DNA of 64,000 nucleotides, taken from NCBI RefSeq assembly GCF_003075095.1, contig NZ_QCZF01000012.1, forward strand, positions 62,001-126,000, given 5' to 3'. Made by a program: the position numbers and the translations under genes. Each line of letters opens with the position of its first letter. Within the stretch, counting starts at the first letter, position 1. Shown piece by piece: positions 1 to 64,000 of this stretch. The notes beneath the pieces are model-generated. The model was given only the letters and a program-made list of their open reading frames with translations, made no database searches and was not told the origin of the DNA. This DNA comes from Blastococcus litoris (GTDB taxonomy: Bacteria; Actinomycetota; Actinomycetes; Mycobacteriales; Geodermatophilaceae).

Positions 1-500
1 AAGCGGCGGGTGCCCACCAGCTCGAGGTCGTCGGGGGCGTTCCCCGGCCCGAACAACGGCCGCCCCCGCCCGAGCAGCACCGGGTGGACGAAGAGCCGGT
101 ACTCGTCGATCAGGTCGTGCTTGCGGAAGGACTCGATCAGGTCGGCCCCGCCGATCGTCATGTCACCGCCCGGCTGCTGCTGCAGGGCCCGGATCTCGTC
201 GGGGTCGACCTCGCGGTGCACGGAGGTGGCCCACTCGTCCTGCTGCATCGTGCGGGAGAAGACGATCCGCGGGACGCGACGGAAGATGTCGGGGAACTCC
301 CGGTCCTGCTCGGAGGTGGCCCAGGCGTCGACCATGAGCCGGTGGGTCACCCGGCCGAAGAGGAACGCGCTGGTGGTCGCCAGGTACTCGTCGACGGACG
401 CGAGCATCTCCTCGTCCATGCGGTGCCAGCTGATGTCCCGGTCGGGTCCCTCGAAGAACCCGTCGAGGGACACCCCCATGTGGACGACGATCTTGCGCAC
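1..500 (-). CDS. Dihydrofolate reductase family protein (RibD C-terminal-like), 3' end cut by window
   Basis: Reading from a GTG at 500, the first residues are MRKIVVHMGVSLDGFFEGPD. This is the usual N-terminus of the DHFR/RibD-C reductase family, where the conserved SLDG lies at the NADPH-binding end. Further on, a MTIGGADLI segment matches the family's glycine-rich cofactor loop, followed by a typical DEYRLFVHPVLLGRG stretch. The start is supported by GGAGG five nt upstream of the GTG; an in-frame ATG at 479 is less well placed. About 166 codons are present and the C-terminus runs off the window edge at position 1. The physiological substrate is unknown; such stand-alone family members are rarely the housekeeping DHFR. 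Family assignment is secure, function is not. Confidence 0.85.
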   Translation of the reverse strand, partial: MRKIVVHMGVSLDGFFEGPDRDISWHRMDEEMLASVDEYLATTSAFLFGRVTHRLMVDAWATSEQDREFPDIFRRVPRIVFSRTMQQDEWATSVHREVDPDEIRALQQQPGGDMTIGGADLIESFRKHDLIDEYRLFVHPVLLGRGRPLFGPGNAPDDLELVGTRR

Positions 501-561
501 CCGTTCCTCCGTTCGTGGACGTCGCGGGGCTGACCGTCGCCGCCCGCAGAACTGATCGGTG

Positions 562-2187
562 TCAGAGCCCGAGCGCCGCCGACATCTCCGCCCGCAGCTG
601 GTCCAGCTCGTCCTCGCCGCGGCCGCGGGCCGCGATCAGCCCGGCGTCCTCGTGCACCGGGACGACCGTCTCCAGGTACGCCTTCAGCTTCGGCTCGGTC
701 CCGCTCGGCCGGACGATCACGCGCATGCCGTCCCCGAGCAGCCGGACGGCGTCCACCGGTGGGTCCTGGTGCGCGAGGTCGGTGACGGCGACCGGCCGGC
801 CCAGCAGCGACGACGGCGGCTGCGCCCGCAGCCGGGCCATCGCGTCGGAGATCAGCGACAGGTCCTCGACCCGCACCGACAGCTGCCCGGTCACGAACAG
901 GCCGTGCTCGTCGGCCAGCTCGTCGAGCCGGTCGGTCAGCGTCCGCCCGTCGGCCTTCAGCTCGGCGGCGAGCAGCGCCACGGCCAGCGACGCCGAGATG
1001 CCGTCCTTGTCCCGGGCGACGGACGGCGCGACGGCGTACCCCAGCGCCTCCTCGTAGCCGTAGACCAGCGGGGCGTCGTCCGAGCCGGCGCGGATGATCC
1101 ACTTGAACCCGGTCGGCGTCTCCGCCGAGGGCTGCCCCGCCGCGGCGGCGATCACGTGCATGAGCGAGCCGCTCACCAGGGACGACGCGTACGTCCCGCG
1201 CACCCCCCGGCGCAGCAGCCAGTCGGCCAGCAGGGCGCCGACCTCGTCACCGGTCAGCTGCCGCCCGCCGCAGACGACGGCGCAGCGGTCGGCGTCGGGG
1301 TCCTCGGCGATCGCGACGTCGGCGCCGGTGCTCGCGGCCAGCGCCTTGAGCAGGTCGGTCGCCCCCGGTTCCTCCGGGTTCGGGAAGGCGACGGTCGGGA
1401 AGCGCCCGTCGGGGGTGTCCTGCTCGGCCACGCTCACCGGCTCGGCGAGCCCTGCCGCGGCGAACACCGCGCGCGTCGTCTCGGCGCCCACGCCGTGCAT
1501 CGCGGTGTAGGCGACCACCAGCCCGTCGCGGCCGGTCACCTGCGCCGGGTCGAGGGCCCCGACCACCGCCGCCACGTAGTCGGCCCGGACGTCGTCACCG
1601 ACGGTCAGCCAGTCGTCGGAGAGCGGGACCTCGCGGGCCGGCCCGACCGCCGCGATCGCGGCCTCGATCTGCCGGTCGGCCGGCGGGACCAGCTGGGCGC
1701 CGTCGCCGAGGTAGACCTTGTAGCCGTTGTCGTCGGGCGGGTTGTGGCTGGCGGTGACCATGATCCCGGCCACGCAGCCCAGGTGCCGGACGGCGAAGGA
1801 CAGCACCGGGGTCGGCAGTGCCTTGGGCAGCACCTGCACCGCGAACCCGGCGCCGGCCAGCACGGCCGCGGACACGTGGGCGAACTCGTCGGACCGGCGT
1901 CGGGCGTCGTAACCGATCACTACGCCACCGCCCGCGTGCCCGGAGTCGGTCAGGTACCGCGCCAGCCCCGCGGCGGCGCGGGTGACGACGGCGGCGTTCA
2001 TCCCGGCCGGCCCGGCGCGCAGCGGCCCGCGCAGCCCCGCCGTCCCGAAGGTCAGCGGCCCCGCGAAGCGCTGGGTCAGCTCCTCGACGTCACCGGCCCC
2101 CACGAGCGCCTCGATCTCGGCGCGGTCACCGGCGTGCGGATCGGCGTCGGCCCACGCGCGGGCGGTCGCGAGCAGGTCCCCGGTCAC
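562..2187 (-). CDS. pmmB: Phospho-sugar mutase (phosphomannomutase/phosphoglucomutase)
   Basis: This enzyme of the alpha-D-phosphohexomutase superfamily (541 aa) interconverts hexose 1- and 6-phosphates in the cytoplasm. The phosphoserine loop TASHNP (Ser about residue 147), the metal loop DPDADR, the sugar-binding GYEEALGY loop and the C-terminal phosphate-binding RPSGTEPK motif are all visible, so all four active-site loops are intact. The GTG start at 2187 overlaps the stop of the upstream epimerase by 4 nt (GTGA), so translation is probably coupled. Length fits the actinobacterial PmmB group. It is the last gene of an operon with purine nucleoside phosphorylase. That pairing is also found in mycobacteria (deoD-pmmB) and suggests handling of pentose or hexose 1-phosphates released by nucleoside breakdown. 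Exact sugar specificity cannot be read from sequence. Confidence 0.92.
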   Translation of the reverse strand: MTGDLLATARAWADADPHAGDRAEIEALVGAGDVEELTQRFAGPLTFGTAGLRGPLRAGPAGMNAAVVTRAAAGLARYLTDSGHAGGGVVIGYDARRRSDEFAHVSAAVLAGAGFAVQVLPKALPTPVLSFAVRHLGCVAGIMVTASHNPPDDNGYKVYLGDGAQLVPPADRQIEAAIAAVGPAREVPLSDDWLTVGDDVRADYVAAVVGALDPAQVTGRDGLVVAYTAMHGVGAETTRAVFAAAGLAEPVSVAEQDTPDGRFPTVAFPNPEEPGATDLLKALAASTGADVAIAEDPDADRCAVVCGGRQLTGDEVGALLADWLLRRGVRGTYASSLVSGSLMHVIAAAAGQPSAETPTGFKWIIRAGSDDAPLVYGYEEALGYAVAPSVARDKDGISASLAVALLAAELKADGRTLTDRLDELADEHGLFVTGQLSVRVEDLSLISDAMARLRAQPPSSLLGRPVAVTDLAHQDPPVDAVRLLGDGMRVIVRPSGTEPKLKAYLETVVPVHEDAGLIAARGRGEDELDQLRAEMSAALGL

Positions 2188-3005
2188 GGCCGCTGGAACT
2201 TCTCGGCGTCGAAGTCGGCGGTCGTGTACTCGCCGCCCACCCGCCCGTGCACGGGGTCGCCGAGGTCGGGCTCGCCGTGCGCCTCGACCAGCGCCTCGGC
2301 GTACACCTCGGCGTCGTCCTGGGGGTCGTACCCGAGGGCGCGGGCGGCGGTGAGGTCCCACCAGTTCCGGGTGTTGGCCGACACCCCCCACACCACGGAG
2401 AACCCCGGCGAGGGCGCCTGCAGGGCGGCGTCCACCAGCGACACGGTGTCGGCGGGGGAGAGCCAGGTCGACAGCTGCCGGGTGGTCGTCGGCTCGGCGA
2501 AGGCGCTGCCGATCCGCAGGCAGACGACCTCGAGCCCGTAGCGGTCGACGTAGAGGGAGCCGAGCGCCTCCATCGCCACCTTCGAGACGCCGTAGTACGT
2601 GTCCGGCCGCGGCGGCGCGTCCACCTCGCGCAGGAGCCCGCCGTCCGGCCGCGGCGTGTACCCCGTGGCGTGGTTGCTGCTGGCCAGGACGACGCGGCGC
2701 ACGCCGGTCAGCCGGGCGGCCTCCAGGGCGCAGTACGTGCCCTCGATGTTGGCGTGCGAGATCGCCGGCCAGGTCGACTCCCCGGAGATGCCGGCCATGT
2801 GCACGACCGCCGAGGCGCCGCGGGTGGCGTCGACCATCGCGGCGAGGTCGGTGACGTCCACGACCAGCTGCTCCTCGCCCGGCCGCTCGTCGGGCACCGG
2901 GACGACGTCGAGGCTGCGCAGCGCCCAGCCGCGCTCGGGCAGGCCGCCGCGCAGGACCGTCCCGATCCGGCCGGCCGCCCCGGTGAGCAGGACGAGGCCG
3001 CTCAC
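2184..3005 (-). CDS. NAD-dependent epimerase/dehydratase family, uronate dehydrogenase-like
   Basis: This is a short-chain dehydrogenase of the extended type, 273 aa. It begins with the Rossmann motif TGAAGRIG near residue 8 and has a Tyr-x3-Lys catalytic pair in YYGVSK around residue 140. Several stretches resemble bacterial uronate dehydrogenase (Udh) rather than sugar-nucleotide epimerases: SSNHATGY, a [16 protein letters not shown] segment and [14 protein letters not shown] near the C-terminus. Udh oxidises hexuronic acids to aldarolactones with NAD. The length also fits Udh (about 265-275 aa) and is short for UDP-sugar epimerases. The gene overlaps both neighbours by 4 nt between purine nucleoside phosphorylase and the hexomutase, so all three are probably co-translated. 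Substrate is inferred from motif resemblance only. Confidence 0.8.
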
Positions 3006-3814
3006 GGGAGACGGCCGATCAGCTCGACCAGGAACTGGCCCAGCCGGCCCGCGGCCGCCTTGCCCGCCGCGAGGACCTCCTCGTGGTCCAGCTTCTCGCC
3101 GGTGATGCCGGCCGCGGCGTTGGTGACCATCGAGAGGCCGAACACCTCGACGCCCGCGGCACGGGCGGCGATCGCCTCGAGCGCGGTGGACATGCCGACG
3201 AGGTCGGCGCCGAGGGTGCGCAGCATCCGGATCTCGGCCGGGGTCTCGTAGTGCGGGCCCGGCAGCTGCGCGTAGACGCCCTCGACCAGCGACGGGTCGA
3301 GCTCGTGGGCCAGCGCGCGGATCCGCGACGAGTAGAGGTCGGTGAGGTCGACGAAGTTCGCCCCGACCAGCGGCGAGCGCGCCGTCAGGTTCAGGTGGTC
3401 GCTGATGACCACGGCCTGCCCGACCCGGTGGTCGGGCGCCAGACCTCCGGCGGCGTTGGTGAGGACGACGGTCCGCACGCCGGCGGCGGCGGCGGTGCGC
3501 ACGCCGTGCACCACCGGGTCGACGCCGCGCCCCTCGTAGTAGTGGGTGCGGCCGAGGAACAGCAGCACGCCGCGGTCGCCGACGCGCACCGACCGCACCT
3601 CACCGCCGTGCCCGACCGCGGTGGGGGCCGCGAAGCCGGGCAGCTCGCCGATCGCGACGGAGCCGAGAGCGGGGCCGAACGCGTCGGCGGCCGGCGCCCA
3701 GCCGGAGCCCATGACGACGGCCACCTCGTGCGGCCCGCCGAGCGCGGTGGTGAGTTCCCCGGCCGCCAGGGCGGCGAGGGCTGCGGGATCGGTCGTGGAG
3801 GTCGGCTGGCTCAC
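3002..3814 (-). CDS. deoD: Purine nucleoside phosphorylase (trimeric, PNP/MTAP class)
   Basis: The enzyme cleaves purine nucleosides with phosphate to free base and (deoxy)ribose 1-phosphate, in the cytoplasm. The 270-aa protein has the phosphate-binding GSGW loop near residue 38, the GRTHYYEG segment, LTNAAGG, SDHLNL, the base-binding [13 protein letters not shown] region with its conserved Glu, and the MVTNAAAG motif carrying the Asn that contacts the purine. These define the trimeric PNP family, not hexameric E. coli DeoD; the gene is nevertheless usually called deoD in actinobacteria. The GTG start at 3814 lies six nt after a good -10 hexamer, so the mRNA is probably leaderless and this is the first gene of the PNP / uronate dehydrogenase-like / hexomutase operon. 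Confidence 0.95.
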
Positions 3815-3820
3815 GGTCGG

Positions 3821-3826
3821 ACGCTA
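3821..3826 (-). promoter_or_regulatory. -10 element TAGCGT of a predicted leaderless promoter for the PNP operon
   Basis: On the minus strand TAGCGT is followed by six nt and then the GTG of the purine nucleoside phosphorylase gene. Transcription starting about seven nt after the hexamer would begin at the start codon, and no Shine-Dalgarno sequence is present. No convincing -35 box was seen. Confidence 0.6.
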
Positions 3827-3899
3827 ACGCAGGTGCGCGGCTGCGGACGTCCCGGCCGCCGGGAGACGGCGTCGGGACGTCCGGTGCCGGGACGCCGGG

Positions 3900-4151
3900 T
3901 CAGCGGGTGGCCAGGTCGGGGGCGCACTCGGGCTGCCGCGACAGGTAGCTGTCGTAGGCGTCGGAGACGAGCCGGTACTGGTGGTGGTGGGTGCCGAGCG
4001 TGCCGGGCCAGACGCCGGCCGCGGCGATGGCGACCGAGCAGGGGTCGCGGTCGAGGGCCGGCGGGTCCGCGGCGGCGATGCCGGCGGAGCCCGCCACCAG
4101 GGCGGCGGCGGCCAGCGGGATCAGGACGCGGCGGGGCAGACGGGTGGACAT
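3900..4151 (-). CDS. Small secreted protein of unknown function
   Basis: This 83-aa protein has a clear Sec-type signal peptide: basic residues at the start (STRLPRR), a hydrophobic core of Ala/Val/Leu, and a likely cleavage after AAA near residue 28. The mature part is about 55 aa with two cysteines that could form one disulfide, and a HHH triplet in the middle. AGGAGG lies eight nt before the ATG at 4151, a strong ribosome-binding site, which argues for a real gene despite the short length. It lies downstream of, and on the same strand as, nothing obvious: the PNP operon on the same strand runs away from it, and the divergent gene at 4401 faces the other way. I do not recognise the family; a secreted peptide or small wall protein is all that can be said. 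Confidence 0.7.
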   Translation of the reverse strand: MSTRLPRRVLIPLAAAALVAGSAGIAAADPPALDRDPCSVAIAAAGVWPGTLGTHHHQYRLVSDAYDSYLSRQPECAPDLATR

Positions 4152-4388
4152 GAGCCGTACCTCCTGGGGGCTGAGGACCGGGCCGTCCGGGCTGCGCGGG
4201 GCGCAGGGCGGGTGGTCGAGGGGGCCTCGGGATGGGCGCCGGTGGCGGGTGTCTCCGCCCGGTGCGTGCCGGTGGGTTCCGACGTCGTGGAGAGGCCGGG
4301 CGGCCGAGGCGGGATACGGACCCGCACGCGCTCGTCACCGGCGCGGGTGATCGTGGTCCGCCGCCGGGTGGCGAGCGGTGATCGCTCC

Positions 4389-4394
4389 TAGACT
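4389..4394 (+). promoter_or_regulatory. -10 element TAGACT, predicted leaderless promoter
   Basis: TAGACT is followed by exactly six nt and the GTG start of the carboxylate-amine ligase gene at 4401, which has no Shine-Dalgarno sequence. The 249-nt gap 4152-4400 shows nothing else I can name. Confidence 0.6.
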
Positions 4395-4400
4395 TCCGAC

Positions 4401-5606
4401 GTGCAGATCCCCTTCGAGTCCTCGTCGCGCGCCAGCCTCGGCGTGGAGTGGGAGCTGCAGCTGGTCGACCGCGAGACCCGCGAGCTGACCGCCGGCGCGG
4501 TGGAGATCCTCGAGGAGATCCGCCCGGAGGGCGCCGAGGAGCACCCCAAGGCCAAGCACGAGCTGCTCCAGTCGACCATCGAGATCATCACCGGCGTCTG
4601 CACGACGGTCGCGGAGGCCAAGGCCGACCTGGCCGGCACGCTGGCCGAGGTGAGCGCCGCCGCCGAGCGGCGCGGGCTGGGCCTGATGTGCGCCGGGACG
4701 CACCCGATCACCGACTGGCAGTCCCAGCAGATCTCGCCCAAGGAGCGCTACCTGCAGCTCGTGGAGCGCATGCAGTGGCTGGCCCGCCGGCTGCAGATCT
4801 TCGGGGTGCACGTGCACGTCGGCGTCCGCTCGCCGGAGAAGGCGATCCCCATCGTCAACGCGCTGTGCCAGTACGTCCCGCACTTCCTCGCGCTGTCGGC
4901 GTCGTCCCCGTTCTGGGTCGGCTGCGACACCGGGCTGGCGTCGTCCCGGACGAAGGTCTTCGAGAGCATGCCGACCGCCGGGCTGCCCTACCAGCTGTCG
5001 GGCTGGGACGAGTTCGAGGACTACATGGCCACGCTGATCTCCACGAACGCCATCGAGAGCGTGCGCGAGGTCTGGTGGGACATCCGCCCGCACCCCGGCT
5101 TCGGGACCGTCGAGCTGCGCATCTGCGACGGCCTGCCCACCCTCGACGAGATCGGCGCGGTCGCCGCGCTGTCGCAGTGCCTGGTCGAGCAGTTCGACGG
5201 CCAGCTCGACCGCGGCTACACCCTCCCGACCCCCGCGAGCTGGGTGCTGCGCGAGAACAAGTGGCGGGCCGCCCGCTACGGCCTCGACGCAGACATCGTC
5301 GTCGACGAGAAGGGCACGGTCCGGCCGGTCCGGCAGGCGATCCTGGACCTGCTCGAGGAGCTGGCGCCCACAGCGAGGCGTCTCGACTGCGAGGCCGAGC
5401 TCGCCGACGTCGAGCGGATCCTCGCCGTCGGCGCCTCCTACCAGCGGCAGCGAGCGGTGGCGCTGCAGTCCGGCGGCGACCTGAAGCCCGTCGTCGACAG
5501 CCTGCTCGCGGAGATGCGCGACGGCCTCCCCGCCCCGGGCCCGGCCGGTGCGCCGTCCGGTCCGGTCCCCGGTCCCGCCGACTGCGCGGGAGGGCATGCC
5601 GCATGA
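4401..5606 (+). CDS. Carboxylate-amine ligase, YbdK family (glutamate-cysteine ligase-like)
   Basis: This is an ATP-dependent carboxylate-amine ligase of the GCS2/YbdK family, 401 aa, cytoplasmic. Early LGVEWELQ carries the metal-binding Glu residues of the glutamine synthetase-like fold; HVHVGV and the C-terminal VELRICDGLPT stretch are family hallmarks. YbdK of E. coli has weak glutamate-cysteine ligase activity in vitro, but actinobacteria make mycothiol instead of glutathione, so the real substrate is unknown. The Ala/Gly/Pro-rich last 30 residues look like a disordered tail. The gene starts an operon in which every following gene overlaps its predecessor: its TGA is shared with the ATG of the M20 amidohydrolase. 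The GTG start is chosen from the -10 hexamer six nt upstream. Confidence 0.88.
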   Translation: MQIPFESSSRASLGVEWELQLVDRETRELTAGAVEILEEIRPEGAEEHPKAKHELLQSTIEIITGVCTTVAEAKADLAGTLAEVSAAAERRGLGLMCAGTHPITDWQSQQISPKERYLQLVERMQWLARRLQIFGVHVHVGVRSPEKAIPIVNALCQYVPHFLALSASSPFWVGCDTGLASSRTKVFESMPTAGLPYQLSGWDEFEDYMATLISTNAIESVREVWWDIRPHPGFGTVELRICDGLPTLDEIGAVAALSQCLVEQFDGQLDRGYTLPTPASWVLRENKWRAARYGLDADIVVDEKGTVRPVRQAILDLLEELAPTARRLDCEAELADVERILAVGASYQRQRAVALQSGGDLKPVVDSLLAEMRDGLPAPGPAGAPSGPVPGPADCAGGHAA

Positions 5607-6892
5607 CCCCGGTCGTCGAGAAGCTCGGTGCGGGGGTCGACGAGTGGGTGAGCGCGAACCAGGCCGCGCTCTCCGCCACCCGGCGGCACCTGCACGCCCA
5701 CCCCGAGCTGGGCTACGCGGAGTTCGAGACCACGTCGTTCCTCGAGCAGCGGCTGCGCCACCACGGACTGGTGCCGCGCCGCCTCCCCACCGGCACCGGC
5801 CTGACCGTCGACGTCGGCTCGGGCAGCGGGCCGGTCGTCGTCCTGCGCGCCGACATCGACGCGCTGCCGCTGGCCGACCTCAAGGACGTGCCCTACGCCT
5901 CCACGCGCGAAGGCCTCTGCCACGCCTGCGGCCACGACGTGCACACCACCGTCGTCCTCGGCGTCGCGATCGCCCTCGCCTCGATGGACGGCCTGCCCGG
6001 CACGGTCCGCTGCGTGTTCCAGCCGGCGGAGGAGACGGTGCCCGGCGGGGCGACCGAGGTGGTGGCCTCCGGCGTCCTCGAGGGGGCCTCCCGGGCGTTC
6101 GCCCTGCACTGCGACCCCTCCGTCCCCGCGGGCAAGGTCGGCCTGCGGACGGGCGCGATCACCGCCGCCTGCGACCGGATGGACGTCACGCTGACCGGGC
6201 CCGGTGGGCACACCGCGCGGCCGCAGCTCACCGTCGACCTCGTCGACGCGCTCGGGCGGCTCATCACCGACCTCCCCGGGCTGCTGTCGCGGCAGGTCGA
6301 CCCGCGTGCCGGGATGTCGCTGGTCTGGGGCGCGGTCAACGCCGGCGTCGCGGCCAACGCCATCCCGCAGCGCGGCCGGCTCAGCGGCACGGTGCGGGTC
6401 CTCGACCGGGACGCGTGGAAGGGTGCCGAGGAGCTGATGCGCGCCCTGGTCGAGCGGGTCGCCGCCACGACCGGCGCGGAGGTGGACGTCGACTACATCC
6501 GTGGCGTGCCGCCGGTCGTGAACGATCCCCGGTCGGTCGCCCTGCTGCGCAACGCCGCGATGGAGACCGTCGGCAGCGAGAACCTCCTCCTCTCGCCGCA
6601 GTCGATGGGCGGCGAGGACTTCGGCTGGTTCGCCGACGTGATGCCGATCGCCCTCGCCCGGCTGGGCACCCACGGCGGCGGCGCGCCCCTGGACCTGCAC
6701 CGCGGCACGTTCGACGTGGACGAGCGGGCGATCGGCGTGGGCGTGCGGCTCCTGGCCCGCACCGCGCTGCACGCGCTGGAGGCCGATTCGGGACCCCCTC
6801 GCACCGGCCGGAGGGCTCCTGGGGACACTTCTGCCCGACGAGCCGAGGAGAGACGGGAACCCGACGATGAGTTCCACCGACCAACGGGCTGA
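5603..6892 (+). CDS. M20 family amidohydrolase/peptidase
   Basis: This is a zinc-dependent amidohydrolase of the M20D type (IAA-amino acid hydrolase / hippuricase-like), 429 aa. Motifs are the early RRHLHAHPELGYAE, the metal-binding CHACGHDVHTT (about residues 110-120), FQPAEE with the catalytic Glu, the dimerisation-domain GPGGHTARP segment, and GGEDFGWF near the end. M. tuberculosis encodes related AmiA1/AmiB1 beside deoD. The ATG at 5603 overlaps the ligase stop (ATGA). After the family's normal end there is a roughly 35-residue polar tail, and the gene runs 26 nt into mutA. That tail may be a non-functional read-through of the spacer and contains the region expected to hold the mutA ribosome-binding site. 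The natural amide substrate is unknown; pairing with an amide-forming YbdK-type ligase is suggestive. Confidence 0.9.
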   Translation: MTPVVEKLGAGVDEWVSANQAALSATRRHLHAHPELGYAEFETTSFLEQRLRHHGLVPRRLPTGTGLTVDVGSGSGPVVVLRADIDALPLADLKDVPYASTREGLCHACGHDVHTTVVLGVAIALASMDGLPGTVRCVFQPAEETVPGGATEVVASGVLEGASRAFALHCDPSVPAGKVGLRTGAITAACDRMDVTLTGPGGHTARPQLTVDLVDALGRLITDLPGLLSRQVDPRAGMSLVWGAVNAGVAANAIPQRGRLSGTVRVLDRDAWKGAEELMRALVERVAATTGAEVDVDYIRGVPPVVNDPRSVALLRNAAMETVGSENLLLSPQSMGGEDFGWFADVMPIALARLGTHGGGAPLDLHRGTFDVDERAIGVGVRLLARTALHALEADSGPPRTGRRAPGDTSARRAEERREPDDEFHRPTG

Positions 6893-8752
6893 GCCGCCGG
6901 CGGCCGCTGACGCCGAGGTGCCGGCCGAGCACGAGGTCCCCAGCGACCTGGCGCTGGCCGCGGAGTTCGAGGCGGCGACGCGCGACCAGTGGCGCGAGCT
7001 GGTGGCCGGCGTGCTGCGCAAGGCCGGCCGCGAGGAGCTGCCCGACCCGGTCGAGGACGCCCTGAGCCGCACGGTCGCCACGGGCGTCCGGGTGGCGCCG
7101 CTGTACACCGCCGAGGACGTCGCCGACCTGCCTGCCGCCGTCGGGGTCCCCGGGCTCGCGCCGTTCGTGCGCGGGTCCCGGGCCGGCGCCGATCCGGAGA
7201 GCGGGGTGCCCGGCGGCTGGGACGTCCGCCAGCGGCACGCGCACCCGGACGTCGCCGTGACGAAGGAGGCGATCGCCGCCGACCTCGAGAACGGCGTCAC
7301 GTCGCTGTGGCTCGTCGTCGGCGAGGGCGCGGTGCCGGCGCAGGAGCTGGGCGCGGTGCTCTCCGACGTCTACCTCGACCTGGCACCCGTGGCCGTGACC
7401 GGTGGCCTGCCGGCCGCCGAGGCGTTCCTGGACCTGGTCGAGGGCCGCGACGACCTCGCGCCCGGCGGCTCGCTCGGCCTCGACCCGCTCGCCGTGCACG
7501 CGGCGACGGGGGAGCCGCAGGACCTGGCCGGTCTCGCCGACGTCGCCCGACGCGCGACCGCCCACCGGGGTCTGCGGGCAGTCGTCGTCGACGCGACCGT
7601 CTTCCACGACGCCGGCGCCTCGGTGGTCGAGGAGATCGGCTGCTCGCTCGCGGCCGGGGTCGCCTACCTGCGTGCGCTCACCGGGGGCGGTCTGGGCGTC
7701 GACGAGGCGTTCGGGCAGCTGGAGTTCCGCTACCCCGCGACCGCCGACCAGTTCACGACGATCGCGGGGCTGCGCGCGGCGCGCCGGCTCTGGGACCGCG
7801 TCGGCGAGGTCAGCGGGGCCGCGCCGGAGGCCCGCGCCCAGCGGCAGCACGCGGTCACGTCCTCGGTCATGACGACGAAGCGCGACCCGTGGGTGAACAT
7901 GCTGCGCACGACCGTCGCCTGCTTCGCCGCGGGCGTCGGGGGCGCCGACGTCGTCACGGTGCAGCCGTTCGACGCCGCCCTCGGGCTGCCCGACTCCTTC
8001 TCCCGGCGGATCGCCCGGAACACCCAGAGCCTGCTCGTCGAGGAGGGCCACCTCGCCCGCGTCCTCGACCCGGCCGGCGGCTCCTGGTACGTCGAGTCGC
8101 TGACCGACCAGCTCGCGCAGGCGGCCTGGGACTGGTTCACCGAGATCGAGCGGGCCGGTGGCCTGGCGGCGGCACTCGACTCCGGCCTGGTGCGCGACCG
8201 CCTCGCCGCCGCCTGGGACGAGCGGGCGAAGCGCCTGGCCACCCGGGCGGAGGCCATCACCGGCGTCAGCGAGTTCCCCAACCTCGCCGAGAAGCTGCCG
8301 GCCCGCGAGCCCTACGCCTGGTCGGCGCCGGGCGGCGGGCTGCCGCGCGTCCGGGCCGCGCAGGAGTTCGAGGCCCTGCGCGACGCCGCCGACGCCGCGG
8401 AGACCCGCCCGGCGGTCTACCTCGCCACGATCGGACCGATCGCGAAGCACACGGCCCGGGCCACGTTCGCCGGCAACCTGTTCCAGGCCGGCGGCCTGGG
8501 GACGCCGTCCGGGGACGGCGCGTCCGGCCTCGCGGGGGCCGGGACGACGGTCGCCTGCATCTGCGGCACCGACGAGGACTACGCGGAGTCGGCCGCCGCG
8601 CTGGCGGCGGAGCTCCGGGCCGCCGGGGCGACGTCGGTCTGGCTGGCCGGCAAGCCCGACCTGGGGGTCGACGGGGTCGACGGCTACGTCTTCGCCGGGT
8701 GCGACGCGCTCGACGTGCTGCGCACCGCGCACGAGCAGCTGGGAGTCCAGGC

Positions 8753-8756
<4 letters not shown>
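6867..8756 (+). CDS. mutA: Methylmalonyl-CoA mutase small (beta) subunit
   Basis: This is the small subunit of heterodimeric adenosylcobalamin-dependent methylmalonyl-CoA mutase, which isomerises (R)-methylmalonyl-CoA to succinyl-CoA. At 629 aa it has the normal length. The TIM-barrel half shows paralogous features of the large subunit ([23 protein letters not shown], split at the family's conserved RxPWx[21 protein letters not shown]). The C-terminal cobalamin-type domain lacks the DxHxxG histidine motif, as is normal for the non-catalytic subunit. GAGGAGAG lies upstream within the M20 gene. The TGA overlaps the ATG of mutB. Together with the carboxylase subunits at 20-24 kb it completes most of the propionyl-CoA to succinyl-CoA route. 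Confidence 0.93.
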
Positions 8757-10977
<2,221 letters not shown>

Positions 10978-10978
<1 letters not shown>

Positions 10979-11976
10979 TGGGCCCGTCCGACCTCGCGGA
11001 CGGCGTCCTCTCCGGCAACCGGCGCGCCGTGGCCCGGGCGATCACGCTGGTCGAGTCCCGCCGGGCCGACCACCGGGAGCTGGCGCAGGAACTGCTGGTC
11101 GAGCTGCTGCCGCACGCGGGGGGAGCCCGCCGCGTCGGCATCAGCGGCGTGCCCGGCGTGGGCAAGTCCACCTTCATCGACCAGCTCGGCGTCGACCTCA
11201 CCGCGGCGGGCTCGAAGGTGGCGGTGCTCGCCGTCGACCCGTCCTCGGCGCGCTCGGGCGGGTCGATCCTGGGCGACAAGACCCGGATGGCCCGGCTGGC
11301 GGTCGACCCGAACGCCTTCATCCGCCCCTCGCCGACGTCGGGCACGCTCGGCGGCGTCGCCCAGGCCACCCGGGAGTCGATGGTCGTGGTCGAGGCCGCG
11401 GGCTACGACGTCGTCCTGGTCGAGACCGTGGGCGTCGGGCAGTCGGAGATCGCGGTCGCCGAGATGGTCGACTCGTTCCTCTTCCTCACCCTCGCCCGCA
11501 CCGGCGACCAGCTGCAGGGGATCAAGCGCGGCATCCTCGAGATCGCCGACGTCATCGCCGTGAACAAGGCCGACGGCGAGAACGCGCCGGCCGCCCGGAA
11601 GGCCGCCCGCGAGCTCTCCGGTGCGATCCGGATGCTGCGCGGCCACGACGAGACCTGGGACGTCCCGGTGCTGACCTGCGCCGGGCTCACCGGCGAGGGC
11701 CTCGACGAGGTGTGGGCGAAGCTGGTCGAGCACCAGGACCGCATGACGGCCTCGGGCCGGTTCGACGAGCGCCGCCGCACCCAGCAGGTGCGCTGGACGT
11801 GGCAGCTGGTCCGCGACTCCCTCGAGCACCAGCTCCGGGCGCACCCCGGCGTGCGGTCCGCCGTCCCGGACCTGGAGAAGGCGGTGCTGGCGGGCGAGCT
11901 CACCCCGGCGCTGGCTGCCCGGCAGATCCTCGACACGTTCCTGGCGGCCCCGGCGGACGCTCCCCGCGAGCCGTGA
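10978..11976 (+). CDS. meaB: Methylmalonyl-CoA mutase-associated GTPase MeaB (ArgK family)
   Basis: This G3E-family P-loop GTPase (332 aa) guards methylmalonyl-CoA mutase, gating cobalamin loading and preventing inactivation. Visible motifs are the Walker A GVPGVGKST near residue 57, the SGGSILGDKTRM switch region typical of MeaB, ETVGVGQSE (Walker B/G3) and the NKAD guanine-specificity motif. C-terminal helices carry QVRWTW, often seen in the dimerisation arm. The ATG overlaps the mutB TGA by one nt, and the gene ends two nt from the stop of the convergent gamma-glutamylcyclotransferase-like gene, leaving no room for a terminator between them. Confidence 0.95.
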
Positions 11977-11977
11977 G

Positions 11978-12448
11978 TCAGACGCCCGTGGAGCGGCAGT
12001 CCCGCGTCCGCAGGTCCATCACGTAGTCCTCCGGCGCCCCGGCCGCCTCGGCGGCGTCGGCCAGCGCGCCGAGGTAGCGCGCCGACGGCAGGCCGCCCTC
12101 GAACGCGTCGAGGACGTAGACGTAGGCGACGGCGTCGCCGCCCAGGGTGTGCACCCGCAGGTGCAGCTTCCGGTAGAGCCCGAGGTCGGCGCCCTCCCAG
12201 GCGTCGAGCGCGCGCTCGTCGGCCTCGGTGAGGTCGTACAGCGCGACGAACACCCCCGGCGACAGCGGCTCGGGGTCCTCCTCCGCGGGCACGAGCGTCG
12301 CCAGCGCGCCCTCCCAGCCGAGCTCCTCGGCGCCGAAGGTGAGCCGCCAGCCACGGATCCAGCCGGTGCCGGTGTGCGGGGAGGACGGGCACCGGCGCAG
12401 CATCTGCGCGGGATCCATGTTCGACCCGTAGGCGGCGTAGAGGCCCAT
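11978..12448 (-). CDS. Gamma-glutamylcyclotransferase-fold protein
   Basis: This 156-aa protein starts MGLYAAYGSNMDP. The YGSN loop near the N-terminus defines the gamma-glutamylcyclotransferase / AIG2-like fold that cyclises gamma-glutamyl groups to 5-oxoproline. A GAEELGWEGALATL segment and an ALDAWEGADLGLYRK segment, with the conserved Glu before the YRK, fit the family. A GTG nine nt further upstream (12457) is possible but falls inside the predicted -10 hexamer TAGGGT, so ATG 12448 is preferred. In M. tuberculosis a homologous gene sits beside lpdA, as here. The substrate in an organism without glutathione is unknown; other gamma-glutamyl amines are possible. Confidence 0.82.
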   Translation of the reverse strand: MGLYAAYGSNMDPAQMLRRCPSSPHTGTGWIRGWRLTFGAEELGWEGALATLVPAEEDPEPLSPGVFVALYDLTEADERALDAWEGADLGLYRKLHLRVHTLGGDAVAYVYVLDAFEGGLPSARYLGALADAAEAAGAPEDYVMDLRTRDCRSTGV

Positions 12449-12455
12449 CCCCGGC

Positions 12456-12461
12456 ACCCTA
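12456..12461 (-). promoter_or_regulatory. -10 element TAGGGT, predicted leaderless promoter
   Basis: TAGGGT on the minus strand ends seven nt before the ATG at 12448 of the gamma-glutamylcyclotransferase-like gene. This geometry supports that ATG over the GTG at 12457, which overlaps the hexamer. Confidence 0.5.
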
Positions 12462-12579
12462 ACGACTCCGTGCGGCAGGCCGGAGGACGCCGGTCACAGC
12501 GCCCGGACCCGGCACCGGGGAGAATGGCGGCACCAGCAGGTGGAACCACACGTCCGTCGAGCACCGGAGAAGGCACACC

Positions 12580-13986
12580 ATGACCCGCATCGTCATCATC
12601 GGCGGCGGACCGGCCGGCTACGAGGCCGCGCTGGTCGCCGCGCAGCTCGGTGCCGAGGTCACCGTCATCGAGCGCGACGGCATCGGTGGCGCCAGCGTGC
12701 TCACCGACTGCGTCCCGTCCAAGACGCTGATCGCCGCCGCCGGTGCGATGACCTCGGTCCGCGACTCCGCCGTCCTCGGTCTGCAGGGCGCCGAGCTCGC
12801 GACCGTCACCCTCGACCTGCCGTCGGTCAACCACCGGGTCAAGGGCCTGGCGATGGCCCAGTCGGCCGACATCCACGCGCGGCTGACCGGCGAGGGCGTG
12901 CGGATCCTCGCGGGGCAGGGCCGGCTCAGCGACGAGGTGCGCGGTCTCGCCGCCCACACGGTCGAGGTCGTGGACGCCGACGGCCGGGTGAGCGAGGAGC
13001 TCGAGAGCGACGTCGTCCTCATCGCCACCGGCGCCGACCCCCGCGTGCTGCCCGGCGCGGAGCCCGACGGCGAGCGGATCCTCGACTGGCGCGACGTGTA
13101 CGACCTCGAGGAGATGCCCGAGCACCTCGTCGTGGTCGGCTCCGGTGTGACCGGCGCCGAGTTCGCCTCCGGCTACCTGGAGGCCGGCGTGCCGGTCACC
13201 CTCGTCTCCTCGCGCGATCAGGTGCTGCCGGGCGAGGACTCCGACGCGGCGGCCGTCGTCGAGGAGGTCTTCCAGTCCCGCGGCGGGCGGATCGCCGAGA
13301 AGGGCCGGGCCGCCGCGGTGAAGCGGACCGAGAAGGGCGTGCTGGTCGAGCTCACCGACGGCCGCACCGTCGAGGGCTCGCACGCGCTGATGACCGTCGG
13401 CACGGTGCCGAACACCGCCGGGCTGAACCTGGAGCAGTGCGGCGTCGAGGTGACGCAGTCCGGTCACGTCGTCGTCGACCGCGTCTCGCGCACCTCGGTG
13501 GCCGGCATCTACGCCGCCGGCGACGTCACGGGTGTCTTCCAGCTGGCCTCCGTCGCCGCCATGCAGGGCCGGATCGCCATGTGGCACGCCCTCGGCGAGG
13601 CGGTGGCGCCGATCCGGCTCAAGACCGTCGCGGCGAACGTCTTCACCCACCCGGAGATCGCCACCGTCGGCGTGCAGGAGAAGTCGCTGTCCTCGGACGA
13701 CGACATCGACGTCGTCCGGCTGCCGCTGGCGACCAATGCCCGCGCCAAGATGGGCGACCTGCACGACGGCTTCGTGAAGCTGTTCGCCCGCCGCTCCACC
13801 GGGGTGATCATGGGTGGCGTCGTCGTCGCGCCCGGCGCCTCGGAGCTCGTGCTGCCGATCGCCCTCGCCGTCACCAAGGGGCTGACGGTGGCCGACCTGG
13901 CCCAGACGTTCGCGATCTACCCGTCGCTGTCGGGCTCGATCACCGAGGCCGGCCGCCGGCTGATGGGGGCCGACCACCTCGCCTGA
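12580..13986 (+). CDS. lpdA: LpdA-type NAD(P)H quinone reductase (flavoprotein disulfide reductase family without the redox disulfide)
   Basis: A 468-aa FAD protein with the two-dinucleotide fold: GGGPAGYEAA at the N-terminus (FAD), ATGADPR, VVGSGVTGAEFASGY (NADH, about residue 185) and the second FAD site GIYAAGDVTG (about residue 305). It looks like dihydrolipoamide dehydrogenase, but the active-site Cys-x4-Cys is replaced by GGASVLTDCVPSK, which keeps only the second Cys. The C-terminal His-Glu pair is also lost (YPSLSGSITEAG). M. tuberculosis LpdA (Rv3303c) has the same substitutions and reduces quinones, not lipoamide, so quinone reduction is the best inference. It stands alone behind a 122-nt intergenic region, with a GGAG upstream of the ATG. 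Confidence 0.9.
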   Translation: MTRIVIIGGGPAGYEAALVAAQLGAEVTVIERDGIGGASVLTDCVPSKTLIAAAGAMTSVRDSAVLGLQGAELATVTLDLPSVNHRVKGLAMAQSADIHARLTGEGVRILAGQGRLSDEVRGLAAHTVEVVDADGRVSEELESDVVLIATGADPRVLPGAEPDGERILDWRDVYDLEEMPEHLVVVGSGVTGAEFASGYLEAGVPVTLVSSRDQVLPGEDSDAAAVVEEVFQSRGGRIAEKGRAAAVKRTEKGVLVELTDGRTVEGSHALMTVGTVPNTAGLNLEQCGVEVTQSGHVVVDRVSRTSVAGIYAAGDVTGVFQLASVAAMQGRIAMWHALGEAVAPIRLKTVAANVFTHPEIATVGVQEKSLSSDDDIDVVRLPLATNARAKMGDLHDGFVKLFARRSTGVIMGGVVVAPGASELVLPIALAVTKGLTVADLAQTFAIYPSLSGSITEAGRRLMGADHLA

Positions 13987-14081
13987 CGGGGCGGGCGGGG
14001 GCGGAGTTCCGCCTGCGCCCGATGTGACGGGAATTCCGCTCAACATCGCGGATCCGGTGCCGACAGGGCCGGGCACCGCCG

Positions 14082-15710
14082 ATGTCACGGTGGATGCCTT
14101 CTCCCCGGATCGCCCCCGCCCGCTCGCTGGCCGTGGCCGTCGCCGTCCTCACCGGCGTGCTGGCGCCGCTCGTGCTGCCCGCCGCCGGCGCGTCTGCCGA
14201 CGAGGTCGCCGGCCGCACGCTCGCCGGCGAGCTGGTGCAGGCCTGGGCGGAGGCCGAGCCCGGCGCTGCCCACGACCACGGTGACGACGGGCTCGTCAGC
14301 TGGGTCCAGCCCGCGGACGGCGACCCCGTGCTCGTCGACAGCGCCGGCGTCGAGGGCGTCCCGTCCGGCTCCTCCGTCGAGTTGACCGTCGGCGCGCCGT
14401 CCGGTGGCGAGCCGCTGCCCGTCGTCGACGCCACCGTGACCTCCGGGCCGGCCGCCGCGACGGCGCCGGTCACCAACGAGGTGACCGTCGCCATGGTCGC
14501 CCCCGCCGGCGCGGTGCCGACCGGGGACGGCACCACCCTGGCGCAGGTCGTCTCCGCCGTCGACGACCGCGTCGCGCCGTTCTGGTCCGAGCAGAGCGGC
14601 GGCGTGATCTCGCTGCACGTCACCGCGACCCACGACTGGGCGCCCGCGAGCGTCGGCTGCGCCAACCCGGCCCTGCTGTGGGACGAGGTCGCCGCGCGCG
14701 TGCGGTTCGTGCCCGGCCCCGGCAAGCACCTGCTCCTCTACGTCTCGCGCGACTCCGACTGCGCCTACGCCCTGGCCGAGGTCGGCAGCTCGCCGTCGTC
14801 GGGCGGGCGGCTCTACGTCCGCGACACGACGACGTCGGTGATCGCGCACGAGCTCGGGCACAACTTCGGCCTCGGGCACTCCTCGGGGGAGCAGTGCGAC
14901 GGCACCGTGGAGGGCGGGTCCTGCCGCACCGTCGCCTACCGCGACTACTACGACGTCATGGGCGTCTCCTGGACGGAGACCGGGACGCTCAACGCCCCCC
15001 AGGCCGCGCGCCTCGGTGTGCTGCCCGCCGCGCAGCAGCAGGCGCTGTCGGTGTGGGGGAGCGCCACCACCGCGACCCTCTCGCCGCTGTCGGGCCGCAC
15101 CGGTGTGCGGGCGCTGCAGCTGACCGACGCCGAGGGCGTCGCCTACTGGCTGGAGTACCGGACGCCCGCCGGTCAGGACACCTGGCTCGCGGGCAACCGG
15201 TTCGGGCTCGAGTCCGGCGTGCTGCTGCGCCGCGCGGGCGGGCTGCCCGACACGTCGGTGCTCCTCGACGGCACGCCGGGGACCGCGGCGGGCTGGGACC
15301 GCGACCTCGGCGCCGCCCTGCCCGTGGGTGCCGCCGTGCCCGTCTCGGGCGGGGACTTCTCCGTCGTCGTGCAGAGCGTCTCGCCGGCCGGCGCGGTCGT
15401 GAGCGTCACGCCGACCGCGCCGGCCGCCGTCTCCGCGACGGCGGCCGGCACCGCGACGGCGCCGCGACCCGGACCGCGTGGCGAGGTGATGCCCGGAGCC
15501 GGTGAGGCCGCGGTGACCGTCGCCCCCGCACCCCAGGCCGCGTTCTGGGCGCCGGGCTACGCCGGAGCCGCCCACCGCGCCGACACGCCCCTGCGCACCG
15601 CCGCCGACCACGGAGGCGGCAGCACCGTCCTGGTCGCCCTGGCCGGGGGGCTGCTGGCCGGCACCGCTCTCCTCGTCGTCCGCCGGCTGCGGGCCGCACG
15701 GCTGCGCTGA
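14082..15710 (+). CDS. Secreted metzincin-type metalloprotease, C-terminally membrane anchored
   Basis: The 542-aa protein starts with a signal peptide (hydrophobic run about residues 14-37, ending near AGASA). A roughly 120-residue propeptide-like region follows. The zinc site HELGHNFGLGHSS has His256, Glu257, His260 and His266, i.e. HExxHxxGxxH, with the Met-turn YDVMG about 35 residues later; both are hallmarks of metzincins. Four cysteines lie near the active site. A beta-rich C-terminal domain follows, then a hydrophobic segment (about residues 512-532) ending in RRLRAARLR, which should hold the mature enzyme on the outer membrane face. No LPXTG is present. The next gene is a paralogue sharing propeptide and catalytic domain (both have GELVQAW after the signal peptide) but with LGFP repeats in place of the anchor. 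ATG 14082 or 14094 could be the start. Confidence 0.85.
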   Translation: MSRWMPSPRIAPARSLAVAVAVLTGVLAPLVLPAAGASADEVAGRTLAGELVQAWAEAEPGAAHDHGDDGLVSWVQPADGDPVLVDSAGVEGVPSGSSVELTVGAPSGGEPLPVVDATVTSGPAAATAPVTNEVTVAMVAPAGAVPTGDGTTLAQVVSAVDDRVAPFWSEQSGGVISLHVTATHDWAPASVGCANPALLWDEVAARVRFVPGPGKHLLLYVSRDSDCAYALAEVGSSPSSGGRLYVRDTTTSVIAHELGHNFGLGHSSGEQCDGTVEGGSCRTVAYRDYYDVMGVSWTETGTLNAPQAARLGVLPAAQQQALSVWGSATTATLSPLSGRTGVRALQLTDAEGVAYWLEYRTPAGQDTWLAGNRFGLESGVLLRRAGGLPDTSVLLDGTPGTAAGWDRDLGAALPVGAAVPVSGGDFSVVVQSVSPAGAVVSVTPTAPAAVSATAAGTATAPRPGPRGEVMPGAGEAAVTVAPAPQAAFWAPGYAGAAHRADTPLRTAADHGGGSTVLVALAGGLLAGTALLVVRRLRAARLR

Positions 15711-15797
15711 CGTCGCGGGCCGCCTCGGCCCGGGCCGGTGCCGTCCGGGCCGCGGGACGCCGATGACCAGAGCGGTCCCTGGAAGCTGGAGTCGTCC

Positions 15798-18700
15798 GTG
15801 TCGGTTGCCCGCCGTCCGCGTGCCACGCGGTCGTCCCTCGTCGTCCTCGCGGCGGCGCTCGCCCTGCCCGTGCTGGCCGTCCCGGGTGTGGCGGCCGCCG
15901 ACGGGCCGCGCGTCCTGCCGGACACCGTGGTCGGCGAGCTGGTGCAGGCGTGGCCCGAGCACGCCGACCAGGAGGAAGCGGCCGAGCACGGCGGGGAGGG
16001 GCCGTTGAGCTTCATCCGCACCGCGGACGGCGGCTCGGTGCGCGTCGACACCGGCGAGGTCGACCACCTCCCGCTGGGTTCCACCGTCGAGGTGACGGTC
16101 GGCCAGTCCTTCTCCGACGACGCGTCCCGCGACGAGGGCTTCGAGAAGGCCCGCGACGTGCTCGCCGCGGAGGTCGTGGCCCCGGTGGCGCCCGCCGTCT
16201 CGCCGGTCAACCACACCGTCAGCGTGGTCATGGCGGTGCCGGCCGGGGGAACCCGCGACTCCGCCACGCTGGGGCAGGTCGTCGCCGCGGTGGAGGGCCC
16301 GGTCGCCGAGTTCTGGTCGGCCGAGAGCAACGGCGTCGTCAACGTCGGCATCGGCGCCACCCGGGACTGGGTCGACCTGCCGGTGGGCTGCTCCGACCCG
16401 TACGCGCTGTGGAACGCCGCCGCCCAGACGGTGGGCTTCACCTCGGGCGCCGGCAAGCACCTCCTGGTCTACCTCCCGCAGACGGGCACGCTCCCCGGCT
16501 GCTCGGACGGCCTGGGAACCGTCGGCACGGGCCCGGGGTCCGGCGGCTACACCTACGTGCGGGGCAGCAAGCCCTCGATCATCGCCCACGAACTGGGGCA
16601 CAACGTCGGGCTCGGGCACTCCTCCGCCGTCCAGTGCGACGGGGTGGTCCAGGGGAGGACGTGCCGGACGACGTCCTACTGGGACCTCTACGACGTGATG
16701 GGCGCGTCCTGGGACCAGATGGGCTCCCTGAACGTGGCCCAGGCGTCGCGGATCTACGACGTCGCGCCGAAGGTCTTCCCACCGCGCAGCACCCCCGAGA
16801 CGGTGACCCTCGCCCCCGTGTCGCAGCGGTCCGGCGTCCGCGCGATCGTGCTGCGGGACTCCGCCGGCACCCAGTACTGGCTGGAGTTCCGGCCGGCGAC
16901 CGGACGCGACGGGTGGCTCGGCACGTCGGACAACTGGTTCGGCCTGCAGCCGGGCGTCCTGCTCCGCAGGGCCGCGGCCGGCAACGACACGTCGCTGCTG
17001 CTCGACGCCACTCCGTCGCCGATCGCCGGCTGGGACGCCGACGACGAGGTGCGGCTCCCGGTCGGGACGACGATCCGGATCGACGACGCGGCGAGCGCGG
17101 GGACCGCGGCGTTCATGGTCAGGGTGCAGGAGGTCACCGACGCGCGAGCGATCGTCGAGGTGACCCCCGCGACCCCGATCGACATCGCCCACGACGCGGC
17201 CGGAGGGGATGCGGGGGTGCTCGGCCCGGCCACCGCGCCGGAGTCGTGCGTGACCCGCTCGGCGCGGACCTTCTGCGAGCGGCCGTTCCAGCGCGGCACC
17301 CTGTACTGGAGCCTGTCGTCGGGCGCCCACTACGTGACCGCTCCGGTCCTCCCGGCCTACGTCGCGGCCGGCGGCACGGCGAGCGACTGGGGCATGCCCA
17401 CGACCGACACCGTCTGCGGCCGCGTCGGCGGCGGCTGCGTGCAGACGTTCGACGCCGGGGCCGACGAGTGGGCGTCCTCTCCCGGCACGGGTGGCTTCCT
17501 CATCAGGGGCCGCATCGCCGACGTGTGGCGGGCGAGCGGTCGCGAGGCGGGGGCTCTCGGCTATCCCCTCGCCGACCGGACCTGCGTCGACGGGCTGTGC
17601 CGGCAGCCCTTCGAGCGGGGGCTGGTGGCCGGCGGGACCGCGACGGGCACCTTCGCCGTCCGCGCCGACATCGCCGCGCCATGGGCGGCCCGCGGACACG
17701 AGGCCGGCCCGCTCGGCTGGCCGGTGTCGGCGCTCGTGTGCGGGCTGGCGAACGGCGGGTGCGGCCAGGTGTTCCAGGGCGGCCGGATCTACACCGCCCC
17801 GGGTGCCGGCGCCCACGCCGTCAGCGGTGCGATCCACGCGGCGTGGGTCGCGCAGGGCTACGAACGCGGTCCGCTGGGCTACGCCACCGGCGACGAGGTG
17901 TGCGGAACCGGAGGCGGCTGCACGCAGGCGTTCCAGGGCGGCCTCCTCTACGCGCACGCCTCCGTGGGGGTCCGCACCACGTCGGTCGCGGTGGCGACCG
18001 CTTGGGACGCGGCCGGCGGGGCCGGCGGGGTGCTGGGCCAGCCCACCAGCAACCTGATCTGCGGGCTCAAGGACGGCGGCTGCGGCCAGGTGTTCCAGGG
18101 CGGGATCGTCTACTCGACCGCGCGCACCGGCGCCCACGCCCTCAGCGGCGTCGTCAAGGACGCCTGGGTCGCCCAGGGCTACGAGAACGGCGAGCTGGGC
18201 TACCCGACGTCCGACCTGGTCTGCGGACTGCCCGGGAGCGCGTGCAAGCAGGGCTTCCAGGGCGGGACGCTCTACTCGCACCCGACGGCCGGGATGCGGA
18301 CCGTCACCGGCGCCGTCCATGCGGTCTGGACAGCGGCCGGGAGCGAGGCGGGCCCGCTCGGGCACCCCACGAGCGGCCTGGTCTGCGGGCTCAGGGACGG
18401 CGGCTGCGGCCAGGTCTTCTCGGGCGGCATCGTCTACTCCACCGCGCGGACCGGCACCCACGCCGTGACCGGGGACGTCAAGGACGCCTGGGTCGCGCAG
18501 GGCTACGAGAACGGTCCGCTGGGCTACCCGGCGTCCGGCCTGATCTGCGGTCTGGCGGGCGGTGGTTGCGGGCAGGCGTTCCAGGGCGGGCGGATCTACG
18601 CCGGACCGGGCACCGGCGCGCACGCGCTCAGCGGGGCGGTGCAGTCCGCGTGGATCGCGCAGGGCTGGGAGGCCGGGCCGCTCGGCTACCCGACCGGTGA

Positions 18701-20141
18701 TGTGGTCTGCGGCGTCGCGGGCGGCTGCTCGCAGGCCTTCCAGGGCGGCACCCTCTACTCCCACCCGGTAGCCGGGACCCGCACGGTTGCCGGTTCGCTC
18801 GCCGCCGCCTACGCGGCCGCCGGCGGGGCCGCCGGCACCCTCGGCTACCCGACCAGCGGGCTGATCTGCGGGCTCAAGGACGGCGGCTGCGGCCAGGTGT
18901 TCCAGGGCGGCACGATCTACGACAGCCCGGGCAACGGCGTGCACGCGCTGACCGGCCGGATCCGCGCCGCGTGGATGGCGCAGGGCTACGAGCTCGGCCC
19001 TCTCGGCTACCCGACGGGCGACCAGGTCTGCGGTCTGGCGGCGAGCGGGTGCTCGCAGACGTTCCAGGGTGGCACCGTCTGGTCGTCACCCGCCACGGGG
19101 GCTCAGGCCGTCACGGGGGCTGTCGCCACCGCCTACGCGGCGGCCGGGGGCGTGGGCGGCGCGCTCGGCTACCCGACCAGCGGGTTGATCTGCGGGCTCA
19201 AGGACGGCGGCTGCGGCCAGGTGTTCCAGGGCGGGCGGATCTACGACAGCCCGGGCAGCGGCGCGCACGCCGTCACCGGTGCGATCCACACCGCGTGGGT
19301 GGCGCAGCGCTGGGAGCTGGGGCCGCTCGGCTACGCCACCGCCGACCAGGTCTGCGGTCTCGCCGGCGGGGGCTGCGTGCAGCAGTTCCAGGGCGGCACC
19401 CTGTACGCCCACCCCACCGCCGGCACGTACCCGGTCTCCGGCGACGTCGCGGCCGCGTACGCGAGGGCCGGTGGCGAGAGCGGGGCCCTCGGCTACCCGA
19501 CCAGCGGCCTGATCTGCGGGCTGAAGCAGACCGGGTGCGGCCAGGTGTTCCAGGGCGGGCGCATCTACACGACGCCCGGCACCGGAGCCCACGCCGTCAG
19601 CGGTGCCATCCACACCGCCTGGGTGGAGCGGGGGTACGAGACCGGAGTGCTCGGCTACGCCACGGAGGACCAGGTGTGCGGCCTGGCCGGTGGTGGCTGC
19701 AGCCAGCGGTTCCAGAGCGGCACGCTCTACTGGCATCCCGGCACCGGTGCCCACCGGTTGAGCGGACGGTTCCTGTCGGACTACGTCGCCGCCGGCGGCC
19801 CCGCCGTCCTGGGCTACCCCGCGTCGGACGTGCGGTCGGTCCGGGGTGAGGACTGGGACGGCTACGCCGTCGACCTGCGCAGCGGGCCGCCCGTCTACAC
19901 GTGCGGGAGCGGTTTCGAGGGCCGCGCGATCTACTGGTCGCCGACGTCCGTCGGCTTCTCACCCGTCGTGCTCTCCGGCGACATCCTCGTGGCGTTCGAG
20001 GCGGACCTGGCAGGGGCGAGCAGCTGGGGACCCCCGACCGGGCAGTACCGCGCCACGGACGGGAACGGGAACACGTTCTGGATGGCGGCGTTCCACCACA
20101 AGCACGTCATCCAGGACCTCTGCGGTGGGCCGCTGAGCTAG
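15798..20141 (+). CDS. Large secreted metzincin-type metalloprotease with C-terminal LGFP-type repeat array
   Basis: The 1447-aa protein has, in order: a signal peptide (about residues 1-35); a propeptide-like region beginning near VVGELVQAW; the zinc site HELGHNVGLGHSS with His264, Glu265, His268 and His274; the Met-turn YDVMG; a beta-rich domain; and from about residue 484 to the end an array of about 15-17 repeats of 53-54 aa. Each repeat has a LGYPTSD-like core followed by a Cys pair (for example ICGLKDGGCGQVF) and an FQGG(R/T)(I/L)Y strand, matching the LGFP family, thought to bind the actinobacterial cell wall. The GTG start at 15798 is chosen for GGAG six nt upstream and an immediate signal peptide. 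It is probably a wall-attached partner of the anchored paralogue upstream. Protein substrate unknown. Confidence 0.85.
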   Translation: MSVARRPRATRSSLVVLAAALALPVLAVPGVAAADGPRVLPDTVVGELVQAWPEHADQEEAAEHGGEGPLSFIRTADGGSVRVDTGEVDHLPLGSTVEVTVGQSFSDDASRDEGFEKARDVLAAEVVAPVAPAVSPVNHTVSVVMAVPAGGTRDSATLGQVVAAVEGPVAEFWSAESNGVVNVGIGATRDWVDLPVGCSDPYALWNAAAQTVGFTSGAGKHLLVYLPQTGTLPGCSDGLGTVGTGPGSGGYTYVRGSKPSIIAHELGHNVGLGHSSAVQCDGVVQGRTCRTTSYWDLYDVMGASWDQMGSLNVAQASRIYDVAPKVFPPRSTPETVTLAPVSQRSGVRAIVLRDSAGTQYWLEFRPATGRDGWLGTSDNWFGLQPGVLLRRAAAGNDTSLLLDATPSPIAGWDADDEVRLPVGTTIRIDDAASAGTAAFMVRVQEVTDARAIVEVTPATPIDIAHDAAGGDAGVLGPATAPESCVTRSARTFCERPFQRGTLYWSLSSGAHYVTAPVLPAYVAAGGTASDWGMPTTDTVCGRVGGGCVQTFDAGADEWASSPGTGGFLIRGRIADVWRASGREAGALGYPLADRTCVDGLCRQPFERGLVAGGTATGTFAVRADIAAPWAARGHEAGPLGWPVSALVCGLANGGCGQVFQGGRIYTAPGAGAHAVSGAIHAAWVAQGYERGPLGYATGDEVCGTGGGCTQAFQGGLLYAHASVGVRTTSVAVATAWDAAGGAGGVLGQPTSNLICGLKDGGCGQVFQGGIVYSTARTGAHALSGVVKDAWVAQGYENGELGYPTSDLVCGLPGSACKQGFQGGTLYSHPTAGMRTVTGAVHAVWTAAGSEAGPLGHPTSGLVCGLRDGGCGQVFSGGIVYSTARTGTHAVTGDVKDAWVAQGYENGPLGYPASGLICGLAGGGCGQAFQGGRIYAGPGTGAHALSGAVQSAWIAQGWEAGPLGYPTGDVVCGVAGGCSQAFQGGTLYSHPVAGTRTVAGSLAAAYAAAGGAAGTLGYPTSGLICGLKDGGCGQVFQGGTIYDSPGNGVHALTGRIRAAWMAQGYELGPLGYPTGDQVCGLAASGCSQTFQGGTVWSSPATGAQAVTGAVATAYAAAGGVGGALGYPTSGLICGLKDGGCGQVFQGGRIYDSPGSGAHAVTGAIHTAWVAQRWELGPLGYATADQVCGLAGGGCVQQFQGGTLYAHPTAGTYPVSGDVAAAYARAGGESGALGYPTSGLICGLKQTGCGQVFQGGRIYTTPGTGAHAVSGAIHTAWVERGYETGVLGYATEDQVCGLAGGGCSQRFQSGTLYWHPGTGAHRLSGRFLSDYVAAGGPAVLGYPASDVRSVRGEDWDGYAVDLRSGPPVYTCGSGFEGRAIYWSPTSVGFSPVVLSGDILVAFEADLAGASSWGPPTGQYRATDGNGNTFWMAAFHHKHVIQDLCGGPLS
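17247..20120 (+). repeat. In-gene tandem repeats (LGFP-type, about 162-nt unit, 324-nt higher-order unit)
   Basis: Near-identical stretches beginning GCGGGCTCAAGGACGG lie at 18061, 18868 and 19192, with related copies at 18385 and 19516. The spacings are 324, 483, 324 and 324 nt. The unit is therefore 159-162 nt (53-54 codons), and two repeat subtypes alternate: one ICGLKDGGCGQVF-like, one VCGLAGGGCSQAF-like. This implies expansion by duplication of a two-repeat block. The first and last units are degenerate. Confidence 0.85.
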
Positions 20142-20153
20142 GTGGACCGTGCA

Positions 20154-20182
20154 GCGGCGCCCGCCCCTGGCGCGGGCGCCGC
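20154..20182. terminator. Perfect 11-bp hairpin between convergent genes
   Basis: GCGGCGCCCGC at 20154-20164 pairs perfectly with GCGGGCGCCGC at 20172-20182 around a 7-nt loop. It sits in the 49-nt gap between the stops of the LGFP metalloprotease and the carboxylase alpha subunit, and could terminate both. There is no T-tract, as is usual in very high-GC actinobacteria. Confidence 0.75.
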
Positions 20183-20190
20183 GTCCGCGG

Positions 20191-21951
20191 CTACTCGGCG
20201 TCGGCGATGGTGCAGATGACCGCGCCGCTGGTGACCGCAGCGCCGACCTCGGCGGCGAGGCCGGAGATCGTCCCGGCCTTGTGCGCGGTGATCGGCTGCT
20301 CCATCTTCATCGCCTCGAGCACGACGACCAGGTCGCCGGCCTCGACGGTCGCCCCGTCCTCCACGGCGACCTTGACGATGGTGCCCTGCATGGGCGAGGT
20401 CAGGGAGTCGCCCGACGCCGCCGAGCCGCCGCTGCCGCCCCCGCGCTTGCGCGGCTTGGCGGCCGCACCCGGGGCCGCGCCGCCGCCCCCGGCCGCGAGA
20501 CCGGCGGGCAGGGACACCTCGAGCCGCCGGCCACCCACCTCGACGACGACGGTCTGGCGCGGCGCCTGCTCGTCCTGCTCGGCCGGGGCGGCGTCGTAGG
20601 GGGCGACCTGGTTGTCCCACTCGGTCTCGATCCAGCGGGTGTGGACCGTGAACGGCTCGGTGGTGAACGCCTCGTCGCGGACCACCGCGCGGTGGAACGG
20701 GATCACCGTCGGCATGCCCTCGACGACCAGCTCGTCCAGGGCACGGCGGGCGCGCTCCAGCGCCTGCCCGCGGCTGGCGCCGGTGACGATCAGCTTGGCC
20801 AGCATGGAGTCGAACGCGCCGGCCACCTCGCCGCCGGTCTCGACGCCGGAGTCCCAGCGCACGCCGGGGCCCTGCGGGATCTCCAGGCGCGTCACCGGGC
20901 CGGGGGCCGGCATGAAGTTGCGGCCGGCGTCCTCGGCGTTGATCCGGAACTCGATGCTGTGCCCGCGCGGCTCCGGGTCCTCGGTGATCTCCAGCTCCTC
21001 GCCACGGGCGATGCGGAACTGCTGGCGGACCAGGTCGATGCCCGACGTCTCCTCCGACACCGGGTGCTCGACCTGCAGGCGGGTGTTGACCTCGAGGAAG
21101 GAGATGGACCCGTCGAGGCCGACCAGGTACTCGACCGTGCCGGCGCCGTGGTAGCCGGCCTCCCTGCAGATGGCCTTGGCCGACTCGTGGATGCGGATCC
21201 GCTGCTCCGGGCTGAGGAAGGGCGCGGGCGCCTCCTCGACCAGCTTCTGGTTGCGGCGCTGCAGCGAGCAGTCGCGGGTGCCGACGACGACGACGTTGCC
21301 GTGGGTGTCGGCCAGCACCTGCGCCTCGACGTGCCGGGGCTTGTCGAGGAACTTCTCGACGAAGCACTCGCCGCGGCCGAAGGCGGAGACCGCCTCGCGC
21401 ACCGCCGAGTCGAACTGCTCGGGGATCTCCTTCTCGTCGCGGACCACCTTCAGGCCGCGGCCGCCGCCACCGAACGCCGCCTTGATGGCGATCGGCATCC
21501 CGTGCTCCTGCGCGAACGCCACGACCTCGTCGGCGTCCTTCACCGGCTCCTTGGTGCCGGGCACCAGGGGCGCGCCCACCGCGGTGGCGATGTGACGGGC
21601 CTGCACCTTGTCGCCGAGGGCGACGATCGCCTCGGGCGAGGGGCCGATCCAGGTGAGGCCGGCGTCGATGACCGCCCGCGCGAAGTCGGCGTTCTCGGAG
21701 AGGAATCCGTAGCCGGGGTGGATCGCGTCGGCGCCGGACTGCTTCGCCGCGTCGATGATCTTCTCGATGACGAGGTAGGAGTCGCCGGGCGTCGTCCCAC
21801 CGAGGGCGAACGCCTCGTCGGCGACGCGCACGTGCAGGGCGTCGCGGTCGGGCTCGGCGTAGACGGCGACGCTGGTCAGGCCCTCGTCCTTGCAGGCGCG
21901 TGCCACGCGCACCGCGATCTCACCGCGGTTGGCGATCAGGACCTTCTGCAC
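20191..21951 (-). CDS. accA3: Acyl-CoA carboxylase alpha subunit (biotin carboxylase + biotin carboxyl carrier)
   Basis: This subunit carboxylates its own biotin with ATP and bicarbonate and hands the carboxyl group to the beta subunit. At 586 aa it has an N-terminal biotin carboxylase ([13 protein letters not shown] at the start, the ATP-grasp glycine loop [11 protein letters not shown], the [14 protein letters not shown] active-site segment with catalytic Glu and Arg) and a C-terminal biotinyl domain with AMKMEQP, biotinylated on Lys549. A Gly/Ala/Lys-rich linker joins the halves. This two-in-one form is the actinobacterial AccA3/PccA type, often shared by several beta subunits. The GTG start has a GAGGAG upstream. 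The Maf gene and the epsilon and beta subunits lie upstream on the same strand, with a 51-nt gap after maf. Confidence 0.96.
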
Positions 21952-22002
21952 CGTCGGTACTCCTCTTCGGGTCGAGCGTTCGGACAGGGGTGGAGCCGCT
22001 GG

Positions 22003-22611
22003 TCAGCGGCGCCAGAGGTCGGTGATGGCCAGGCCGCGCTTGGCCAGCTGCGTGCGCAGGACGGTCAGGGAGAGCCCGACGACCGCGGCGGGGTCGCCCT
22101 CGACGCGGCGGACGAACGGGGCACCGAGGCCGTCGAGGGTGAAGGCGCCGGCCACGGCCAGCGGCTCACCGGTGGCCAGGTAGGCCTCGATCTCCTGCGG
22201 CGTGGGGGTCGCGAAGTACACGACCGTGGAGGCGACGGCGATGTCGCGGCCGACCACGGCGCCGTCCTGGACGTCGAACAGCGCCTGGCCGGTGTGCAGC
22301 ACGCCGGACCGGCCGGCCATCCGCTGCCAGCGGTCGCGGGCGTCGGCGGCGTCGGCCGGCTTGCCCAGCGGCTTGCCGTGGAACTCCAGGAGGGAGTCGC
22401 AGCCGATGACCAGCGCGTCGGTCTCCTGCTTGGCGACCGCCGCGGCCTTGGCCGCGGCCAGCAGGGCGACCTGCTCGGCGACCCGCGGAGCGGTCACGGT
22501 CGACTCGTCGACGTTGCTGACGACGACCTCGGGGGCCAGGCCCGCCTGGCGCAGCAGGGAGAGCCGCGCGGGGGACGCGGAGGCGAGGACGAGCCGGCGG
22601 TCGCTGCTCAC
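22003..22611 (-). CDS. maf: Maf-like nucleotide pyrophosphatase
   Basis: This 202-aa protein is a Maf/HAM1-superfamily nucleoside triphosphate pyrophosphatase, which hydrolyses non-canonical or modified nucleotides (dTTP/UTP or m7GTP type) and has been linked to septum control. The N-terminal LVLASASPARLSLLR is the signature nucleotide-binding segment; DALVIGCDSLLEF and a GRSGVLHTGQAL stretch with the later GDPAAVVGLSL complete the family pattern. The GTG start at 22611 overlaps the TGA of the carboxylase epsilon subunit (GTGA); a longer in-frame reading upstream lacks support. Its place between accE and accA3 is conserved in mycobacteria and relatives. Confidence 0.93.
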   Translation of the reverse strand: MSSDRRLVLASASPARLSLLRQAGLAPEVVVSNVDESTVTAPRVAEQVALLAAAKAAAVAKQETDALVIGCDSLLEFHGKPLGKPADAADARDRWQRMAGRSGVLHTGQALFDVQDGAVVGRDIAVASTVVYFATPTPQEIEAYLATGEPLAVAGAFTLDGLGAPFVRRVEGDPAAVVGLSLTVLRTQLAKRGLAITDLWRR

Positions 22612-22838
22612 TGCGCGAACCTCCCGGACGCGCGCCAGCCCCCGTGCCCGGGGGCCAGGGGACGCCGGTGACCGTCGGCGTAGGACGCCCACGCGCCGAC
22701 CGGGGCCGGCCGCCGGCGCTCGCGGCGCTGCGACAGCGCCGCGACGACGACGGTCAGCGCGGCGAGCTCCTCCGCCGTCGGCTCGCCCTTCACCACCCGC
22801 AGCAGGGGGCGGGTCGGCTCGCTCTGCTCGGCCGTCAC
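22608..22838 (-). CDS. accE: Acyl-CoA carboxylase epsilon subunit
   Basis: This is a 76-aa protein. The family mark is the N-terminal [20 protein letters not shown] helix, which docks on the beta/alpha carboxylase core; the rest is Arg/Pro-rich and poorly conserved, ending WRASGRFAQ, a typical W-x-x-S ending of actinobacterial epsilon subunits. It stimulates acetyl/propionyl-CoA carboxylase activity. The GTG start at 22838 overlaps the stop of the beta subunit and its own stop overlaps maf, both as GTGA, so stoichiometry is probably set by coupled translation. Easily missed because of its length. Confidence 0.88.
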
Positions 22839-24463
22839 AGCGGGATGTTGCCGTGCTTCTTGGGCGGCAGGGTCTGGCGCTTGTTGGCCAGCACCCGCAG
22901 CGCCTTGGTCACCTGGACGCGCGTGGTGGACGGCGGGATGACGGCGTCGACGTACCCGCGGTCGGCGGCGATGTAGGGGTTCGCGAGGGTGTCCTCGTAC
23001 TCCGCGATCAGCTCGGCACGGCGGGCGTCGGGGTCCTTCGCCTCGGCGAGCTCCTTGCGGTAGAGGATCCCCACCGCGCCCTGGGCCCCGACGACGGCGA
23101 TCTGCGCGCTCGGCCAGGCCAGGTTCACGTCGGCGCCCAGGTGCTTGGAGCCCATCACGTCGTACGCACCGCCGTAGGCCTTGCGGGTGATCACGGTGAC
23201 CTTGGGGACGGTGGCCTCGGCGTAGGCGTAGATCAGCTTGGCGCCGCGCCGGATGATGCCCTCCCACTCCTGCGACGTGCCGGGCAGGAAGCCGGGGACG
23301 TCGACGAAGGTGATCACCGGGATGTTGAAGGCATCGCAGGTGCGGACGAACCGCGCGGCCTTCTCGCTGGCATCGATGTCGAGGGTGCCGGCGAACTGGG
23401 TGGGCTGGTTGGCCACGATGCCGACCGGGCGGCCCTCCACGCGGCCGAAGCCGATGAGGATGTTCGGCGCGAACAGCGGCTGGACCTCGAGGAACTCGCC
23501 GTCGTCGACGACGTGCTCGATGACGGTGTGCATGTCGTAGGGGGTGTTCGCCGAGTCCGGGATGAACGTGTCGAGCTCGAGGTCCTCGTCGGTCAGGGCG
23601 TCGGGCAGCACCGTCTCGACCGGCGGGACGTCGAGCGCCGGCAGGGGGTCGAGGTTGTTGCTCGGGAGGTAGGACAGCAGCGCCTTGACGTAGTCGAGGG
23701 CGTCGGCCTCGTCCTCCCCGAGGTAGTGGGCGACGCCGGACTTCGTGTTGTGCGTCCGGGCGCCGCCGAGCTCCTCGAGGGTGACGTCCTCGCCGGTCAC
23801 CGTCTTCACGACGTCGGGCCCGGTGATGAACATCTGGCTGGTCTTGTCGACCATGACGACGAAGTCGGTGAGGGCGGGGGAGTAGACGTGCCCACCGGCC
23901 GCCGGTCCCATCACGAGGGAGATCTGTGGGATGACCCCGGAGGCGTGCACGTTGCGCTGGAAGATCTCGCCGTAGAGGCCGAGGGAGACCACGCCCTCCT
24001 GGATCCGCGCGCCGCCGCCCTCGTTGATCCCGATGATCGGGCAACCGTTCGTCATGGCGAAGTCGAGGATCTTGACGATCTTCTCGCCGTAGACCTCGCC
24101 CAGGCTGCCGCCGAAGACGGTGACGTCCTGGGAGAAGATCGCCACCGGCCGGCCGTCGACCGTGCCGTACCCGGTGACGACGCCGTCCCCGAAGGGCCGC
24201 TTGGCGTCCATGCCGAAGTTCGTCGACCGGTGCCGGGCGAACTCGTCGAACTCGGTGAAGGAGCCGGGATCGAGCAGGGCGTCGATCCGCTCGCGCGCGG
24301 TCATCTTGCCCGCGGCGTGCTGCTTCTCGACGGCGCGCTCGGAGCCCGCGTGGGTGGCTTCCTGCACGCGACGCTCGAAGTCGGCCAGCTTCCCGGCGGT
24401 CGTGTGGATGTCGATGTCGTCGGGGACGTTCTCCCCGGCGCTCTCCAGCTCGGCGGCGCTCAC
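22835..24463 (-). CDS. accD5: Acyl-CoA (propionyl-CoA) carboxylase beta subunit
   Basis: This is the carboxyltransferase subunit, 542 aa. It moves the carboxyl group from biotin to propionyl-CoA (and often acetyl-CoA), giving methylmalonyl-CoA. The crotonase-like N-half has [13 protein letters not shown] and the oxyanion loop [14 protein letters not shown]; the C-half has a [14 protein letters not shown] segment and [19 protein letters not shown], both characteristic of PccB/AccD5. It opens a coupled accD5-accE-maf unit leading into accA3, in the same order as M. tuberculosis Rv3280-Rv3285. The GTG start sits seven nt after a TACGCT hexamer, predicting a leaderless message. Product methylmalonyl-CoA (after epimerisation) feeds MutAB encoded 12 kb away. 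Confidence 0.95.
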
Positions 24464-24470
24464 GGGCCGT

Positions 24471-24476
24471 AGCGTA
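24471..24476 (-). promoter_or_regulatory. -10 element TACGCT, predicted leaderless promoter of accD5-accE-maf
   Basis: TACGCT on the minus strand ends seven nt before the GTG of the carboxylase beta subunit. No Shine-Dalgarno sequence lies in between. Confidence 0.55.
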
Positions 24477-24542
24477 AGGGACCCCCCGGAACGGCGTTGC
24501 CCGGCTCCGGCGTCGCGGGCCCCGGGCCCGGAGAGCCCTGGT

Positions 24543-26375
24543 TCAGCGGGCGCCCGCCGCGCTGAGCTGCCGCGTCTCGGCCGGCTGGTCCTCCTCGGGG
24601 GACTCGCCGGCCCCGGTGGACGGTGCGACCGCGTCCTCCGGGGCGGGGGCGCCCACGACCGTGTCCGGGCGGCGGCGGGCGATCAGCCAGTAGGCGAGGG
24701 CGACGAGCGCGGCACCGACGAGTCCCACCGCGATCGCGCGGCGGGACATCGGCCCCTCGGCGCCCAGCACCGCGGTGACCGTGCCGACCTGCACCCAGGA
24801 CCCGTCGTAGGACATGAAGGGGACGTAGGTCAGCAGGCAGTGGACGACGCCGGCGGCGGTGACCAGCGCCGCGGCCCACGGGCGCCGGTCCGCGAGCCAG
24901 GCCATCGGCAGCGCGAGCGCGACGAGGATGACCACGTGGGTGCTGTGGTGCACCACGGTCGTCGACGGCCCGAACATGACCATCGCCCAGATGAGCACGC
25001 TGAGGACGCTGGCGCCCAGCAGCAGCACGACGCGCGCGGCGAAGCCGTCGCGCGGGCGGCCGCGGACGGCCCCGAGGACGACGGCGGCGATCACCGCGGC
25101 GACGGCCAGCCACCCGATCCCGATGGCGCCGGAGAACGTGAAGAACTCCGCCGCGCGGTGCGAACCCAGGTCGAGGTCGTGGAGGCCGATCCCGCGCCAG
25201 GGGCCCATGCTCAGGGGCATCGTCAGGTTCGCCCACTTGTTGGCGAGGACGGTGTCCCAGCCGGCGTCGGCGTAGGCGGCGGTCACCTGGTCGACCACAC
25301 CGCCGTCCGCGGGGTCGGGGTAGCCGATGTTGGCCAGGTGCCAGAACAGCAGGCGGGTGCCCGGCGGGTCGTAGAACTTCTGGTAGAGCACCCAGGGCAG
25401 GTAGGCGGCACCGGAGATCGCGACGGCCGCGCCCGCCGCGCGGAGGGTCAGCGCGCGCCGGCGCCACAGCAGGACGACGAGGACGATCGGGACGGCGAAG
25501 AGGGCGGCGCCGTGGGAGAGCAGCCCGAGGACGACGAGCACGCCGGCCAGGCCGAGCCGCTGCCAGGAGAGCCGGCTCCCGGTGGACGAGTGCTCGACCA
25601 GCACCGCGAGCGCGGCCAGCACGAAGGCCGCGGAGATCAGCTTCGGCCACGTGAAGACCGTGTTCACCAGGACCGTGCCGGTCATCGCCGCGAACAGCAT
25701 GCCGGTGAGCACGCCGCGGGCCCGCCCGCCGAGGGCACGGATCAGGATGGCGATGCCGGGGAGCCAGGCGAACTGGGCGACGACGCCGGCCGAGAACCCG
25801 GCGGCGCTGCGCGTCAGCCCCAGCCGGCCGGTGATGTCGTGCGCGAGCAGCATGAGCCCGGTCTGCAGGGGAGGCCGGTCGCTGCTCTGCCACCCGGCGA
25901 GGAAGGTCCGCGGGTCCTCGCCGGCGGCCAGCTTGTCGGCGAACAGCTGCGGGATCTCGTTGTCGATGGGCAGGGGGTGCGAGAAGCGCGAACGAGCCAG
26001 CTCGAAGGGGTCGCGAACGGTGTCCCAGAGGCCGATCAGGGCGACGGTGACGACGGAGATGCCGAGCAGCATCGCGACCGCGGGCAGCACCGAGACCAGC
26101 GCGCGCCGGGTCTCCGCGGAGCGCCGGCAGGAGATCGCGACCACGACGGCGGCACCCAGCAGCGCGGCCGAGCCCAGGAGGCGGCCCGCGAGGGGGGACA
26201 GCAGGTAGGCCCAGAAGACCGCCCAGCCCACGATGCCGAGCGTCGCGAGACCGAAGGCCGTCGCCAGCACGGGGCCGACCCTCGGGCGTCGCGCCGCGAG
26301 GCAGAAGCCGGCCGTGCCGATGAGGGCGTACGCGAGGCCGGCGACCAGCGCGCCCACCATCAGTCCGTTCACCAC
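24543..26375 (-). CDS. Polytopic membrane protein, GT-C-glycosyltransferase-like, function unknown
   Basis: This 610-aa integral membrane protein has roughly 13-14 predicted hydrophobic segments from the N-terminus to about residue 560. They are interrupted by a larger polar stretch around residues 120-185 ([20 protein letters not shown]...), which resembles the first extracytoplasmic loop of GT-C-type transferases with its acidic and proline residues. The C-terminal 45 residues are acidic, Pro-rich and likely cytoplasmic. I do not recognise a named family. GT-C enzymes use polyprenyl-phosphate sugars on the outer face of the membrane, which would fit the polyprenyl-sugar cassette at 34-38 kb (inference). 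Two GTG codons in a row (26375, 26372) are possible starts, with a GGGGGA upstream. Confidence 0.65.
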
Positions 26376-26452
26376 TGGACGTTCCCCCGTTGCTGCCGTG
26401 TGCCGAGTCGGGCGCGCGGGACCTCGTCACTCGCCGGACCTTCACCGAAACG

Positions 26453-26467
26453 GTATCGGGCCGATAC
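26453..26467. promoter_or_regulatory. 15-nt dyad, candidate operator between divergent genes
   Basis: GTATCGG and CCGATAC flank a single central G, a perfect 7-bp dyad. It lies 78 nt upstream of the minus-strand membrane protein and 98 nt upstream of birA. Size and symmetry suit a dimeric regulator such as a TetR- or GntR-type repressor. No regulator gene is nearby. Confidence 0.45.
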
Positions 26468-26552
26468 ACCTGCCGGCGTGCGTCGTGGGGGCGGAGGCGC
26501 GCGTGTGACGGGAGGAGCGGACGAGTCGTCCGTGGCCGTCCGGCGGGCGCCG

Positions 26553-26558
26553 TACGGT
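26553..26558 (+). promoter_or_regulatory. -10 element TACGGT, predicted leaderless promoter of birA
   Basis: TACGGT ends exactly six nt before the GTG of the biotin ligase gene, and no Shine-Dalgarno sequence is present. Confidence 0.55.
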
Positions 26559-26564
26559 GAGGCC

Positions 26565-27398
26565 GTGTCCTCCTCCTCGTGGTCGGACCTGGAGCGCCCG
26601 GCGCTGGACGCCCGGGCGCTGACCGCTGCGCTGACCCGGGACGCCGGGCTGTGGCGGACGCTCGAGGTGGTGCCCGAGGTGGGGTCCACGAACGCCGAGC
26701 TCGTCGCCCTGGCCGCCGCGGGCGAGCCGGAGGGGGTGGTCCTCGTGGCGGAGCACCAGGTGGCCGGCCGCGGGCGGCTCGACCGCTCGTGGACCTCGCC
26801 TCCCCGCGCCGGGCTGACCGTCTCCGTCCTCCTCCGGCCGGACGTGCCGGCGGCGCGCCGGGGCTGGCTCCCGCTGCTGACGGGGGTCGCGCTGGGCGAG
26901 GCGGTCGGGGAGGCGAGCGGCGTCCGGGCGTCGCTGAAGTGGCCGAACGACCTGCTGGCCCTCGACGGGCGGAAGCTCGCGGGGATCCTGGCCGAGAGCA
27001 GCGGCACCGCGGTCGTCGTGGGGGTCGGCCTGAACGTGTCGACCACGGCGGCGGAGCTCCCGGACACGGGGACGTCCCTGTCCCGGGTGACCGGTGCGAC
27101 GGTGGACCGGGCCCCCGTGCTCCTCGCCTTCCTGCGCGCGCTGGAGCGGCGCTACCGGCGCTGGACGGCGGCGCTCGGTGACCCGGTCTCCTCGGGCCTG
27201 GTGGCCGACTACCTCGCGTGGTCGGCCACGGTCGGCACGGAGGTCGCCGTCAGCCTTCCGGACGGCTCCGTCCTCGAGGGGACGGCGACCGCGGTCGACT
27301 GGGACGGGCGTCTGGTCGTGTCGACGCCTGAGGGCGTCGTGGAACTCGCGTCGGGGGACGTGCGGCACGTGCGGCAGGGGCGCGCCGGGGCGGGGTGA
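26565..27398 (+). CDS. birA: Biotin--[acetyl-CoA-carboxylase] ligase
   Basis: This enzyme attaches biotin, via biotinyl-AMP, to the carrier lysine of acyl-CoA carboxylases; the AMKMEQP site of the alpha subunit 5 kb away is the obvious target. At 277 aa it is a group I (non-repressor) ligase with no N-terminal HTH. Motifs are the STNAEL entry, the biotin-adenylate loop AGRGRLDRSW, SLKWPNDLLALDGRKLAGIL and GVGLNVS, then the small C-terminal SH3-like domain. The GTG at 26565 is chosen from the preceding -10 hexamer. It sits next to the carboxylase genes, as in M. tuberculosis Rv3279c/Rv3280. Confidence 0.94.
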   Translation: MSSSSWSDLERPALDARALTAALTRDAGLWRTLEVVPEVGSTNAELVALAAAGEPEGVVLVAEHQVAGRGRLDRSWTSPPRAGLTVSVLLRPDVPAARRGWLPLLTGVALGEAVGEASGVRASLKWPNDLLALDGRKLAGILAESSGTAVVVGVGLNVSTTAAELPDTGTSLSRVTGATVDRAPVLLAFLRALERRYRRWTAALGDPVSSGLVADYLAWSATVGTEVAVSLPDGSVLEGTATAVDWDGRLVVSTPEGVVELASGDVRHVRQGRAGAG

Positions 27399-27465
27399 CC
27401 CGCGAGGCGCCTGTGACTGACGGGGCGCAGCGTGCCCGAAGCGTGTCGTCGTCCCGCCAAATCAC

Positions 27466-27493
27466 AACGCTGCAAGTAGCGTTACCGATCGGT
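27466..27493. promoter_or_regulatory. Two adjacent dyads in an A+T-richer island upstream of the acyltransferase
   Basis: AACGCT (27466-27471) and AGCGTT (27478-27483) form one inverted repeat; immediately after, ACCGATCGGT (27484-27493) is a perfect 10-bp palindrome. The surrounding 27458-27510 is clearly less G+C-rich than its neighbours, as expected of a regulated promoter region for the gene starting at 27529. Confidence 0.4.
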
Positions 27494-27528
27494 CACAACC
27501 AGTGATAGTCGGTAGGCAGGGGCAGCAC

Positions 27529-28809
27529 GTGAAGTCGAACGGCGAGACGGGCATCAGGAACGAGATCCGGCCCTTGACCGGTCTGCGCGCCGTCGCCGCG
27601 GCCTGGGTGGTCGTGTACCACTTCTGGCTGCTGACCCCGGGCGACGCCTGGGGGGGCGTCGTCGTCCACGTCCTCCCGCTGGTCCAGTCGGGCTGGCTCG
27701 GGGTGGACCTCTTCTTCGTCCTCAGCGGCTTCGTCCTCTGCCACACCTACTCGGCGAAGCTCGGCCCCCGGCCGGGACTCGGCGCGAGCCTCTCCTTCTG
27801 GTGGAACCGCCTGAGCCGGGTGTGGCCGCTCTGGGCCGTCGTGACGGTGCTCTTCACCGGCTGGCTCGTGGTCAAGCACCTCACCATCGGTGGCGACCAC
27901 CTGCACGAGGTCTTCCAGCCCAGCGTGGGGGTGCTGCCGCTGATCGAGCAGCTCCTGATGGTCCAGGTCTGGAGCCAGCCGCAGTCGTGGGCCAGCGGCG
28001 CGGTCGGTCCCGGCTGGTCGCTGAGCGCCGAGTGGCTGGCCTACCTGGCCTTCCCCGTGCTCGTCCTCGGGTTGCACCGGGTGCGCCGGCTGCCCGCGGT
28101 GGTGCTGGGCTGCGGGGCCGTGCTGGCGATGACGCCCTACGCCGTCACCTCCCTCGTGTCGGACGACGGCCACGTGTTCGCGTGGAACTGGCTCTACCGG
28201 ATCGCCGGCGCCTTCGTGGCCGGTGCCCTCGTCTCGCTGTGCGTGCGCACGATCGAACGGACCGAGCGCGTGCGTCGCGCGGCGTCGGTCCTGGCGGCCG
28301 CCGTGCTCGCCCCGGTGCTGGTCATCCTGTGGTGGGCCTCGATCCACGGTGGGGAGGTCGCCGTCGTCGTCGTCCTGTTCCCGGTGCTGATCGGCGCCCT
28401 CTCGCTCGCCGACGCCGGGCCCGCCCGCTTCCTGAGCAGCTCCTGGATCAACCTGGCCGGGCGCTTCTCCTTCGCGCTCTACCTCGTGCACCAGTGCGTG
28501 TTCGAGGTCTTCTGGACGGCCATGGACGAGGTGCCCGGTCTGGCGGCCGGCTCGGAGCTCGTCGCCCTCCTGCTCCCGCTGGTCCTGGTGCTTCCGGTCC
28601 CGGTCGCCTACCTCGCCTGGCGGTACGTCGAGGAGCCCGCGCGGCTCGCGATGCGCCGCATGGCCGAGCAGCGGCGCCGCAGGTCCGCGCCCGCCCGCTC
28701 GGACCGCGCGGCCGCCGCCTCGCGCCCCGTCGCGGAGCCGCTGCCCATGCAACGGCGCGGCACCGATTCCACGACGCACGACGCGGACACCGTCCTCGCG
28801 TCCCGCTGA
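27529..28809 (+). CDS. Acyltransferase family 3 membrane protein (OafA/NodX-like)
   Basis: This 426-aa integral membrane acyltransferase transfers acetyl or similar groups to sugars of surface polymers. The N-terminal EIRPLTGLRAVAAAWVVVYHFW carries the family's Arg and catalytic His region, split as RPLTGLRA and VVVYHFW; LGVDLFFVLSGFVL and FWWNRLSRVWPLW follow in the standard order. About ten hydrophobic segments end near residue 375, then a basic Arg-rich cytoplasmic tail. GTG 27529 is favoured over the GTG at 27502 because AGGGG sits six nt before it. The PH-domain gene follows 16 nt downstream. A second, divergent family member is encoded at 38.7-39.8 kb; the acceptor is unknown. Confidence 0.85.
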   Translation: MKSNGETGIRNEIRPLTGLRAVAAAWVVVYHFWLLTPGDAWGGVVVHVLPLVQSGWLGVDLFFVLSGFVLCHTYSAKLGPRPGLGASLSFWWNRLSRVWPLWAVVTVLFTGWLVVKHLTIGGDHLHEVFQPSVGVLPLIEQLLMVQVWSQPQSWASGAVGPGWSLSAEWLAYLAFPVLVLGLHRVRRLPAVVLGCGAVLAMTPYAVTSLVSDDGHVFAWNWLYRIAGAFVAGALVSLCVRTIERTERVRRAASVLAAAVLAPVLVILWWASIHGGEVAVVVVLFPVLIGALSLADAGPARFLSSSWINLAGRFSFALYLVHQCVFEVFWTAMDEVPGLAAGSELVALLLPLVLVLPVPVAYLAWRYVEEPARLAMRRMAEQRRRRSAPARSDRAAAASRPVAEPLPMQRRGTDSTTHDADTVLASR

Positions 28810-28825
28810 CGTCCATCCTCGGCGC

Positions 28826-29404
28826 ATGGCCTATCCCGACAAGCTGCTCGTCGACGACGAAGAGGTCGTCCGGCACCTGCACCCGCACTGGACGACGCTC
28901 TTCTGGCCCGTCGTCCGCCTCCTGCTCCTCGTCGGCGCCACGACGTTCGGCCTGGCCGCGATCCCGGACGGGCGGCAGCAGGGCATCCTCCGGATGCTGG
29001 TCCTCGCCGTCGCGGTCGTGCTCCTGGTCCTGCTCCTGGTCCCGCTGCTCCGCTGGCGGACCACGCACTACGTCGTCACCACGCACCGGCTGCTGTTCCG
29101 GGAGGGGATCCTCGCCCGCCGCGGTCGCGACCTCGGCCTGTCCCGGATCACCGACGTCTCCTACCGGCAGACGCTGTGGGAACGGATCATCCGGTCCGGG
29201 ACGCTGACCATCGAGTCGGCGGGCGACGGCGGGGCGACGGTGCTCCGCAAGATCCCTGACAGCGACGGCGTGCAGCAGCTCCTCAACCACATGATCGAGG
29301 AGGACGCCGACCGCCGGGCCCAGGAGAGCGCCGGCTACGTCGGTGACCACCGCGACGACCGCACGTGGCAGGCGCGGGACACCGCTCCCCAGCCGTACCT
29401 CTGA
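28826..29404 (+). CDS. Membrane protein with bacterial PH (YdbS/bPH2) domain
   Basis: This 192-aa protein begins with a short cytoplasmic stretch (DKLLVDDEEVVRHLHPHW, an entry typical of bPH2 proteins). Two closely spaced transmembrane helices follow (about residues 27-46 and 54-72), then a bPH2 beta-domain with TTHYVVTTHRLLFREG and the DLGLSRITDVSYRQTLWERI segment. The tail is polar. The homologue in M. tuberculosis (Rv3278c) also lies between birA and gtrA, so the position is conserved even though the acyltransferase intervenes here. No catalytic motif is present; a scaffolding or lipid-interface role is likely. CATCCT precedes the ATG by six nt, a weak leaderless-type -10. Confidence 0.85.
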   Translation: MAYPDKLLVDDEEVVRHLHPHWTTLFWPVVRLLLLVGATTFGLAAIPDGRQQGILRMLVLAVAVVLLVLLLVPLLRWRTTHYVVTTHRLLFREGILARRGRDLGLSRITDVSYRQTLWERIIRSGTLTIESAGDGGATVLRKIPDSDGVQQLLNHMIEEDADRRAQESAGYVGDHRDDRTWQARDTAPQPYL

Positions 29405-29469
29405 CCCCGCCCGGTCCTGTGACCGGTCCGTCACGGCGCGCCTCGGCCGGTTCTGTCGGTGGCGCCGCC

Positions 29470-29475
29470 TACCTT
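29470..29475 (+). promoter_or_regulatory. -10 element TACCTT, predicted leaderless promoter of sbcDC
   Basis: TACCTT ends six nt before the ATG of sbcD at 29482; the intervening CCGGCC offers no Shine-Dalgarno sequence. Confidence 0.55.
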
Positions 29476-29481
29476 CCGGCC

Positions 29482-30630
29482 ATGCGCCTGCTGCACACCT
29501 CCGACTGGCACCTCGGCCGGACGTTGCACGGCACCGACCTGCTCGCCGAGCAGGAGGCGGTGCTGGGCGGGCTCGCCCGCGTGGTCGCGGAGGAGTCGGT
29601 GGACGTGGTGCTGGTCGCCGGTGACGTCTACGACCGGGCGGTGCCCTCCGCCGACGCGACGGCCGTCCTCGACCGCGTCGTCGGTCGCCTCCTCCGTGCC
29701 GGCGCCGCGGTGGTCATGACGCCCGGGAACCACGACTCCGCCCGGCGGCTCGGCACCTTCTCCGGTCTGCTGTCGGCGGCCGGGCTGCACGTGCAGGCGT
29801 CCACGACCCGGCTGGACGAGCCCGTCCTGCTGGCCGACGAGCACGGCGAGGTCGCCATCTACGGCCTGCCGTTCCTCGAGCCCGAGGTCGCCCGCCACGA
29901 GCTCGGCCTCGAGGGCGGCCGCAGCCACGAGGCCGTGCTCGGGGCGGCCATGGAGCGGGTCCGCGCCGACCTGTTCCTGCGGCCCGGAGCGCGCTCCGTC
30001 GTCCTGGCGCACGCGTTCGTGGGCGGGGGAGTGGCCAGCGACAGCGAGCGCGACATCTGCGTCGGTGGGGTGGACCTCGTCCCGTCATCGGTCTTCGCCG
30101 GGGTCGACTACGTGGCGCTGGGCCACCTGCACCGGCCGCAGACGCTGTCGCCGCGCATGCGGTACAGCGGCTCCCCGCTCGCGTACTCCTTCGGCGAGGC
30201 GGGCCAGCAGAAGCAGGCCTGGCTCGTCGACCTCGACGCCCACGGGCTGGGGGAGGTCCGCCCCGTCGTCCTCCCCACCCCGCGCGAGCTCAGCGTCCTG
30301 ACCGGGACCCTCGAGGAGCTGCTCGCCGACCCGTCGCACTCGGCGGTGGAGGACCACTTCGTCTCCGCCCGGCTCACCGACGCCGTCCGTCCCGCGGACC
30401 CGATGCGCCGCCTGCGCACGCGGTTCCCGCACTGCGTCCACCTCGAGTGGGCCGGTGCCGGGGCCGTGGCCGACGGGCGCAGCTACCAGGAGCGGCTGCG
30501 CGGCCGCAGCGACCTCGACGTGGCCGCCGAGTTCGTCGGCCACGTGCGGGGCGTGGGCCCCACCGCGGCGGAGCGGGAGCTGCTGGCCCTCGCGCTGGGC
30601 GCCGCCGACCGTGCGGAGGTGCGCCGGTGA
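29482..30630 (+). CDS. sbcD: Exonuclease SbcCD subunit D (Mre11-like nuclease)
   Basis: This is the Mn-dependent nuclease subunit of SbcCD, 382 aa; the complex opens hairpins and clears protein-blocked or palindromic DNA ends. The phosphodiesterase motifs are complete: HTSDWHLG (Asp8, His10), VAGDVYDRAVPS, TPGNHDS, VLAHAFV and YVALGHLHRPQ. The chosen ATG at 29482 immediately precedes motif I, whereas a longer in-frame reading upstream would add a non-conserved, basic extension. The stop overlaps the GTG of sbcC (GTGA), so the two subunits are translated together. Confidence 0.95.
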   Translation: MRLLHTSDWHLGRTLHGTDLLAEQEAVLGGLARVVAEESVDVVLVAGDVYDRAVPSADATAVLDRVVGRLLRAGAAVVMTPGNHDSARRLGTFSGLLSAAGLHVQASTTRLDEPVLLADEHGEVAIYGLPFLEPEVARHELGLEGGRSHEAVLGAAMERVRADLFLRPGARSVVLAHAFVGGGVASDSERDICVGGVDLVPSSVFAGVDYVALGHLHRPQTLSPRMRYSGSPLAYSFGEAGQQKQAWLVDLDAHGLGEVRPVVLPTPRELSVLTGTLEELLADPSHSAVEDHFVSARLTDAVRPADPMRRLRTRFPHCVHLEWAGAGAVADGRSYQERLRGRSDLDVAAEFVGHVRGVGPTAAERELLALALGAADRAEVRR

Positions 30631-33587
30631 GGTTGCACCGGCTGTCCCTCACGGCCTTCGGCCCGTTCGCCGGCACGGAGGAGGTCGACCTCGACGAGGT
30701 GGGCCGCGACGGGCTCTTCCTCCTCTGGGGTCCCACCGGCGCGGGCAAGACGACGCTGCTCGACGCCGTGGTCTTCGCGCTGTACGGCACCGTCCCCGGC
30801 GCCCGGGGCGAGGAGAAGCGGCTGCGCAGCGACCACGCCGACGCGGCGGTCCGCACCGAGGTCGCGTGCGAGCTGACCCTCGGTGGGGAGCGGCTGCGCG
30901 TCACCCGGCGGCCGGAGCAGCAGCGGCCGAAGAAGCGTGGCGAGGGCATGACCACCGAGCAGGCCAGGCTGACCGTCCAGCGGCTCACCGACGGTGGCTG
31001 GGAGCCGGTCAGCACCCGCATCGACGAGGGGTCCGAGCACCTCCGGACCCGGCTGGGTCTCGACGTCCACCAGTTCTGCCAGGTCGTCCTCCTGCCGCAG
31101 GGCGACTTCGCGCGGTTCCTGCGTGCCGAACCCGAGCACCGCGGTGAGCTCCTGCGCACCCTGTTCGACGTCGGGCGCTTCGCCTCCGCCGAGGACTGGC
31201 TGGCCGAGGAGCGCGCGGCCGCCCGCGAACGGGTGACCACGCAGAAGGCGCGGGTCGGGGCCCTGCTGGCGCGGGTCGCCCAGGTGGCCGACGTGGACGT
31301 GCCGGAGGAACTCGCTCCCGAGCTGGTCGGCGGGGGTGGCGGCGCATCGATCGGCCCGTGGGTGGACACGGTGCGCGCGACGGCGGCCCAGCGGTTCGCG
31401 GCGGCCGTCACGGACGCCGAGCAGGCCGCCGAGGGGGCCGCCCACGCCGACGCGGACCTGACCGCGGCCCGTGCGCTGGCCGACCGGCACGACCGCCGGG
31501 ACCGCTCGCTCGCCGAGCTGGCCGCCCTGACGGCGCGGGAGGCCGAGCTCGCCGCGGTGCGGGCCCAGCGGGATGCCGGACGACTGGCCGAGCCCCTCCG
31601 GGACTGCCTGGAATCCGCCGGCCGGACCGCGCAGGCGGCCGAGCTGGCGGCCACGGCCGTCGAGCGCGCGCGGGCGGCCTGGGACGAGGTCGCCGAGGGC
31701 AGGGAGGCCACCGACGACCTCGTCGGCGAGCTGCGGGACGCGGCGGCGCACGCGCGGGCGCTGCTGCCGGAGGTCGCCCGGGCCCGCGACCTGCGCCGCC
31801 GGATCACCGTCCTGGAGCGCCGGATCACCGAGCTGACCGACGGCTGCGACGAGGCGGCCCGGATCGCGGAGTCCTGGCCGCGGAGGCTCGCGGAGCAGGA
31901 GGACCGGGTGGCGTCGGCGCGGACCGCCGGTGTCCGTCTCCCGGCCGTCCGGGACGCGTGCGCGGTGGCGGCCGCGGCCCTCGAGGCGGCGCGGGCCGCC
32001 GAGGTGCTGGAGGCGGGGCTGGTCGCCCGGCGCCGGGACGTGCAGGATCATCGGGTCGCGTGGTCCGACGCCCGCGAGCACTGGCTGGATCTGCGCGCCC
32101 AGCGGCTCGACGGCATGGCCGCCGAGCTGGCCCTGCAGCTCGCCGACGGCGCGGACTGCCCGGTCTGCGGCGCCACCGAGCACCCGCGACCGGCCGCCCA
32201 CACCGGGCCGGTGGTCACCGCCCAGGACGAGCAGGCCGCGCACACCGCCGCCGATGCCGCGGAGAAGGCGCTGGCAGCCGCGTCGGCGGAGCTCGACCAC
32301 CGGGAGCGCGAGCTGGTCAGCCTGCGGGCGAAGGCCGGGACCGATCCGGTCGAGGAGCAGGCGGCGGCGCTCGACCGGCTGGCGTCGTCCGCCCGGGAGC
32401 TGGAGCAGCTCGCGGGGACCCTCGTCCCGGCGGAGGGGCGCCTCGCTGCGCTCGCGGCGGAGCGCGAGTCGTCCGCGGCACGCCTGGCAGCGGACCGGGA
32501 GGAGCTCACCGCCCGGACCGCCGAACGGGACTCGCTCGCCGCGGCGCTCGCGGAGCTGGAGCTGCGGCTCACGGCTGCCCGCGGGGGCGACGCGGATCTC
32601 GCCGCCCGGGTGGCCCGCCTGACCGATGCGGCTGCGCGCTGCGCGGCTCTGGTCACGGCCGTCGCCGAGGAGTCGCGGGCGCGGGACGCCGCGGCAGCCG
32701 CCCTGGAGGTCGCCGAGGAGCGCGCCGCGTCCGCCGGCTTCGACGACGTGCTGGACGCCGGGACGGCGCTGCTCGACGCCGGCCGGCTGGCCCGGCTCGA
32801 CCGGGAGCTCGACGGGCACGACCGGCAGCTGGTGCTCGTGCGGGCCCGGCTGGCGGAGCCCGAGCTCACCGGCCTGGACGAACGGCCCGACCTCCCGGCC
32901 ATGGACGAGCGCTGCGCCGCGACGACCCGACGGCGGGAGGTCGCGGTCGCGGAGCTCGAGCGGGCCCGCCGCTGCGCCGGGTCGCTCGAGGACCTGGCCG
33001 GCGACGTGACCGCGGCGGAGATGGAGCTCGCGGAGCTGCGCGCGTGGGCCGACCAGGTGACCGCGCTGGCCGACCTCGTCAACGGCAGGGGGTTTAACGC
33101 GCTCCGGATGCGCCTGCAGTCCTTCGTCCTCGCGGCGCGCCTGGAGCAGGTGGCCGAGGTCGCCAGCGCGCGCCTGCTGGAGATGTCCGGAGGGCGGTAC
33201 ACGTTCCTGCACAGCGACGCCCAGGGCCGCCACGGTGCACGGGGTGGGCTGGGCCTCGACGTCTTCGACGAGCACACCGGCGTCCGCCGCGCGACCAAGA
33301 CGCTGTCGGGCGGGGAGAGCTTCATGGCCTCCCTCGCGCTGGCGCTCGGGCTGGCCGACGTGGTCACCTCCGAGAGCGGCGGCGTGCAGCTGGACACCCT
33401 CTTCGTCGACGAGGGCTTCGGCAGCCTCGACCCGCAGTCGCTCGACGCGGTCATGACGGTGCTGGACGAGCTGCGCCGCGGCGGGCGGACGGTCGGGGTG
33501 ATCAGCCACGTCGAGGAGCTGCGCATGCGGATCCCGACGCGGCTCGAGGTCGTGAGCGAGCGGCACGGCTCGCGGCTCGCCGGGTGA
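30627..33587 (+). CDS. sbcC: Exonuclease SbcCD subunit C (Rad50-like SMC ATPase)
   Basis: A 986-aa SMC-like ATPase. Walker A GPTGAGKT is at residues 35-42, followed by the Q-loop segment QVVLLPQGDFARFLRA. Long Ala/Glu/Arg-rich coiled coils (about 190-480 and 540-860) flank the zinc hook CPVC (Cys511, Cys514), where two molecules dimerise. The C-terminal lobe has the ABC signature TLSGGESFMASLALALG and the Walker B LFVDEGFGSLD with D-loop. All functional parts are intact. Its partner sbcD overlaps upstream. The pair is not part of the conserved actinobacterial order seen on either side and may have been placed here secondarily. Confidence 0.95.
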   Translation: MRLHRLSLTAFGPFAGTEEVDLDEVGRDGLFLLWGPTGAGKTTLLDAVVFALYGTVPGARGEEKRLRSDHADAAVRTEVACELTLGGERLRVTRRPEQQRPKKRGEGMTTEQARLTVQRLTDGGWEPVSTRIDEGSEHLRTRLGLDVHQFCQVVLLPQGDFARFLRAEPEHRGELLRTLFDVGRFASAEDWLAEERAAARERVTTQKARVGALLARVAQVADVDVPEELAPELVGGGGGASIGPWVDTVRATAAQRFAAAVTDAEQAAEGAAHADADLTAARALADRHDRRDRSLAELAALTAREAELAAVRAQRDAGRLAEPLRDCLESAGRTAQAAELAATAVERARAAWDEVAEGREATDDLVGELRDAAAHARALLPEVARARDLRRRITVLERRITELTDGCDEAARIAESWPRRLAEQEDRVASARTAGVRLPAVRDACAVAAAALEAARAAEVLEAGLVARRRDVQDHRVAWSDAREHWLDLRAQRLDGMAAELALQLADGADCPVCGATEHPRPAAHTGPVVTAQDEQAAHTAADAAEKALAAASAELDHRERELVSLRAKAGTDPVEEQAAALDRLASSARELEQLAGTLVPAEGRLAALAAERESSAARLAADREELTARTAERDSLAAALAELELRLTAARGGDADLAARVARLTDAAARCAALVTAVAEESRARDAAAAALEVAEERAASAGFDDVLDAGTALLDAGRLARLDRELDGHDRQLVLVRARLAEPELTGLDERPDLPAMDERCAATTRRREVAVAELERARRCAGSLEDLAGDVTAAEMELAELRAWADQVTALADLVNGRGFNALRMRLQSFVLAARLEQVAEVASARLLEMSGGRYTFLHSDAQGRHGARGGLGLDVFDEHTGVRRATKTLSGGESFMASLALALGLADVVTSESGGVQLDTLFVDEGFGSLDPQSLDAVMTVLDELRRGGRTVGVISHVEELRMRIPTRLEVVSERHGSRLAG

Positions 33588-33618
33588 CGTGACCGGATCG
33601 AGGCGCCGAGCCCGCGGG

Positions 33619-34137
33619 TCAGACCTCCTGGCGCACGGGCGCCGCGGAACGGCGCACCGCCTGCTGCTCCCGGTAGGCGACCGCCGCGGGGGCGTCGTCG
33701 GCCACGAACACCCACCGCCGGTAGGCGAGGAAGCGGATCACCGTCCCGGTCGCGATCGCCCCCACGTTCACGGCCTGGAGGACCAGGGCGCTGTCCTGGC
33801 CCAGCACGTCGTGGGCGACGGCGACCGCGACGACCCCGACGGCGAGGGTCACGCCGTTGACGACGAAGAAGATCCCGTACTCGCGGCGCAGGCCGGTGTG
33901 CGCGCGGTGCGAGAACGACCACAGCCGGTGGCCGAAGTAGGCCACCGTCATCGACACGAGCGCGGAGACGGCCTTGGCCGCCACGGCGGCGGTGCCCGCC
34001 GCCGCGTACAGGAGCTGGAAGACCCCGACGTCGATGACGAAGCACACGGCGCCGACGACCCCGAACATGCCCATCTCCCGGACCAGCAGCCGCCAGTCGC
34101 GGCGGGCGCCGGCGGTCGTGCCACCCCGTGCAGGCAT
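33619..34137 (-). CDS. GtrA-family membrane protein
   Basis: This 172-aa protein has four transmembrane helices in the GtrA pattern: FGVVGAVCFVIDVGVFQLLY first, then a KAVSALVSMTVAYFGHRLWSF second helix with the conserved aromatic/basic end, a third helix after RREYGIFFVVNG, and a fourth ending FLAYRRWVF. GtrA proteins are thought to flip polyprenyl-phosphate-linked sugars across the membrane. It is the probable counterpart of Rv3277. The ATG lies six nt after TAGCAT, predicting a leaderless message, and the gene diverges from the second, different GtrA gene at 34293. C-terminal tail is Ala/Arg-rich. Confidence 0.88.
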   Translation of the reverse strand: MPARGGTTAGARRDWRLLVREMGMFGVVGAVCFVIDVGVFQLLYAAAGTAAVAAKAVSALVSMTVAYFGHRLWSFSHRAHTGLRREYGIFFVVNGVTLAVGVVAVAVAHDVLGQDSALVLQAVNVGAIATGTVIRFLAYRRWVFVADDAPAAVAYREQQAVRRSAAPVRQEV

Positions 34138-34143
34138 GCCGCG

Positions 34144-34149
34144 ATGCTA
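34144..34149 (-). promoter_or_regulatory. -10 element TAGCAT, predicted leaderless promoter
   Basis: TAGCAT on the minus strand ends exactly six nt before the ATG of the GtrA gene at 34137. Confidence 0.55.
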
Positions 34150-34276
34150 GGCGGCCCGGGCCCGTCCCGGGACCCGTTCCAGCCGGCGCCAGGGGTCCCA
34201 GGTGGTTCCTGTGTGACGAATGGGTGCGGTGAGCCGAGGTCCCCCGAGCAGTCGCTCGCAGCGCTCCCGCGTGCAT

Positions 34277-34282
34277 TAACGT
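34277..34282 (+). promoter_or_regulatory. -10 element TAACGT upstream of the acetamido-sugar operon
   Basis: TAACGT ends ten nt before GTG 34293, so the transcript would have a leader of only a few nt. The alternative GTG at 34281 overlaps the hexamer, which argues against it as start codon. Confidence 0.4.
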
Positions 34283-34292
34283 GGCGCCCGTT

Positions 34293-34697
34293 GTGACTGT
34301 CGAATCCCCCGTGAGCGCCGGCCGGGACACCCCGGGGACGCTCGTCCGCTACGTCGCCGTGGGCGTCCTCAGCCTGGTCGTCGACGCCGGGACGCTGTGG
34401 CTCCTGTACGACGGCGCCGGCACCTCCCTGTGGCTGGCGACCACCGCGGGCTTCTGGCTGAGTTTCGCCGTCAACTTCCTGGCCAACAAGTACGTCACCT
34501 TCGGTGCCCGTGCCCACGGTGCGCGGCAGCTGATCCGCTACTGCGTCCTCGTCGGCCTGAACTACCTGGCCAACCTGGGCATCGTCGCCGGCCTGGTGGC
34601 CGTCGGCCTGCCGGCGGTGGTCGCGAAGGTCATCGCCGTCGCCGTGCTCAGCATCGTGAACTTCATCGCCTACAGACAGTGGGTCTTCCGTGAGTGA
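34293..34697 (+). CDS. GtrA-family flippase-like protein opening the acetamido-sugar operon
   Basis: This 134-aa protein has four transmembrane segments with GtrA features: TLVRYVAVGVLSLVVDAGTL at helix 1, WLSFAVNFLANKYVTF at helix 2 (conserved Asn-x3-Asn-Lys and aromatic end), LIRYCVLVGLNYLANLGIV at helix 3, and a final helix ending FIAYRQWVF. It probably helps move a polyprenyl-phosphate-linked sugar to the outer face. It overlaps the next gene, an acetyltransferase, by 8 nt, and shares an operon with an aminotransferase, a dehydrogenase and a DPMS-like transferase. That suggests it is dedicated to the sugar made here rather than a general flippase. Confidence 0.88.
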   Translation: MTVESPVSAGRDTPGTLVRYVAVGVLSLVVDAGTLWLLYDGAGTSLWLATTAGFWLSFAVNFLANKYVTFGARAHGARQLIRYCVLVGLNYLANLGIVAGLVAVGLPAVVAKVIAVAVLSIVNFIAYRQWVFRE

Positions 34698-35241
34698 TTA
34701 CCGGGTCCATCCCACCGCGATCGTCGAGGACGGCGCGCAGATCGGGGCCGGTGCCTCCATCTGGCACCACGCGCACGTGCGCGCGGGTGCCGTGATCGGA
34801 CCAGGCTCGGTCGTGGGCAAGAACGTCTACGTCGACGCCGGTGCGGTGGTCGGCGCCCGCTGCAAGATCCAGAACAACGTCTCGGTCTACTCGGGCGTCG
34901 TGCTCGAGGACGACGTCTTCGTCGGGCCCAGCGCGGTGTTCACCAACGACCGCTTCCCGCGGGCCTTCGGGGCCTGGGAGGAAGTGCGCACGCTCGTCCG
35001 GCGCGGGGCCTCCATCGGGGCCAACGCGACGCTGCGGTGCGGCATCGAGCTCGGGGAGCTCTGCACGATCGCCGCCGGCGCGGTCGTCACGCGCGACGTC
35101 CGGCCGAACGAGTTGGTCGCCGGGAACCCGGCCCGCACCCTGGGCTGGGTCGACGTGCATGGTGAAGTGGTCAGCCGGGATGCGGAGCGTCCGCCCTCGC
35201 TGCCTTTCGGGGGAATCGATCAGCAGGAGGAGCCTTCATGA
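34690..35241 (+). CDS. Left-handed beta-helix N-acetyltransferase (WbpD/QdtC-like)
   Basis: This 183-aa hexapeptide-repeat acyltransferase starts VHPTAIVEDGAQIGAGASIW and continues with IGPGSVVG, VYVDAGAVVGARCKIQNNVSVY and SGVVLEDDVFVGPSAVFTND. The HHAH motif supplies the likely catalytic His. The FTNDRFPR segment is typical of WbpD/QdtC/FdtC enzymes, which acetylate the 3-amino group of UDP- or dTDP-3-amino sugars with acetyl-CoA. It overlaps the GtrA gene upstream and the aminotransferase downstream (ATGA). Given the dehydrogenase and aminotransferase in the same operon, its expected product is a UDP-3-acetamido-3-deoxy sugar. The last 25 residues are a non-repeat tail. Confidence 0.88.
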   Translation: MSDYRVHPTAIVEDGAQIGAGASIWHHAHVRAGAVIGPGSVVGKNVYVDAGAVVGARCKIQNNVSVYSGVVLEDDVFVGPSAVFTNDRFPRAFGAWEEVRTLVRRGASIGANATLRCGIELGELCTIAAGAVVTRDVRPNELVAGNPARTLGWVDVHGEVVSRDAERPPSLPFGGIDQQEEPS

Positions 35242-36341
35242 TCCCCATCTCCAGTGTCGCGATCGGCACCGAGGAGGAGGAGCTCGTCCTCCAGGTCCTC
35301 CGGTCCGGTCGCCTGGCGCAGGGACCGATGGTCGAGAAGCTGGAGTCCGAGTTCCGGGCGTGGTCCGACGCCGAGCACGTGATCGCCGTGTCCAACGGCA
35401 CCGTCTCCCTCGTCGCCGCGCTGGAGGCCCTCCAGCTGCCCCGGGGCACGGAGGTCGTCACCAGCCCGTTCACCTTCGTGGCGACGGTCAACGCCATCCT
35501 CGAAGCCGGTCTCGTGGTCCGCTTCGGGGACATCGACCCCGCGGACTTCGCGCTCACCCCGGAGTCGGTCGAGGCCGCCGTGACCGAGCGCACCTCCGCC
35601 GTCATGCCGGTCCACCTCTACGGCCAGGCCGCGGACATGACCCGGTTGATGCCGCTCGCGGAGGCGCGCGGCCTCGCCGTCGTCGAGGACGCCGCCCAGG
35701 CGCACGGGGCGAAGATCGACGGCCGCCGCGTCGGCTCCTTCGGCGTCGGGTCCTTCTCCCTGTACGCGACGAAGAACCTCATGTCCGGTGAGGGTGGTCT
35801 GGTCACGACCAACGACGCCGCGGTCGCCGACCGGCTGCGGCTGATCCGCAACCAGGGCATGCGGGCCCGGTACCAGTACGAGCTGGCCGGCCACAACTTC
35901 CGCATGACCGAGCTCCAGGCCGCCGTCGCCCTCCCGCAGCTGTCCCGCCTCGAGGCCGGGACCAAGCGGCGGGTCGAGAACGCCCGGCGCCTGACCGAGG
36001 GCCTGGCCGGCATCCCCGGTCTCGTGCTCCCGGCCGTCGCCGAGGGGCGCGAGCACGTGTGGCACCAGTACACGGTGCGCATCACCGAGGAGTCGGGGAC
36101 CACCCGCGAGAAGGTCGCGGACCGGCTCACCGAGAGCGGCGTCGGGTCGGGCTTCTACTACCCGCGCCCCGTCTACGACTACGACTGCTACCGCGACCAC
36201 CCCGGCGTCATCGTCGAGGACCACCCGGTCACCGAGCGGGTCAGCCGCGAGGTCATCTCGCTGCCCGTCCACCCGGCGCTGAGCGACGGCGACGTCGACA
36301 CCGTCGTCCGTGCCGTGCGGGGTGCGCTCGATGTCGACTGA
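35238..36341 (+). CDS. DegT/DnrJ/EryC1 sugar aminotransferase (WbpE-like)
   Basis: This PLP enzyme of 367 aa belongs to the sugar aminotransferase family. It has the N-terminal GRLAQGPMVEKLE, the PLP-phosphate loop SNGTVSL, TSPFTFVATVNAI, the EDAAQAHGA segment with the PLP-binding Asp, and FSLYATKNLMSGEGG whose Lys forms the internal aldimine. Substituting a basic/aromatic TKN for the more common HPTK-type loop is normal for the WbpE branch. It would transfer an amino group from glutamate to a 3-keto UDP-sugar. The ATG overlaps the acetyltransferase stop, and the dehydrogenase gene begins 11 nt before its own stop. Position in the operon supports C3 amination; C4 amination cannot be excluded. 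Confidence 0.9.
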   Translation: MIPISSVAIGTEEEELVLQVLRSGRLAQGPMVEKLESEFRAWSDAEHVIAVSNGTVSLVAALEALQLPRGTEVVTSPFTFVATVNAILEAGLVVRFGDIDPADFALTPESVEAAVTERTSAVMPVHLYGQAADMTRLMPLAEARGLAVVEDAAQAHGAKIDGRRVGSFGVGSFSLYATKNLMSGEGGLVTTNDAAVADRLRLIRNQGMRARYQYELAGHNFRMTELQAAVALPQLSRLEAGTKRRVENARRLTEGLAGIPGLVLPAVAEGREHVWHQYTVRITEESGTTREKVADRLTESGVGSGFYYPRPVYDYDCYRDHPGVIVEDHPVTERVSREVISLPVHPALSDGDVDTVVRAVRGALDVD

Positions 36342-37293
36342 CAGCGGACGCCTGCGCCTCGGTGTCATCGGCTCCGGGATCATGGGCACCAACCACGCCC
36401 GTGTCGCGTCGGCGATGTCGGAGCTCGACCTGGTCGCCGTGTACGACGCCGACCGGAACCGCTCCGAGAACCTCGCGACCGGCTTCGGCGCCACGGCGGC
36501 GGCCGACATCGCCGAGCTCGCCGGCATGGTGGACGCGGCCGTGGTCGCCACCCCCACCGAGTTCCACGCGCCGATCGCCCACCAGCTGATCGAGGCCGGT
36601 GTCGACGTGCTCGTCGAGAAGCCGATCGCGCCCGACGTGGAGACCGCGCAGCGGCTGGTCGACGCCGCCGAGGCGGCGGGCCGGGTCCTCATGGTCGGGC
36701 ACGTCGAGCGGTTCAACCCCGCGGTGCTGGAGCTCGGTTCGCTGCTCGACGACGTGATCCACATCGACGCGCGCCGGATCAGCTCCTACTCGCCGCGCAT
36801 CCGGGACGACGTCGTCATCGACCTCATGATCCACGACCTCGACCTGGTCACGATGATCGCCGGCGGGGCCGCGGCGGAGGTCATGTCCGTCGTCCGGGCG
36901 CCCCGCTCGGCGTCGGCCGACATCGCCTCGGCACTCGTGGCCTTCGAGAACGGCATCACGGCGTCCCTGACCGCCAGCCGCGTCGGCCAGAACAAGATCC
37001 GCCAGATCGACCTCACCCAGGCGGAGAACTATGTGACGCTCGACCTGCTTCGCCAGGACGTGACCGTCCAGCGCGTGCAGCAGTCCGAGTTCTCCTCCGA
37101 CCACGGCCGCCGGTACCGCCAGATGGGGGTCGTCGAGGTGCCGTTCCTCGAGCACCGCGGCGAGCCGCTGGCGCTGGAGCTGCGCCACTTCGCCGAGTGC
37201 GTCACGAACCGCGCGACCCCCCGGGTCACCGGCCAGGACGGTCTGCGGGCACTGGACCTCGCGCTGCGCGTGGCCGCGGCGCCGATCCGGTAG
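36331..37293 (+). CDS. Gfo/Idh/MocA oxidoreductase, UDP-sugar 3-dehydrogenase-like (WbpB-like)
   Basis: This 320-aa NAD(P)-dependent dehydrogenase has the Rossmann motif GVIGSGIMGTNHARV at residues 9-23, VLVEKPIAPDVE with the conserved EKP Lys around residue 97, and a RDDVVIDLMIHDLDLV active-site segment with HD. The MGxNHxRV signature and length (short for WbpB, about 315) resemble archaeal UDP-GlcNAc 3-dehydrogenases. It would make the 3-keto sugar for the neighbouring aminotransferase. The ATG at 36331 overlaps the aminotransferase by 11 nt. The oxidised sugar (UDP-GlcNAc or UDP-GlcNAcA) cannot be told apart by eye; no UDP-GlcNAc 6-dehydrogenase gene lies in this window. Confidence 0.88.
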   Translation: MSTDSGRLRLGVIGSGIMGTNHARVASAMSELDLVAVYDADRNRSENLATGFGATAAADIAELAGMVDAAVVATPTEFHAPIAHQLIEAGVDVLVEKPIAPDVETAQRLVDAAEAAGRVLMVGHVERFNPAVLELGSLLDDVIHIDARRISSYSPRIRDDVVIDLMIHDLDLVTMIAGGAAAEVMSVVRAPRSASADIASALVAFENGITASLTASRVGQNKIRQIDLTQAENYVTLDLLRQDVTVQRVQQSEFSSDHGRRYRQMGVVEVPFLEHRGEPLALELRHFAECVTNRATPRVTGQDGLRALDLALRVAAAPIR

Positions 37294-37301
37294 GACCGAC
37301 G

Positions 37302-38495
37302 ATGTACCGCAACCGCTCGATCGCCGCCGTGGTGCCCGCCTACAAGGAAGAGGCGCTGATCGGCACCGTCATCACGACGATGCCGGACTACGTCGACCAC
37401 ATCGTCGTCGTCGACGACTGCTCGCCCGACCGGACCTCCGAGGTCGCCCGCGCCGTGGGCGACCCCCGCGTGACGGTGATCCGGCACGAGGTGAACACCG
37501 GCGTGGGCGGCGCCATCATCACCGGCCACAAGAAGGCCGGAGAGCTCGGCGCCGACATCGACGTGGTCATGGCCGGCGACGCGCAGATGGACCCGAGGTA
37601 CCTGCCGGACCTGCTCGAGCCGATCATCGAGGGCGGCCTGGGCTTCGCCAAGGCCAACCGGTTCTTCTCGCTGCAGTCGTTCCAGAGCATGCCGCGGTAC
37701 CGGATCTTCGGGAACATCATCCTGTCGTTCCTGACCAAGCTGGCGTCGGGCTACTGGCACCTCTTCGACCCGCAGAACGGGTACACGGCGATCACGCAGG
37801 ACACCCTGCGCCGCCTGCCGCTGGACCGGATCGCCTCGCGCTACTCGTTCGAGAACGACCTGCTGATCCACCTCAACATCCTGCGAATACCCGCCATCGA
37901 CGTGCCGATCCCGGCCGTCTACGGCGAAGAGGTGTCGAGCATCAGCCTCAGACGGGTCATCCCCGAGCTGATGCGGCTGCTCATCTTCGGGTTCTGGCGC
38001 AGGTTCTTCTTCAAGTACGTGCTCTGGTCGTTCTCACCCATCGCGCTCTTCGTCCTGTCGGGGCTCTTCCTCAGCCTCTTCGGCACGGGGTGGGGCATCT
38101 TCGTCATCGTCAACACCCTCGGCCCGCCGGTGGCCTCGGCGGGATCGGTCCTGCTCTCCGTGGCCCCGCTGCTCGTCGGCGTGCAGATGCTGCTCTACGC
38201 ACTGATGCTCGACATCCAGGAGAGCCCGGACAGCCCGATGACGATCGACTACCGGCGCATGGCGGAGGCCGCGGCCACCGCCACCGCGGAGGCGCGGGCT
38301 GCCGCGGAGCTGGAGTCGCGCACGGTGCTGAGCGGACCGGCGGCCGGCGGCACCGCCGCTCCCGAGCGGACCCAGGTCTCCGCGAACAGCACGGCCGGTG
38401 CCCACGGCGCCGGTCCGGCCCCGGGCGGCCCGGCGCCGGCGACGCCCGCACCTCCGCCCGCACCTCCGGCCGAGCCGGGGCAGCCGGACGGCTGA
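37302..38495 (+). CDS. Polyprenyl-phosphate glycosyltransferase (DPMS-like GT2) with C-terminal membrane helices
   Basis: This 397-aa protein has a cytoplasmic GT2 domain (SIAAVVPAYKEEALIGTVI at the start, VVDDCSPDRTSEVA, and DVVMAGDAQMDP with the DxD-like metal site), then two or three transmembrane helices (about residues 228-300), and a long Ala/Pro-rich disordered tail of about 80 residues. DPMS-type GT2 enzymes charge dolichyl- or undecaprenyl-phosphate with a sugar. A shared operon with GtrA and sugar-modifying enzymes suggests it loads the 3-acetamido sugar on polyprenyl phosphate. The ATG is nine nt after the dehydrogenase stop. A strong terminator follows at 38521, so this is the operon end. 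Confidence 0.88.
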   Translation: MYRNRSIAAVVPAYKEEALIGTVITTMPDYVDHIVVVDDCSPDRTSEVARAVGDPRVTVIRHEVNTGVGGAIITGHKKAGELGADIDVVMAGDAQMDPRYLPDLLEPIIEGGLGFAKANRFFSLQSFQSMPRYRIFGNIILSFLTKLASGYWHLFDPQNGYTAITQDTLRRLPLDRIASRYSFENDLLIHLNILRIPAIDVPIPAVYGEEVSSISLRRVIPELMRLLIFGFWRRFFFKYVLWSFSPIALFVLSGLFLSLFGTGWGIFVIVNTLGPPVASAGSVLLSVAPLLVGVQMLLYALMLDIQESPDSPMTIDYRRMAEAAATATAEARAAAELESRTVLSGPAAGGTAAPERTQVSANSTAGAHGAGPAPGGPAPATPAPPPAPPAEPGQPDG

Positions 38496-38520
38496 CGGCG
38501 CCCGGCGCACTGCCGACCGC

Positions 38521-38559
38521 GACGCCCCTCCTCCCGTCCACGGACGGGGGAGGGGCGTC
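38521..38559. terminator. Strong hairpin terminator between convergent genes
   Basis: GACGCCCCTCCTCCCGTC (38521-38538) pairs with GACGGGGGAGGGGCGTC (38543-38559) with one bulged base and a 4-nt loop. It follows the sugar operon by 25 nt and could also serve the convergent acyltransferase gene. Confidence 0.85.
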
Positions 38560-38690
38560 GTCGTCTCCCGGCGGCTCCATGGGGCATGGGGACCGGTGCC
38601 GTCGGGTGAGCTGCTCCGCCCGGGCCCGCCGGCGGGACGGGGGCGTGGGTCCCGGCGGCGCCGGTGGGAGCCGCGCCGGCCGGACCGGCG

Positions 38691-39833
38691 TCAGGCGGGG
38701 ATCGACGCGGGGGTGTCGACCGAGCGCCGCGGCACGGGGAGCACCCGTCCGGTCGTCGTCGCCGGAGCGGGGCGCCTGCGGCCCAGCCGACGTCCCAGGC
38801 CGATCGAGGGCACCTCGACGAACCGGTAGGTCAGCTCGCTGACCGCGATCGTGAGCGCCACCCAGAGCAGCGCGGTGAGGACCGGACCGCCGAGCGGGGG
38901 GACGGCCGCCAGCACGAGCGCCTGCATGAGGTACACCGAGAAGCTGATGGTGCCCAGCCGGCGCAGCAGCGCCGGCACGGGCCGGTTCCGCAGCAGCATG
39001 CCGGCGACGACGACGGCGTAGGCGCCGAGCCAGGCCGTCAGCATCGCGAGGAAGGCGGGCGTCCCGGCCTGGGGGCTGCCCGGGATCGCGGCGGTGAGCA
39101 GGAGCGCCCCGGAGCCCATCGCGGCCACGACGCAGGTCGTCAGCGTCGCGAGCCCGACGTCGCCGCGGTGCCAGCGGTAGAAGACCGTCCCGGTGAACAT
39201 GGTGGCCACGCAGAAGGCGCCGGTCGGCGGGGTGGCCGACAGCAGCGGTCCCGCACCCAGCGCGAGCGCGACGCACAGCGCGGACGCGGCCAGCGACAGC
39301 TCCGTGCTGCGCCGGTGTAGGCCGAGGAGGAAGAGCACCGAGAGGGCGGCGTAGAAGAGCAGCTCGAAGGCCAGCGTCCAGTAGGCGACCAGCACGTTCG
39401 GCACCCCGAGGAGCAGCTGGAACATCACGGTGTTGGCCAGCCACTGACCCGAGGACATCGGCACGGCCGGCGTGAAGACGCCGACGGCGGCGAGGACGGC
39501 GGCCGCCCCGAGGCTCAGCCAGTACAGCGGGAAGAGACGGAAGAACCGGCTGCGCCAGAACGAGGTGACTCCACGGAGGCGCCCGTCCCGGCCGCCGCGC
39601 TCCAGGCTGGCGGGGATGATGAACCCGCTGCACAGGAAGAAGACCATGACGCCCATCTGACCCAGCAGCAAGCGGGTCTGGGTGAACTCCCCGAACGCCG
39701 GGAACAGGCTCTCCCCGACGTGCTGCACCAGCACCAGGGCGACGGCGAGACCCCGGAGCCCGTCCAGGAAGCCCATCCGCTGCGCGGACGATCGCGCCGA
39801 CGTCGAGGTCACGCTGAGTGTCGACACCGTCAC
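38691..39833 (-). CDS. Acyltransferase family 3 membrane protein
   Basis: This 380-aa integral membrane acyltransferase has MGFLDGLRGLAVALVLVQHV early (Arg and catalytic His), GQMGVMVFFLCSGFII and SFWRSRFFRLFPLYWLS in canonical order, and about ten transmembrane segments to residue 345. The tail is Arg/Pro-rich. It is smaller than and clearly distinct from the family member at 27.5 kb. The GTG start is supported by TAGCCT six nt upstream. It converges on the acetamido-sugar operon and diverges from purK. O-acylation of a surface polysaccharide or glycolipid is the likely job; the acceptor is unknown. Confidence 0.85.
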   Translation of the reverse strand: MTVSTLSVTSTSARSSAQRMGFLDGLRGLAVALVLVQHVGESLFPAFGEFTQTRLLLGQMGVMVFFLCSGFIIPASLERGGRDGRLRGVTSFWRSRFFRLFPLYWLSLGAAAVLAAVGVFTPAVPMSSGQWLANTVMFQLLLGVPNVLVAYWTLAFELLFYAALSVLFLLGLHRRSTELSLAASALCVALALGAGPLLSATPPTGAFCVATMFTGTVFYRWHRGDVGLATLTTCVVAAMGSGALLLTAAIPGSPQAGTPAFLAMLTAWLGAYAVVVAGMLLRNRPVPALLRRLGTISFSVYLMQALVLAAVPPLGGPVLTALLWVALTIAVSELTYRFVEVPSIGLGRRLGRRRPAPATTTGRVLPVPRRSVDTPASIPA

Positions 39834-39839
39834 CGCTGC

Positions 39840-39845
39840 AGGCTA
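39840..39845 (-). promoter_or_regulatory. -10 element TAGCCT, predicted leaderless promoter of the acyltransferase
   Basis: TAGCCT on the minus strand ends six nt before the GTG at 39833. An identical hexamer on the opposite strand (39897-39902) serves purK. Confidence 0.55.
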
Positions 39846-39896
39846 GGTGTGACGGGGGAGTCCACCCCGGCAGGCGGGCGGAGCGGACCCAGGATC

Positions 39897-39902
39897 TAGC
39901 CT
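39897..39902 (+). promoter_or_regulatory. -10 element TAGCCT upstream of purK
   Basis: TAGCCT ends 11 nt before the purK ATG, giving a very short leader. AGGA at 39904-39907 would fall at or before the expected transcription start, so its use as a ribosome-binding site is doubtful. Confidence 0.4.
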
Positions 39903-39913
39903 CAGGAACCACC

Positions 39914-41119
39914 ATGACCACAACAGTCGACAGCCGCACCGGCCTGCCGGTCGTGGCCATGGTCGGCGGGGGCCAGCTGTCCCGCATGACCCACCAGGCC
40001 GCGATCGCCCTCGGGCAGTCGGTCCGGGTCCTCGCCGGCAGCGAGGCCGAGTCCGCCGCCCTGGTCGCCGCCGACGTGCAGATCGGTGCCCACGACGACC
40101 TCGCGGCGCTGCGCCGCCTGGCCGAGGGCGCCACGGTGCTGACCTTCGACCACGAGCACGTGCCCACCGAGCACCTGCACGCCCTGCAGGCCGAGGGGCA
40201 CCGCATCGCCCCCGGTCCGGCCGCCCTCGTGCACGCCCAGGACAAGCTCGTGCTCCGGCGGGCGCTGGCCGACGCCGGCGAGCCGCAGCCGGCCTGGACC
40301 GAGGCGCACACCGTCCACCAGGTGACCGCGTTCGCCGACGAGGTGGGCTGGCCGGTGGTGCTGAAGACCCCGCGCGGCGGCTACGACGGCAAGGGCGTGT
40401 TCGTCGTCGACGGCCCCGACGAGGTGGCCGACCTCCTCGAGCGGCACGGCACCCTCCTGGTCGAGGAGCGGGTGGCGATGGTGCGCGAGCTGTCCGCCCA
40501 GGTGGCCCGGTCCCCGTTCGGCCAGGTCGCCGTGTGGCCGGTCGTCGAGACTGTGCAGCGCAGCGGGGTCTGCGCCGAGGTGCTCGCCCCCGCGCCGGAT
40601 CTCCCGGAGGCGCTGGCCACGGCGGCCCAGGAGCTCGCCATCCGGATCGCCGACCGCCTGGGGGTCGTGGGCATGCTGGCCGTCGAGCTCTTCCAGACCG
40701 ACGACGGCATCGTGGTCAACGAGCTGGCCATGCGTCCGCACAACTCCGGTCACTGGACCATCGAGGGTGCCCGGACCAGCCAGTTCGAGCAGCACCTGCG
40801 CGCCGTCCTCGACTACCCCCTCGGCTCGACGGAGATGACCGCACCGGTGGTTGTCATGGCCAACGTCCTCGGTGGGGTCGCGTCCGCACCCGACTGGGCC
40901 GGGCCGGCGCTCGACGAGCGGGTGCACCACTTCATGGCGCACTGGCCCGACGTCAAGCTGCACTGGTACGGCAAGGGCCAGCGCTCGGGACGGAAGCTGG
41001 GCCACGTCACGGCGCTGGGCAGCGACCTCGACGAGGTGCGGGCCCGGGCGGTCGCCGCCGCGCGCTACCTCGCCGACGGCGTCGTGGACCCGTCGTTCGC
41101 CTTCGACGAGCACCACTGA
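39914..41119 (+). CDS. purK: 5-(carboxyamino)imidazole ribonucleotide synthase
   Basis: This ATP-grasp enzyme of purine synthesis (401 aa) converts AIR, bicarbonate and ATP into N5-CAIR. It shows [12 protein letters not shown] at the N-terminus (AIR/ATP site), the DHEHVP segment typical of Pur[17 protein letters not shown] for ATP binding, and [19 protein letters not shown] with the metal-binding residues. The ATG at 39914 is preferred; a longer in-frame reading has no conserved residues. purE follows after eight nt, forming the standard purK-purE pair, which in M. tuberculosis also lies next to gtrA and fadE25. Confidence 0.96.
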
Positions 41120-41127
41120 GGAGCAGC

Positions 41128-41646
41128 GTGACCGACCCGAGCGACACCCCGATCGTCGGCATCGTCATGGGCAGCGACTCCGACTGGCCGACGATGGAAC
41201 CGGCAGCCCTCGCGCTGGAGGAGTTCGGCGTCGCGTACGAGGCGCACGTGGTGTCCGCCCACCGGACCCCGCGGCGGATGCTCGACTACGCCGAGTCGGC
41301 CGCCGGGCGCGGCCTGCGCGTGATCATCGCCGGTGCGGGCGGGGCGGCCCACCTGCCGGGGATGGTCGCCGCGGCCACGCCGTTGCCGGTGATCGGCGTC
41401 CCGCGGTCCCTGAGCAGGCTGGACGGGATGGACAGCCTGCTGTCCATCGTGCAGATGCCCGCCGGCGTGCCGGTCGCGACGGTGAGCATTGACGGCGGCC
41501 GCAACGCCGGCCTGCTCGCCGTCCGGATCCTGGCCGCCTCCGACGACGCCCTGCGCGGGGCGGTCGAGCGCTTCCAGGCCGAGCTGGCCGAGTCCGTGGT
41601 GGACCGCGACACCACCCTTCAGGAGCGGCTCGCCTCGGACGGGTAG
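41128..41646 (+). CDS. purE: N5-carboxyaminoimidazole ribonucleotide mutase
   Basis: PurE converts N5-CAIR to CAIR in purine synthesis. The 172-aa class I enzyme has [13 protein letters not shown] with the substrate-binding Ser/Asp, [11 protein letters not shown] with the catalytic His, [13 protein letters not shown] and the [16 protein letters not shown] core. GAGGAG lies three to eight nt before the GTG start and overlaps the purK stop region. The C-terminal residues vary as usual. Confidence 0.96.
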
Positions 41647-41658
41647 GGGTTCCGGGCT

Positions 41659-41664
41659 TACGAT
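41659..41664 (+). promoter_or_regulatory. -10 element TACGAT, predicted leaderless promoter
   Basis: TACGAT ends exactly six nt before the GTG of the acyl-CoA dehydrogenase gene, within the 24-nt gap after purE. The gene can thus be expressed independently of purKE. Confidence 0.6.
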
Positions 41665-41670
41665 CTACCC

Positions 41671-42825
41671 GTGGGTAACAACGCTGGGCTCTACGCCCTC
41701 ACCGAGGAGCACGAGGCGATCCGCGAAGCGGTCCGGGACATCGCCGAACGGGAGATCGCGCCGCATGCCGCCGAGGTGGACGCCGAGTCGCGTTTCCCGG
41801 TCGAGGCGCAGAAAGCGCTCACGCAGGCCGGGTTCCACGCCACCCACATCCCCGAGCAGTACGGCGGCGAGGGCGCGGACGCCATCGCCACGTGCATCGT
41901 CATCGAGGAGGTCGCCCGCGTCGACGTCAGCGCCTCGCTCATCCCGGCGGTCAACAAGCTGGGCTCGATGCCGATCATCCTGTCCGCGTCCGAGGACGTG
42001 AAGCAGAAGGTGCTGCCCTCGATCGCCTCCGGCGAGGCGATGATCAGCTACGGGCTCTCCGAGCGGGAGGCCGGCTCCGACGCCGCCGCGATGAAGACCC
42101 GGGCCCGCCTCGACGGCGACTCCTGGGTGCTCGACGGCACCAAGGCCTGGATCACCAACTCCGGCGTCTCCGAGTGGTACACGGTCATGGCGGTCACCGA
42201 CCCCGGGAAGGGCGCCAACGGCATCTCCGCCTTCGCCGTCCACCGCGACGACCCCGGCTTCGCCGTCGGCCCCAAGGAACGCAAGATGGGGATCAAGGGA
42301 TCGCCCACCTGCGAGCTGTACTTCACCGGCTGCACGATCCCCGCCGACCGCATCATCGGGGCGCCCGGTACCGGCTTCAAGACCGCGCTGCGGACCCTCG
42401 ACTTCACCCGGCCCACGATCGGCGCCCAGGCGGTCGGCGTGGCACAGGGCGCGCTGGACGCGTCGGTCGCCTACGTCAAGGAGCGCAAGCAGTTCGGCAC
42501 CAGCATCGGCAGCTTCCAGGGCGTGCAGTTCATGCTCGCCGACATGGAGATGAAGATCGAGGCCGCGCGTCATCTCGTCTACGTCGCGGCCGCCGCGGGT
42601 GAGGCCGGCCGGCCCGACGTCACCCGGGTGTCGGCCTCGGCCAAGGCCTTCGCCTCCGACGTCGCGATGCAGGTGACCACGGACGCCGTCCAGCTGTTCG
42701 GCGGCGCCGGCTACACCCAGGACTTCCCCGTCGAGCGGATGATGCGCGACGCGAAGATCACCCAGATCTACGAGGGCACGAACCAGGTCCAGCGGTTGGT
42801 GATCGCGCGCAGCCTGCTGCGCTGA
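41671..42825 (+). CDS. Acyl-CoA dehydrogenase
   Basis: This FAD enzyme (384 aa) introduces the trans-2 double bond into acyl-CoA in beta-oxidation or branched amino acid breakdown. Typical signatures are ISYGLSEREAGSDAAAM (FAD/substrate loop), WITNSG, the family PROSITE-type segment QLFGGAGYTQDFPVERMMRD, and QIYEGTNQVQR with the catalytic base Glu368. It is most like the FadE25 group, whose gene in M. tuberculosis (Rv3274c) is also next to purE. Chain-length specificity is not readable. The stop is 16 nt from that of the convergent TIGR03089 gene. Confidence 0.95.
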   Translation: MGNNAGLYALTEEHEAIREAVRDIAEREIAPHAAEVDAESRFPVEAQKALTQAGFHATHIPEQYGGEGADAIATCIVIEEVARVDVSASLIPAVNKLGSMPIILSASEDVKQKVLPSIASGEAMISYGLSEREAGSDAAAMKTRARLDGDSWVLDGTKAWITNSGVSEWYTVMAVTDPGKGANGISAFAVHRDDPGFAVGPKERKMGIKGSPTCELYFTGCTIPADRIIGAPGTGFKTALRTLDFTRPTIGAQAVGVAQGALDASVAYVKERKQFGTSIGSFQGVQFMLADMEMKIEAARHLVYVAAAAGEAGRPDVTRVSASAKAFASDVAMQVTTDAVQLFGGAGYTQDFPVERMMRDAKITQIYEGTNQVQRLVIARSLLR

Positions 42826-42841
42826 CCGGTCCCGGTCCGCC

Positions 42842-43660
42842 TCAGGCGGCGCCGAGCACCCGGACGCCGTCGATCCGGACGCCGAGGCTCGCGGTGACCC
42901 GCTCCTCCTGGGCGCGGCCGGCCAGCCGCTCGGGCCGCGGGTCCCGGCAGAGCACGACGGAGGCCCCGGCCGCGAGCGGCATCAGCAGCCAGGCGACCGG
43001 TCCGGCCTCCTCCGCAGCCGCCCCGTCGACCAGCACCCGGTCGCCGGCGGCGAGGGCGCAGCGGCCGGCCAGTTCCTGCGCCGCGGCGACCAGGCTGCCC
43101 AGCGAGAGCTCGAGCCCGCCTGCCGCCAGACCCGGGGACCCCGGCTCGGGGGCGTCGTAGGGGGAGAAGTGGTCCCCGTGCGTCCGGACCTCCAGGGCGA
43201 AGTCGCGGGCGGGGCCGACGTAGCCGGCCATGCCGGCACCCAGGGGGTGCAGCGAGAGGCCCACCAGTTCCGGGGTGCCGTCCCCGGCCCCCTCGCCGAG
43301 GGCGTCGGTCACGGCCTCGAGGCGGTCCTGGGAGACGAGGACGACGTCCACGTCGGCCAGGGCCCCGACGTCCTCGCCGGCGGTGCTGACGACGCTGCCG
43401 CCGCAGCTCCACACGCCGAGCAGGACGGCGGCCGTCTGCCAGTGCGGGGGGAGGAGGACGGCGACCCGGCTGCCGCGGCCGACGTCGAACTCGTCCTGCA
43501 GGAGGTTCGCGGTCTTCGCGACCCAGTTGGCGAGGGTGGCCGCCGACAGCTCGACCCGCTCGCCGGCCGGGTCGTCGTACCACGTGAGCAGGGGTGCCGC
43601 GGGGGCGTCGCGCAGGGCAGCAGCGAGCAGGTCCGCGGGCGTCGAGGCGGCGGGAGGCAC
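42842..43660 (-). CDS. TIGR03089-type protein (short, incomplete AMP-ligase-like)
   Basis: This 272-aa protein resembles only the N-terminal part of AMP-binding acyl/aryl-CoA ligases: an opening helix, WYDDPAGERVELSAATLANWV, and VAVLLPPHWQTAAVLLGVWSCGG. The ligase phosphate-binding loop (TSGTTG-type), the aromatic A5 motif and the whole C-terminal lid domain with catalytic Lys are absent, so classical adenylation is impossible. This truncated form is an actinobacterial family (TIGR03089; Rv3268 in M. tuberculosis) and its conserved place beside an LCP gene shows it is not simply a decaying ligase. Function unknown. GTG start at 43660, preceded at six nt by a weak CAGGCT. Confidence 0.85.
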   Translation of the reverse strand: MPPAASTPADLLAAALRDAPAAPLLTWYDDPAGERVELSAATLANWVAKTANLLQDEFDVGRGSRVAVLLPPHWQTAAVLLGVWSCGGSVVSTAGEDVGALADVDVVLVSQDRLEAVTDALGEGAGDGTPELVGLSLHPLGAGMAGYVGPARDFALEVRTHGDHFSPYDAPEPGSPGLAAGGLELSLGSLVAAAQELAGRCALAAGDRVLVDGAAAEEAGPVAWLLMPLAAGASVVLCRDPRPERLAGRAQEERVTASLGVRIDGVRVLGAA

Positions 43661-43677
43661 CCGTCCAGCCTGACATG

Positions 43678-43712
43678 CCGGTGCCCGCCCGCCGTCGGCG
43701 GACGGGCACCGG
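43678..43712 (-). terminator. Hairpin terminator downstream of the LCP gene
   Basis: CCGGTGCCCG (43678-43687) pairs with CGGGCACCGG (43703-43712); an inner CGCC/GGCG extends the stem after small mismatches. It begins just seven nt past the LCP gene stop, in its direction of transcription. Confidence 0.75.
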
Positions 43713-43718
43713 GCTGCG

Positions 43719-45269
43719 TCAGTTGATGCAGGTGACGTCGGCCGCCGTGCGGGCGTCCTCGCCCAGCACCGGCTCCACCGGCTCCGGGGCGGTGACCGGC
43801 TGGCCGACGCCGTTGAAGTTGGAGCCGATGACCAGCTCGAGGGTGCCGGGCGTGGGCTCGTCGGCCTGGGCCGTCGTCGCGCCGGGGATCGAGGCGGCCA
43901 GCGTGTTGGCCAGCGCCTGGTCGCCGGCGGCGTACCGGATCTCGGTGCCGGTGTACTGGCTGCTGTCGGCGTTCCCGGTGCTCGTGACCACGTACCCCTC
44001 GGCCTCGAGCGAGGCCGCGGTCGAGGAGGCCAGGCCGGAGATGCCCGACCCGTTGTAGACGGCGACCGAGACCTCGCTGGGGGCCACCGTCTCGGGTGCG
44101 GCCGGCTCCGACGGTGCGGCCGGGGCCTCGGGCTCGGCGGAGAGGTCGGCGAAGAACGCGTGCAGGGCGTCCTCGTCCTCGAGCCGGAGGATGTAGCGCC
44201 CGGCCTCGTCGGTGTCGTCGCCGACGTAGGGGACGGTCTGGAAGTCGACCGACCCCGCGGTCACCGACTGCATCTGCGTGGCGAGGCCCAGCAGGTCCAT
44301 CGTCTGGTCCACCGTCAGCGCGTCCGCGGCGGCCTGGACGAGCTGGCGCTGCTTGCCCAGGTCGAGCAGCACGTTCTCGCTGAGCATCTTGCGGACCATG
44401 CCGCCGATGAAGGTCTGCTGGCGGATGATCCGGTCGAAGTCGCCGCGGGGGAGCCCGTGCCGCTGGCGGACGAACGCGAGCGCCTGCTCGCCGGTGATGG
44501 TCTGGACGCCGGCGGGGAGGTCGACCCCGGAGTAGCCGTCCTTCGCCGGGGCGCAGAGGTTGACCTCGACGCCGCCGACGACCTCGGAGAGCTGGAAGAA
44601 GCCGAGGAGGTCGACCTCGGCGTAGTGGTCGATCTGCAGACCGGTGAGGCCGCTGATCGTCTGGATCAGCAGCTGGGCGCCCGAGGACTGCCGCTCGGCG
44701 TCGGTCGCGTTGTCGGCAGCCTCGTACTGGTAGCCGTAGGCGTAGGCGGCGTTGAGCTTGTCCCAGCCGTACCCGGGGATCTCCACGTAGGAGTCGCGCG
44801 GGAAGGAGACGAACGACGCCTTCGACCCGTCCGCCGGGACGTGCACCAGGATCATCGTGTCGGTGTTGATCCCGTCGTGCGCCGTGGTGTTGAGCACGTC
44901 GAGCTCGTCCTCGGTGGCGCTGGCCCGGCTGTCGTTCCCGACGAGCAGCAGGTTCATGGCCTCGCCGTTGCCGATGCCCTCGTTGCCCTCGGTGGGGATG
45001 GCGTCGGTGCGGTTCACGCTCGCGTCGGCCACCTGACCGAGGTACCAGCCCCAGCCGCTCGCGGCGAGGACGGCGACGGCGACGAGCGCGCTGAGGGCGC
45101 GGGTGACGCCGGCCGCCCGGGCCCGTCCGCTGCGCCGCTGCGGCTCGCCGGTCGGGGCGTGCCCGCCGCCGTCCCCGCCGCCACGGCGGGCCGAGGGGCG
45201 ACCGGCGCGCGGGTCGAGCCGGGCGGGCAGCGGGGGCCGCTCGGGGTCGTGCGGGTGGGAGCTGGTCAC
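43719..45269 (-). CDS. LytR-CpsA-Psr (LCP) family cell-wall glycopolymer ligase with LytR_C domain
   Basis: LCP enzymes transfer polyprenyl-linked glycopolymers (arabinogalactan, teichoic acid or capsule) to peptidoglycan on the outer membrane face. The 516-aa protein has a basic cytoplasmic tail, one transmembrane helix (about residues 57-76), and an LCP domain with LLVGNDSRA, TDTMILVHVPADG, VSFPRDSYVEIPGYGWDKLNAAYAYG, quoted in part as SFPRDSYVEIPGYGWDKLN, and AFVRQRHGLPRGDFDRI, which supplies the Arg residues that hold pyrophosphate. After a Pro/Glu-rich linker, residues about 405-500 form a LytR_C domain (VAVYNGSGISGLASSTAASL). GAGGA sits seven nt before the GTG. With the exporter and transferases at 49-64 kb it could attach the exported polymer to the wall. 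Confidence 0.93.
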   Translation of the reverse strand: MTSSHPHDPERPPLPARLDPRAGRPSARRGGGDGGGHAPTGEPQRRSGRARAAGVTRALSALVAVAVLAASGWGWYLGQVADASVNRTDAIPTEGNEGIGNGEAMNLLLVGNDSRASATEDELDVLNTTAHDGINTDTMILVHVPADGSKASFVSFPRDSYVEIPGYGWDKLNAAYAYGYQYEAADNATDAERQSSGAQLLIQTISGLTGLQIDHYAEVDLLGFFQLSEVVGGVEVNLCAPAKDGYSGVDLPAGVQTITGEQALAFVRQRHGLPRGDFDRIIRQQTFIGGMVRKMLSENVLLDLGKQRQLVQAAADALTVDQTMDLLGLATQMQSVTAGSVDFQTVPYVGDDTDEAGRYILRLEDEDALHAFFADLSAEPEAPAAPSEPAAPETVAPSEVSVAVYNGSGISGLASSTAASLEAEGYVVTSTGNADSSQYTGTEIRYAAGDQALANTLAASIPGATTAQADEPTPGTLELVIGSNFNGVGQPVTAPEPVEPVLGEDARTAADVTCIN

Positions 45270-45641
45270 GTGCGGGTCCTCACGTAGGGCCGGCCTGCCC
45301 GGGCGGAGCGCGAGAGCTCGGCGTCCGGTGGCGGAGAGTCCTCACGACGATACGACGTGCAAGCGCCCGGTCCGTGGACGTCGGGCGAGGTCGACGGCAC
45401 ACGAATGCGGTTCCGTCACACCCTCCCCGCGCGTGCCCCGGCGGCCGGTGCCGGTCCCGTGCGGACCCGCCGGGACGGGTGGGACGCGTGGGACAGGAGA
45501 CGTCGATGGTCACGATTCGTGCACAAGTCGATACCGGATGCGGCGTGGCGGGTGCGAGCATCACTGTGCGTTAGCGACCCTCGACGAGGCGTGGTCCTTC
45601 GCAAGGGGAACCACCATCGATCGGCAACGAAGGGCACTGAC
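45270..45641. other. 372-nt divergent intergenic region
   Basis: It separates the LCP gene from the secreted-protein pair. It holds a minus-strand TATCGT at 45347-45352, the closest match to a consensus -10 seen nearby and a candidate for the LCP gene, with about 70 nt of leader containing GAGGA. CACGATTCGTG at 45511-45521 is an 11-nt dyad. No convincing gene lies inside. Confidence 0.5.
45347..45352 (-). promoter_or_regulatory. -10 element TATCGT, candidate promoter of the LCP gene
   Basis: TATCGT on the minus strand lies about 77 nt upstream of the LCP GTG. This gene has a Shine-Dalgarno sequence, so a conventional leader is expected. No clear -35 was found. Confidence 0.4.
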
Positions 45642-46190
45642 GTGTTGACGAGAAGGGCAGGCCTGCTGCTCGCCGGGACGGCCGCAGCCGCGGTCGCTGC
45701 GGTCGTGGCCTGGCAGGTGACCGGCGACGGCGGGACGGAGAACGGTGATCCGGCCGCGGCATCGACCAGCGCGGCTCCGATGCCCAGCGTGCCCAGCGAC
45801 GCGGCCGGTGGGGCCGCCAGCGTGCTGACGCCGGACCCGATGTCGGGTCAGACCCTGGCGACCGACGACCCGGTGGTCGTCACGACCCGGGAGTCGCCGG
45901 TCAGCATCACCTTCTACGGCTGGGACCCGGTGACGCAGCAGGCCCAGGCCGGCGGTTACGTCGCCGGGGTCGTCGAGGACGGCGGCACGTGCACCCTCAC
46001 CCTCCGCCTCGGGGGCCAGACCGTGACCGGCACCTCCACCGCGCGACCGGACGCCGCGTCGACCGCCTGCGGCGCCGTCGTCGTCCCGGGTTCGCAGCTC
46101 GGGAACGGCGCCTGGGAAGCCGTCCTGTCCTACGAGTCCCCGCAGCACGTCGGCTCGTCCGACCCCGTCACCATCGAGGTCGCCCGATGA
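45642..46190 (+). CDS. Membrane-anchored or secreted small protein, function unknown
   Basis: This 182-aa protein has an N-terminal signal or anchor (MLTRRAGLLLAGTAAAAVAA, hydrophobic to about residue 26), no lipobox Cys, a Ser/Ala/Pro-rich linker of about 45 residues, and a C-terminal beta-rich domain of about 100 residues with two cysteines (CTLTLRLGG and TACGAVV). The domain looks Ig-like. The GTG start at 45642 has AGGG about eight nt upstream. The stop overlaps the ATG of the large secreted protein (ATGA), so the two should be made together and may act together outside the membrane. I recognise no family. Confidence 0.75.
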   Translation: MLTRRAGLLLAGTAAAAVAAVVAWQVTGDGGTENGDPAAASTSAAPMPSVPSDAAGGAASVLTPDPMSGQTLATDDPVVVTTRESPVSITFYGWDPVTQQAQAGGYVAGVVEDGGTCTLTLRLGGQTVTGTSTARPDAASTACGAVVVPGSQLGNGAWEAVLSYESPQHVGSSDPVTIEVAR

Positions 46191-48346
46191 GCCGCGTCCA
46201 CCTGTCCCGTGTGCTGGTCGGGGGTCTGCTGGCGCTGGTTTGCGTCCTGACCGGTCTCGTCTCGCCCGTCGCGCCCGCCCCCGACGGGACGAGCCTCGGG
46301 ACGCCGGAGCTCGAGGTCGCCGCGGACACGTCCATGTTCCGGGCCGGGAACATCATCAGCGACGCCGTCTTCTACGACAGCGCCTCGATGAGCGTCGGGC
46401 AGATCCAGTCCTTCCTGAACGCCAAGGGCGCGTCCTGCCGGCCGGCGGCCGACGGGACGGCGTGCCTCAAGGACTACGTGATCGCGACCCCCACCCGTGC
46501 GGCGGACCGCTTCTGCACGCGCCAGTACGACGGCTCCGGGGGCGAGTCCGCGGCGACGATCATCGCCAAGGTCGGCGTGGCCTGCGGGATCAACCCGCGC
46601 GTGCTCCTGGTGACGCTGCAGAAGGAGATGGGCCTGGTCACCACGTCGTCCCCGACGGCGAAGTCCTACACGCGGGCCATGGGCTACGGCTGCCCGGACA
46701 CCACCGGCGGCACCTGCGACAGCACCTACAACGGGCTGTTCAACCAGCTCTACACGGCCGCGAAGCAGTTCCAGCGCTACGCCGCCAACCCCACGGGCTA
46801 CGGCCACGCGCCGCGGATGAACAACTACGTGCGCTGGCACCCCAACTCCGCCTGCGGCAGCTCGGTCGTCTACATCGAGAACCAGGCCACGGCGAGCCTC
46901 TACAACTACACGCCGTACCAGCCGAACGCGGCCGCTCTCGCGGCCGGCTACGGCGCCGCCAGCGACGGCTGCTCCTCCTACGGCAACCGGAACTTCTGGA
47001 ACTACTTCACCGACTGGTTCGGCAGCACCCAGACCCTGGGCCGCGACGTCGACGCCCCGGGCGGAACGCTGGACAGCGCCGTCGGCGGCCCCGGCAAGGT
47101 CACGGTCGGCGGCTGGACCTTCGACCCGAACGCGCTCACCACCCCGCTGGGCGTCCACTTCTACACCGACGGGGTCTTCGCCGGTGCCCTGACCGCGGAC
47201 CAGTGGCGCCCCGACATCGGTGCCGCGTTCCCCACGGCAGGTGCGGCGCACGGCTACCTCGGCACCTTCCAGGCGCCGGAGGGGGTGCACACCATCTGCG
47301 CCTACGCGATCAACGTCGGGGCCGGCTACACGAACACCCTGCTGGGCTGCCAGACGATCAACGTGGGCCCGCCGCCGAACCCGGTCGGCAACATGGACGT
47401 CCTCAAGGTCTCCGGGCGCACCCTCACCGTGGGCGGCTGGACGTTCGACCCCGACGCCCTCGGCTCCCCGGTGGCCGTGCACCTCTACGTCAACGGCCAG
47501 TGGGGGACCGCCCTGACCGCCGACGCGTGGCGCCCGGACATCGCGGCCGCGTTCCCCGCAGCCGGCGGCGTGCACGGCTGGAACTGGTCGCTGGACCTCG
47601 GCGGACCGGGCAGCTACCAGGTGTGCGCCTACGCCATCAACCAGGGGGAGGGCACGACCAACCCGCAGGTCGGCTGCCTGACGGCGACCGTGGACGCGAG
47701 CAGCTGGAACCCGCTGGGCAGCATCGACTGGGCGGGCCTCAGCGGCCGCACGGTGACGCTGACCGGCTGGGCGCTCGACGCCGACACCCCCACGACGGCG
47801 ACGGCCATCCACGCCTACGTCGACGGCAGGTGGGGCGGCGCCTACGAGGCCGGCACCTACCGGCCGGACGTCGGGGCGGCCTTCCCTGGTTTCGGTGACC
47901 AGCACGGCTTCCAGATCCCGATCGACCTGCCGGGCGGCACGCACCAGGTGTGCCTCTACCTGATCAACAGCGGGTACGGATCGATGAACCCGTCGCTCGG
48001 GTGCCGGACCGTCACCGTGGACCCGGCCGCCTGGAACCCGTTCGGCAACCTCGAGTGGGCGGCGTCCGACGGCACGACCGCCACGCTCGGCGGCTGGGTC
48101 ATCGATCCCGACGTCCAGACCTCCGGCGTCATGCTCCACGTGTACGTCGACGGGATCTGGCGGACCGAGGTGCGGGCAACCGACTCCCGGCCCGACGTGG
48201 GGGCGGCCTTCCCGGCCGCGGGGGCCAACCACGGGTTCACCACGGGTGTCGTGGTCGGGCCGGGCCGGCACCAGGTGTGCGTCTACTCGATCAACGTCGG
48301 CCTCGGCACGACCAACCCCCTGATGGGCTGCCGCACCGTCGGCTGA
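46187..48346 (+). CDS. Secreted protein with lysozyme-like N-terminal domain and four C-terminal repeats
   Basis: This 719-aa exported protein has a signal peptide to about residue 32. Residues about 50-285 form a domain often seen in actinobacterial surface proteins (SVGQIQSFLNAKG, a Cys-rich stretch, ACGINPRVLLVTLQKEMGLVT, GYGCPDTTGG, FWNYFTDWFG). The Glu in QKEMGL sits where lysozyme-fold glycosidases have their catalytic acid, so peptidoglycan or glycan cleavage is plausible but unproven. Residues about 300-719 carry four repeats of about 100-107 aa, each with a GGWTFDP-like opening, HxYVDG, WRPDIGAAFP and CAYAIN strand. It overlaps its small partner gene and is followed by a good terminator. 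Proximity to the LCP gene supports a wall role. Confidence 0.8.
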   Translation: MSRVHLSRVLVGGLLALVCVLTGLVSPVAPAPDGTSLGTPELEVAADTSMFRAGNIISDAVFYDSASMSVGQIQSFLNAKGASCRPAADGTACLKDYVIATPTRAADRFCTRQYDGSGGESAATIIAKVGVACGINPRVLLVTLQKEMGLVTTSSPTAKSYTRAMGYGCPDTTGGTCDSTYNGLFNQLYTAAKQFQRYAANPTGYGHAPRMNNYVRWHPNSACGSSVVYIENQATASLYNYTPYQPNAAALAAGYGAASDGCSSYGNRNFWNYFTDWFGSTQTLGRDVDAPGGTLDSAVGGPGKVTVGGWTFDPNALTTPLGVHFYTDGVFAGALTADQWRPDIGAAFPTAGAAHGYLGTFQAPEGVHTICAYAINVGAGYTNTLLGCQTINVGPPPNPVGNMDVLKVSGRTLTVGGWTFDPDALGSPVAVHLYVNGQWGTALTADAWRPDIAAAFPAAGGVHGWNWSLDLGGPGSYQVCAYAINQGEGTTNPQVGCLTATVDASSWNPLGSIDWAGLSGRTVTLTGWALDADTPTTATAIHAYVDGRWGGAYEAGTYRPDVGAAFPGFGDQHGFQIPIDLPGGTHQVCLYLINSGYGSMNPSLGCRTVTVDPAAWNPFGNLEWAASDGTTATLGGWVIDPDVQTSGVMLHVYVDGIWRTEVRATDSRPDVGAAFPAAGANHGFTTGVVVGPGRHQVCVYSINVGLGTTNPLMGCRTVG
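47095..48340 (+). repeat. Four in-gene repeats of about 310-320 nt
   Basis: The protein motif (V/L)(G/T)GW(T/A/V)(F/L/I)D(P/A) recurs near 47107, 47429, 47764 and 48090. Each time it is followed by H-x-Y-(T/V)-(D/N)-G, a W/T-R-P-D-(I/V)-(G/A)-A-(A/F)-F-P stretch and a single-Cys strand (C-x-Y-x-I-N). DNA identity is moderate, so the repeats are old. Confidence 0.75.
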
Positions 48347-48362
48347 CCACTGGGGACGACGC

Positions 48363-48400
48363 CTCCGGGGCGCGGTGCCGAGAGGCGCCGCGCCCCGGAG
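48363..48400 (+). terminator. Perfect 13-bp hairpin terminator
   Basis: CTCCGGGGCGCGG (48363-48375) pairs perfectly with CCGCGCCCCGGAG (48388-48400) around a 12-nt loop, 16 nt after the stop of the secreted repeat protein. Confidence 0.85.
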
Positions 48401-48429
48401 TCGTTCCGGGGCCCGGTTGCCGGAGATGG

Positions 48430-49164
48430 CGTCGCAGCACAGCTCGCGTGCCAGTTCCACCATCTCTGGACCCGGGTGGGCCACTGCGTGATGTCGCCGA
48501 GGAAGTCCCCGACGTCCGGGGCGCAGGCAGTCAGCTGGGCCGGTCGCGCCGGTGGGAGCTCGTGGCCGGCGGCGAGGGCGCGGACGAGCTGGGCGGCCGA
48601 GGACCCCGATCGCGCTCCAGCTCTGCGAGCGCGACGAGGACCGCCCTGGGCAGTTCCTCGGCGACGGTGGCGAACACCGTCAGGAAGCCTGCCCGTACCG
48701 CGCGGGGTGCGTCGACGAAGACCGCGGTCAGCTGATCGAGTTCGCGGGCGAGAGCGAGGCGGCACTCTTCTGCGAGGTCCGACCCGGCGGTGCACCGGGG
48801 GGCGGTCGGACGGCCGGCCACCAGCGGGGCCGCGAGATCCCTCGCTGTCCAGGGAGCACGGACGAGTCCGCCGACGCGATGGACGCGAGGAGAGCGGCGA
48901 CCTCGGCGCGCGATGCGTCATCCACATCAGGGGACGCGGCGATGTCGGCCAGGAACGGCACGGCGACAGGGGTGCAGCCGTAGACGGTGGCCCTGGTGCC
49001 ACACCGTGCCCCACAGCACCGTGAGCGCGGCACGCCGGGTCGTTCGTCCAGGGGCAACGAGCGCTCGTAGGTGCCTCGGGCACCTGGACCGTCGAGCCGT
49101 ACGCGTCGTCCAGCTCCGACCAGTCGATGTCTCCGACGGAACGGGACCACTCCACGGGCGTCAT
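48430..49164 (-). pseudogene. Frameshifted HEAT-repeat-like protein gene
   Basis: No single frame is open with sensible composition, but a protein can be followed on the minus strand by changing frame. ATG 49164 gives MTPVEWSRSVGDIDWSELDD and AYGSTVQVPEA. A second frame gives LRALVAPGRTTRRAALTVLW then GTVWHQG. A third gives ATVYGCTPVAVPFLADIAAS and ALLASIASAD. The second frame resumes with LAEECRLALARELDQLTAVF and FATVAEELPRAVLVALAELE. The first frame resumes with AAQLVRALAAGHELPPARPA. The W-x-x-L-x-x-AYG opening and the WHQG...TVY...AVPFL core are familiar from a family of HEAT-like actinobacterial proteins of unknown function. At least four frameshifts are needed, so it is either dead or affected by sequence errors. 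The end at 48430 is approximate. Confidence 0.6.
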
Positions 49165-49242
49165 CAGGACCGGGCGCCTCGACGGCGTTCAGCGCCGGAC
49201 GTGGCAACGCGCAGGCCGAGGGGTTCGACCCGGAGGACGACG

Positions 49243-49279
49243 GAGGCCGGCGGCGGTCGGAGGACGCGCCGCCGGCCTC
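49243..49279 (-). terminator. Perfect 13-bp hairpin downstream of the GT-C-like gene
   Basis: GAGGCCGGCGGCG (49243-49255) pairs perfectly with CGCCGCCGGCCTC (49267-49279), 11-nt loop, 48 nt beyond the stop of the minus-strand membrane protein gene. Apart from this and the pseudogene, 48401-49326 shows nothing I can name. Confidence 0.75.
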
Positions 49280-49326
49280 GGCCGGACGGAGGTGGTGCTC
49301 GGCATCCGCTCGGGGATGTCGGGAGG

Positions 49327-50790
49327 TCAGCCCAGCAGGCGGACGGCGATCGCCGCGTACATCAGGACGCCGACGGCCACGACCGCGATCTGCATCGCCC
49401 GGGAGCGCAGGACGGTCCCACCGATGGCCAGCATCGCCGGGACGAGGGTGAGCCCGTAGCGCGCGGGGATGCTGAACTGGATGCCGAGCGACTGGTAGTT
49501 CATCAGCGTCAGGATGGGCGGGAAGGCGAGCGCGGCGACGGCGGTCGCGATGGCCAGCGCACGGACCGAGCTGCCCGGGGCCGAGCGCACCGCACCGACG
49601 ATCGCGAGGGCGAGCACGGCCACGTTGATCAGTGCCCCGACACCCGAGCCGATGGTCCCCTGGAGCGCCGACTGCAGGAACTGCGGCTCCAGCGGGGTGA
49701 CCACCTTGAGCAGGGAGCCCGGCAGCCAGCTCGGGTCGAACTCCGTCTGGGACTGCACGATCACCTGCGGGATCGCCCGCGGGTCGAGGGTGGCGCGGGC
49801 GTTCTCGAACATCGACCAGCCCAGGCCGACGACCGCCGAGGCGACGGCGAAGCCGCCGACCAGGACGATGCTGCGGCGGCTGAACGCCTGCCACCACGGC
49901 CTGGTGGTGAGGTCGGCGCGCTGCAGGCAGCGGACGAGCACGAAGACCGACGCCATGATCAGCACGAGCAGCGTGGTGGTCTTGAGCAGCAGGGCGACGA
50001 CCGCGACGGTGAGCGCCAGCCAGGTGGATGCCCGGCGGGCGTCCCAGCGGAACGCGAGCAGCGTGACGGCGGCCCCCGCGGCGAGCCCGGTCGCGTCGTT
50101 GGTGACGGTGGCGTTGGCCATGAGCACGACCGGCGAGGCGACGAGCAGCAGCGCCAGCCCGGCCCGGGCCGCCCACGGCACGGACAGCTCGCGCCAGAGC
50201 AGCCACATGAACCCGAGGGCGACGGCGAGCCACAGCGCCCCGGTCGCCCGCATGACGCTGACCGAGTCGACGTCGATGGACAGCTGGTCGGCGATCCAGA
50301 CGGCGGCGGCGGGGCCGGTGTAGTACAGCGGCGAGTGGATGAAGGCGGTCATCAGCCCCGAGTTGGGCAGGACCTCCTGGGTCGCCGGCCCGCCGCAGGG
50401 CGGGTAGGCCGACATCGGGTAGTCGATGGTGCGGCAGGCGACGGAGTCGATCGTCGGGGCGAGCCAGACGTCACCCGACTTCGGCACGGTGCCCTGGAGC
50501 AGGTGGTTCACGAAGTCGACGTGGTGCGGCTCGTCGTAGACGGAGAGCTGCTGGTAGGCCTGGATGTGCAGCGCGACGAGGCCCGCGCTGAGGGCGGTGA
50601 CGATGATCAGCGCCAGCACCGAGGGCGACAGCAGCCGGCGCAGCCCGGTCCGGTGGGCGGGGCGGCGGACGTCGGCGGGGGTCTCGTCGGTCCGCGGCCC
50701 GCCGCTGCGGGGCGCCGGGATCGCGACGACACCGACACCGTCGGTACCGGGGTCCAGGTCGTCCGGGGTCCGGGAGATCGTGCTGGTCAT
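49327..50790 (-). CDS. Polytopic membrane protein, probable GT-C-type glycosyltransferase
   Basis: This 487-aa protein has a polar N-terminal tail of about 55 residues, then about 11-12 hydrophobic segments to the C-terminus. The first large external loop after helix 1 contains YDEPHHVDFVNHLLQG. An acidic residue cluster at this position, often DE or ED, is typical of GT-C and related DUF2142-type polyprenyl-sugar transferases. The loop also holds VACRTIDYPMSAYPPCGGPA with two cysteines. AAAGGG lies about eight nt before the ATG, so it has a normal leader. It likely works outside the membrane with the glycan island that follows. Substrate unknown. Confidence 0.7.
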   Translation of the reverse strand: MTSTISRTPDDLDPGTDGVGVVAIPAPRSGGPRTDETPADVRRPAHRTGLRRLLSPSVLALIIVTALSAGLVALHIQAYQQLSVYDEPHHVDFVNHLLQGTVPKSGDVWLAPTIDSVACRTIDYPMSAYPPCGGPATQEVLPNSGLMTAFIHSPLYYTGPAAAVWIADQLSIDVDSVSVMRATGALWLAVALGFMWLLWRELSVPWAARAGLALLLVASPVVLMANATVTNDATGLAAGAAVTLLAFRWDARRASTWLALTVAVVALLLKTTTLLVLIMASVFVLVRCLQRADLTTRPWWQAFSRRSIVLVGGFAVASAVVGLGWSMFENARATLDPRAIPQVIVQSQTEFDPSWLPGSLLKVVTPLEPQFLQSALQGTIGSGVGALINVAVLALAIVGAVRSAPGSSVRALAIATAVAALAFPPILTLMNYQSLGIQFSIPARYGLTLVPAMLAIGGTVLRSRAMQIAVVAVGVLMYAAIAVRLLG

Positions 50791-50822
50791 GGTCGCGACC
50801 CTTTCGCGGTGCGTGGATGACT

Positions 50823-50846
50823 CGCGACGCCCGTGCCGGCGTCGCG
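50823..50846. terminator. Perfect 9-bp hairpin between the GT4 gene and the membrane protein gene
   Basis: CGCGACGCC (50823-50831) pairs with GGCGTCGCG (50838-50846), 6-nt loop. It lies 143 nt after the GT4 stop and 33 nt before the next start on the same strand. It could terminate the GT4 transcript or act in the leader of the membrane protein gene. Confidence 0.5.
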
Positions 50847-50988
50847 CCCCCGGTCATCCGCGCGACTGCGTGGCGACCGACCTGTGCATCGACGCAGCTC
50901 CGCCCAGGGCCGCCCGCGTGGTGCTCAGGCCGGTCGGACGAGGGAGGAGGAGTGTCGAGGCGGTGCTGTGCACCGGTCCGTCACAAAG

Positions 50989-52116
50989 TTAGCACCGTTC
51001 TGCATCCGTATAGGCGCGGAGCGTAATCATCGCCGTGTTTTCCCAGGTGAAAGCCCGTGCGCGTTCCCGCCGGGCTACTCCAGCCCCATCCGCACCACCT
51101 GTCGCGGATGCGGAGAGCAGCGCGGCGGTGAGCGCATCGACGTCGCCGACCGGCACCCGCGTGGACAGCGCGCGGTCGGGACCGAGGACCTCCTCCACCA
51201 CGGGCAGGTCCGACGCGATCACCGGCACGCCGCAGGCGAAGGCCTCGAGCGGTGGGAGGCCGAACCCCTCGTAGGACGAGGGGTAGACCAGCGCGACGGC
51301 CCCGGCCACCGCGGCGCGCAGCTCGGCGTCCGGGCGGTAGCCGAGGAACACCAGCCGGTCGTCGGGGATGCCGCCGCGGTCGAGGGCCGGGCCCCACCCG
51401 GGCGGTCCGACCAGGACCAGGGCGGGCGCGTCCGGCTCGCTCGCCAGGACGGCGCGGTAGGCCGCCAGGAGGACGGGCAGGTTCTTGCGCGGCTCCAGGT
51501 TCCCGGCGAAGAGGAAGTAGCGCTCCGGCAGGCCGAGCGCCCGCCGGAGCGCCGGGTCGGGTGCCGGCGTCGCGAACCAGTCCTCGTCCACACCGAGCGG
51601 CGTGACCCGCACGCGGTCGGCCGGCAGGCGGTAGGTGTCGACCAGCTCCTCCGCGACCGCTGCGCTGGGGGTCAGGACGGTCCTCGCCCGCTCGACGCTG
51701 CGCGGCACGAGGTGCCGGTAGGCCCGTGCCGCCGGCGTGACGGTCGCAGGGGTGCGCAGGAAGGACAGGTCGTGGACGGTGACGACACCGGCCGCGGCGC
51801 CCGGGGGCGGCAGGACGAAGTTCGTCGCGTGGAAGACGTCCACCCGCCCGCTGAACGCGGTCACCGGCGGGAGCTCCCACCGGCTCCAGACGCGGTGCAG
51901 CGCCCGGGCGGGAGCCGGTGGCCCGACCGCGCGGAACCCGGGTGGCAGCTCGCCGGGCAGGGAGCGACGTCCCCGCGCGGTGAAGGCGACGGCGCGCAGG
52001 TCGTCGGGCCGCTCGCCGTCGGGCAGGGCCCCGAGCGCCCGGGCGAGCCCGGCGACGTAGCGGCCCACGCCGGTGCGCGGACCGAGCAGCGGGGTCGCGT
52101 CCAGGGCTACCCGCAC
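50989..52116 (-). CDS. Glycosyltransferase family 4 (mannosyltransferase-like)
   Basis: This is a 375-aa GT-B fold retaining transferase. The N-terminal RVALDATPLLGPRTGVGRYV gives the acceptor domain's first strand and glycine loop. The C-terminal domain has YFLFAGNLEPRKNLPVLLAA (phosphate/nucleotide-binding Arg-Lys) and SYEGFGLPPLEAFACGVPV, the E-x7-E motif binding the donor sugar. It resembles GDP-mannose-dependent polysaccharide transferases but the donor is not certain. The GTG at 52116 is chosen because the conserved fold starts there; a longer in-frame reading upstream is Arg/Ala/Cys-rich and unconserved. It diverges from the 1045-aa transferase gene across a 137-nt region that contains a plus-strand TAGGTT. 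Confidence 0.88.
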   Translation of the reverse strand: MRVALDATPLLGPRTGVGRYVAGLARALGALPDGERPDDLRAVAFTARGRRSLPGELPPGFRAVGPPAPARALHRVWSRWELPPVTAFSGRVDVFHATNFVLPPPGAAAGVVTVHDLSFLRTPATVTPAARAYRHLVPRSVERARTVLTPSAAVAEELVDTYRLPADRVRVTPLGVDEDWFATPAPDPALRRALGLPERYFLFAGNLEPRKNLPVLLAAYRAVLASEPDAPALVLVGPPGWGPALDRGGIPDDRLVFLGYRPDAELRAAVAGAVALVYPSSYEGFGLPPLEAFACGVPVIASDLPVVEEVLGPDRALSTRVPVGDVDALTAALLSASATGGADGAGVARRERARAFTWENTAMITLRAYTDAERC

Positions 52117-52253
52117 GGCCGGTCCAGCCCGTGGGCCAGCAGGGGCGCACGCCCCGCGAGAGGTAGGTTGGGCGGAGCAGCGGACGGGCTCGCGACACGC
52201 GCGCGCCTGCTCTGCGGACCGCTCATGCGCCGACACCTCAGGAGTCGTTGATC

Positions 52254-55200
52254 GTGACCTCGCCCACCGAAGGCCGTCCCCAGCCTACGGAGTCCGCCTC
52301 GTCGGGTCCGGACGAGGGGACGGGCCAGGTGGAGGCGCCGGCCGTCGCGCAGGACCCGATCGCCGACAGCGCGCCGCCGGCGCCGGCCTCCCCCCGGCCC
52401 CCGATCAAGGCCCGGGTCCGCGACGCCGTCCGCGACCGGCTTCCCGAGGGAAGCCGTCAGCGGGCCGTGGCCAGGGCCGGGCTGCAGACCTACCGGGACG
52501 TGCGGGAGACCGCGGGCCGGATCCGGTCGCACTGGGCGATCCCGGGGGTGGCGGAGCCGTCGGCCCCGTCCTACCGCTCCTGGCTGCGCGACCACGAGGT
52601 CACCCGCGAGCAGCTGGACGCCCAGCGGGACTACTCCCGTCGCGCGCCGCACCCCGTGTCGGTCCAGGTCGTCGTCCTGCCGGGCGAGGGGGACGCGCAG
52701 CGGACCCTCGCGTCGCTGCGCGAGCAGTCCTGGGGGCACTGGACGGCGGTGGTGTGCGAGCCCGGCCTCGGCCACGCGGCCGAGCCGAAGGTCGCCGGCC
52801 AGGTCGTCCAGGCCGAGGGGGACCCGGTCGAGGCCGCCAACACCCACGTCGCCCACGGGGAGGGCGGCCTCGTCGTCCTGCTGCAGGCCGGCGACCGCCT
52901 GCGCCCGGACTGCCTCTACCAGGTGGCGCTGGCCGCGCACCGGGACCCGCTCGTCGACATCATCACCTGGGACGACGACGTCTGGGCGGGGAGCCGCCCC
53001 ACCGATCCGCTCTTCCGGCCGTCCTGGTCGCCGGAGCTCCTGCTCGGCACCGACTACGTCGGCCGGGCGTTCGCGATCCGCCGGGCCCGCTACCTGGCCG
53101 CGGGGGGTCTGCGCCACGAGGCCGGCGGCGCGCTCCACTGGGACCTGCTGCTCCGGTCGGACTGCGAGGCGGAGCGGGTCACCCGCGTGACCAGGGTCCT
53201 CAGCAGCGTCCCGGCGCGGACGGCCGTGCCCCCGGCCGACGCTGTGCACGTCGTCCAGCAGCACCTCGAGCGGACCGGCGTCGCGGCACGCGCGGAGTCC
53301 GCCGGCGACGGCCGGGTCCGGCTGCGCTGGACCCCGGAGTCGTGGCCGTCGGTCAGCATCGTGATCCCCACCCGGCACAACCGGTCGATGCTCTCCACCT
53401 GCCTGCCGTCGCTCGAGCGGACCGACTACCCCGACTTCGAGGTGGTCATCGTCGACAACGGCGGCCAGAGCCCGGAGAACGAGGAGTGGTACGCCACCCG
53501 CGGGCTCGGCTACCCGCTCGACGTGCTCTGGTGGCACGAGCAGCCGTTCAACTACTCCGCCGTCAACAACGCCGCCGCCCGGAAGGCCAGCGGCGACGTG
53601 CTGGTGTTCCTCAACGACGACACCGAGGTGCTCGACCCGGAGTGGCTCACGGAGCTCGTGGGCTGGGCCGTGCAGCCCGAGATCGGGGTGGCCGGCCTGC
53701 AGCTCACCGGCCCCGACGGGATGATCCAGCACGCCGGCGTCGTCCTCGGCATGGGTGGCTTCGCCGACCACGTGTTCGAGGGCATGGCTCCCGGCAGCGA
53801 CTCGATCTTCGGCTCCTCGGACTGGTACCGGAACGTGCTGGCCGTGACCGGTGCCTGCTGCGCCGTGACCCGGGAGCTGTTCGAGCAGGTCGGCGGGTTC
53901 GACGAGCGGTTCATCCTCTGCGGGTCCGACGTCGCGCTCGGCCTGGACCTCACCCTGGACGGCAAGCGCAACATCTGCTCGCCGTTCGCCGGGATCCGGC
54001 ACCTCGAGTCCGCGACGCGGGGCAGCACGGTTCCCACCGAGGACTTCTTCGCCAGCTACTGGCGGTACAACACCTGGCTGTTCGGCGGCGACCCGTACTT
54101 CAACCCGAACCTGTCCCTCGGCAGCCGCGAGCCCGTGCTCAAGGGGAAGTACGAGCCGACGCCGCAGGACCGCCTCAAGGACCCGCTCGGTCGCGACTTC
54201 ACGGCGTTCCGCCAGCGCAGCGACGCCGCCGAGTCGCGGATGCTCGCCGACATGTGCCGGGCGCTGCCCAGCGACGTGGCGGCCGTCGACGCGCTGCACG
54301 CGGAGAACGCCGAGCCCTTCGAGATCCGCACGGTGAACTGGTTCATCCCGGACATCGACAGCCCGTTCTACGGCGGCATCAACTCCGCCCTGCGCATCGC
54401 CGACGAGCTGGCGCGCAACCACGGCGTCGAGAACCGCTTCGTCGTGTGGGGCAGCCCGCCGGACTACTTCGTCCGCTCGGCGCTGGCGGCCGCGTTCCCG
54501 TCGCTGGCCGACTCCCAGATCGTCTTCTACGACGGCTCCGCCGAGGGCCTGTCGGTCGTGCCGGAGGCCGACGCGGGCATCGCCACGCTGTGGGTCACGG
54601 CCTTCGCCCTGGCCAAGGCTCCCGGGATGAAGCGGAAGTTCTACCTCATCCAGGACTTCGAGCCGATGTTCTACCCGGCCAGCACCCTGTACGCCCTCGC
54701 CGAGGAGACCTACAAGCTCGGGCTGTACGGCCTCTGCAACACCGACAACCTGCGGCAGATCTACGCCGGGGACTACGGCGGCAAGGGCATGAGCTTCGCG
54801 CCGGCCGTGGCCGACTCCGTCTTCCACGCCCGCTGGCGGCACCAGCGCACGCCCGGCTCCCCGGTGACGGTCTTCGTCTACGCGCGGCCCGGCCACTGGC
54901 GCAACTGCTGGGAGATGGCGTCGCTCGCCCTGGAGGAGCTCAAGCGCCGCATGGGCGACGGCGTCCGCATCGTCACCGCGGGTGCCTGGGCGACCGGGCA
55001 GGGCGCCGACGAGGACATCAAGCCGCTGGGGCTGCTGGCCTACCGGGCGACCGGCGACCTCTACCGGAACAGCGACGTCGGTCTGGCGCTGACGGTGTCC
55101 AAGCACCCGTCCTACCTGCCGCTCGAGCTGATGGCCTGCGGGGTGCCGGTCGTGGCCTTCGACAACCCGTGGGGGCACTGGATCCTCGAGGACGAGGAGA

Positions 55201-55391
55201 ACTGCCTGCTGTCGAAGCGGACCGCCGACCACCTCGCCGACCAGCTCGAGCGCCTGTGCCGCGACCAGCAGCTGCGCGAGCGGCTCTCGACCCGCGGCCT
55301 GCAGGACATCGCCGCGCGGCACTCGGACTGGGACAAGGCCCTCAGCGGCATCTACGGCTACCTGTGCGACCCGGAGGGGAGAGGCGCCTGA
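52254..55391 (+). CDS. Multi-domain glycosyltransferase: two GT2 modules plus WsaF-like GT4 half
   Basis: This is a 1045-aa cytoplasmic protein. After a disordered N-terminus come a divergent GT2-like module (about residues 120-340, with WDDDVWAGSRP), a canonical GT2 module (about 365-600: SVSIVIPTRHNRSM, VVIVDNGG, FLNDDTEVLDPEW as metal site, GGFDERF), and a C-terminal part (about 690-1040) resembling rhamnosyltransferase WsaF (WFIPDIDSPFYGGINSALRI, FYLIQDFEPMFYPASTLYAL, VSKHPSYLPLELMACGVPVV). It could add two or three sugars of a surface-polymer repeat unit; a rhamnose donor would fit the rmlA gene nearby. GTG 52254 has AGGAG nine nt upstream; a TTG at 52248 is too close to it. The stop overlaps the next gene. 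Confidence 0.88.
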   Translation: MTSPTEGRPQPTESASSGPDEGTGQVEAPAVAQDPIADSAPPAPASPRPPIKARVRDAVRDRLPEGSRQRAVARAGLQTYRDVRETAGRIRSHWAIPGVAEPSAPSYRSWLRDHEVTREQLDAQRDYSRRAPHPVSVQVVVLPGEGDAQRTLASLREQSWGHWTAVVCEPGLGHAAEPKVAGQVVQAEGDPVEAANTHVAHGEGGLVVLLQAGDRLRPDCLYQVALAAHRDPLVDIITWDDDVWAGSRPTDPLFRPSWSPELLLGTDYVGRAFAIRRARYLAAGGLRHEAGGALHWDLLLRSDCEAERVTRVTRVLSSVPARTAVPPADAVHVVQQHLERTGVAARAESAGDGRVRLRWTPESWPSVSIVIPTRHNRSMLSTCLPSLERTDYPDFEVVIVDNGGQSPENEEWYATRGLGYPLDVLWWHEQPFNYSAVNNAAARKASGDVLVFLNDDTEVLDPEWLTELVGWAVQPEIGVAGLQLTGPDGMIQHAGVVLGMGGFADHVFEGMAPGSDSIFGSSDWYRNVLAVTGACCAVTRELFEQVGGFDERFILCGSDVALGLDLTLDGKRNICSPFAGIRHLESATRGSTVPTEDFFASYWRYNTWLFGGDPYFNPNLSLGSREPVLKGKYEPTPQDRLKDPLGRDFTAFRQRSDAAESRMLADMCRALPSDVAAVDALHAENAEPFEIRTVNWFIPDIDSPFYGGINSALRIADELARNHGVENRFVVWGSPPDYFVRSALAAAFPSLADSQIVFYDGSAEGLSVVPEADAGIATLWVTAFALAKAPGMKRKFYLIQDFEPMFYPASTLYALAEETYKLGLYGLCNTDNLRQIYAGDYGGKGMSFAPAVADSVFHARWRHQRTPGSPVTVFVYARPGHWRNCWEMASLALEELKRRMGDGVRIVTAGAWATGQGADEDIKPLGLLAYRATGDLYRNSDVGLALTVSKHPSYLPLELMACGVPVVAFDNPWGHWILEDEENCLLSKRTADHLADQLERLCRDQQLRERLSTRGLQDIAARHSDWDKALSGIYGYLCDPEGRGA

Positions 55392-56782
55392 CCACGTCCT
55401 CCGCCGGCCCGGCGGCGCCCGCGGTCCTCTTCGTCACGGCCGAGGCGCTGGCCGGGCGCATGGCGGGTCCCGCGATCCGCACGCTCGAGCTGGCGCGCGC
55501 GCTCGCGGCGGACGAGCGCACCGGGCCGGTCACCGTGGCCTCGCTGGCCGGTGCCGAGATCGAGGACCCGGCCGTGCGGCTGGTCGCGGCGCCGGGGCGC
55601 GCCGAGCTCGCCGCGCTCGTGGCGGCGTCCGGCTCGGTCGTCGTGCAGGGCGACGTGCTGGGGCTGCACCCGTGGCTGGTCGAGTCGGACGTGCCGGTCG
55701 TCGTCGACGTCTACGACCCGTTCCACCTCGAGCAGCTGGAACGGACCCGGGACCTCGCGGAGCCGGTCCGGTGGGCGGTCGTCCGCGACTGCGTGACGTC
55801 GCTGAACACCCAGCTCGCGCGCGCCGACTTCGTGCTGTGCGCGTCCGAGCGGCAGCGCGCGCTGTGGCTGGGCCACCTCGCCGCCCTCGGCCGGGTCAAC
55901 CCCGTGACCTACGACGGCGCCGCCGACCTGTCGTCCCTGGTGGCCGTCGTCCCCTTCGGGACGCCGGGCCGGCCCCCCGCCCCCGGGGACCGCAGCCTGC
56001 TCGCCGGGACGGTGCCGGACCTCACCGATCAGCACGTCGTCGCCCTGTGGGGCGGCGGGATCTACGCGTGGCTGGACCCGGTCACCCTCGTGCGGGCCGT
56101 GGCCGCGGCGGGCCAGGAGGCACCCCAGCTGCGGCTGGTCTTCCTGGGCACCCGGCACCCGGTCCCCGGCGTGGACAGCTCGGCGGCGGAGGCGCGGCGC
56201 GTCGCCGCGGAGCTCGGCGTCCTGGACCGCACGGTGCACTTCCACGACGGCTGGGTGCCCTACGACGACCGCGACCGGTGGCTGCGCGCCGCGGACATCG
56301 CGGTCACGACGCACCGGCGCCACCTGGAGACCGAGTTCGCGTTCCGCACCCGCGTCGTCGACTACCTGTGGTGCGGGCTGCCCGTCGTCAGCACCGAGGG
56401 CGACGAGCTCGGCGACCTGGTCGCGCGGTCGGGCGCCGGGACCGTCGTCCCGGAGGGCGATGTCGACGCGCTGCGCGACGCCCTCGTCGCGCTGACCCTG
56501 TCCGCGCCGCTGCGGGCGGAGCAGGCAGCGGCGTCCCTCGCGCTCGGCGCCTCGCTGTCGTGGACGGCGGCGGCGCGACCGCTCGCCGACTTCTGCGCCG
56601 CACCGCACCGTGCCGCCGACCGCGCGCTCGACCCCGTCAGCCGTCTGCAGCTGGGGCTGGACCGGTCGCTGCGGGTGAGCGGGTCGCCGGTCCGGCGGGT
56701 GCGGATGGCGCTGCGCGAGGGTGGCGCCGGCCTGCTCGCCCGTCGGCTGCTGGACCGGGGGCGGGCACTCCGCCGCCGGTGA
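55388..56782 (+). CDS. GT4-type glycosyltransferase with a probable CTG start
   Basis: This 464-aa GT-B-type transferase has VLFVTAEALAGRMAGPAIR as its N-terminal strand and loop, a GDVLGLHPWLV segment, ALWGGGIYAWLDPVTLVRAV opening the donor domain, VHFHDGWVPYDDRDRWL, and EFAFRTRVVDYLWCGLPVVS at the donor-sugar site. No ATG/GTG/TTG is well placed. A CTG at 55388 overlaps the upstream stop in the same 4-nt style used elsewhere (CTGA) and has GGAGGGG eight nt before it. Alternatives are GTG 55364, inside the previous gene, or ATG 55460, which would delete the first conserved strand. It is co-transcribed with the 1045-aa transferase and should act on the same polymer. Confidence 0.85.
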   Translation: MTTSSAGPAAPAVLFVTAEALAGRMAGPAIRTLELARALAADERTGPVTVASLAGAEIEDPAVRLVAAPGRAELAALVAASGSVVVQGDVLGLHPWLVESDVPVVVDVYDPFHLEQLERTRDLAEPVRWAVVRDCVTSLNTQLARADFVLCASERQRALWLGHLAALGRVNPVTYDGAADLSSLVAVVPFGTPGRPPAPGDRSLLAGTVPDLTDQHVVALWGGGIYAWLDPVTLVRAVAAAGQEAPQLRLVFLGTRHPVPGVDSSAAEARRVAAELGVLDRTVHFHDGWVPYDDRDRWLRAADIAVTTHRRHLETEFAFRTRVVDYLWCGLPVVSTEGDELGDLVARSGAGTVVPEGDVDALRDALVALTLSAPLRAEQAAASLALGASLSWTAAARPLADFCAAPHRAADRALDPVSRLQLGLDRSLRVSGSPVRRVRMALREGGAGLLARRLLDRGRALRRR

Positions 56783-56788
56783 CCCGGG

Positions 56789-57922
56789 TCAGCCCCGGCG
56801 GAGCTTGCCGAGCCTGTCGGCGGCCGACCGGGCCACGCCGCGGACCTGCTCCGCGGCCGTCGCGTTCGCCCGCGCGGTGAGCTCCGCGATGGTCTGCCGG
56901 TCCAGCGCCTGCTGGCGCCGGAGCTCGTCCCGCTCCGCCACCGCGGCGTCGCGACGAGCGGCCAGCTCGGTCACGTACTGCGCGGACAGGCGGGGGAGCA
57001 GGAGGAACTCGGCGTGGCCGACCTGCTCGGCGAAGGGTGCGAACCGCTGCTGCTTCTTGAGGACGACGATCGAGTCGTAGAAGGCGACGCTGGCCAGGGT
57101 GTCGGTCCAGGTCCGGTCGATCGGCCGGTCCTGGTGGTAGCCGTTGACGTCGTCGGCGCGCTCCTTGCACCACTCGATGAAGGTGCCCGCCCGGCCGCGG
57201 CCTCCCTGGTAGCCCTCCCAGTACGAGGTGTGGCAGTCCTCCGTGAGGAGCACGCCGCCGTCGGCGATCAGCGGGAAGAGCGTCTCCGCGGTGACGATCT
57301 GCTGCTGCATCTCGTGACCGCCGTCGTCGATGACGATGTCGAACGGGCCGTACTTCTCGGACAGGGACCGGAGGAACTCCGGGTCGGTCTGGTCGCCGAT
57401 CTCGACGACGTGGTCGGGAGCGGCCACCTCGCGCGCCCGCTCGTCGATGTCGGCCCCGACGATGACGGCGTCGGGCCCGAAGTACCAGCGCCACATGTCG
57501 AGCGAGCCACCGCGGTAGACGCCGATCTCGAGGATGCGCACCGGGCGGCCGCGGAAGCGGGAGAAGTGCTCGGAGTAGACGGGGAAGTAGTGGATCCACT
57601 TGTCGAGGATCCGGCCGGTCCGCTTCGACGAGAAGAACCCGAACAGCGGGTCCTCGCGCACGTCGGCGATGCCGTCCCCGAGGTAGAACGCCGCCCGGTA
57701 GCACTCGTTCGAGAGGTAGTCGATGTTCCCGGCCGCGCGGACGGCGTCCCCGAGCGCCCGGGCCATGCCGGCCGCCGTGTCGGCGCTGTCCAGCGCCGTG
57801 CGGATCAGCTTCCGGTCGTCGTCGTCGAGGGCGTCGCTGTTGGTGATCGCGCGCTCGACGTCGTCGTCGGACCGCTCGGCGAGGGCGAGCAGGATGGCCT
57901 TGAGGGCCTCTTCGTTGATCAT
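56789..57922 (-). CDS. SAM-dependent methyltransferase (macrocin-O-methyltransferase/TylF-like)
   Basis: This is a 377-aa protein. After an alpha-helical N-terminus of about 110 residues comes a Rossmann-type methyltransferase: ILEIGVYRGGSLDMWRWYF (SAM motif I), VIVGADIDERA (motif II, acidic residues binding ribose), FDIVIDDGGHEMQQQ (metal/catalytic Asp-Asp-x-x-His) and GGVLLTEDCHTSYW. The DDGGH motif is typical of metal-dependent sugar O-methyltransferases of the CmcI/TylF kind. The last 60 residues form a coiled coil. It lies 24 nt downstream of wzt. In other ABC-exporter systems a chain-end methyltransferase caps the polymer and the Wzt C-terminal domain recognises that cap; such a role is inferred here. 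Confidence 0.85.
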   Translation of the reverse strand: MINEEALKAILLALAERSDDDVERAITNSDALDDDDRKLIRTALDSADTAAGMARALGDAVRAAGNIDYLSNECYRAAFYLGDGIADVREDPLFGFFSSKRTGRILDKWIHYFPVYSEHFSRFRGRPVRILEIGVYRGGSLDMWRWYFGPDAVIVGADIDERAREVAAPDHVVEIGDQTDPEFLRSLSEKYGPFDIVIDDGGHEMQQQIVTAETLFPLIADGGVLLTEDCHTSYWEGYQGGRGRAGTFIEWCKERADDVNGYHQDRPIDRTWTDTLASVAFYDSIVVLKKQQRFAPFAEQVGHAEFLLLPRLSAQYVTELAARRDAAVAERDELRRQQALDRQTIAELTARANATAAEQVRGVARSAADRLGKLRRG

Positions 57923-57946
57923 GCGATTCCTCGTTCGGTGGTCGGG

Positions 57947-59263
57947 TCAGCGCTCGGCCGGCGACGGGGTCGGCTGGTGCGTCCAGTGCCCGGGCAGGTG
58001 CACGAGCCCGGGCTCGGTCACCACGTCCTCGGCCCGCACCTTCAGCACGAAGGCGCGGTCGATGTAGTCGTACATGTGCCCCTTGTCGACCGCGGCGACC
58101 GAGAGCAGGTACTCGCCCGGCTGGAGCAGCAGCGAGTCGAGCGTGAAGTCCACGGTGCCCGTGCCGGCGGGGACGGCGAAGGCCGCCGGGCCGTAACCGG
58201 AGTTGGGGCCGGCTGCCTGGATCCCGGACTCGTGGACGAACGCCAGCCCGAAGGTGACGGCGGGCAGCTCGGCGGTCGACTCGTAGGAGATGCGCACGGT
58301 GCAGGACCGGCCGGAGCTGAGGAAGGGCCGTTCGGACCCGGTCTCGTCGAGGTAGCGGAGTCCGGTGACCCGCACCTCGCCGGATCCGCGCCGGGGCGTC
58401 TTCCCCTGGAACTCCACGGAGGGCGCGCGGTCGCCGTCCGCGGTGCCGGTCTGGTGGCTCCCGTCGGCCGCCGCCTCGCGCTCGTTCACGCTGGTCAGGT
58501 AGGCGTCGACGATCTCGCGGGCGGGGCCGACGCTGCGCAGGACGCCGTGGTCCAGCCACGCCGCCTCGTCGCAGAGGTCGGCGACCAGGGCGAGCGAGTG
58601 GGTGACGAGCACGATCGTGACGCCCTTGCGGCGCAGCTCGTAGAGGTGGTCGAAGCAGCGCCGCTGGAACGCCTCGTCTCCGACGGCGATGACCTCGTCG
58701 ATGATGAGGATCTCGGGCTCGAGGTTCACGGCGATCGCGAAGCCCAGGCGCACGTACATGCCCGACGAGTAGACCTTCACCGGGGTGTCGATGAACTCGC
58801 CCAGCCCGCTGAAGTCGATGATGTCGTCCATCGCGGCGTCGATCTGCTTGCGGGTCATCCCCAGGATCGAGCCGTTCAGGTAGATGTTGTCCCGGCCCGA
58901 CATCTCGGGGTGGAAACCGGCGCCGAGCTCGAGCATCGCCGAGACCCGGCCGTTGGCCGTCACGGTCCCCGACGACGGCCGGTGGATGCCGGCGACCATC
59001 TTCAGCAACGTGGACTTGCCCGATCCGTTGTGGCCGACCAGGCCGAAGGTCTTGCCGCGCGGGATGTCGAGCGAGACGCCCTTGAGGGCCCAGAACTCCT
59101 CGTGCCGGCTCTGCCTGCGGCGTGCGCTGAACAGCTCCTTGACGTTGGTCTTGCGGTCGTTGTGCAGGCGGAACTTCTTCGTGACGTCGCGGACGGAGAT
59201 GGCCACCTCGGCCGGCTCCGCCTCGACCGCCACGTCGCGCTCGTCGGGGTGCAGGGTCGTCAC
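57947..59263 (-). CDS. wzt: Polysaccharide ABC exporter ATP-binding protein with C-terminal carbohydrate-binding domain
   Basis: This 438-aa ATPase powers export of lipid-linked polysaccharide across the membrane. The N-terminal nucleotide-binding domain has Walker A GHNGSGKST (residues 77-85), the variant signature YSSGMYVRLGFAIA normal for Wzt/TagH, Walker B ILIIDEVIAVGD and the H-loop VTHS. Residues about 285-438 form a beta-sandwich extension as in E. coli Wzt, which recognises the modified non-reducing end of the chain. The GTG at 59263 overlaps the wzm stop (GTGA), so pump subunits are coupled. The methyltransferase gene follows directly. Confidence 0.94.
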   Translation of the reverse strand: MTTLHPDERDVAVEAEPAEVAISVRDVTKKFRLHNDRKTNVKELFSARRRQSRHEEFWALKGVSLDIPRGKTFGLVGHNGSGKSTLLKMVAGIHRPSSGTVTANGRVSAMLELGAGFHPEMSGRDNIYLNGSILGMTRKQIDAAMDDIIDFSGLGEFIDTPVKVYSSGMYVRLGFAIAVNLEPEILIIDEVIAVGDEAFQRRCFDHLYELRRKGVTIVLVTHSLALVADLCDEAAWLDHGVLRSVGPAREIVDAYLTSVNEREAAADGSHQTGTADGDRAPSVEFQGKTPRRGSGEVRVTGLRYLDETGSERPFLSSGRSCTVRISYESTAELPAVTFGLAFVHESGIQAAGPNSGYGPAAFAVPAGTGTVDFTLDSLLLQPGEYLLSVAAVDKGHMYDYIDRAFVLKVRAEDVVTEPGLVHLPGHWTHQPTPSPAER

Positions 59264-60072
59264 AGCTCCTCGCTCACGTCCGCGGCCTTCCGCTGGAAGA
59301 AGGACCAGCCCACCGCCAGCACGATCGCGCTGACCAGGACCAGGTAGCCCAGCCGGCCCCAGCCCGGGAACTCCAGGTCCCACAGCACGTCGCGGAACGC
59401 CTCCACGAAGGCGGTGATCGGGTTGAACTCGTAGATCCGCAGCCACGGGTGCTCGTCGTACAGGTCGGTGACCAGCGTGATCGGGTAGATGATCGGCGAG
59501 GCGTAGAACAGCAGCCCGAGCAGCACGGTGACGATGTAGTTCACGTCGCGGAACCAGGCGTTGAAGATCGCCAGCAGCATCCCGAGCCCCAGCGCGAAGC
59601 CGCTGAGCAGGAGCAGGAGCACCGGGACGAGCAGGATCGTCCAGCTGATGTTCCACACGATCACGTAGACGACGAACAGCAGGCCGAACTCGATGGCGGT
59701 CTGCTGCAGCACGGCGATCGCCGACCCGAGGACCGGCGCGAACGGCGGGAAGTGGATCTTCCGCAGCAGCGGCCCGGCACCGACGAGCGCGCCGATCGAG
59801 CTCATCGTCACCGAGTGGAAGAAGTTCCAGACGACGAGAGCGGTGAACAGGTAGATCGGGAAGCTGGTGAGCGAGCCGTTGCCGGCGACCGGGGTGGGGA
59901 ACCGGAGGATGAACCCGAACACCAGGCTGTAGGTGGCCAGGGTGGCCAGCGGGTTGATCAGCGACCACGCGGACCCGAGCAGGCTGCCCTTGTACTTGCC
60001 CTTGATCTCGCGCCGGGCGAAGTTCCCGATCAGTCCGCGGTACTGCCACACTTCCCGCAGGGACTGCGTCAT
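59260..60072 (-). CDS. wzm: Polysaccharide ABC exporter permease
   Basis: This 270-aa ABC-2 type permease has six transmembrane helices. The N-terminal FARREIKGKYKGSLLGSAW amphipathic segment and WSLINPLATLATYSLVFGFI are hallmarks of Wzm/TagG; the middle has RKIHFPPFAPVLGSAI and the C-terminal part LFYASPIIYPITLV and YEFNPITAFVEAFRD. It forms the channel through which undecaprenyl-linked polymer is exported. GGAG lies eight nt upstream of the ATG at 60072. A TAGCGT hexamer about 110 nt upstream is a candidate -10, giving an ordinary leader and an operon wzm-wzt-methyltransferase. Confidence 0.94.
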   Translation of the reverse strand: MTQSLREVWQYRGLIGNFARREIKGKYKGSLLGSAWSLINPLATLATYSLVFGFILRFPTPVAGNGSLTSFPIYLFTALVVWNFFHSVTMSSIGALVGAGPLLRKIHFPPFAPVLGSAIAVLQQTAIEFGLLFVVYVIVWNISWTILLVPVLLLLLSGFALGLGMLLAIFNAWFRDVNYIVTVLLGLLFYASPIIYPITLVTDLYDEHPWLRIYEFNPITAFVEAFRDVLWDLEFPGWGRLGYLVLVSAIVLAVGWSFFQRKAADVSEEL

Positions 60073-60181
60073 TCTCCGGGCTCCACCTGTCTGTTCCACG
60101 AGGACCGGCCGGCGCCGGTCGGGGCGCCGAGAGGGCCCCTCGTCGGCGTGACGTCCGGAGGCCAGGCTGCCATCGCCGAAC

Positions 60182-60187
60182 ACGCTA
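60182..60187 (-). promoter_or_regulatory. -10 element TAGCGT, candidate promoter of the wzm-wzt operon
   Basis: TAGCGT on the minus strand lies 110 nt upstream of the wzm ATG in the 223-nt gap 60073-60295, which holds no gene. Read-through from the GT2 gene upstream is also possible. Confidence 0.4.
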
Positions 60188-60295
60188 ACACTGCTGGCGG
60201 GGCGGACCCGTCCGTCCAGGAGCCCACCGGCCGTCCCCCGTCCCGTCCGTCGCTCCCGACCCGCGCGTCGCGGACGGGGTCGTTCCCGGGCGGCG

Positions 60296-61279
60296 TCAGG
60301 CGTCCCGCCCGGCCCACTCCCTGACCAGTCCGGCGGGGTCTGCGGTGGCACCGCGGAGGATGGCCCGGCGGCTGCGCAGGGCCCAGGGGAGGAGGCGCAC
60401 CCAGGACGCCAGCACCCGGATGCGCAGGGGGACCCGGAAGGCGGGCACGTCGGGCACCGGGCGACCCGAGAGCCGGCGGGCGAGCAGCGAGCCCGTGGTC
60501 AGGAGGAACCTGCCGACGGCGCGGGCGGCGAGGCCCGCGGGCGCGCAGCGGCACAGCACCAGCAGCCGGTTGCGCTCGTTGTGGAAGGCGAACACCGTCG
60601 ACTGCTGGTCCACCGTCGCCGAGTGCTGGTGCAGCACCACGGCGGCGGGCTCGTAGCGGACGGTCCACCCGCGCAGCCGCAGCCGCCACGAGAGGTCGGT
60701 GTCCTCGTAGTAGAGGAAGAAGGGCGCCGGGAACCCGCCCACCTCCCGCGCCGCCGCGGTGCGGAGGAGGGCTGCCCCGCCGCTGAAGCCGAAGACCTCG
60801 TCCGCCGCCGGGAACGCGGTGGCGGGTGCGCCGAGCCCGCGGTCGGCCCCGTGCCCGGAGCGCAGCAGCACCACGCCGGCGTTGTTCGTCGTCCCGGGCC
60901 GGTCGGCCAGGAGCATGCGGGAGGTGACGGCGGCGGCCTCGGGGTGCCGGTGCACGTGCTCCAGCAGGGCTGCCAGCCAGCCGGGATCGGCGGTGGCGTC
61001 GTTGTTGAGGAGCGCCACGAAGGGGGTGTCGACGGCCTCCAGGGCCCGGGCCATGCCCCCGGCGAACCCGGTGTTCTGCTCCAGGACGTGCACCCGGACC
61101 CCGGGGTGCTCGGCGGCGAGGAACTCCGCGGTCCCGTCGGTGGAGGCGTTGTCGACGACGAGCACCCGGTGGGCCGCCGTCTGGGCGCGCAGGCTGTCCA
61201 GGCACGGCCCGAGGAGGTGCCGGCCCTGCCACGTGACCACGACCACGGTCACGTCGTCGGCGGGGACTGCTGCGGGCAC
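60296..61279 (-). CDS. Glycosyltransferase family 2 (rhamnosyltransferase-like)
   Basis: This 327-aa GT-A fold inverting transferase shows VTVVVVTWQGRHLLGPCLDSL (first strand and nucleotide loop), VVDNASTDGT (donor-binding Asp), LNNDATADPGWL with the metal-binding N-D-D variant, GFSGGAALLRT and FFLYYEDTDLSWRLR with the catalytic-base ED region. This ED(T/V)DL arrangement is that of WbbL-type rhamnosyltransferases; with rmlA 1.2 kb away a dTDP-rhamnose donor is reasonable. The C-terminal 80 residues are Arg-rich and amphipathic and may bind the membrane. The GTG start lies six nt after TACCGT. Confidence 0.88.
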   Translation of the reverse strand: MPAAVPADDVTVVVVTWQGRHLLGPCLDSLRAQTAAHRVLVVDNASTDGTAEFLAAEHPGVRVHVLEQNTGFAGGMARALEAVDTPFVALLNNDATADPGWLAALLEHVHRHPEAAAVTSRMLLADRPGTTNNAGVVLLRSGHGADRGLGAPATAFPAADEVFGFSGGAALLRTAAAREVGGFPAPFFLYYEDTDLSWRLRLRGWTVRYEPAAVVLHQHSATVDQQSTVFAFHNERNRLLVLCRCAPAGLAARAVGRFLLTTGSLLARRLSGRPVPDVPAFRVPLRIRVLASWVRLLPWALRSRRAILRGATADPAGLVREWAGRDA

Positions 61280-61285
61280 GAGTGG

Positions 61286-61291
61286 ACGGTA
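61286..61291 (-). promoter_or_regulatory. -10 element TACCGT, predicted leaderless promoter
   Basis: TACCGT on the minus strand ends exactly six nt before the GTG at 61279 of the GT2 gene; no Shine-Dalgarno sequence is present. Confidence 0.55.
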
Positions 61292-61350
61292 GCGTCACGC
61301 CTCGTGACGGTTGCTGTCCCACGGTGCCCGCGCGACGAGCCGGGGGCGGC

Positions 61351-62463
61351 GTGACCCCGTCCGGGCCGCGGGTGGGGGTCGTGGTCGAGCAGTGCCTCGG
61401 TCCGGTGCCGGGCGGCACCGGCCGCTACGCGCTCGAGGTGGCGTCGGCGCTGGTGACCGAGGCCCCCGCCGGGGCGCGGGTCTCCGCCTGGTCCGCCTGG
61501 CACGCCGACGTGGCGGCGGCGCGGGTTCCGGGTGCCGGCGAGCCGCGGCGCCTCGCACTCCCGCGGCGGGCGCTGACGCTGGCGTGGGAGCACGGGGTCG
61601 GCCCGGCCCCGCGCGGCGTCGACCTGGTGCACGCGCCGACGCCGTTGTTCCCGCCGCGTCGGGGGCGGCCGCTGGTGGTGACTGTCCACGACGCCGTCCC
61701 CTGGACCCATCCGGAGACGCTGACCCCGCGCGGGGCGCGCTGGCACCGGGCCGTGATCGAGCGGGCGGGGAGGCTGGCCGACGCCGTCGTCGTGCCGACG
61801 TCGGCGGTGGCCGACGAGCTCGCGCGGCACGTGCCCCTGCGCCGGCCGCCCGTGGTGGTGGGGGAGGGTGTCAGCCGCGCGCTGGACGCGCCGCCGGATG
61901 CCGAGGAGCGAGCGGCCGCGCTGGGCCTCCCCGAGGGCGACTACGTCCTGACCCTCGCCACCATCGAGCCGCGCAAGGGTCTCGACGTCCTGCTGGCGGC
62001 GATGGCCGGCACCGGGGCCCCGCATGTCCCGCTGCTGGTCGCCGGGCAGCCCGGCTGGGGCGGCGTCGACGTGCACGAGCGCGCCGCGGCCCTCGGCCTG
62101 ACCGGCCGGGTGCGGCTGCTGGGGCGGCTGTCCGACGCCGACCTCGCCGTCGTGCTCGGTCGTGCCGCGGTGCTCGCCGCGCCGAGTCGCGCCGAGGGCT
62201 TCGGGCTGCCGGTCCTCGAGGCCATGGCCGCGGGGGTGCCGGTGGTCAGCTCCGACGCGCCCGCGCTGGCCGAGGTCGGCGGCGGGGCGACCGTCACCGT
62301 CCCGGTGGGGGACGGCGCCGCCCTGGCGGGTGCCCTGGCCGAGGTGCTCGGGTCCCCGTCGCTGCGGGCCTCGCTGGCCGACGCCGGCCGTGCACGCGCC
62401 GGCGCGTTCAGCTGGGAGGGCGCCGCCCGCACGCTCTGGGAGACCTACGCCCGGCTTCTCTGA
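61351..62463 (+). CDS. Glycosyltransferase family 4
   Basis: This is a 370-aa GT-B transferase. VGVVVEQCLGPVPGGTGRYA opens the acceptor domain, VVTVHDAVPW is the usual H-D motif, YVLTLATIEPRKGLDVLLAA carries the Arg-Lys phosphate-binding pair, and APSRAEGFGLPVLEAMAAGVP is the E-x7-E donor-sugar site. It resembles the GT4 enzyme at 51 kb and is probably a mannosyl- or rhamnosyl-type transferase for the same glycan. The GTG at 61351 is chosen for the GGGGG five nt upstream and because the fold starts directly after; the longer reading adds a Cys/Gly-rich unconserved stretch. It converges on rmlA with a 16-nt gap. Confidence 0.88.
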   Translation: MTPSGPRVGVVVEQCLGPVPGGTGRYALEVASALVTEAPAGARVSAWSAWHADVAAARVPGAGEPRRLALPRRALTLAWEHGVGPAPRGVDLVHAPTPLFPPRRGRPLVVTVHDAVPWTHPETLTPRGARWHRAVIERAGRLADAVVVPTSAVADELARHVPLRRPPVVVGEGVSRALDAPPDAEERAAALGLPEGDYVLTLATIEPRKGLDVLLAAMAGTGAPHVPLLVAGQPGWGGVDVHERAAALGLTGRVRLLGRLSDADLAVVLGRAAVLAAPSRAEGFGLPVLEAMAAGVPVVSSDAPALAEVGGGATVTVPVGDGAALAGALAEVLGSPSLRASLADAGRARAGAFSWEGAARTLWETYARLL

Positions 62464-62479
62464 CCGGGCCCGGCGGCGG

Positions 62480-63355
62480 TCAGCGGGACGGCGGGCCGTC
62501 GAGCAGCCGCAGCAGGTACTCCCCGTAGCCGCTCTTCTGCAGCGGCTCGGCGAGCGTGCGCAGCTGCTCGGAGTCGATGAACCCGCGGCGCCAGGCGATC
62601 TCCTCGATGCACCCGATCTTCCAGCCCTGGCGGTCCTCGACGACCTGGACGAACTCGGCCGCCTGCATCATCGAGACGTGCGTCCCGGTGTCGAGCCAGG
62701 CGGTACCGCGCGGGAGCACGGTCACGGTCAGCTCCCCCCGGCGCAGGTACTCGTCGTTCACCGCGGTGATCTCGAGCTCCCCGCGCGCGCTGGGGCGGAC
62801 ACCGGCGGCGATCTCCACGACGCGGTTGTCGTAGAAGTAGAGCCCCGGCACGGCGTAGGAGCTCTTCGGGCGGGCCGGCTTCTCCTCGATGGAGATGACC
62901 CGGCCGTCGTCGTCGAACTCCACCACGCCGTAGTCGGTGGGGTTGGCGACGTGGTAGGCGAACACGTGCCCGCCGACCGGGTCGGTGTTGGCCCGCAGGC
63001 TCTCGCCGAGGCCGGTGCCGTAGAAGATGTTGTCACCGAGGACGAGCGCCACGGGCTGGTCGCCGATGAAGTCGGCGCCGATGACGAAGGCCTGCGCGAG
63101 GCCCTCGGGGCGCGGCTGCACGGCGTAGGAGATCTCGATGCCGATGTCCGAGCCGTCCCCGAGCAGGCGCTGGAAGCCGCTCTGGTCCTCGGGGGTGGTG
63201 ATCACCAGGACCTCGCGGATGCCCGCATTCATCAGCAGCGACAGCGGGTAGTACACCATCGGCTTGTCGTAGATGGGCATCAGCTGCTTGCTGATGGCCT
63301 TGGTGATGGGGAAGAGGCGGGTACCGCTGCCCCCGGCCAGGATGATGCCTCGCAT
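62480..63355 (-). CDS. rmlA: Glucose-1-phosphate thymidylyltransferase
   Basis: RmlA makes dTDP-glucose from glucose 1-phosphate and dTTP, the first step to dTDP-rhamnose. The 291-aa protein has the nucleotide loop LAGGSGTRL (residues 6-14) with the catalytic Arg13 and Lys23 ([11 protein letters not shown]), [10 protein letters not shown] with the metal-binding Asp, EEKPARPKS, and the TAWLDTGTH segment closing the active site. Length and motifs fit the tetrameric RmlA/RfbA family closely. The rmlB, rmlC and rmlD genes are not in the window. The ATG start lies six nt after TAGGAT, predicting a leaderless mRNA. Confidence 0.96.
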
Positions 63356-63361
63356 CGGGAC

Positions 63362-63367
63362 ATCCTA
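63362..63367 (-). promoter_or_regulatory. -10 element TAGGAT, predicted leaderless promoter of rmlA
   Basis: TAGGAT on the minus strand ends exactly six nt before the rmlA ATG. It is one of the best hexamers of this type in the window. Confidence 0.6.
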
Positions 63368-63414
63368 TCGGCGCACGTCGCCGGCACCCTCCGGGCCGGG
63401 AGGGCCCTCCGCTC

Positions 63415-64000
63415 CTAGCCCGTGCGCGCCAGGAGGGGCGCCGGTGCGTCGCGCCGGTCGAGCCGTACGACGAGCACCGCGGCGGCCGTCGCCGCCACGA
63501 GCATGGTGCCGATCAGCACGGGGACCGGGAGCGGCGGCGTCCACTGGTCCGGTGTCGCGGCGAACAGCTCGTCGGTCCCGCTCACGTTGCGGTTGAGGGC
63601 CCAGACCATGGCGGTGACGTGGACGAAGGCGATGGTGGCCGCCAGGCCGGCGAGCAGCCACCGGGTCGCACGTGCCCGCCCCGGTGCCGCGCTCGCCGCG
63701 AACAGCCCCAGGAGGAGGGGGACGCCGACGGCGAGCGGCATGCTGTACCGCCCCTGCCAGACGAACGCGCTCACCTTGTAGGCCTGCAGCTGGAGCAGCC
63801 CCGGGACGACCAGCAGGGCGAGGGCCACGAGCAGCACGGCGACCTTCTCCCGGCCGGTGGCGCGGGGGATCCCCAGGGCGGCGAGGACCACGAGCGCGAT
63901 CGTCCACGCGGCGTAGGAGAAGCCCGGCGACGCGACGTCGAGCCAGCCGAACATGCCGATCATCTGGGTGAGCTGGTCGTTGACCCGCTCGAAGGAGAAG
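63415..64000 (-). CDS. DUF2142-like polytopic membrane protein, N-terminal part outside window
   Basis: About 194 C-terminal codons are visible; the gene runs off the right edge with no start. The part seen has a FGWLDVASPG segment, then about five hydrophobic helices, with KVSAFVWQGRYSMPL between two of them. A GWLDV motif followed by a QGRY-P motif is characteristic of the C-terminal half of DUF2142 membrane proteins, a GT-C-like group usually found in polysaccharide clusters. This matches the surrounding genes. It is upstream of rmlA on the same strand with a 59-nt gap that contains the rmlA promoter. Function of the family is unproven. Confidence 0.75.
   Translation of the reverse strand, partial: FSFERVNDQLTQMIGMFGWLDVASPGFSYAAWTIALVVLAALGIPRATGREKVAVLLVALALLVVPGLLQLQAYKVSAFVWQGRYSMPLAVGVPLLLGLFAASAAPGRARATRWLLAGLAATIAFVHVTAMVWALNRNVSGTDELFAATPDQWTPPLPVPVLIGTMLVAATAAAVLVVRLDRRDAPAPLLARTG

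Follow-up and report, generated by a model that had tools for sequence, protein, structure and literature searches.

A conserved five-gene cassette of Blastococcus litoris with predicted roles in making and exporting a lipid-linked diacetamido sugar

The window analyzed here is a stretch of 64,000 nucleotides from the actinobacterium Blastococcus litoris (contig NZ_QCZF01000012.1, positions 62,001 to 126,000). Five tightly packed open reading frames, all on the forward strand (window ~34281-38495), encode a GtrA protein, a sugar N-acetyltransferase (NAT), a DegT-family aminotransferase, a Gfo/Idh/MocA dehydrogenase and a family 2 glycosyltransferase (GT2), in that order (Table 1). The genes overlap by 4-11 bases, and the final pair, the dehydrogenase and the GT2, are 8 bases apart. 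Third-codon-position GC of the reading frames is 0.89-0.97. The dehydrogenase gene starts at ATG 36331 or GTG 36310 and ends at 37293. The GT2 reading frame was listed from 37197, yet ATG 37302 suits the family. All five proteins match Pfam families above the curated cut-offs (PF04138, PF00132, PF01041, PF01408, and PF00535), and with the coordinates these matches bear out the place and the enzyme classes given in the original prediction. The NCBIfam matches all fall below their curated cut-offs and hence no equivalog assignment holds. The aminotransferase has an ATKNL motif starting at residue 177, and residues D39, D43, G92-D93, Q95, and D97 are invariant among 16 aligned relatives of the GT2. 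Two parts of a multi-component glycosylation system are encoded here: a GtrA-type flippase, of which a second copy adjoins the cassette, and a GT2 whose sequence predicts a membrane-linked GT-A enzyme that activates polyprenyl phosphate. The second copy, GtrA2, could act as an alternative flippase.

Table 1. Features of the cassette, its insertion site and the candidate outer-face transferases (window positions).
Feature	Position	Strand	Evidence
GtrA-family small membrane protein, putative polyprenyl-phosphate-sugar flippase	34281..34697	+	PF04138 79.8 bits; 3 hydrophobic segments (crude scan)
Hexapeptide sugar N-acetyltransferase (NAT), WlbB/WbpD-like; predicted 3-N-acetylation of UDP-GlcNAc3N	34690..35241	+	PF00132 81 bits; top PDB match 3mqg 160 bits
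DegT/DnrJ/EryC1/StrS PLP aminotransferase; predicted 3-aminotransferase, GnnB/WbpE-like	35238..36341	+	PF01041 388 bits; top PDB match 7b0d 235 bits; WbpE 3nyu 171 bits
Gfo/Idh/MocA dehydrogenase; predicted UDP-GlcNAc 3-dehydrogenase, GnnA-like	36331..37293	+	PF01408 105 bits; NF040723 225 bits (cut-off 450); PDB 7bvj 126 bits
DPMS/AglJ-like GT2 with two C-terminal hydrophobic segments; predicted polyprenyl-phosphate sugar transferase	37302..38495	+	PF00535 71 bits; TIGR04182 AglJ 71 bits (cut-off 325); PDB 5mlz dolichol-P-mannose synthase 52.7 bits
GtrA2, second GtrA protein; site resident, outside insert	33619..34137	-	PF04138 76 bits; match in 14/16 genus genomes
DUF2142 GT-C-like protein, truncated at window edge (full gene C12:125418-126932, 505 aa)	63418..64000	-	PF09913 129 bits; SPDE motif; 10 hydrophobic segments (crude scan)
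GT-C-like multi-TM protein, alternative candidate	49327..50790	-	PF13231 PMT_2 23.7 bits (cut-off 26.1); 7 hydrophobic segments (crude scan)
GT-C-like membrane protein, alternative candidate	24543..26375	-	DUF6541 18.6 bits (cut-off 29); 13 hydrophobic segments (crude scan)
Insert, as the smallest span unaligned to the empty site in congeners	34168..38725		Flank alignment; ~4.6 kb

The five genes seem to have arrived as a ~4.6 kb insertion. Four congeners (L103, L105, L110, and L111) have the same site without the cassette, and the flanks align to them up to at most window position 34167 and again from 38726-38783. The insert contains exactly the five cassette genes. Its GC content is 0.708 vs 0.740 for the window, and 4/284 sliding windows are equally low or lower. 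The cassette GT2 is present in 2/96 genomes of the family. A search for flanking repeats gave one unconvincing 11-base GC-rich direct match, a scan for sigma-70-type promoters found none, and the 51 phage records that matched the aminotransferase are all below 60% identity (best 36%).

Conservation was assessed in a sample of 80 actinobacterial GT2 loci. Genes for the aminotransferase, the dehydrogenase and the GT2 are contiguous in 29 of the 80, spread over several families, and GtrA lies within 4.5 kb of the GT2 in 64/80. The exact five-gene order was found again in one locus, L009, where a DUF6541 gene adjoins it. This conservation is far beyond chance. The neighborhood search that the original prediction called for thus found a conserved unit, and together with an insert that holds exactly these genes it rules out chance proximity. 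In the aminotransferase tree, the window sequence belongs to a 27-row clade (support 100/100) that splits into a 13-row NAT group (98/85) and a 14-row LpxA-like group (99/94), the latter with one NAT row. The dehydrogenase and aminotransferase trees conflict over Pseudonocardia.

The acyltransferase slot is variable. It holds a NAT in 15 of the 29 contiguous loci, an LpxA-like protein in 12, neither in 2, and both in none, where a NAT match overlapping an LpxA match was counted as one gene and dropped from the NAT tally. All 15 NAT genes lie within 1.5 kb of the aminotransferase or the GT2 gene. Locus L057 has too little space for a NAT gene and retains only a 25-residue remnant. In Pseudonocardia and Microbacteriaceae relatives, the LpxA-like protein adjoins the aminotransferase. 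The target of LpxA is the 3-position of UDP-GlcNAc. GnnA and GnnB make UDP-GlcNAc3N for lipid A (PMC7663294). Taken together, these two activities indicate a 3-amino UDP-GlcNAc intermediate. The swap also raises a testable puzzle, namely the role of LpxA-like acyltransferases in bacteria that, to our knowledge, make no lipid A.

The sugar itself could be neutral or acidic. UDP-GlcNAc 3-dehydrogenases (NF040723; PDB 7bvj, which we take to be GnnA) resemble the cassette dehydrogenase more than 3q2k (45 bits), presumably WlbA, does. NF040723 is the top family match of the cassette enzyme, at half the cut-off, and this match cannot separate neutral from acid substrates because a Streptomyces dehydrogenase of another clade also scores best there (190 bits). 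In a profile search, none of the 29 contiguous loci (4-21 kb each) had a nucleotide-sugar 6-dehydrogenase, and neither did C12:42001-132252, the stretch surrounding the cassette of this genome; as a positive control, the profile detects all five archaeal enzymes mentioned below. The dehydrogenase matches and the absence of a 6-dehydrogenase near the cassettes favor neutral UDP-GlcNAc3NAc, made by GnnA/GnnB-type synthesis, as the predicted product over the Wbp uronic acid. The original prediction of a WbpB/E/D-type pathway therefore stands for the enzyme classes, as the 3-aminotransferase and 3-N-acetyltransferase families are present (PF01041, hexapeptide matches, and PDB relatives), while its uronic acid is disfavored. 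An acidic product would need UDP-GlcNAcA from a 6-dehydrogenase encoded elsewhere, which would be converted to UDP-GlcNAc3NAcA in a Wbp-like manner, linked to lipid and flipped. On haloarchaeal plasmids, a version of the cassette includes a nucleotide-sugar dehydrogenase in 5/5 examined regions that bear the trio of NAT, aminotransferase and dehydrogenase genes, vs 0/29 contiguous actinobacterial loci. Among regions with GT2 matches, the trio is missing in 2/3 haloarchaeal and in three proteobacterial ones. The NAT is closest to 3mqg, which we take to be WlbB, and WlbB is an acid-pathway enzyme. The wall polymer of S. griseus has ManNAc3NAcA and GlcNAc3NAcA (PMC13274773). Given the absence of a 6-dehydrogenase near the cassettes and the 126 vs 45 bits of the structural matches, we regard the acidic product as unlikely. 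A dTDP-sugar pathway was set aside, as the family matches indicate UDP-GlcNAc-type enzymes and the insert contains no further sugar enzyme.

The three sugar enzymes might instead feed a soluble nucleotide sugar to a cytoplasmic glycosyltransferase. GtrA and the GT2 would then move a different, common sugar, and the genes would be co-located because they share a wall locus. In 32 further loci the aminotransferase-dehydrogenase pair lies elsewhere in the fetched stretch, separate from the GT2. GtrA-GT2 pairs also exist without the NAT, aminotransferase and dehydrogenase genes; at the very site of the cassette, two members of the family have a GT2-DUF2142 pair and no sugar enzymes. At 62.5 kb, 24 kb from the cassette and unlinked to it, lies a gene for a true RmlA (TIGR01207, above cut-off), which shows that the organism makes a dTDP-sugar. 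The contiguity of the aminotransferase, dehydrogenase and GT2 genes in several families, the exact five-gene content of the insert, and the gene set of a Haloterrigena plasmid, which overlaps into its GT2, argue against a soluble donor and make it improbable.

Transfer of a lipid-linked sugar on the outer face would call for a GT-C enzyme. A GT-C-like gene lies within 5 kb in 24 of the 29 contiguous relatives and is an immediate neighbor in 18; at the cut-off used, 11/29 have no such neighbor. The immediate neighbors of the cassette are GT-C-like in 19/43 cases vs 24/222 other genes of those loci (P=1e-6, inflated because the loci are related). The neighboring candidate varies among relatives and is DUF2142, DUF6541 or AftA-like. 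The original prediction named GT-C-like proteins at 24.5, 49.3, and 63.4 kb, and these exist; its description of the cassette as self-contained is too strong, as the cassette itself has no GT-C and all three candidates are unlinked to it. By sequence, the first candidate is the DUF2142 protein at 63.4 kb: the DUF2142 gene adjoining the Planosporangium cassette has this one homolog in the genome (30% identity). The genome with the closest relative found of the 63.4 kb protein (G050, 51%) lacks the cassette GT2, which weakens the case for a dedicated partner. A DUF2142 profile search of the PDB found no relative. The 49.3 kb protein matches DUF2142 distantly at the profile level (probability 80.7), and the 24.5 kb protein did not match the profile of the cassette-linked DUF6541 cluster. 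Each is present in 1/16 genus genomes, a pattern that does not discriminate between them. No homolog of the L009 DUF6541 protein was found in this genome, and such a protein is rejected as the partner here.

The acceptor could also be protein or another molecule instead of wall polysaccharide, which is compatible with all steps up to flipping. The 49.3 kb candidate has a weak PMT_2 match and the GT2 is similar to AglJ of archaeal N-glycosylation. On the other side, related GT2-GtrA pairs are found in loci that also encode UDP-galactopyranose mutase (Glf), with a TIGR00031 match above cut-off, and export-type ABC proteins, whose matches are below cut-offs, and genes for LCP, GT4, ABC-2 permease and RmlA lie within 30 kb of the cassette in the window. 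We consider such an acceptor rather unlikely.

Gene content, conservation, slot swaps and insertion are shown by the analysis. It is probable that the cassette builds UDP-GlcNAc3NAc, loads it on polyprenyl phosphate and flips it for use outside the cell, and we infer the enzymatic steps, sugar, lipid and acceptor as follows. The Gfo/Idh/MocA enzyme would oxidize C3 of UDP-GlcNAc, the DegT enzyme would aminate the oxidized sugar to UDP-GlcNAc3N, and the hexapeptide enzyme would N-acetylate this to UDP-GlcNAc3NAc. The two-helix GT2 would transfer the sugar to polyprenyl phosphate at the inner face and GtrA would give the lipid-linked sugar access to the outer face. A GT-C encoded elsewhere, perhaps the DUF2142 protein, would attach the sugar to a polysaccharide of the wall or surface. 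If true, GtrA-type transmembrane glycosylation extends to a rare diacetamido sugar whose synthesis genes travel in one unit. This would provide a genomic handle to predict actinobacterial wall chemistry, with DUF6541 and DUF2142 proteins as candidate acceptor enzymes. More tentatively, the cassette may be a cross-domain, horizontally moving donor module for a rare lipid-linked sugar with interchangeable slots for the N-acyl group (acetyl by WlbB-like or other acyl by LpxA-like enzymes) and for the acceptor (DUF2142, DUF6541 or AftA-like GT-C). The SbcC-PurK interval of Geodermatophilaceae might then be a module exchange site where strains switch surface epitopes, e.g., against phages or lectin-guided toxins.

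Literature searches (GtrA with Gfo and DegT; three-component/GtrA/GT-C; actinobacterial diacetamido; DUF6541; DUF2142; GnnA/GnnB; GlcNAc3NAc; UDP-GlcNAc 3-dehydrogenase) found no description of the cassette; most subscription papers lie outside their coverage. The original prediction that no such actinobacterial system is described holds for the gene combination within this literature, but wall polymers of Streptomyces are already known to contain 2,3-diacetamido uronic acids (PMC13274773), and three-component systems bundled with sugar-modifying enzymes are known for pentofuranoses (PMC11127046).

Known three-component systems include GtrA/GtrB/Gtr of Shigella, CsbB/GtcA/YfhO and GtlA/GtcA/GtlB (PMC8035078, PMC11127046). 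The cassette resembles them in its predicted polyprenyl-phosphate-loading membrane GT2, its GtrA flippase and the GT-C-like genes nearby in relatives. The hexose systems add Glc, Gal or GlcNAc, whereas the cassette includes rare-sugar synthesis genes and its GT-C is detached here (PMC8035078, PMC11127046). The pentofuranose three-component systems known from Citrobacter youngae, like the arabinan donor route of mycobacteria, make a lipid-linked unusual sugar with enzymes, auxiliary epimerases among them, whose genes accompany those for flippase and GT-C, a precedent for bundling; their donor comes from PRPP, is modified on the lipid and uses a MATE-type flippase, whereas here a UDP-sugar would be modified first and GtrA used (PMC11127046). 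The WbpB/WbpE/WbpD pathway to UDP-GlcNAc3NAcA shares the 3-dehydrogenase, 3-aminotransferase and N-acetyltransferase families; the cassette differs in having no WbpA 6-dehydrogenase nearby, a dehydrogenase nearer the GnnA/archaeal type and an apparently lipid-linked output (PMC10622841). Like GnnA/GnnB, the cassette enzymes are predicted to oxidize and aminate C3 of UDP-GlcNAc, and an LpxA-like protein lies beside the aminotransferase in relatives; unlike the lipid A route, the slot here is filled by a WlbB-like acetyltransferase and the product would pass to a GT2 (PMC7663294). The utr cluster of Streptomyces serves to make a teichuronic-acid-like polymer and is like the cassette in its predicted sugar aminotransferase and, if our reading holds, in the 2,3-diacetamido sugars of an actinobacterial wall polymer, but its sugar is a uronic acid and the main text of the paper does not mention GtrA (PMC13274773). 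The Streptomyces loci of our analysis, which are not shown to be utr, form a separate aminotransferase clade. The gsf cluster of Actinoplanes missouriensis shares predicted GtrA-dependent surface glycosylation in an actinomycete and a two-TM GT2, but it is listed with a UDP-GlcNAc/ManNAc dehydrogenase and with neither an aminotransferase nor a Gfo enzyme (PMC13390465).

The five ORFs of the cassette all lie on the + strand where the original prediction placed them, and its enzyme families are borne out by Pfam matches: GtrA, a hexapeptide transferase (the N-acetyltransferase NAT), a DegT aminotransferase (AT), a Gfo/Idh/MocA dehydrogenase (GFO) and a GT2 glycosyltransferase. Neighboring genes overlap by 4–11 bases, and the last pair (GFO/GT2) is 8 bases apart; because the genes overlap or nearly touch, a single transcription and translation unit is suggested. 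GT2 most likely starts at ATG 37302. Sequence searches of the PDB matched NAT to 3mqg (160 bits), which we take to be WlbB, and AT to 7b0d (235 bits) and to WbpE 3nyu (171 bits). For GT2 the match was 5mlz, a dolichol-phosphate mannose synthase (53 bits). GFO matched 7bvj, presumably GnnA, with 126 bits, and 3q2k, presumably WlbA, with 45 bits. Curated NCBIfam cut-offs were not reached by the cassette proteins: GFO scores 225 bits against NF040723 (UDP-GlcNAc 3-dehydrogenase; cut-off 450) and GT2 scores 71 bits against the AglJ model (cut-off 325).

The cassette is conserved as a unit in actinobacteria, and its gene order is not conserved. A contig scan with GT2 as query confirmed 346 relatives, and the best 80 of these loci, all actinobacterial by title, were searched with the other four proteins and their called genes clustered. 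The conserved neighborhood that had been proposed as a check holds for AT-GFO-GT2, contiguous on the same strand in 29 of the 80 loci, but the full order GtrA-NAT-AT-GFO-GT2 recurs solely in L009, from Geodermatophilaceae URHA0031 (66–80% identity per protein). The AT-GFO pair lies elsewhere in the fetched stretch in a further 32 loci, and GtrA is within 4.5 kb of GT2 in 64. Seven of the nine Micromonosporaceae loci that preserve NAT-AT-GFO-GT2 have a divergent GtrA as well; the block is not preserved in Catellatospora (L072, L074) and Actinoplanes (L060). The order is AT-GtrA-GFO-GT2 in three Pseudonocardia loci and AT-GFO-GtrA-GT2 in most Microbacteriaceae cassettes.

The acyltransferase slot varies. 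Thirteen loci, 3 from Pseudonocardia and 10 from Microbacteriaceae, encode an LpxA-like protein, in every case divergently beside AT. Two that were tested score 152 and 184 bits against the NCBIfam LpxA model (cut-off 226), and one matched PDB 8e62 with 107 bits. Actinobacteria are not known to make lipid A. With NAT hits that overlap an LpxA hit discarded as the same gene, the 29 contiguous loci divide into 15 with NAT (four of them Streptomyces, with another AT clade), 12 with the LpxA-like gene, two with neither and none with both. One of the two, L016, is on a contig of 4.2 kb; the other, L057, has a divergent GtrA, a NAT remnant of 25 residues and no space for a NAT gene, and is a true exception to the alternation. 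In the AT tree, the NAT group (98/85) and the LpxA group (99/94) are neighbors within a 27-row clade (100/100). L047 is the one NAT row placed in the LpxA group. A separate clade contains the Streptomyces and Arthrobacter-type rows and most of those from Microbacterium. The GFO tree groups Pseudonocardia with the NAT types and so conflicts with the AT tree; the module is thus partly mosaic.

At E <= 1e-30, GT2 occurs in 2 of 96 family genomes, those of Blastococcus litoris and URHA0031, and is absent from the 15 other Blastococcus genomes, five of which are <90% complete. GtrA2, a second GtrA protein encoded beside the cassette, is present in 14 of the 16 genus genomes. Four of these (L103, L105, L110, L111) carry an empty site, where genes that we read as SbcC and PurK enclose GtrA2 and an acyltransferase-3 gene (both identified by Pfam match) consecutively without the cassette. 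The flanks align to these sites up to window position 34167 on the left and from 38726–38783 on the right. The cassette GC is 0.708, a value as low or lower in 4 of 284 sliding windows. The L009 cassette sits at a different site, since it adjoins a biotin carboxylase gene whose counterpart, at 20.2–22.0 kb of the window, is 12 kb from the B. litoris cassette. Three other family genomes (G053, G006, G056) hold a different module between SbcC and PurK; the GT2 proteins of G053 and G006 share 26% identity with that of the window, and sugar enzymes are absent there. Glycosylation modules appear to be exchanged at this interval.

Coordinates of the cassette and of related features (C12, contig NZ_QCZF01000012.1)
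Feature	Source	Position
Cassette	window	34281-38495 (+)
GtrA2	window	33619-34137 (-)
GT2/WsaF-type protein	window	52248-55391
DUF2142 protein	C12	125418-126932
LpxA-like gene	L010	6710-7432
LpxA-like gene	L036	6664-7380
LpxA-like genes	11 more loci	
DUF2142, GT2, GtrA2 (G053)	L125	10130-13355
DUF2142, GT2 (G006)	L129	8720-11400
DUF2142 between GtrA2 and PurK (G056)	L128	about 7818-9269
AftA-like homologue, Actinomadura kijaniata	L061	5138-7288
Acyltransferase, DegT, Gfo, nucleotide sugar dehydrogenase, GT2 (Haloterrigena turkmenica pHTUR04)	L136	4680-10059

Seven haloarchaeal plasmid regions were read. In five (L136, L138–L141), an acyltransferase-AT-Gfo trio is followed by a nucleotide-sugar dehydrogenase; four of these come from 12 listed rows out of 147 records matched with the dehydrogenase, and the fifth is a GT2 hit. 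The trio is absent from the other two, both GT2 hits, and from three proteobacterial GT2-hit regions. GT2 directly follows the dehydrogenase in one of the five, the Haloterrigena turkmenica operon, in which all genes overlap and the products are 40–45% identical to the window proteins. A profile that recovers all five archaeal dehydrogenases found none in the 29 contiguous actinobacterial loci or in C12:42001-132252. Because the dehydrogenase accompanies 5/5 of the archaeal trios read and 0/29 actinobacterial loci, gene content favors neutral UDP-GlcNAc3NAc as the predicted sugar in B. litoris and a uronic acid in haloarchaea. The NF040723 match alone cannot decide between them, since a Streptomyces GFO also scores best to that model. 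The acid-type enzymes originally predicted are wrong or unproven, as is, in view of PMC13274773, the newness of 2,3-diacetamido sugars in actinobacteria.

GT-C-like proteins, the candidate acceptor enzymes, were scored as those with at least 8 hydrophobic segments and 400 aa. Of the 29 contiguous loci, 24 have one no further than 5 kb away, and 18 have one as an immediate neighbor. Among immediate cassette neighbors 19 of 43 are GT-C-like, compared with 24 of the 222 remaining genes of these loci. DUF6541 proteins adjoin the cassettes of L009 and Pseudonocardia, DUF2142 proteins those of Micromonosporaceae and some Microbacteriaceae, and an AftA-like arabinofuranosyltransferase homologue is directly upstream in L061 (families by Pfam for L009, L010, L022, L051 and L061, by clustering for the others). 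Separately, in L021–L031 and L039 (mostly Arthrobacter, Paenarthrobacter and Sinomonas), GtrA-GT2-DUF6541 lies in clusters that also encode UDP-galactopyranose mutase (Glf) and export-type ABC proteins, and is a possible decoration system for a galactan; Glf is above cut-off for L022, and the remaining assignments are weak.

This genome encodes one DUF2142 homologue, 25 kb from the cassette and adjacent to RmlA, with an ABC-2 permease 3 kb away. It is the first candidate for the acceptor enzyme, but the genome of its closest relative found has no cassette GT2. The proteins at 49.3 and 24.5 kb are possible acceptor enzymes. The window also encodes a 1047-aa protein with a GT2 domain joined to WsaF-type rhamnosyltransferase-like domains, with an ABC-2 permease gene in the same region. 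We judge the general idea of the original prediction right; that the cassette is self-contained is wrong or unproven. The invariant D43-E44 of DUF2142 and QDWD of DUF6541 are reminiscent of the modified DxD loops reported for GT-C enzymes (PMC8035078). Pentofuranose systems, in which sugar-modifying enzymes are bundled with such glycosylation machinery (PMC11127046), are a precedent for the bundling in this cassette.
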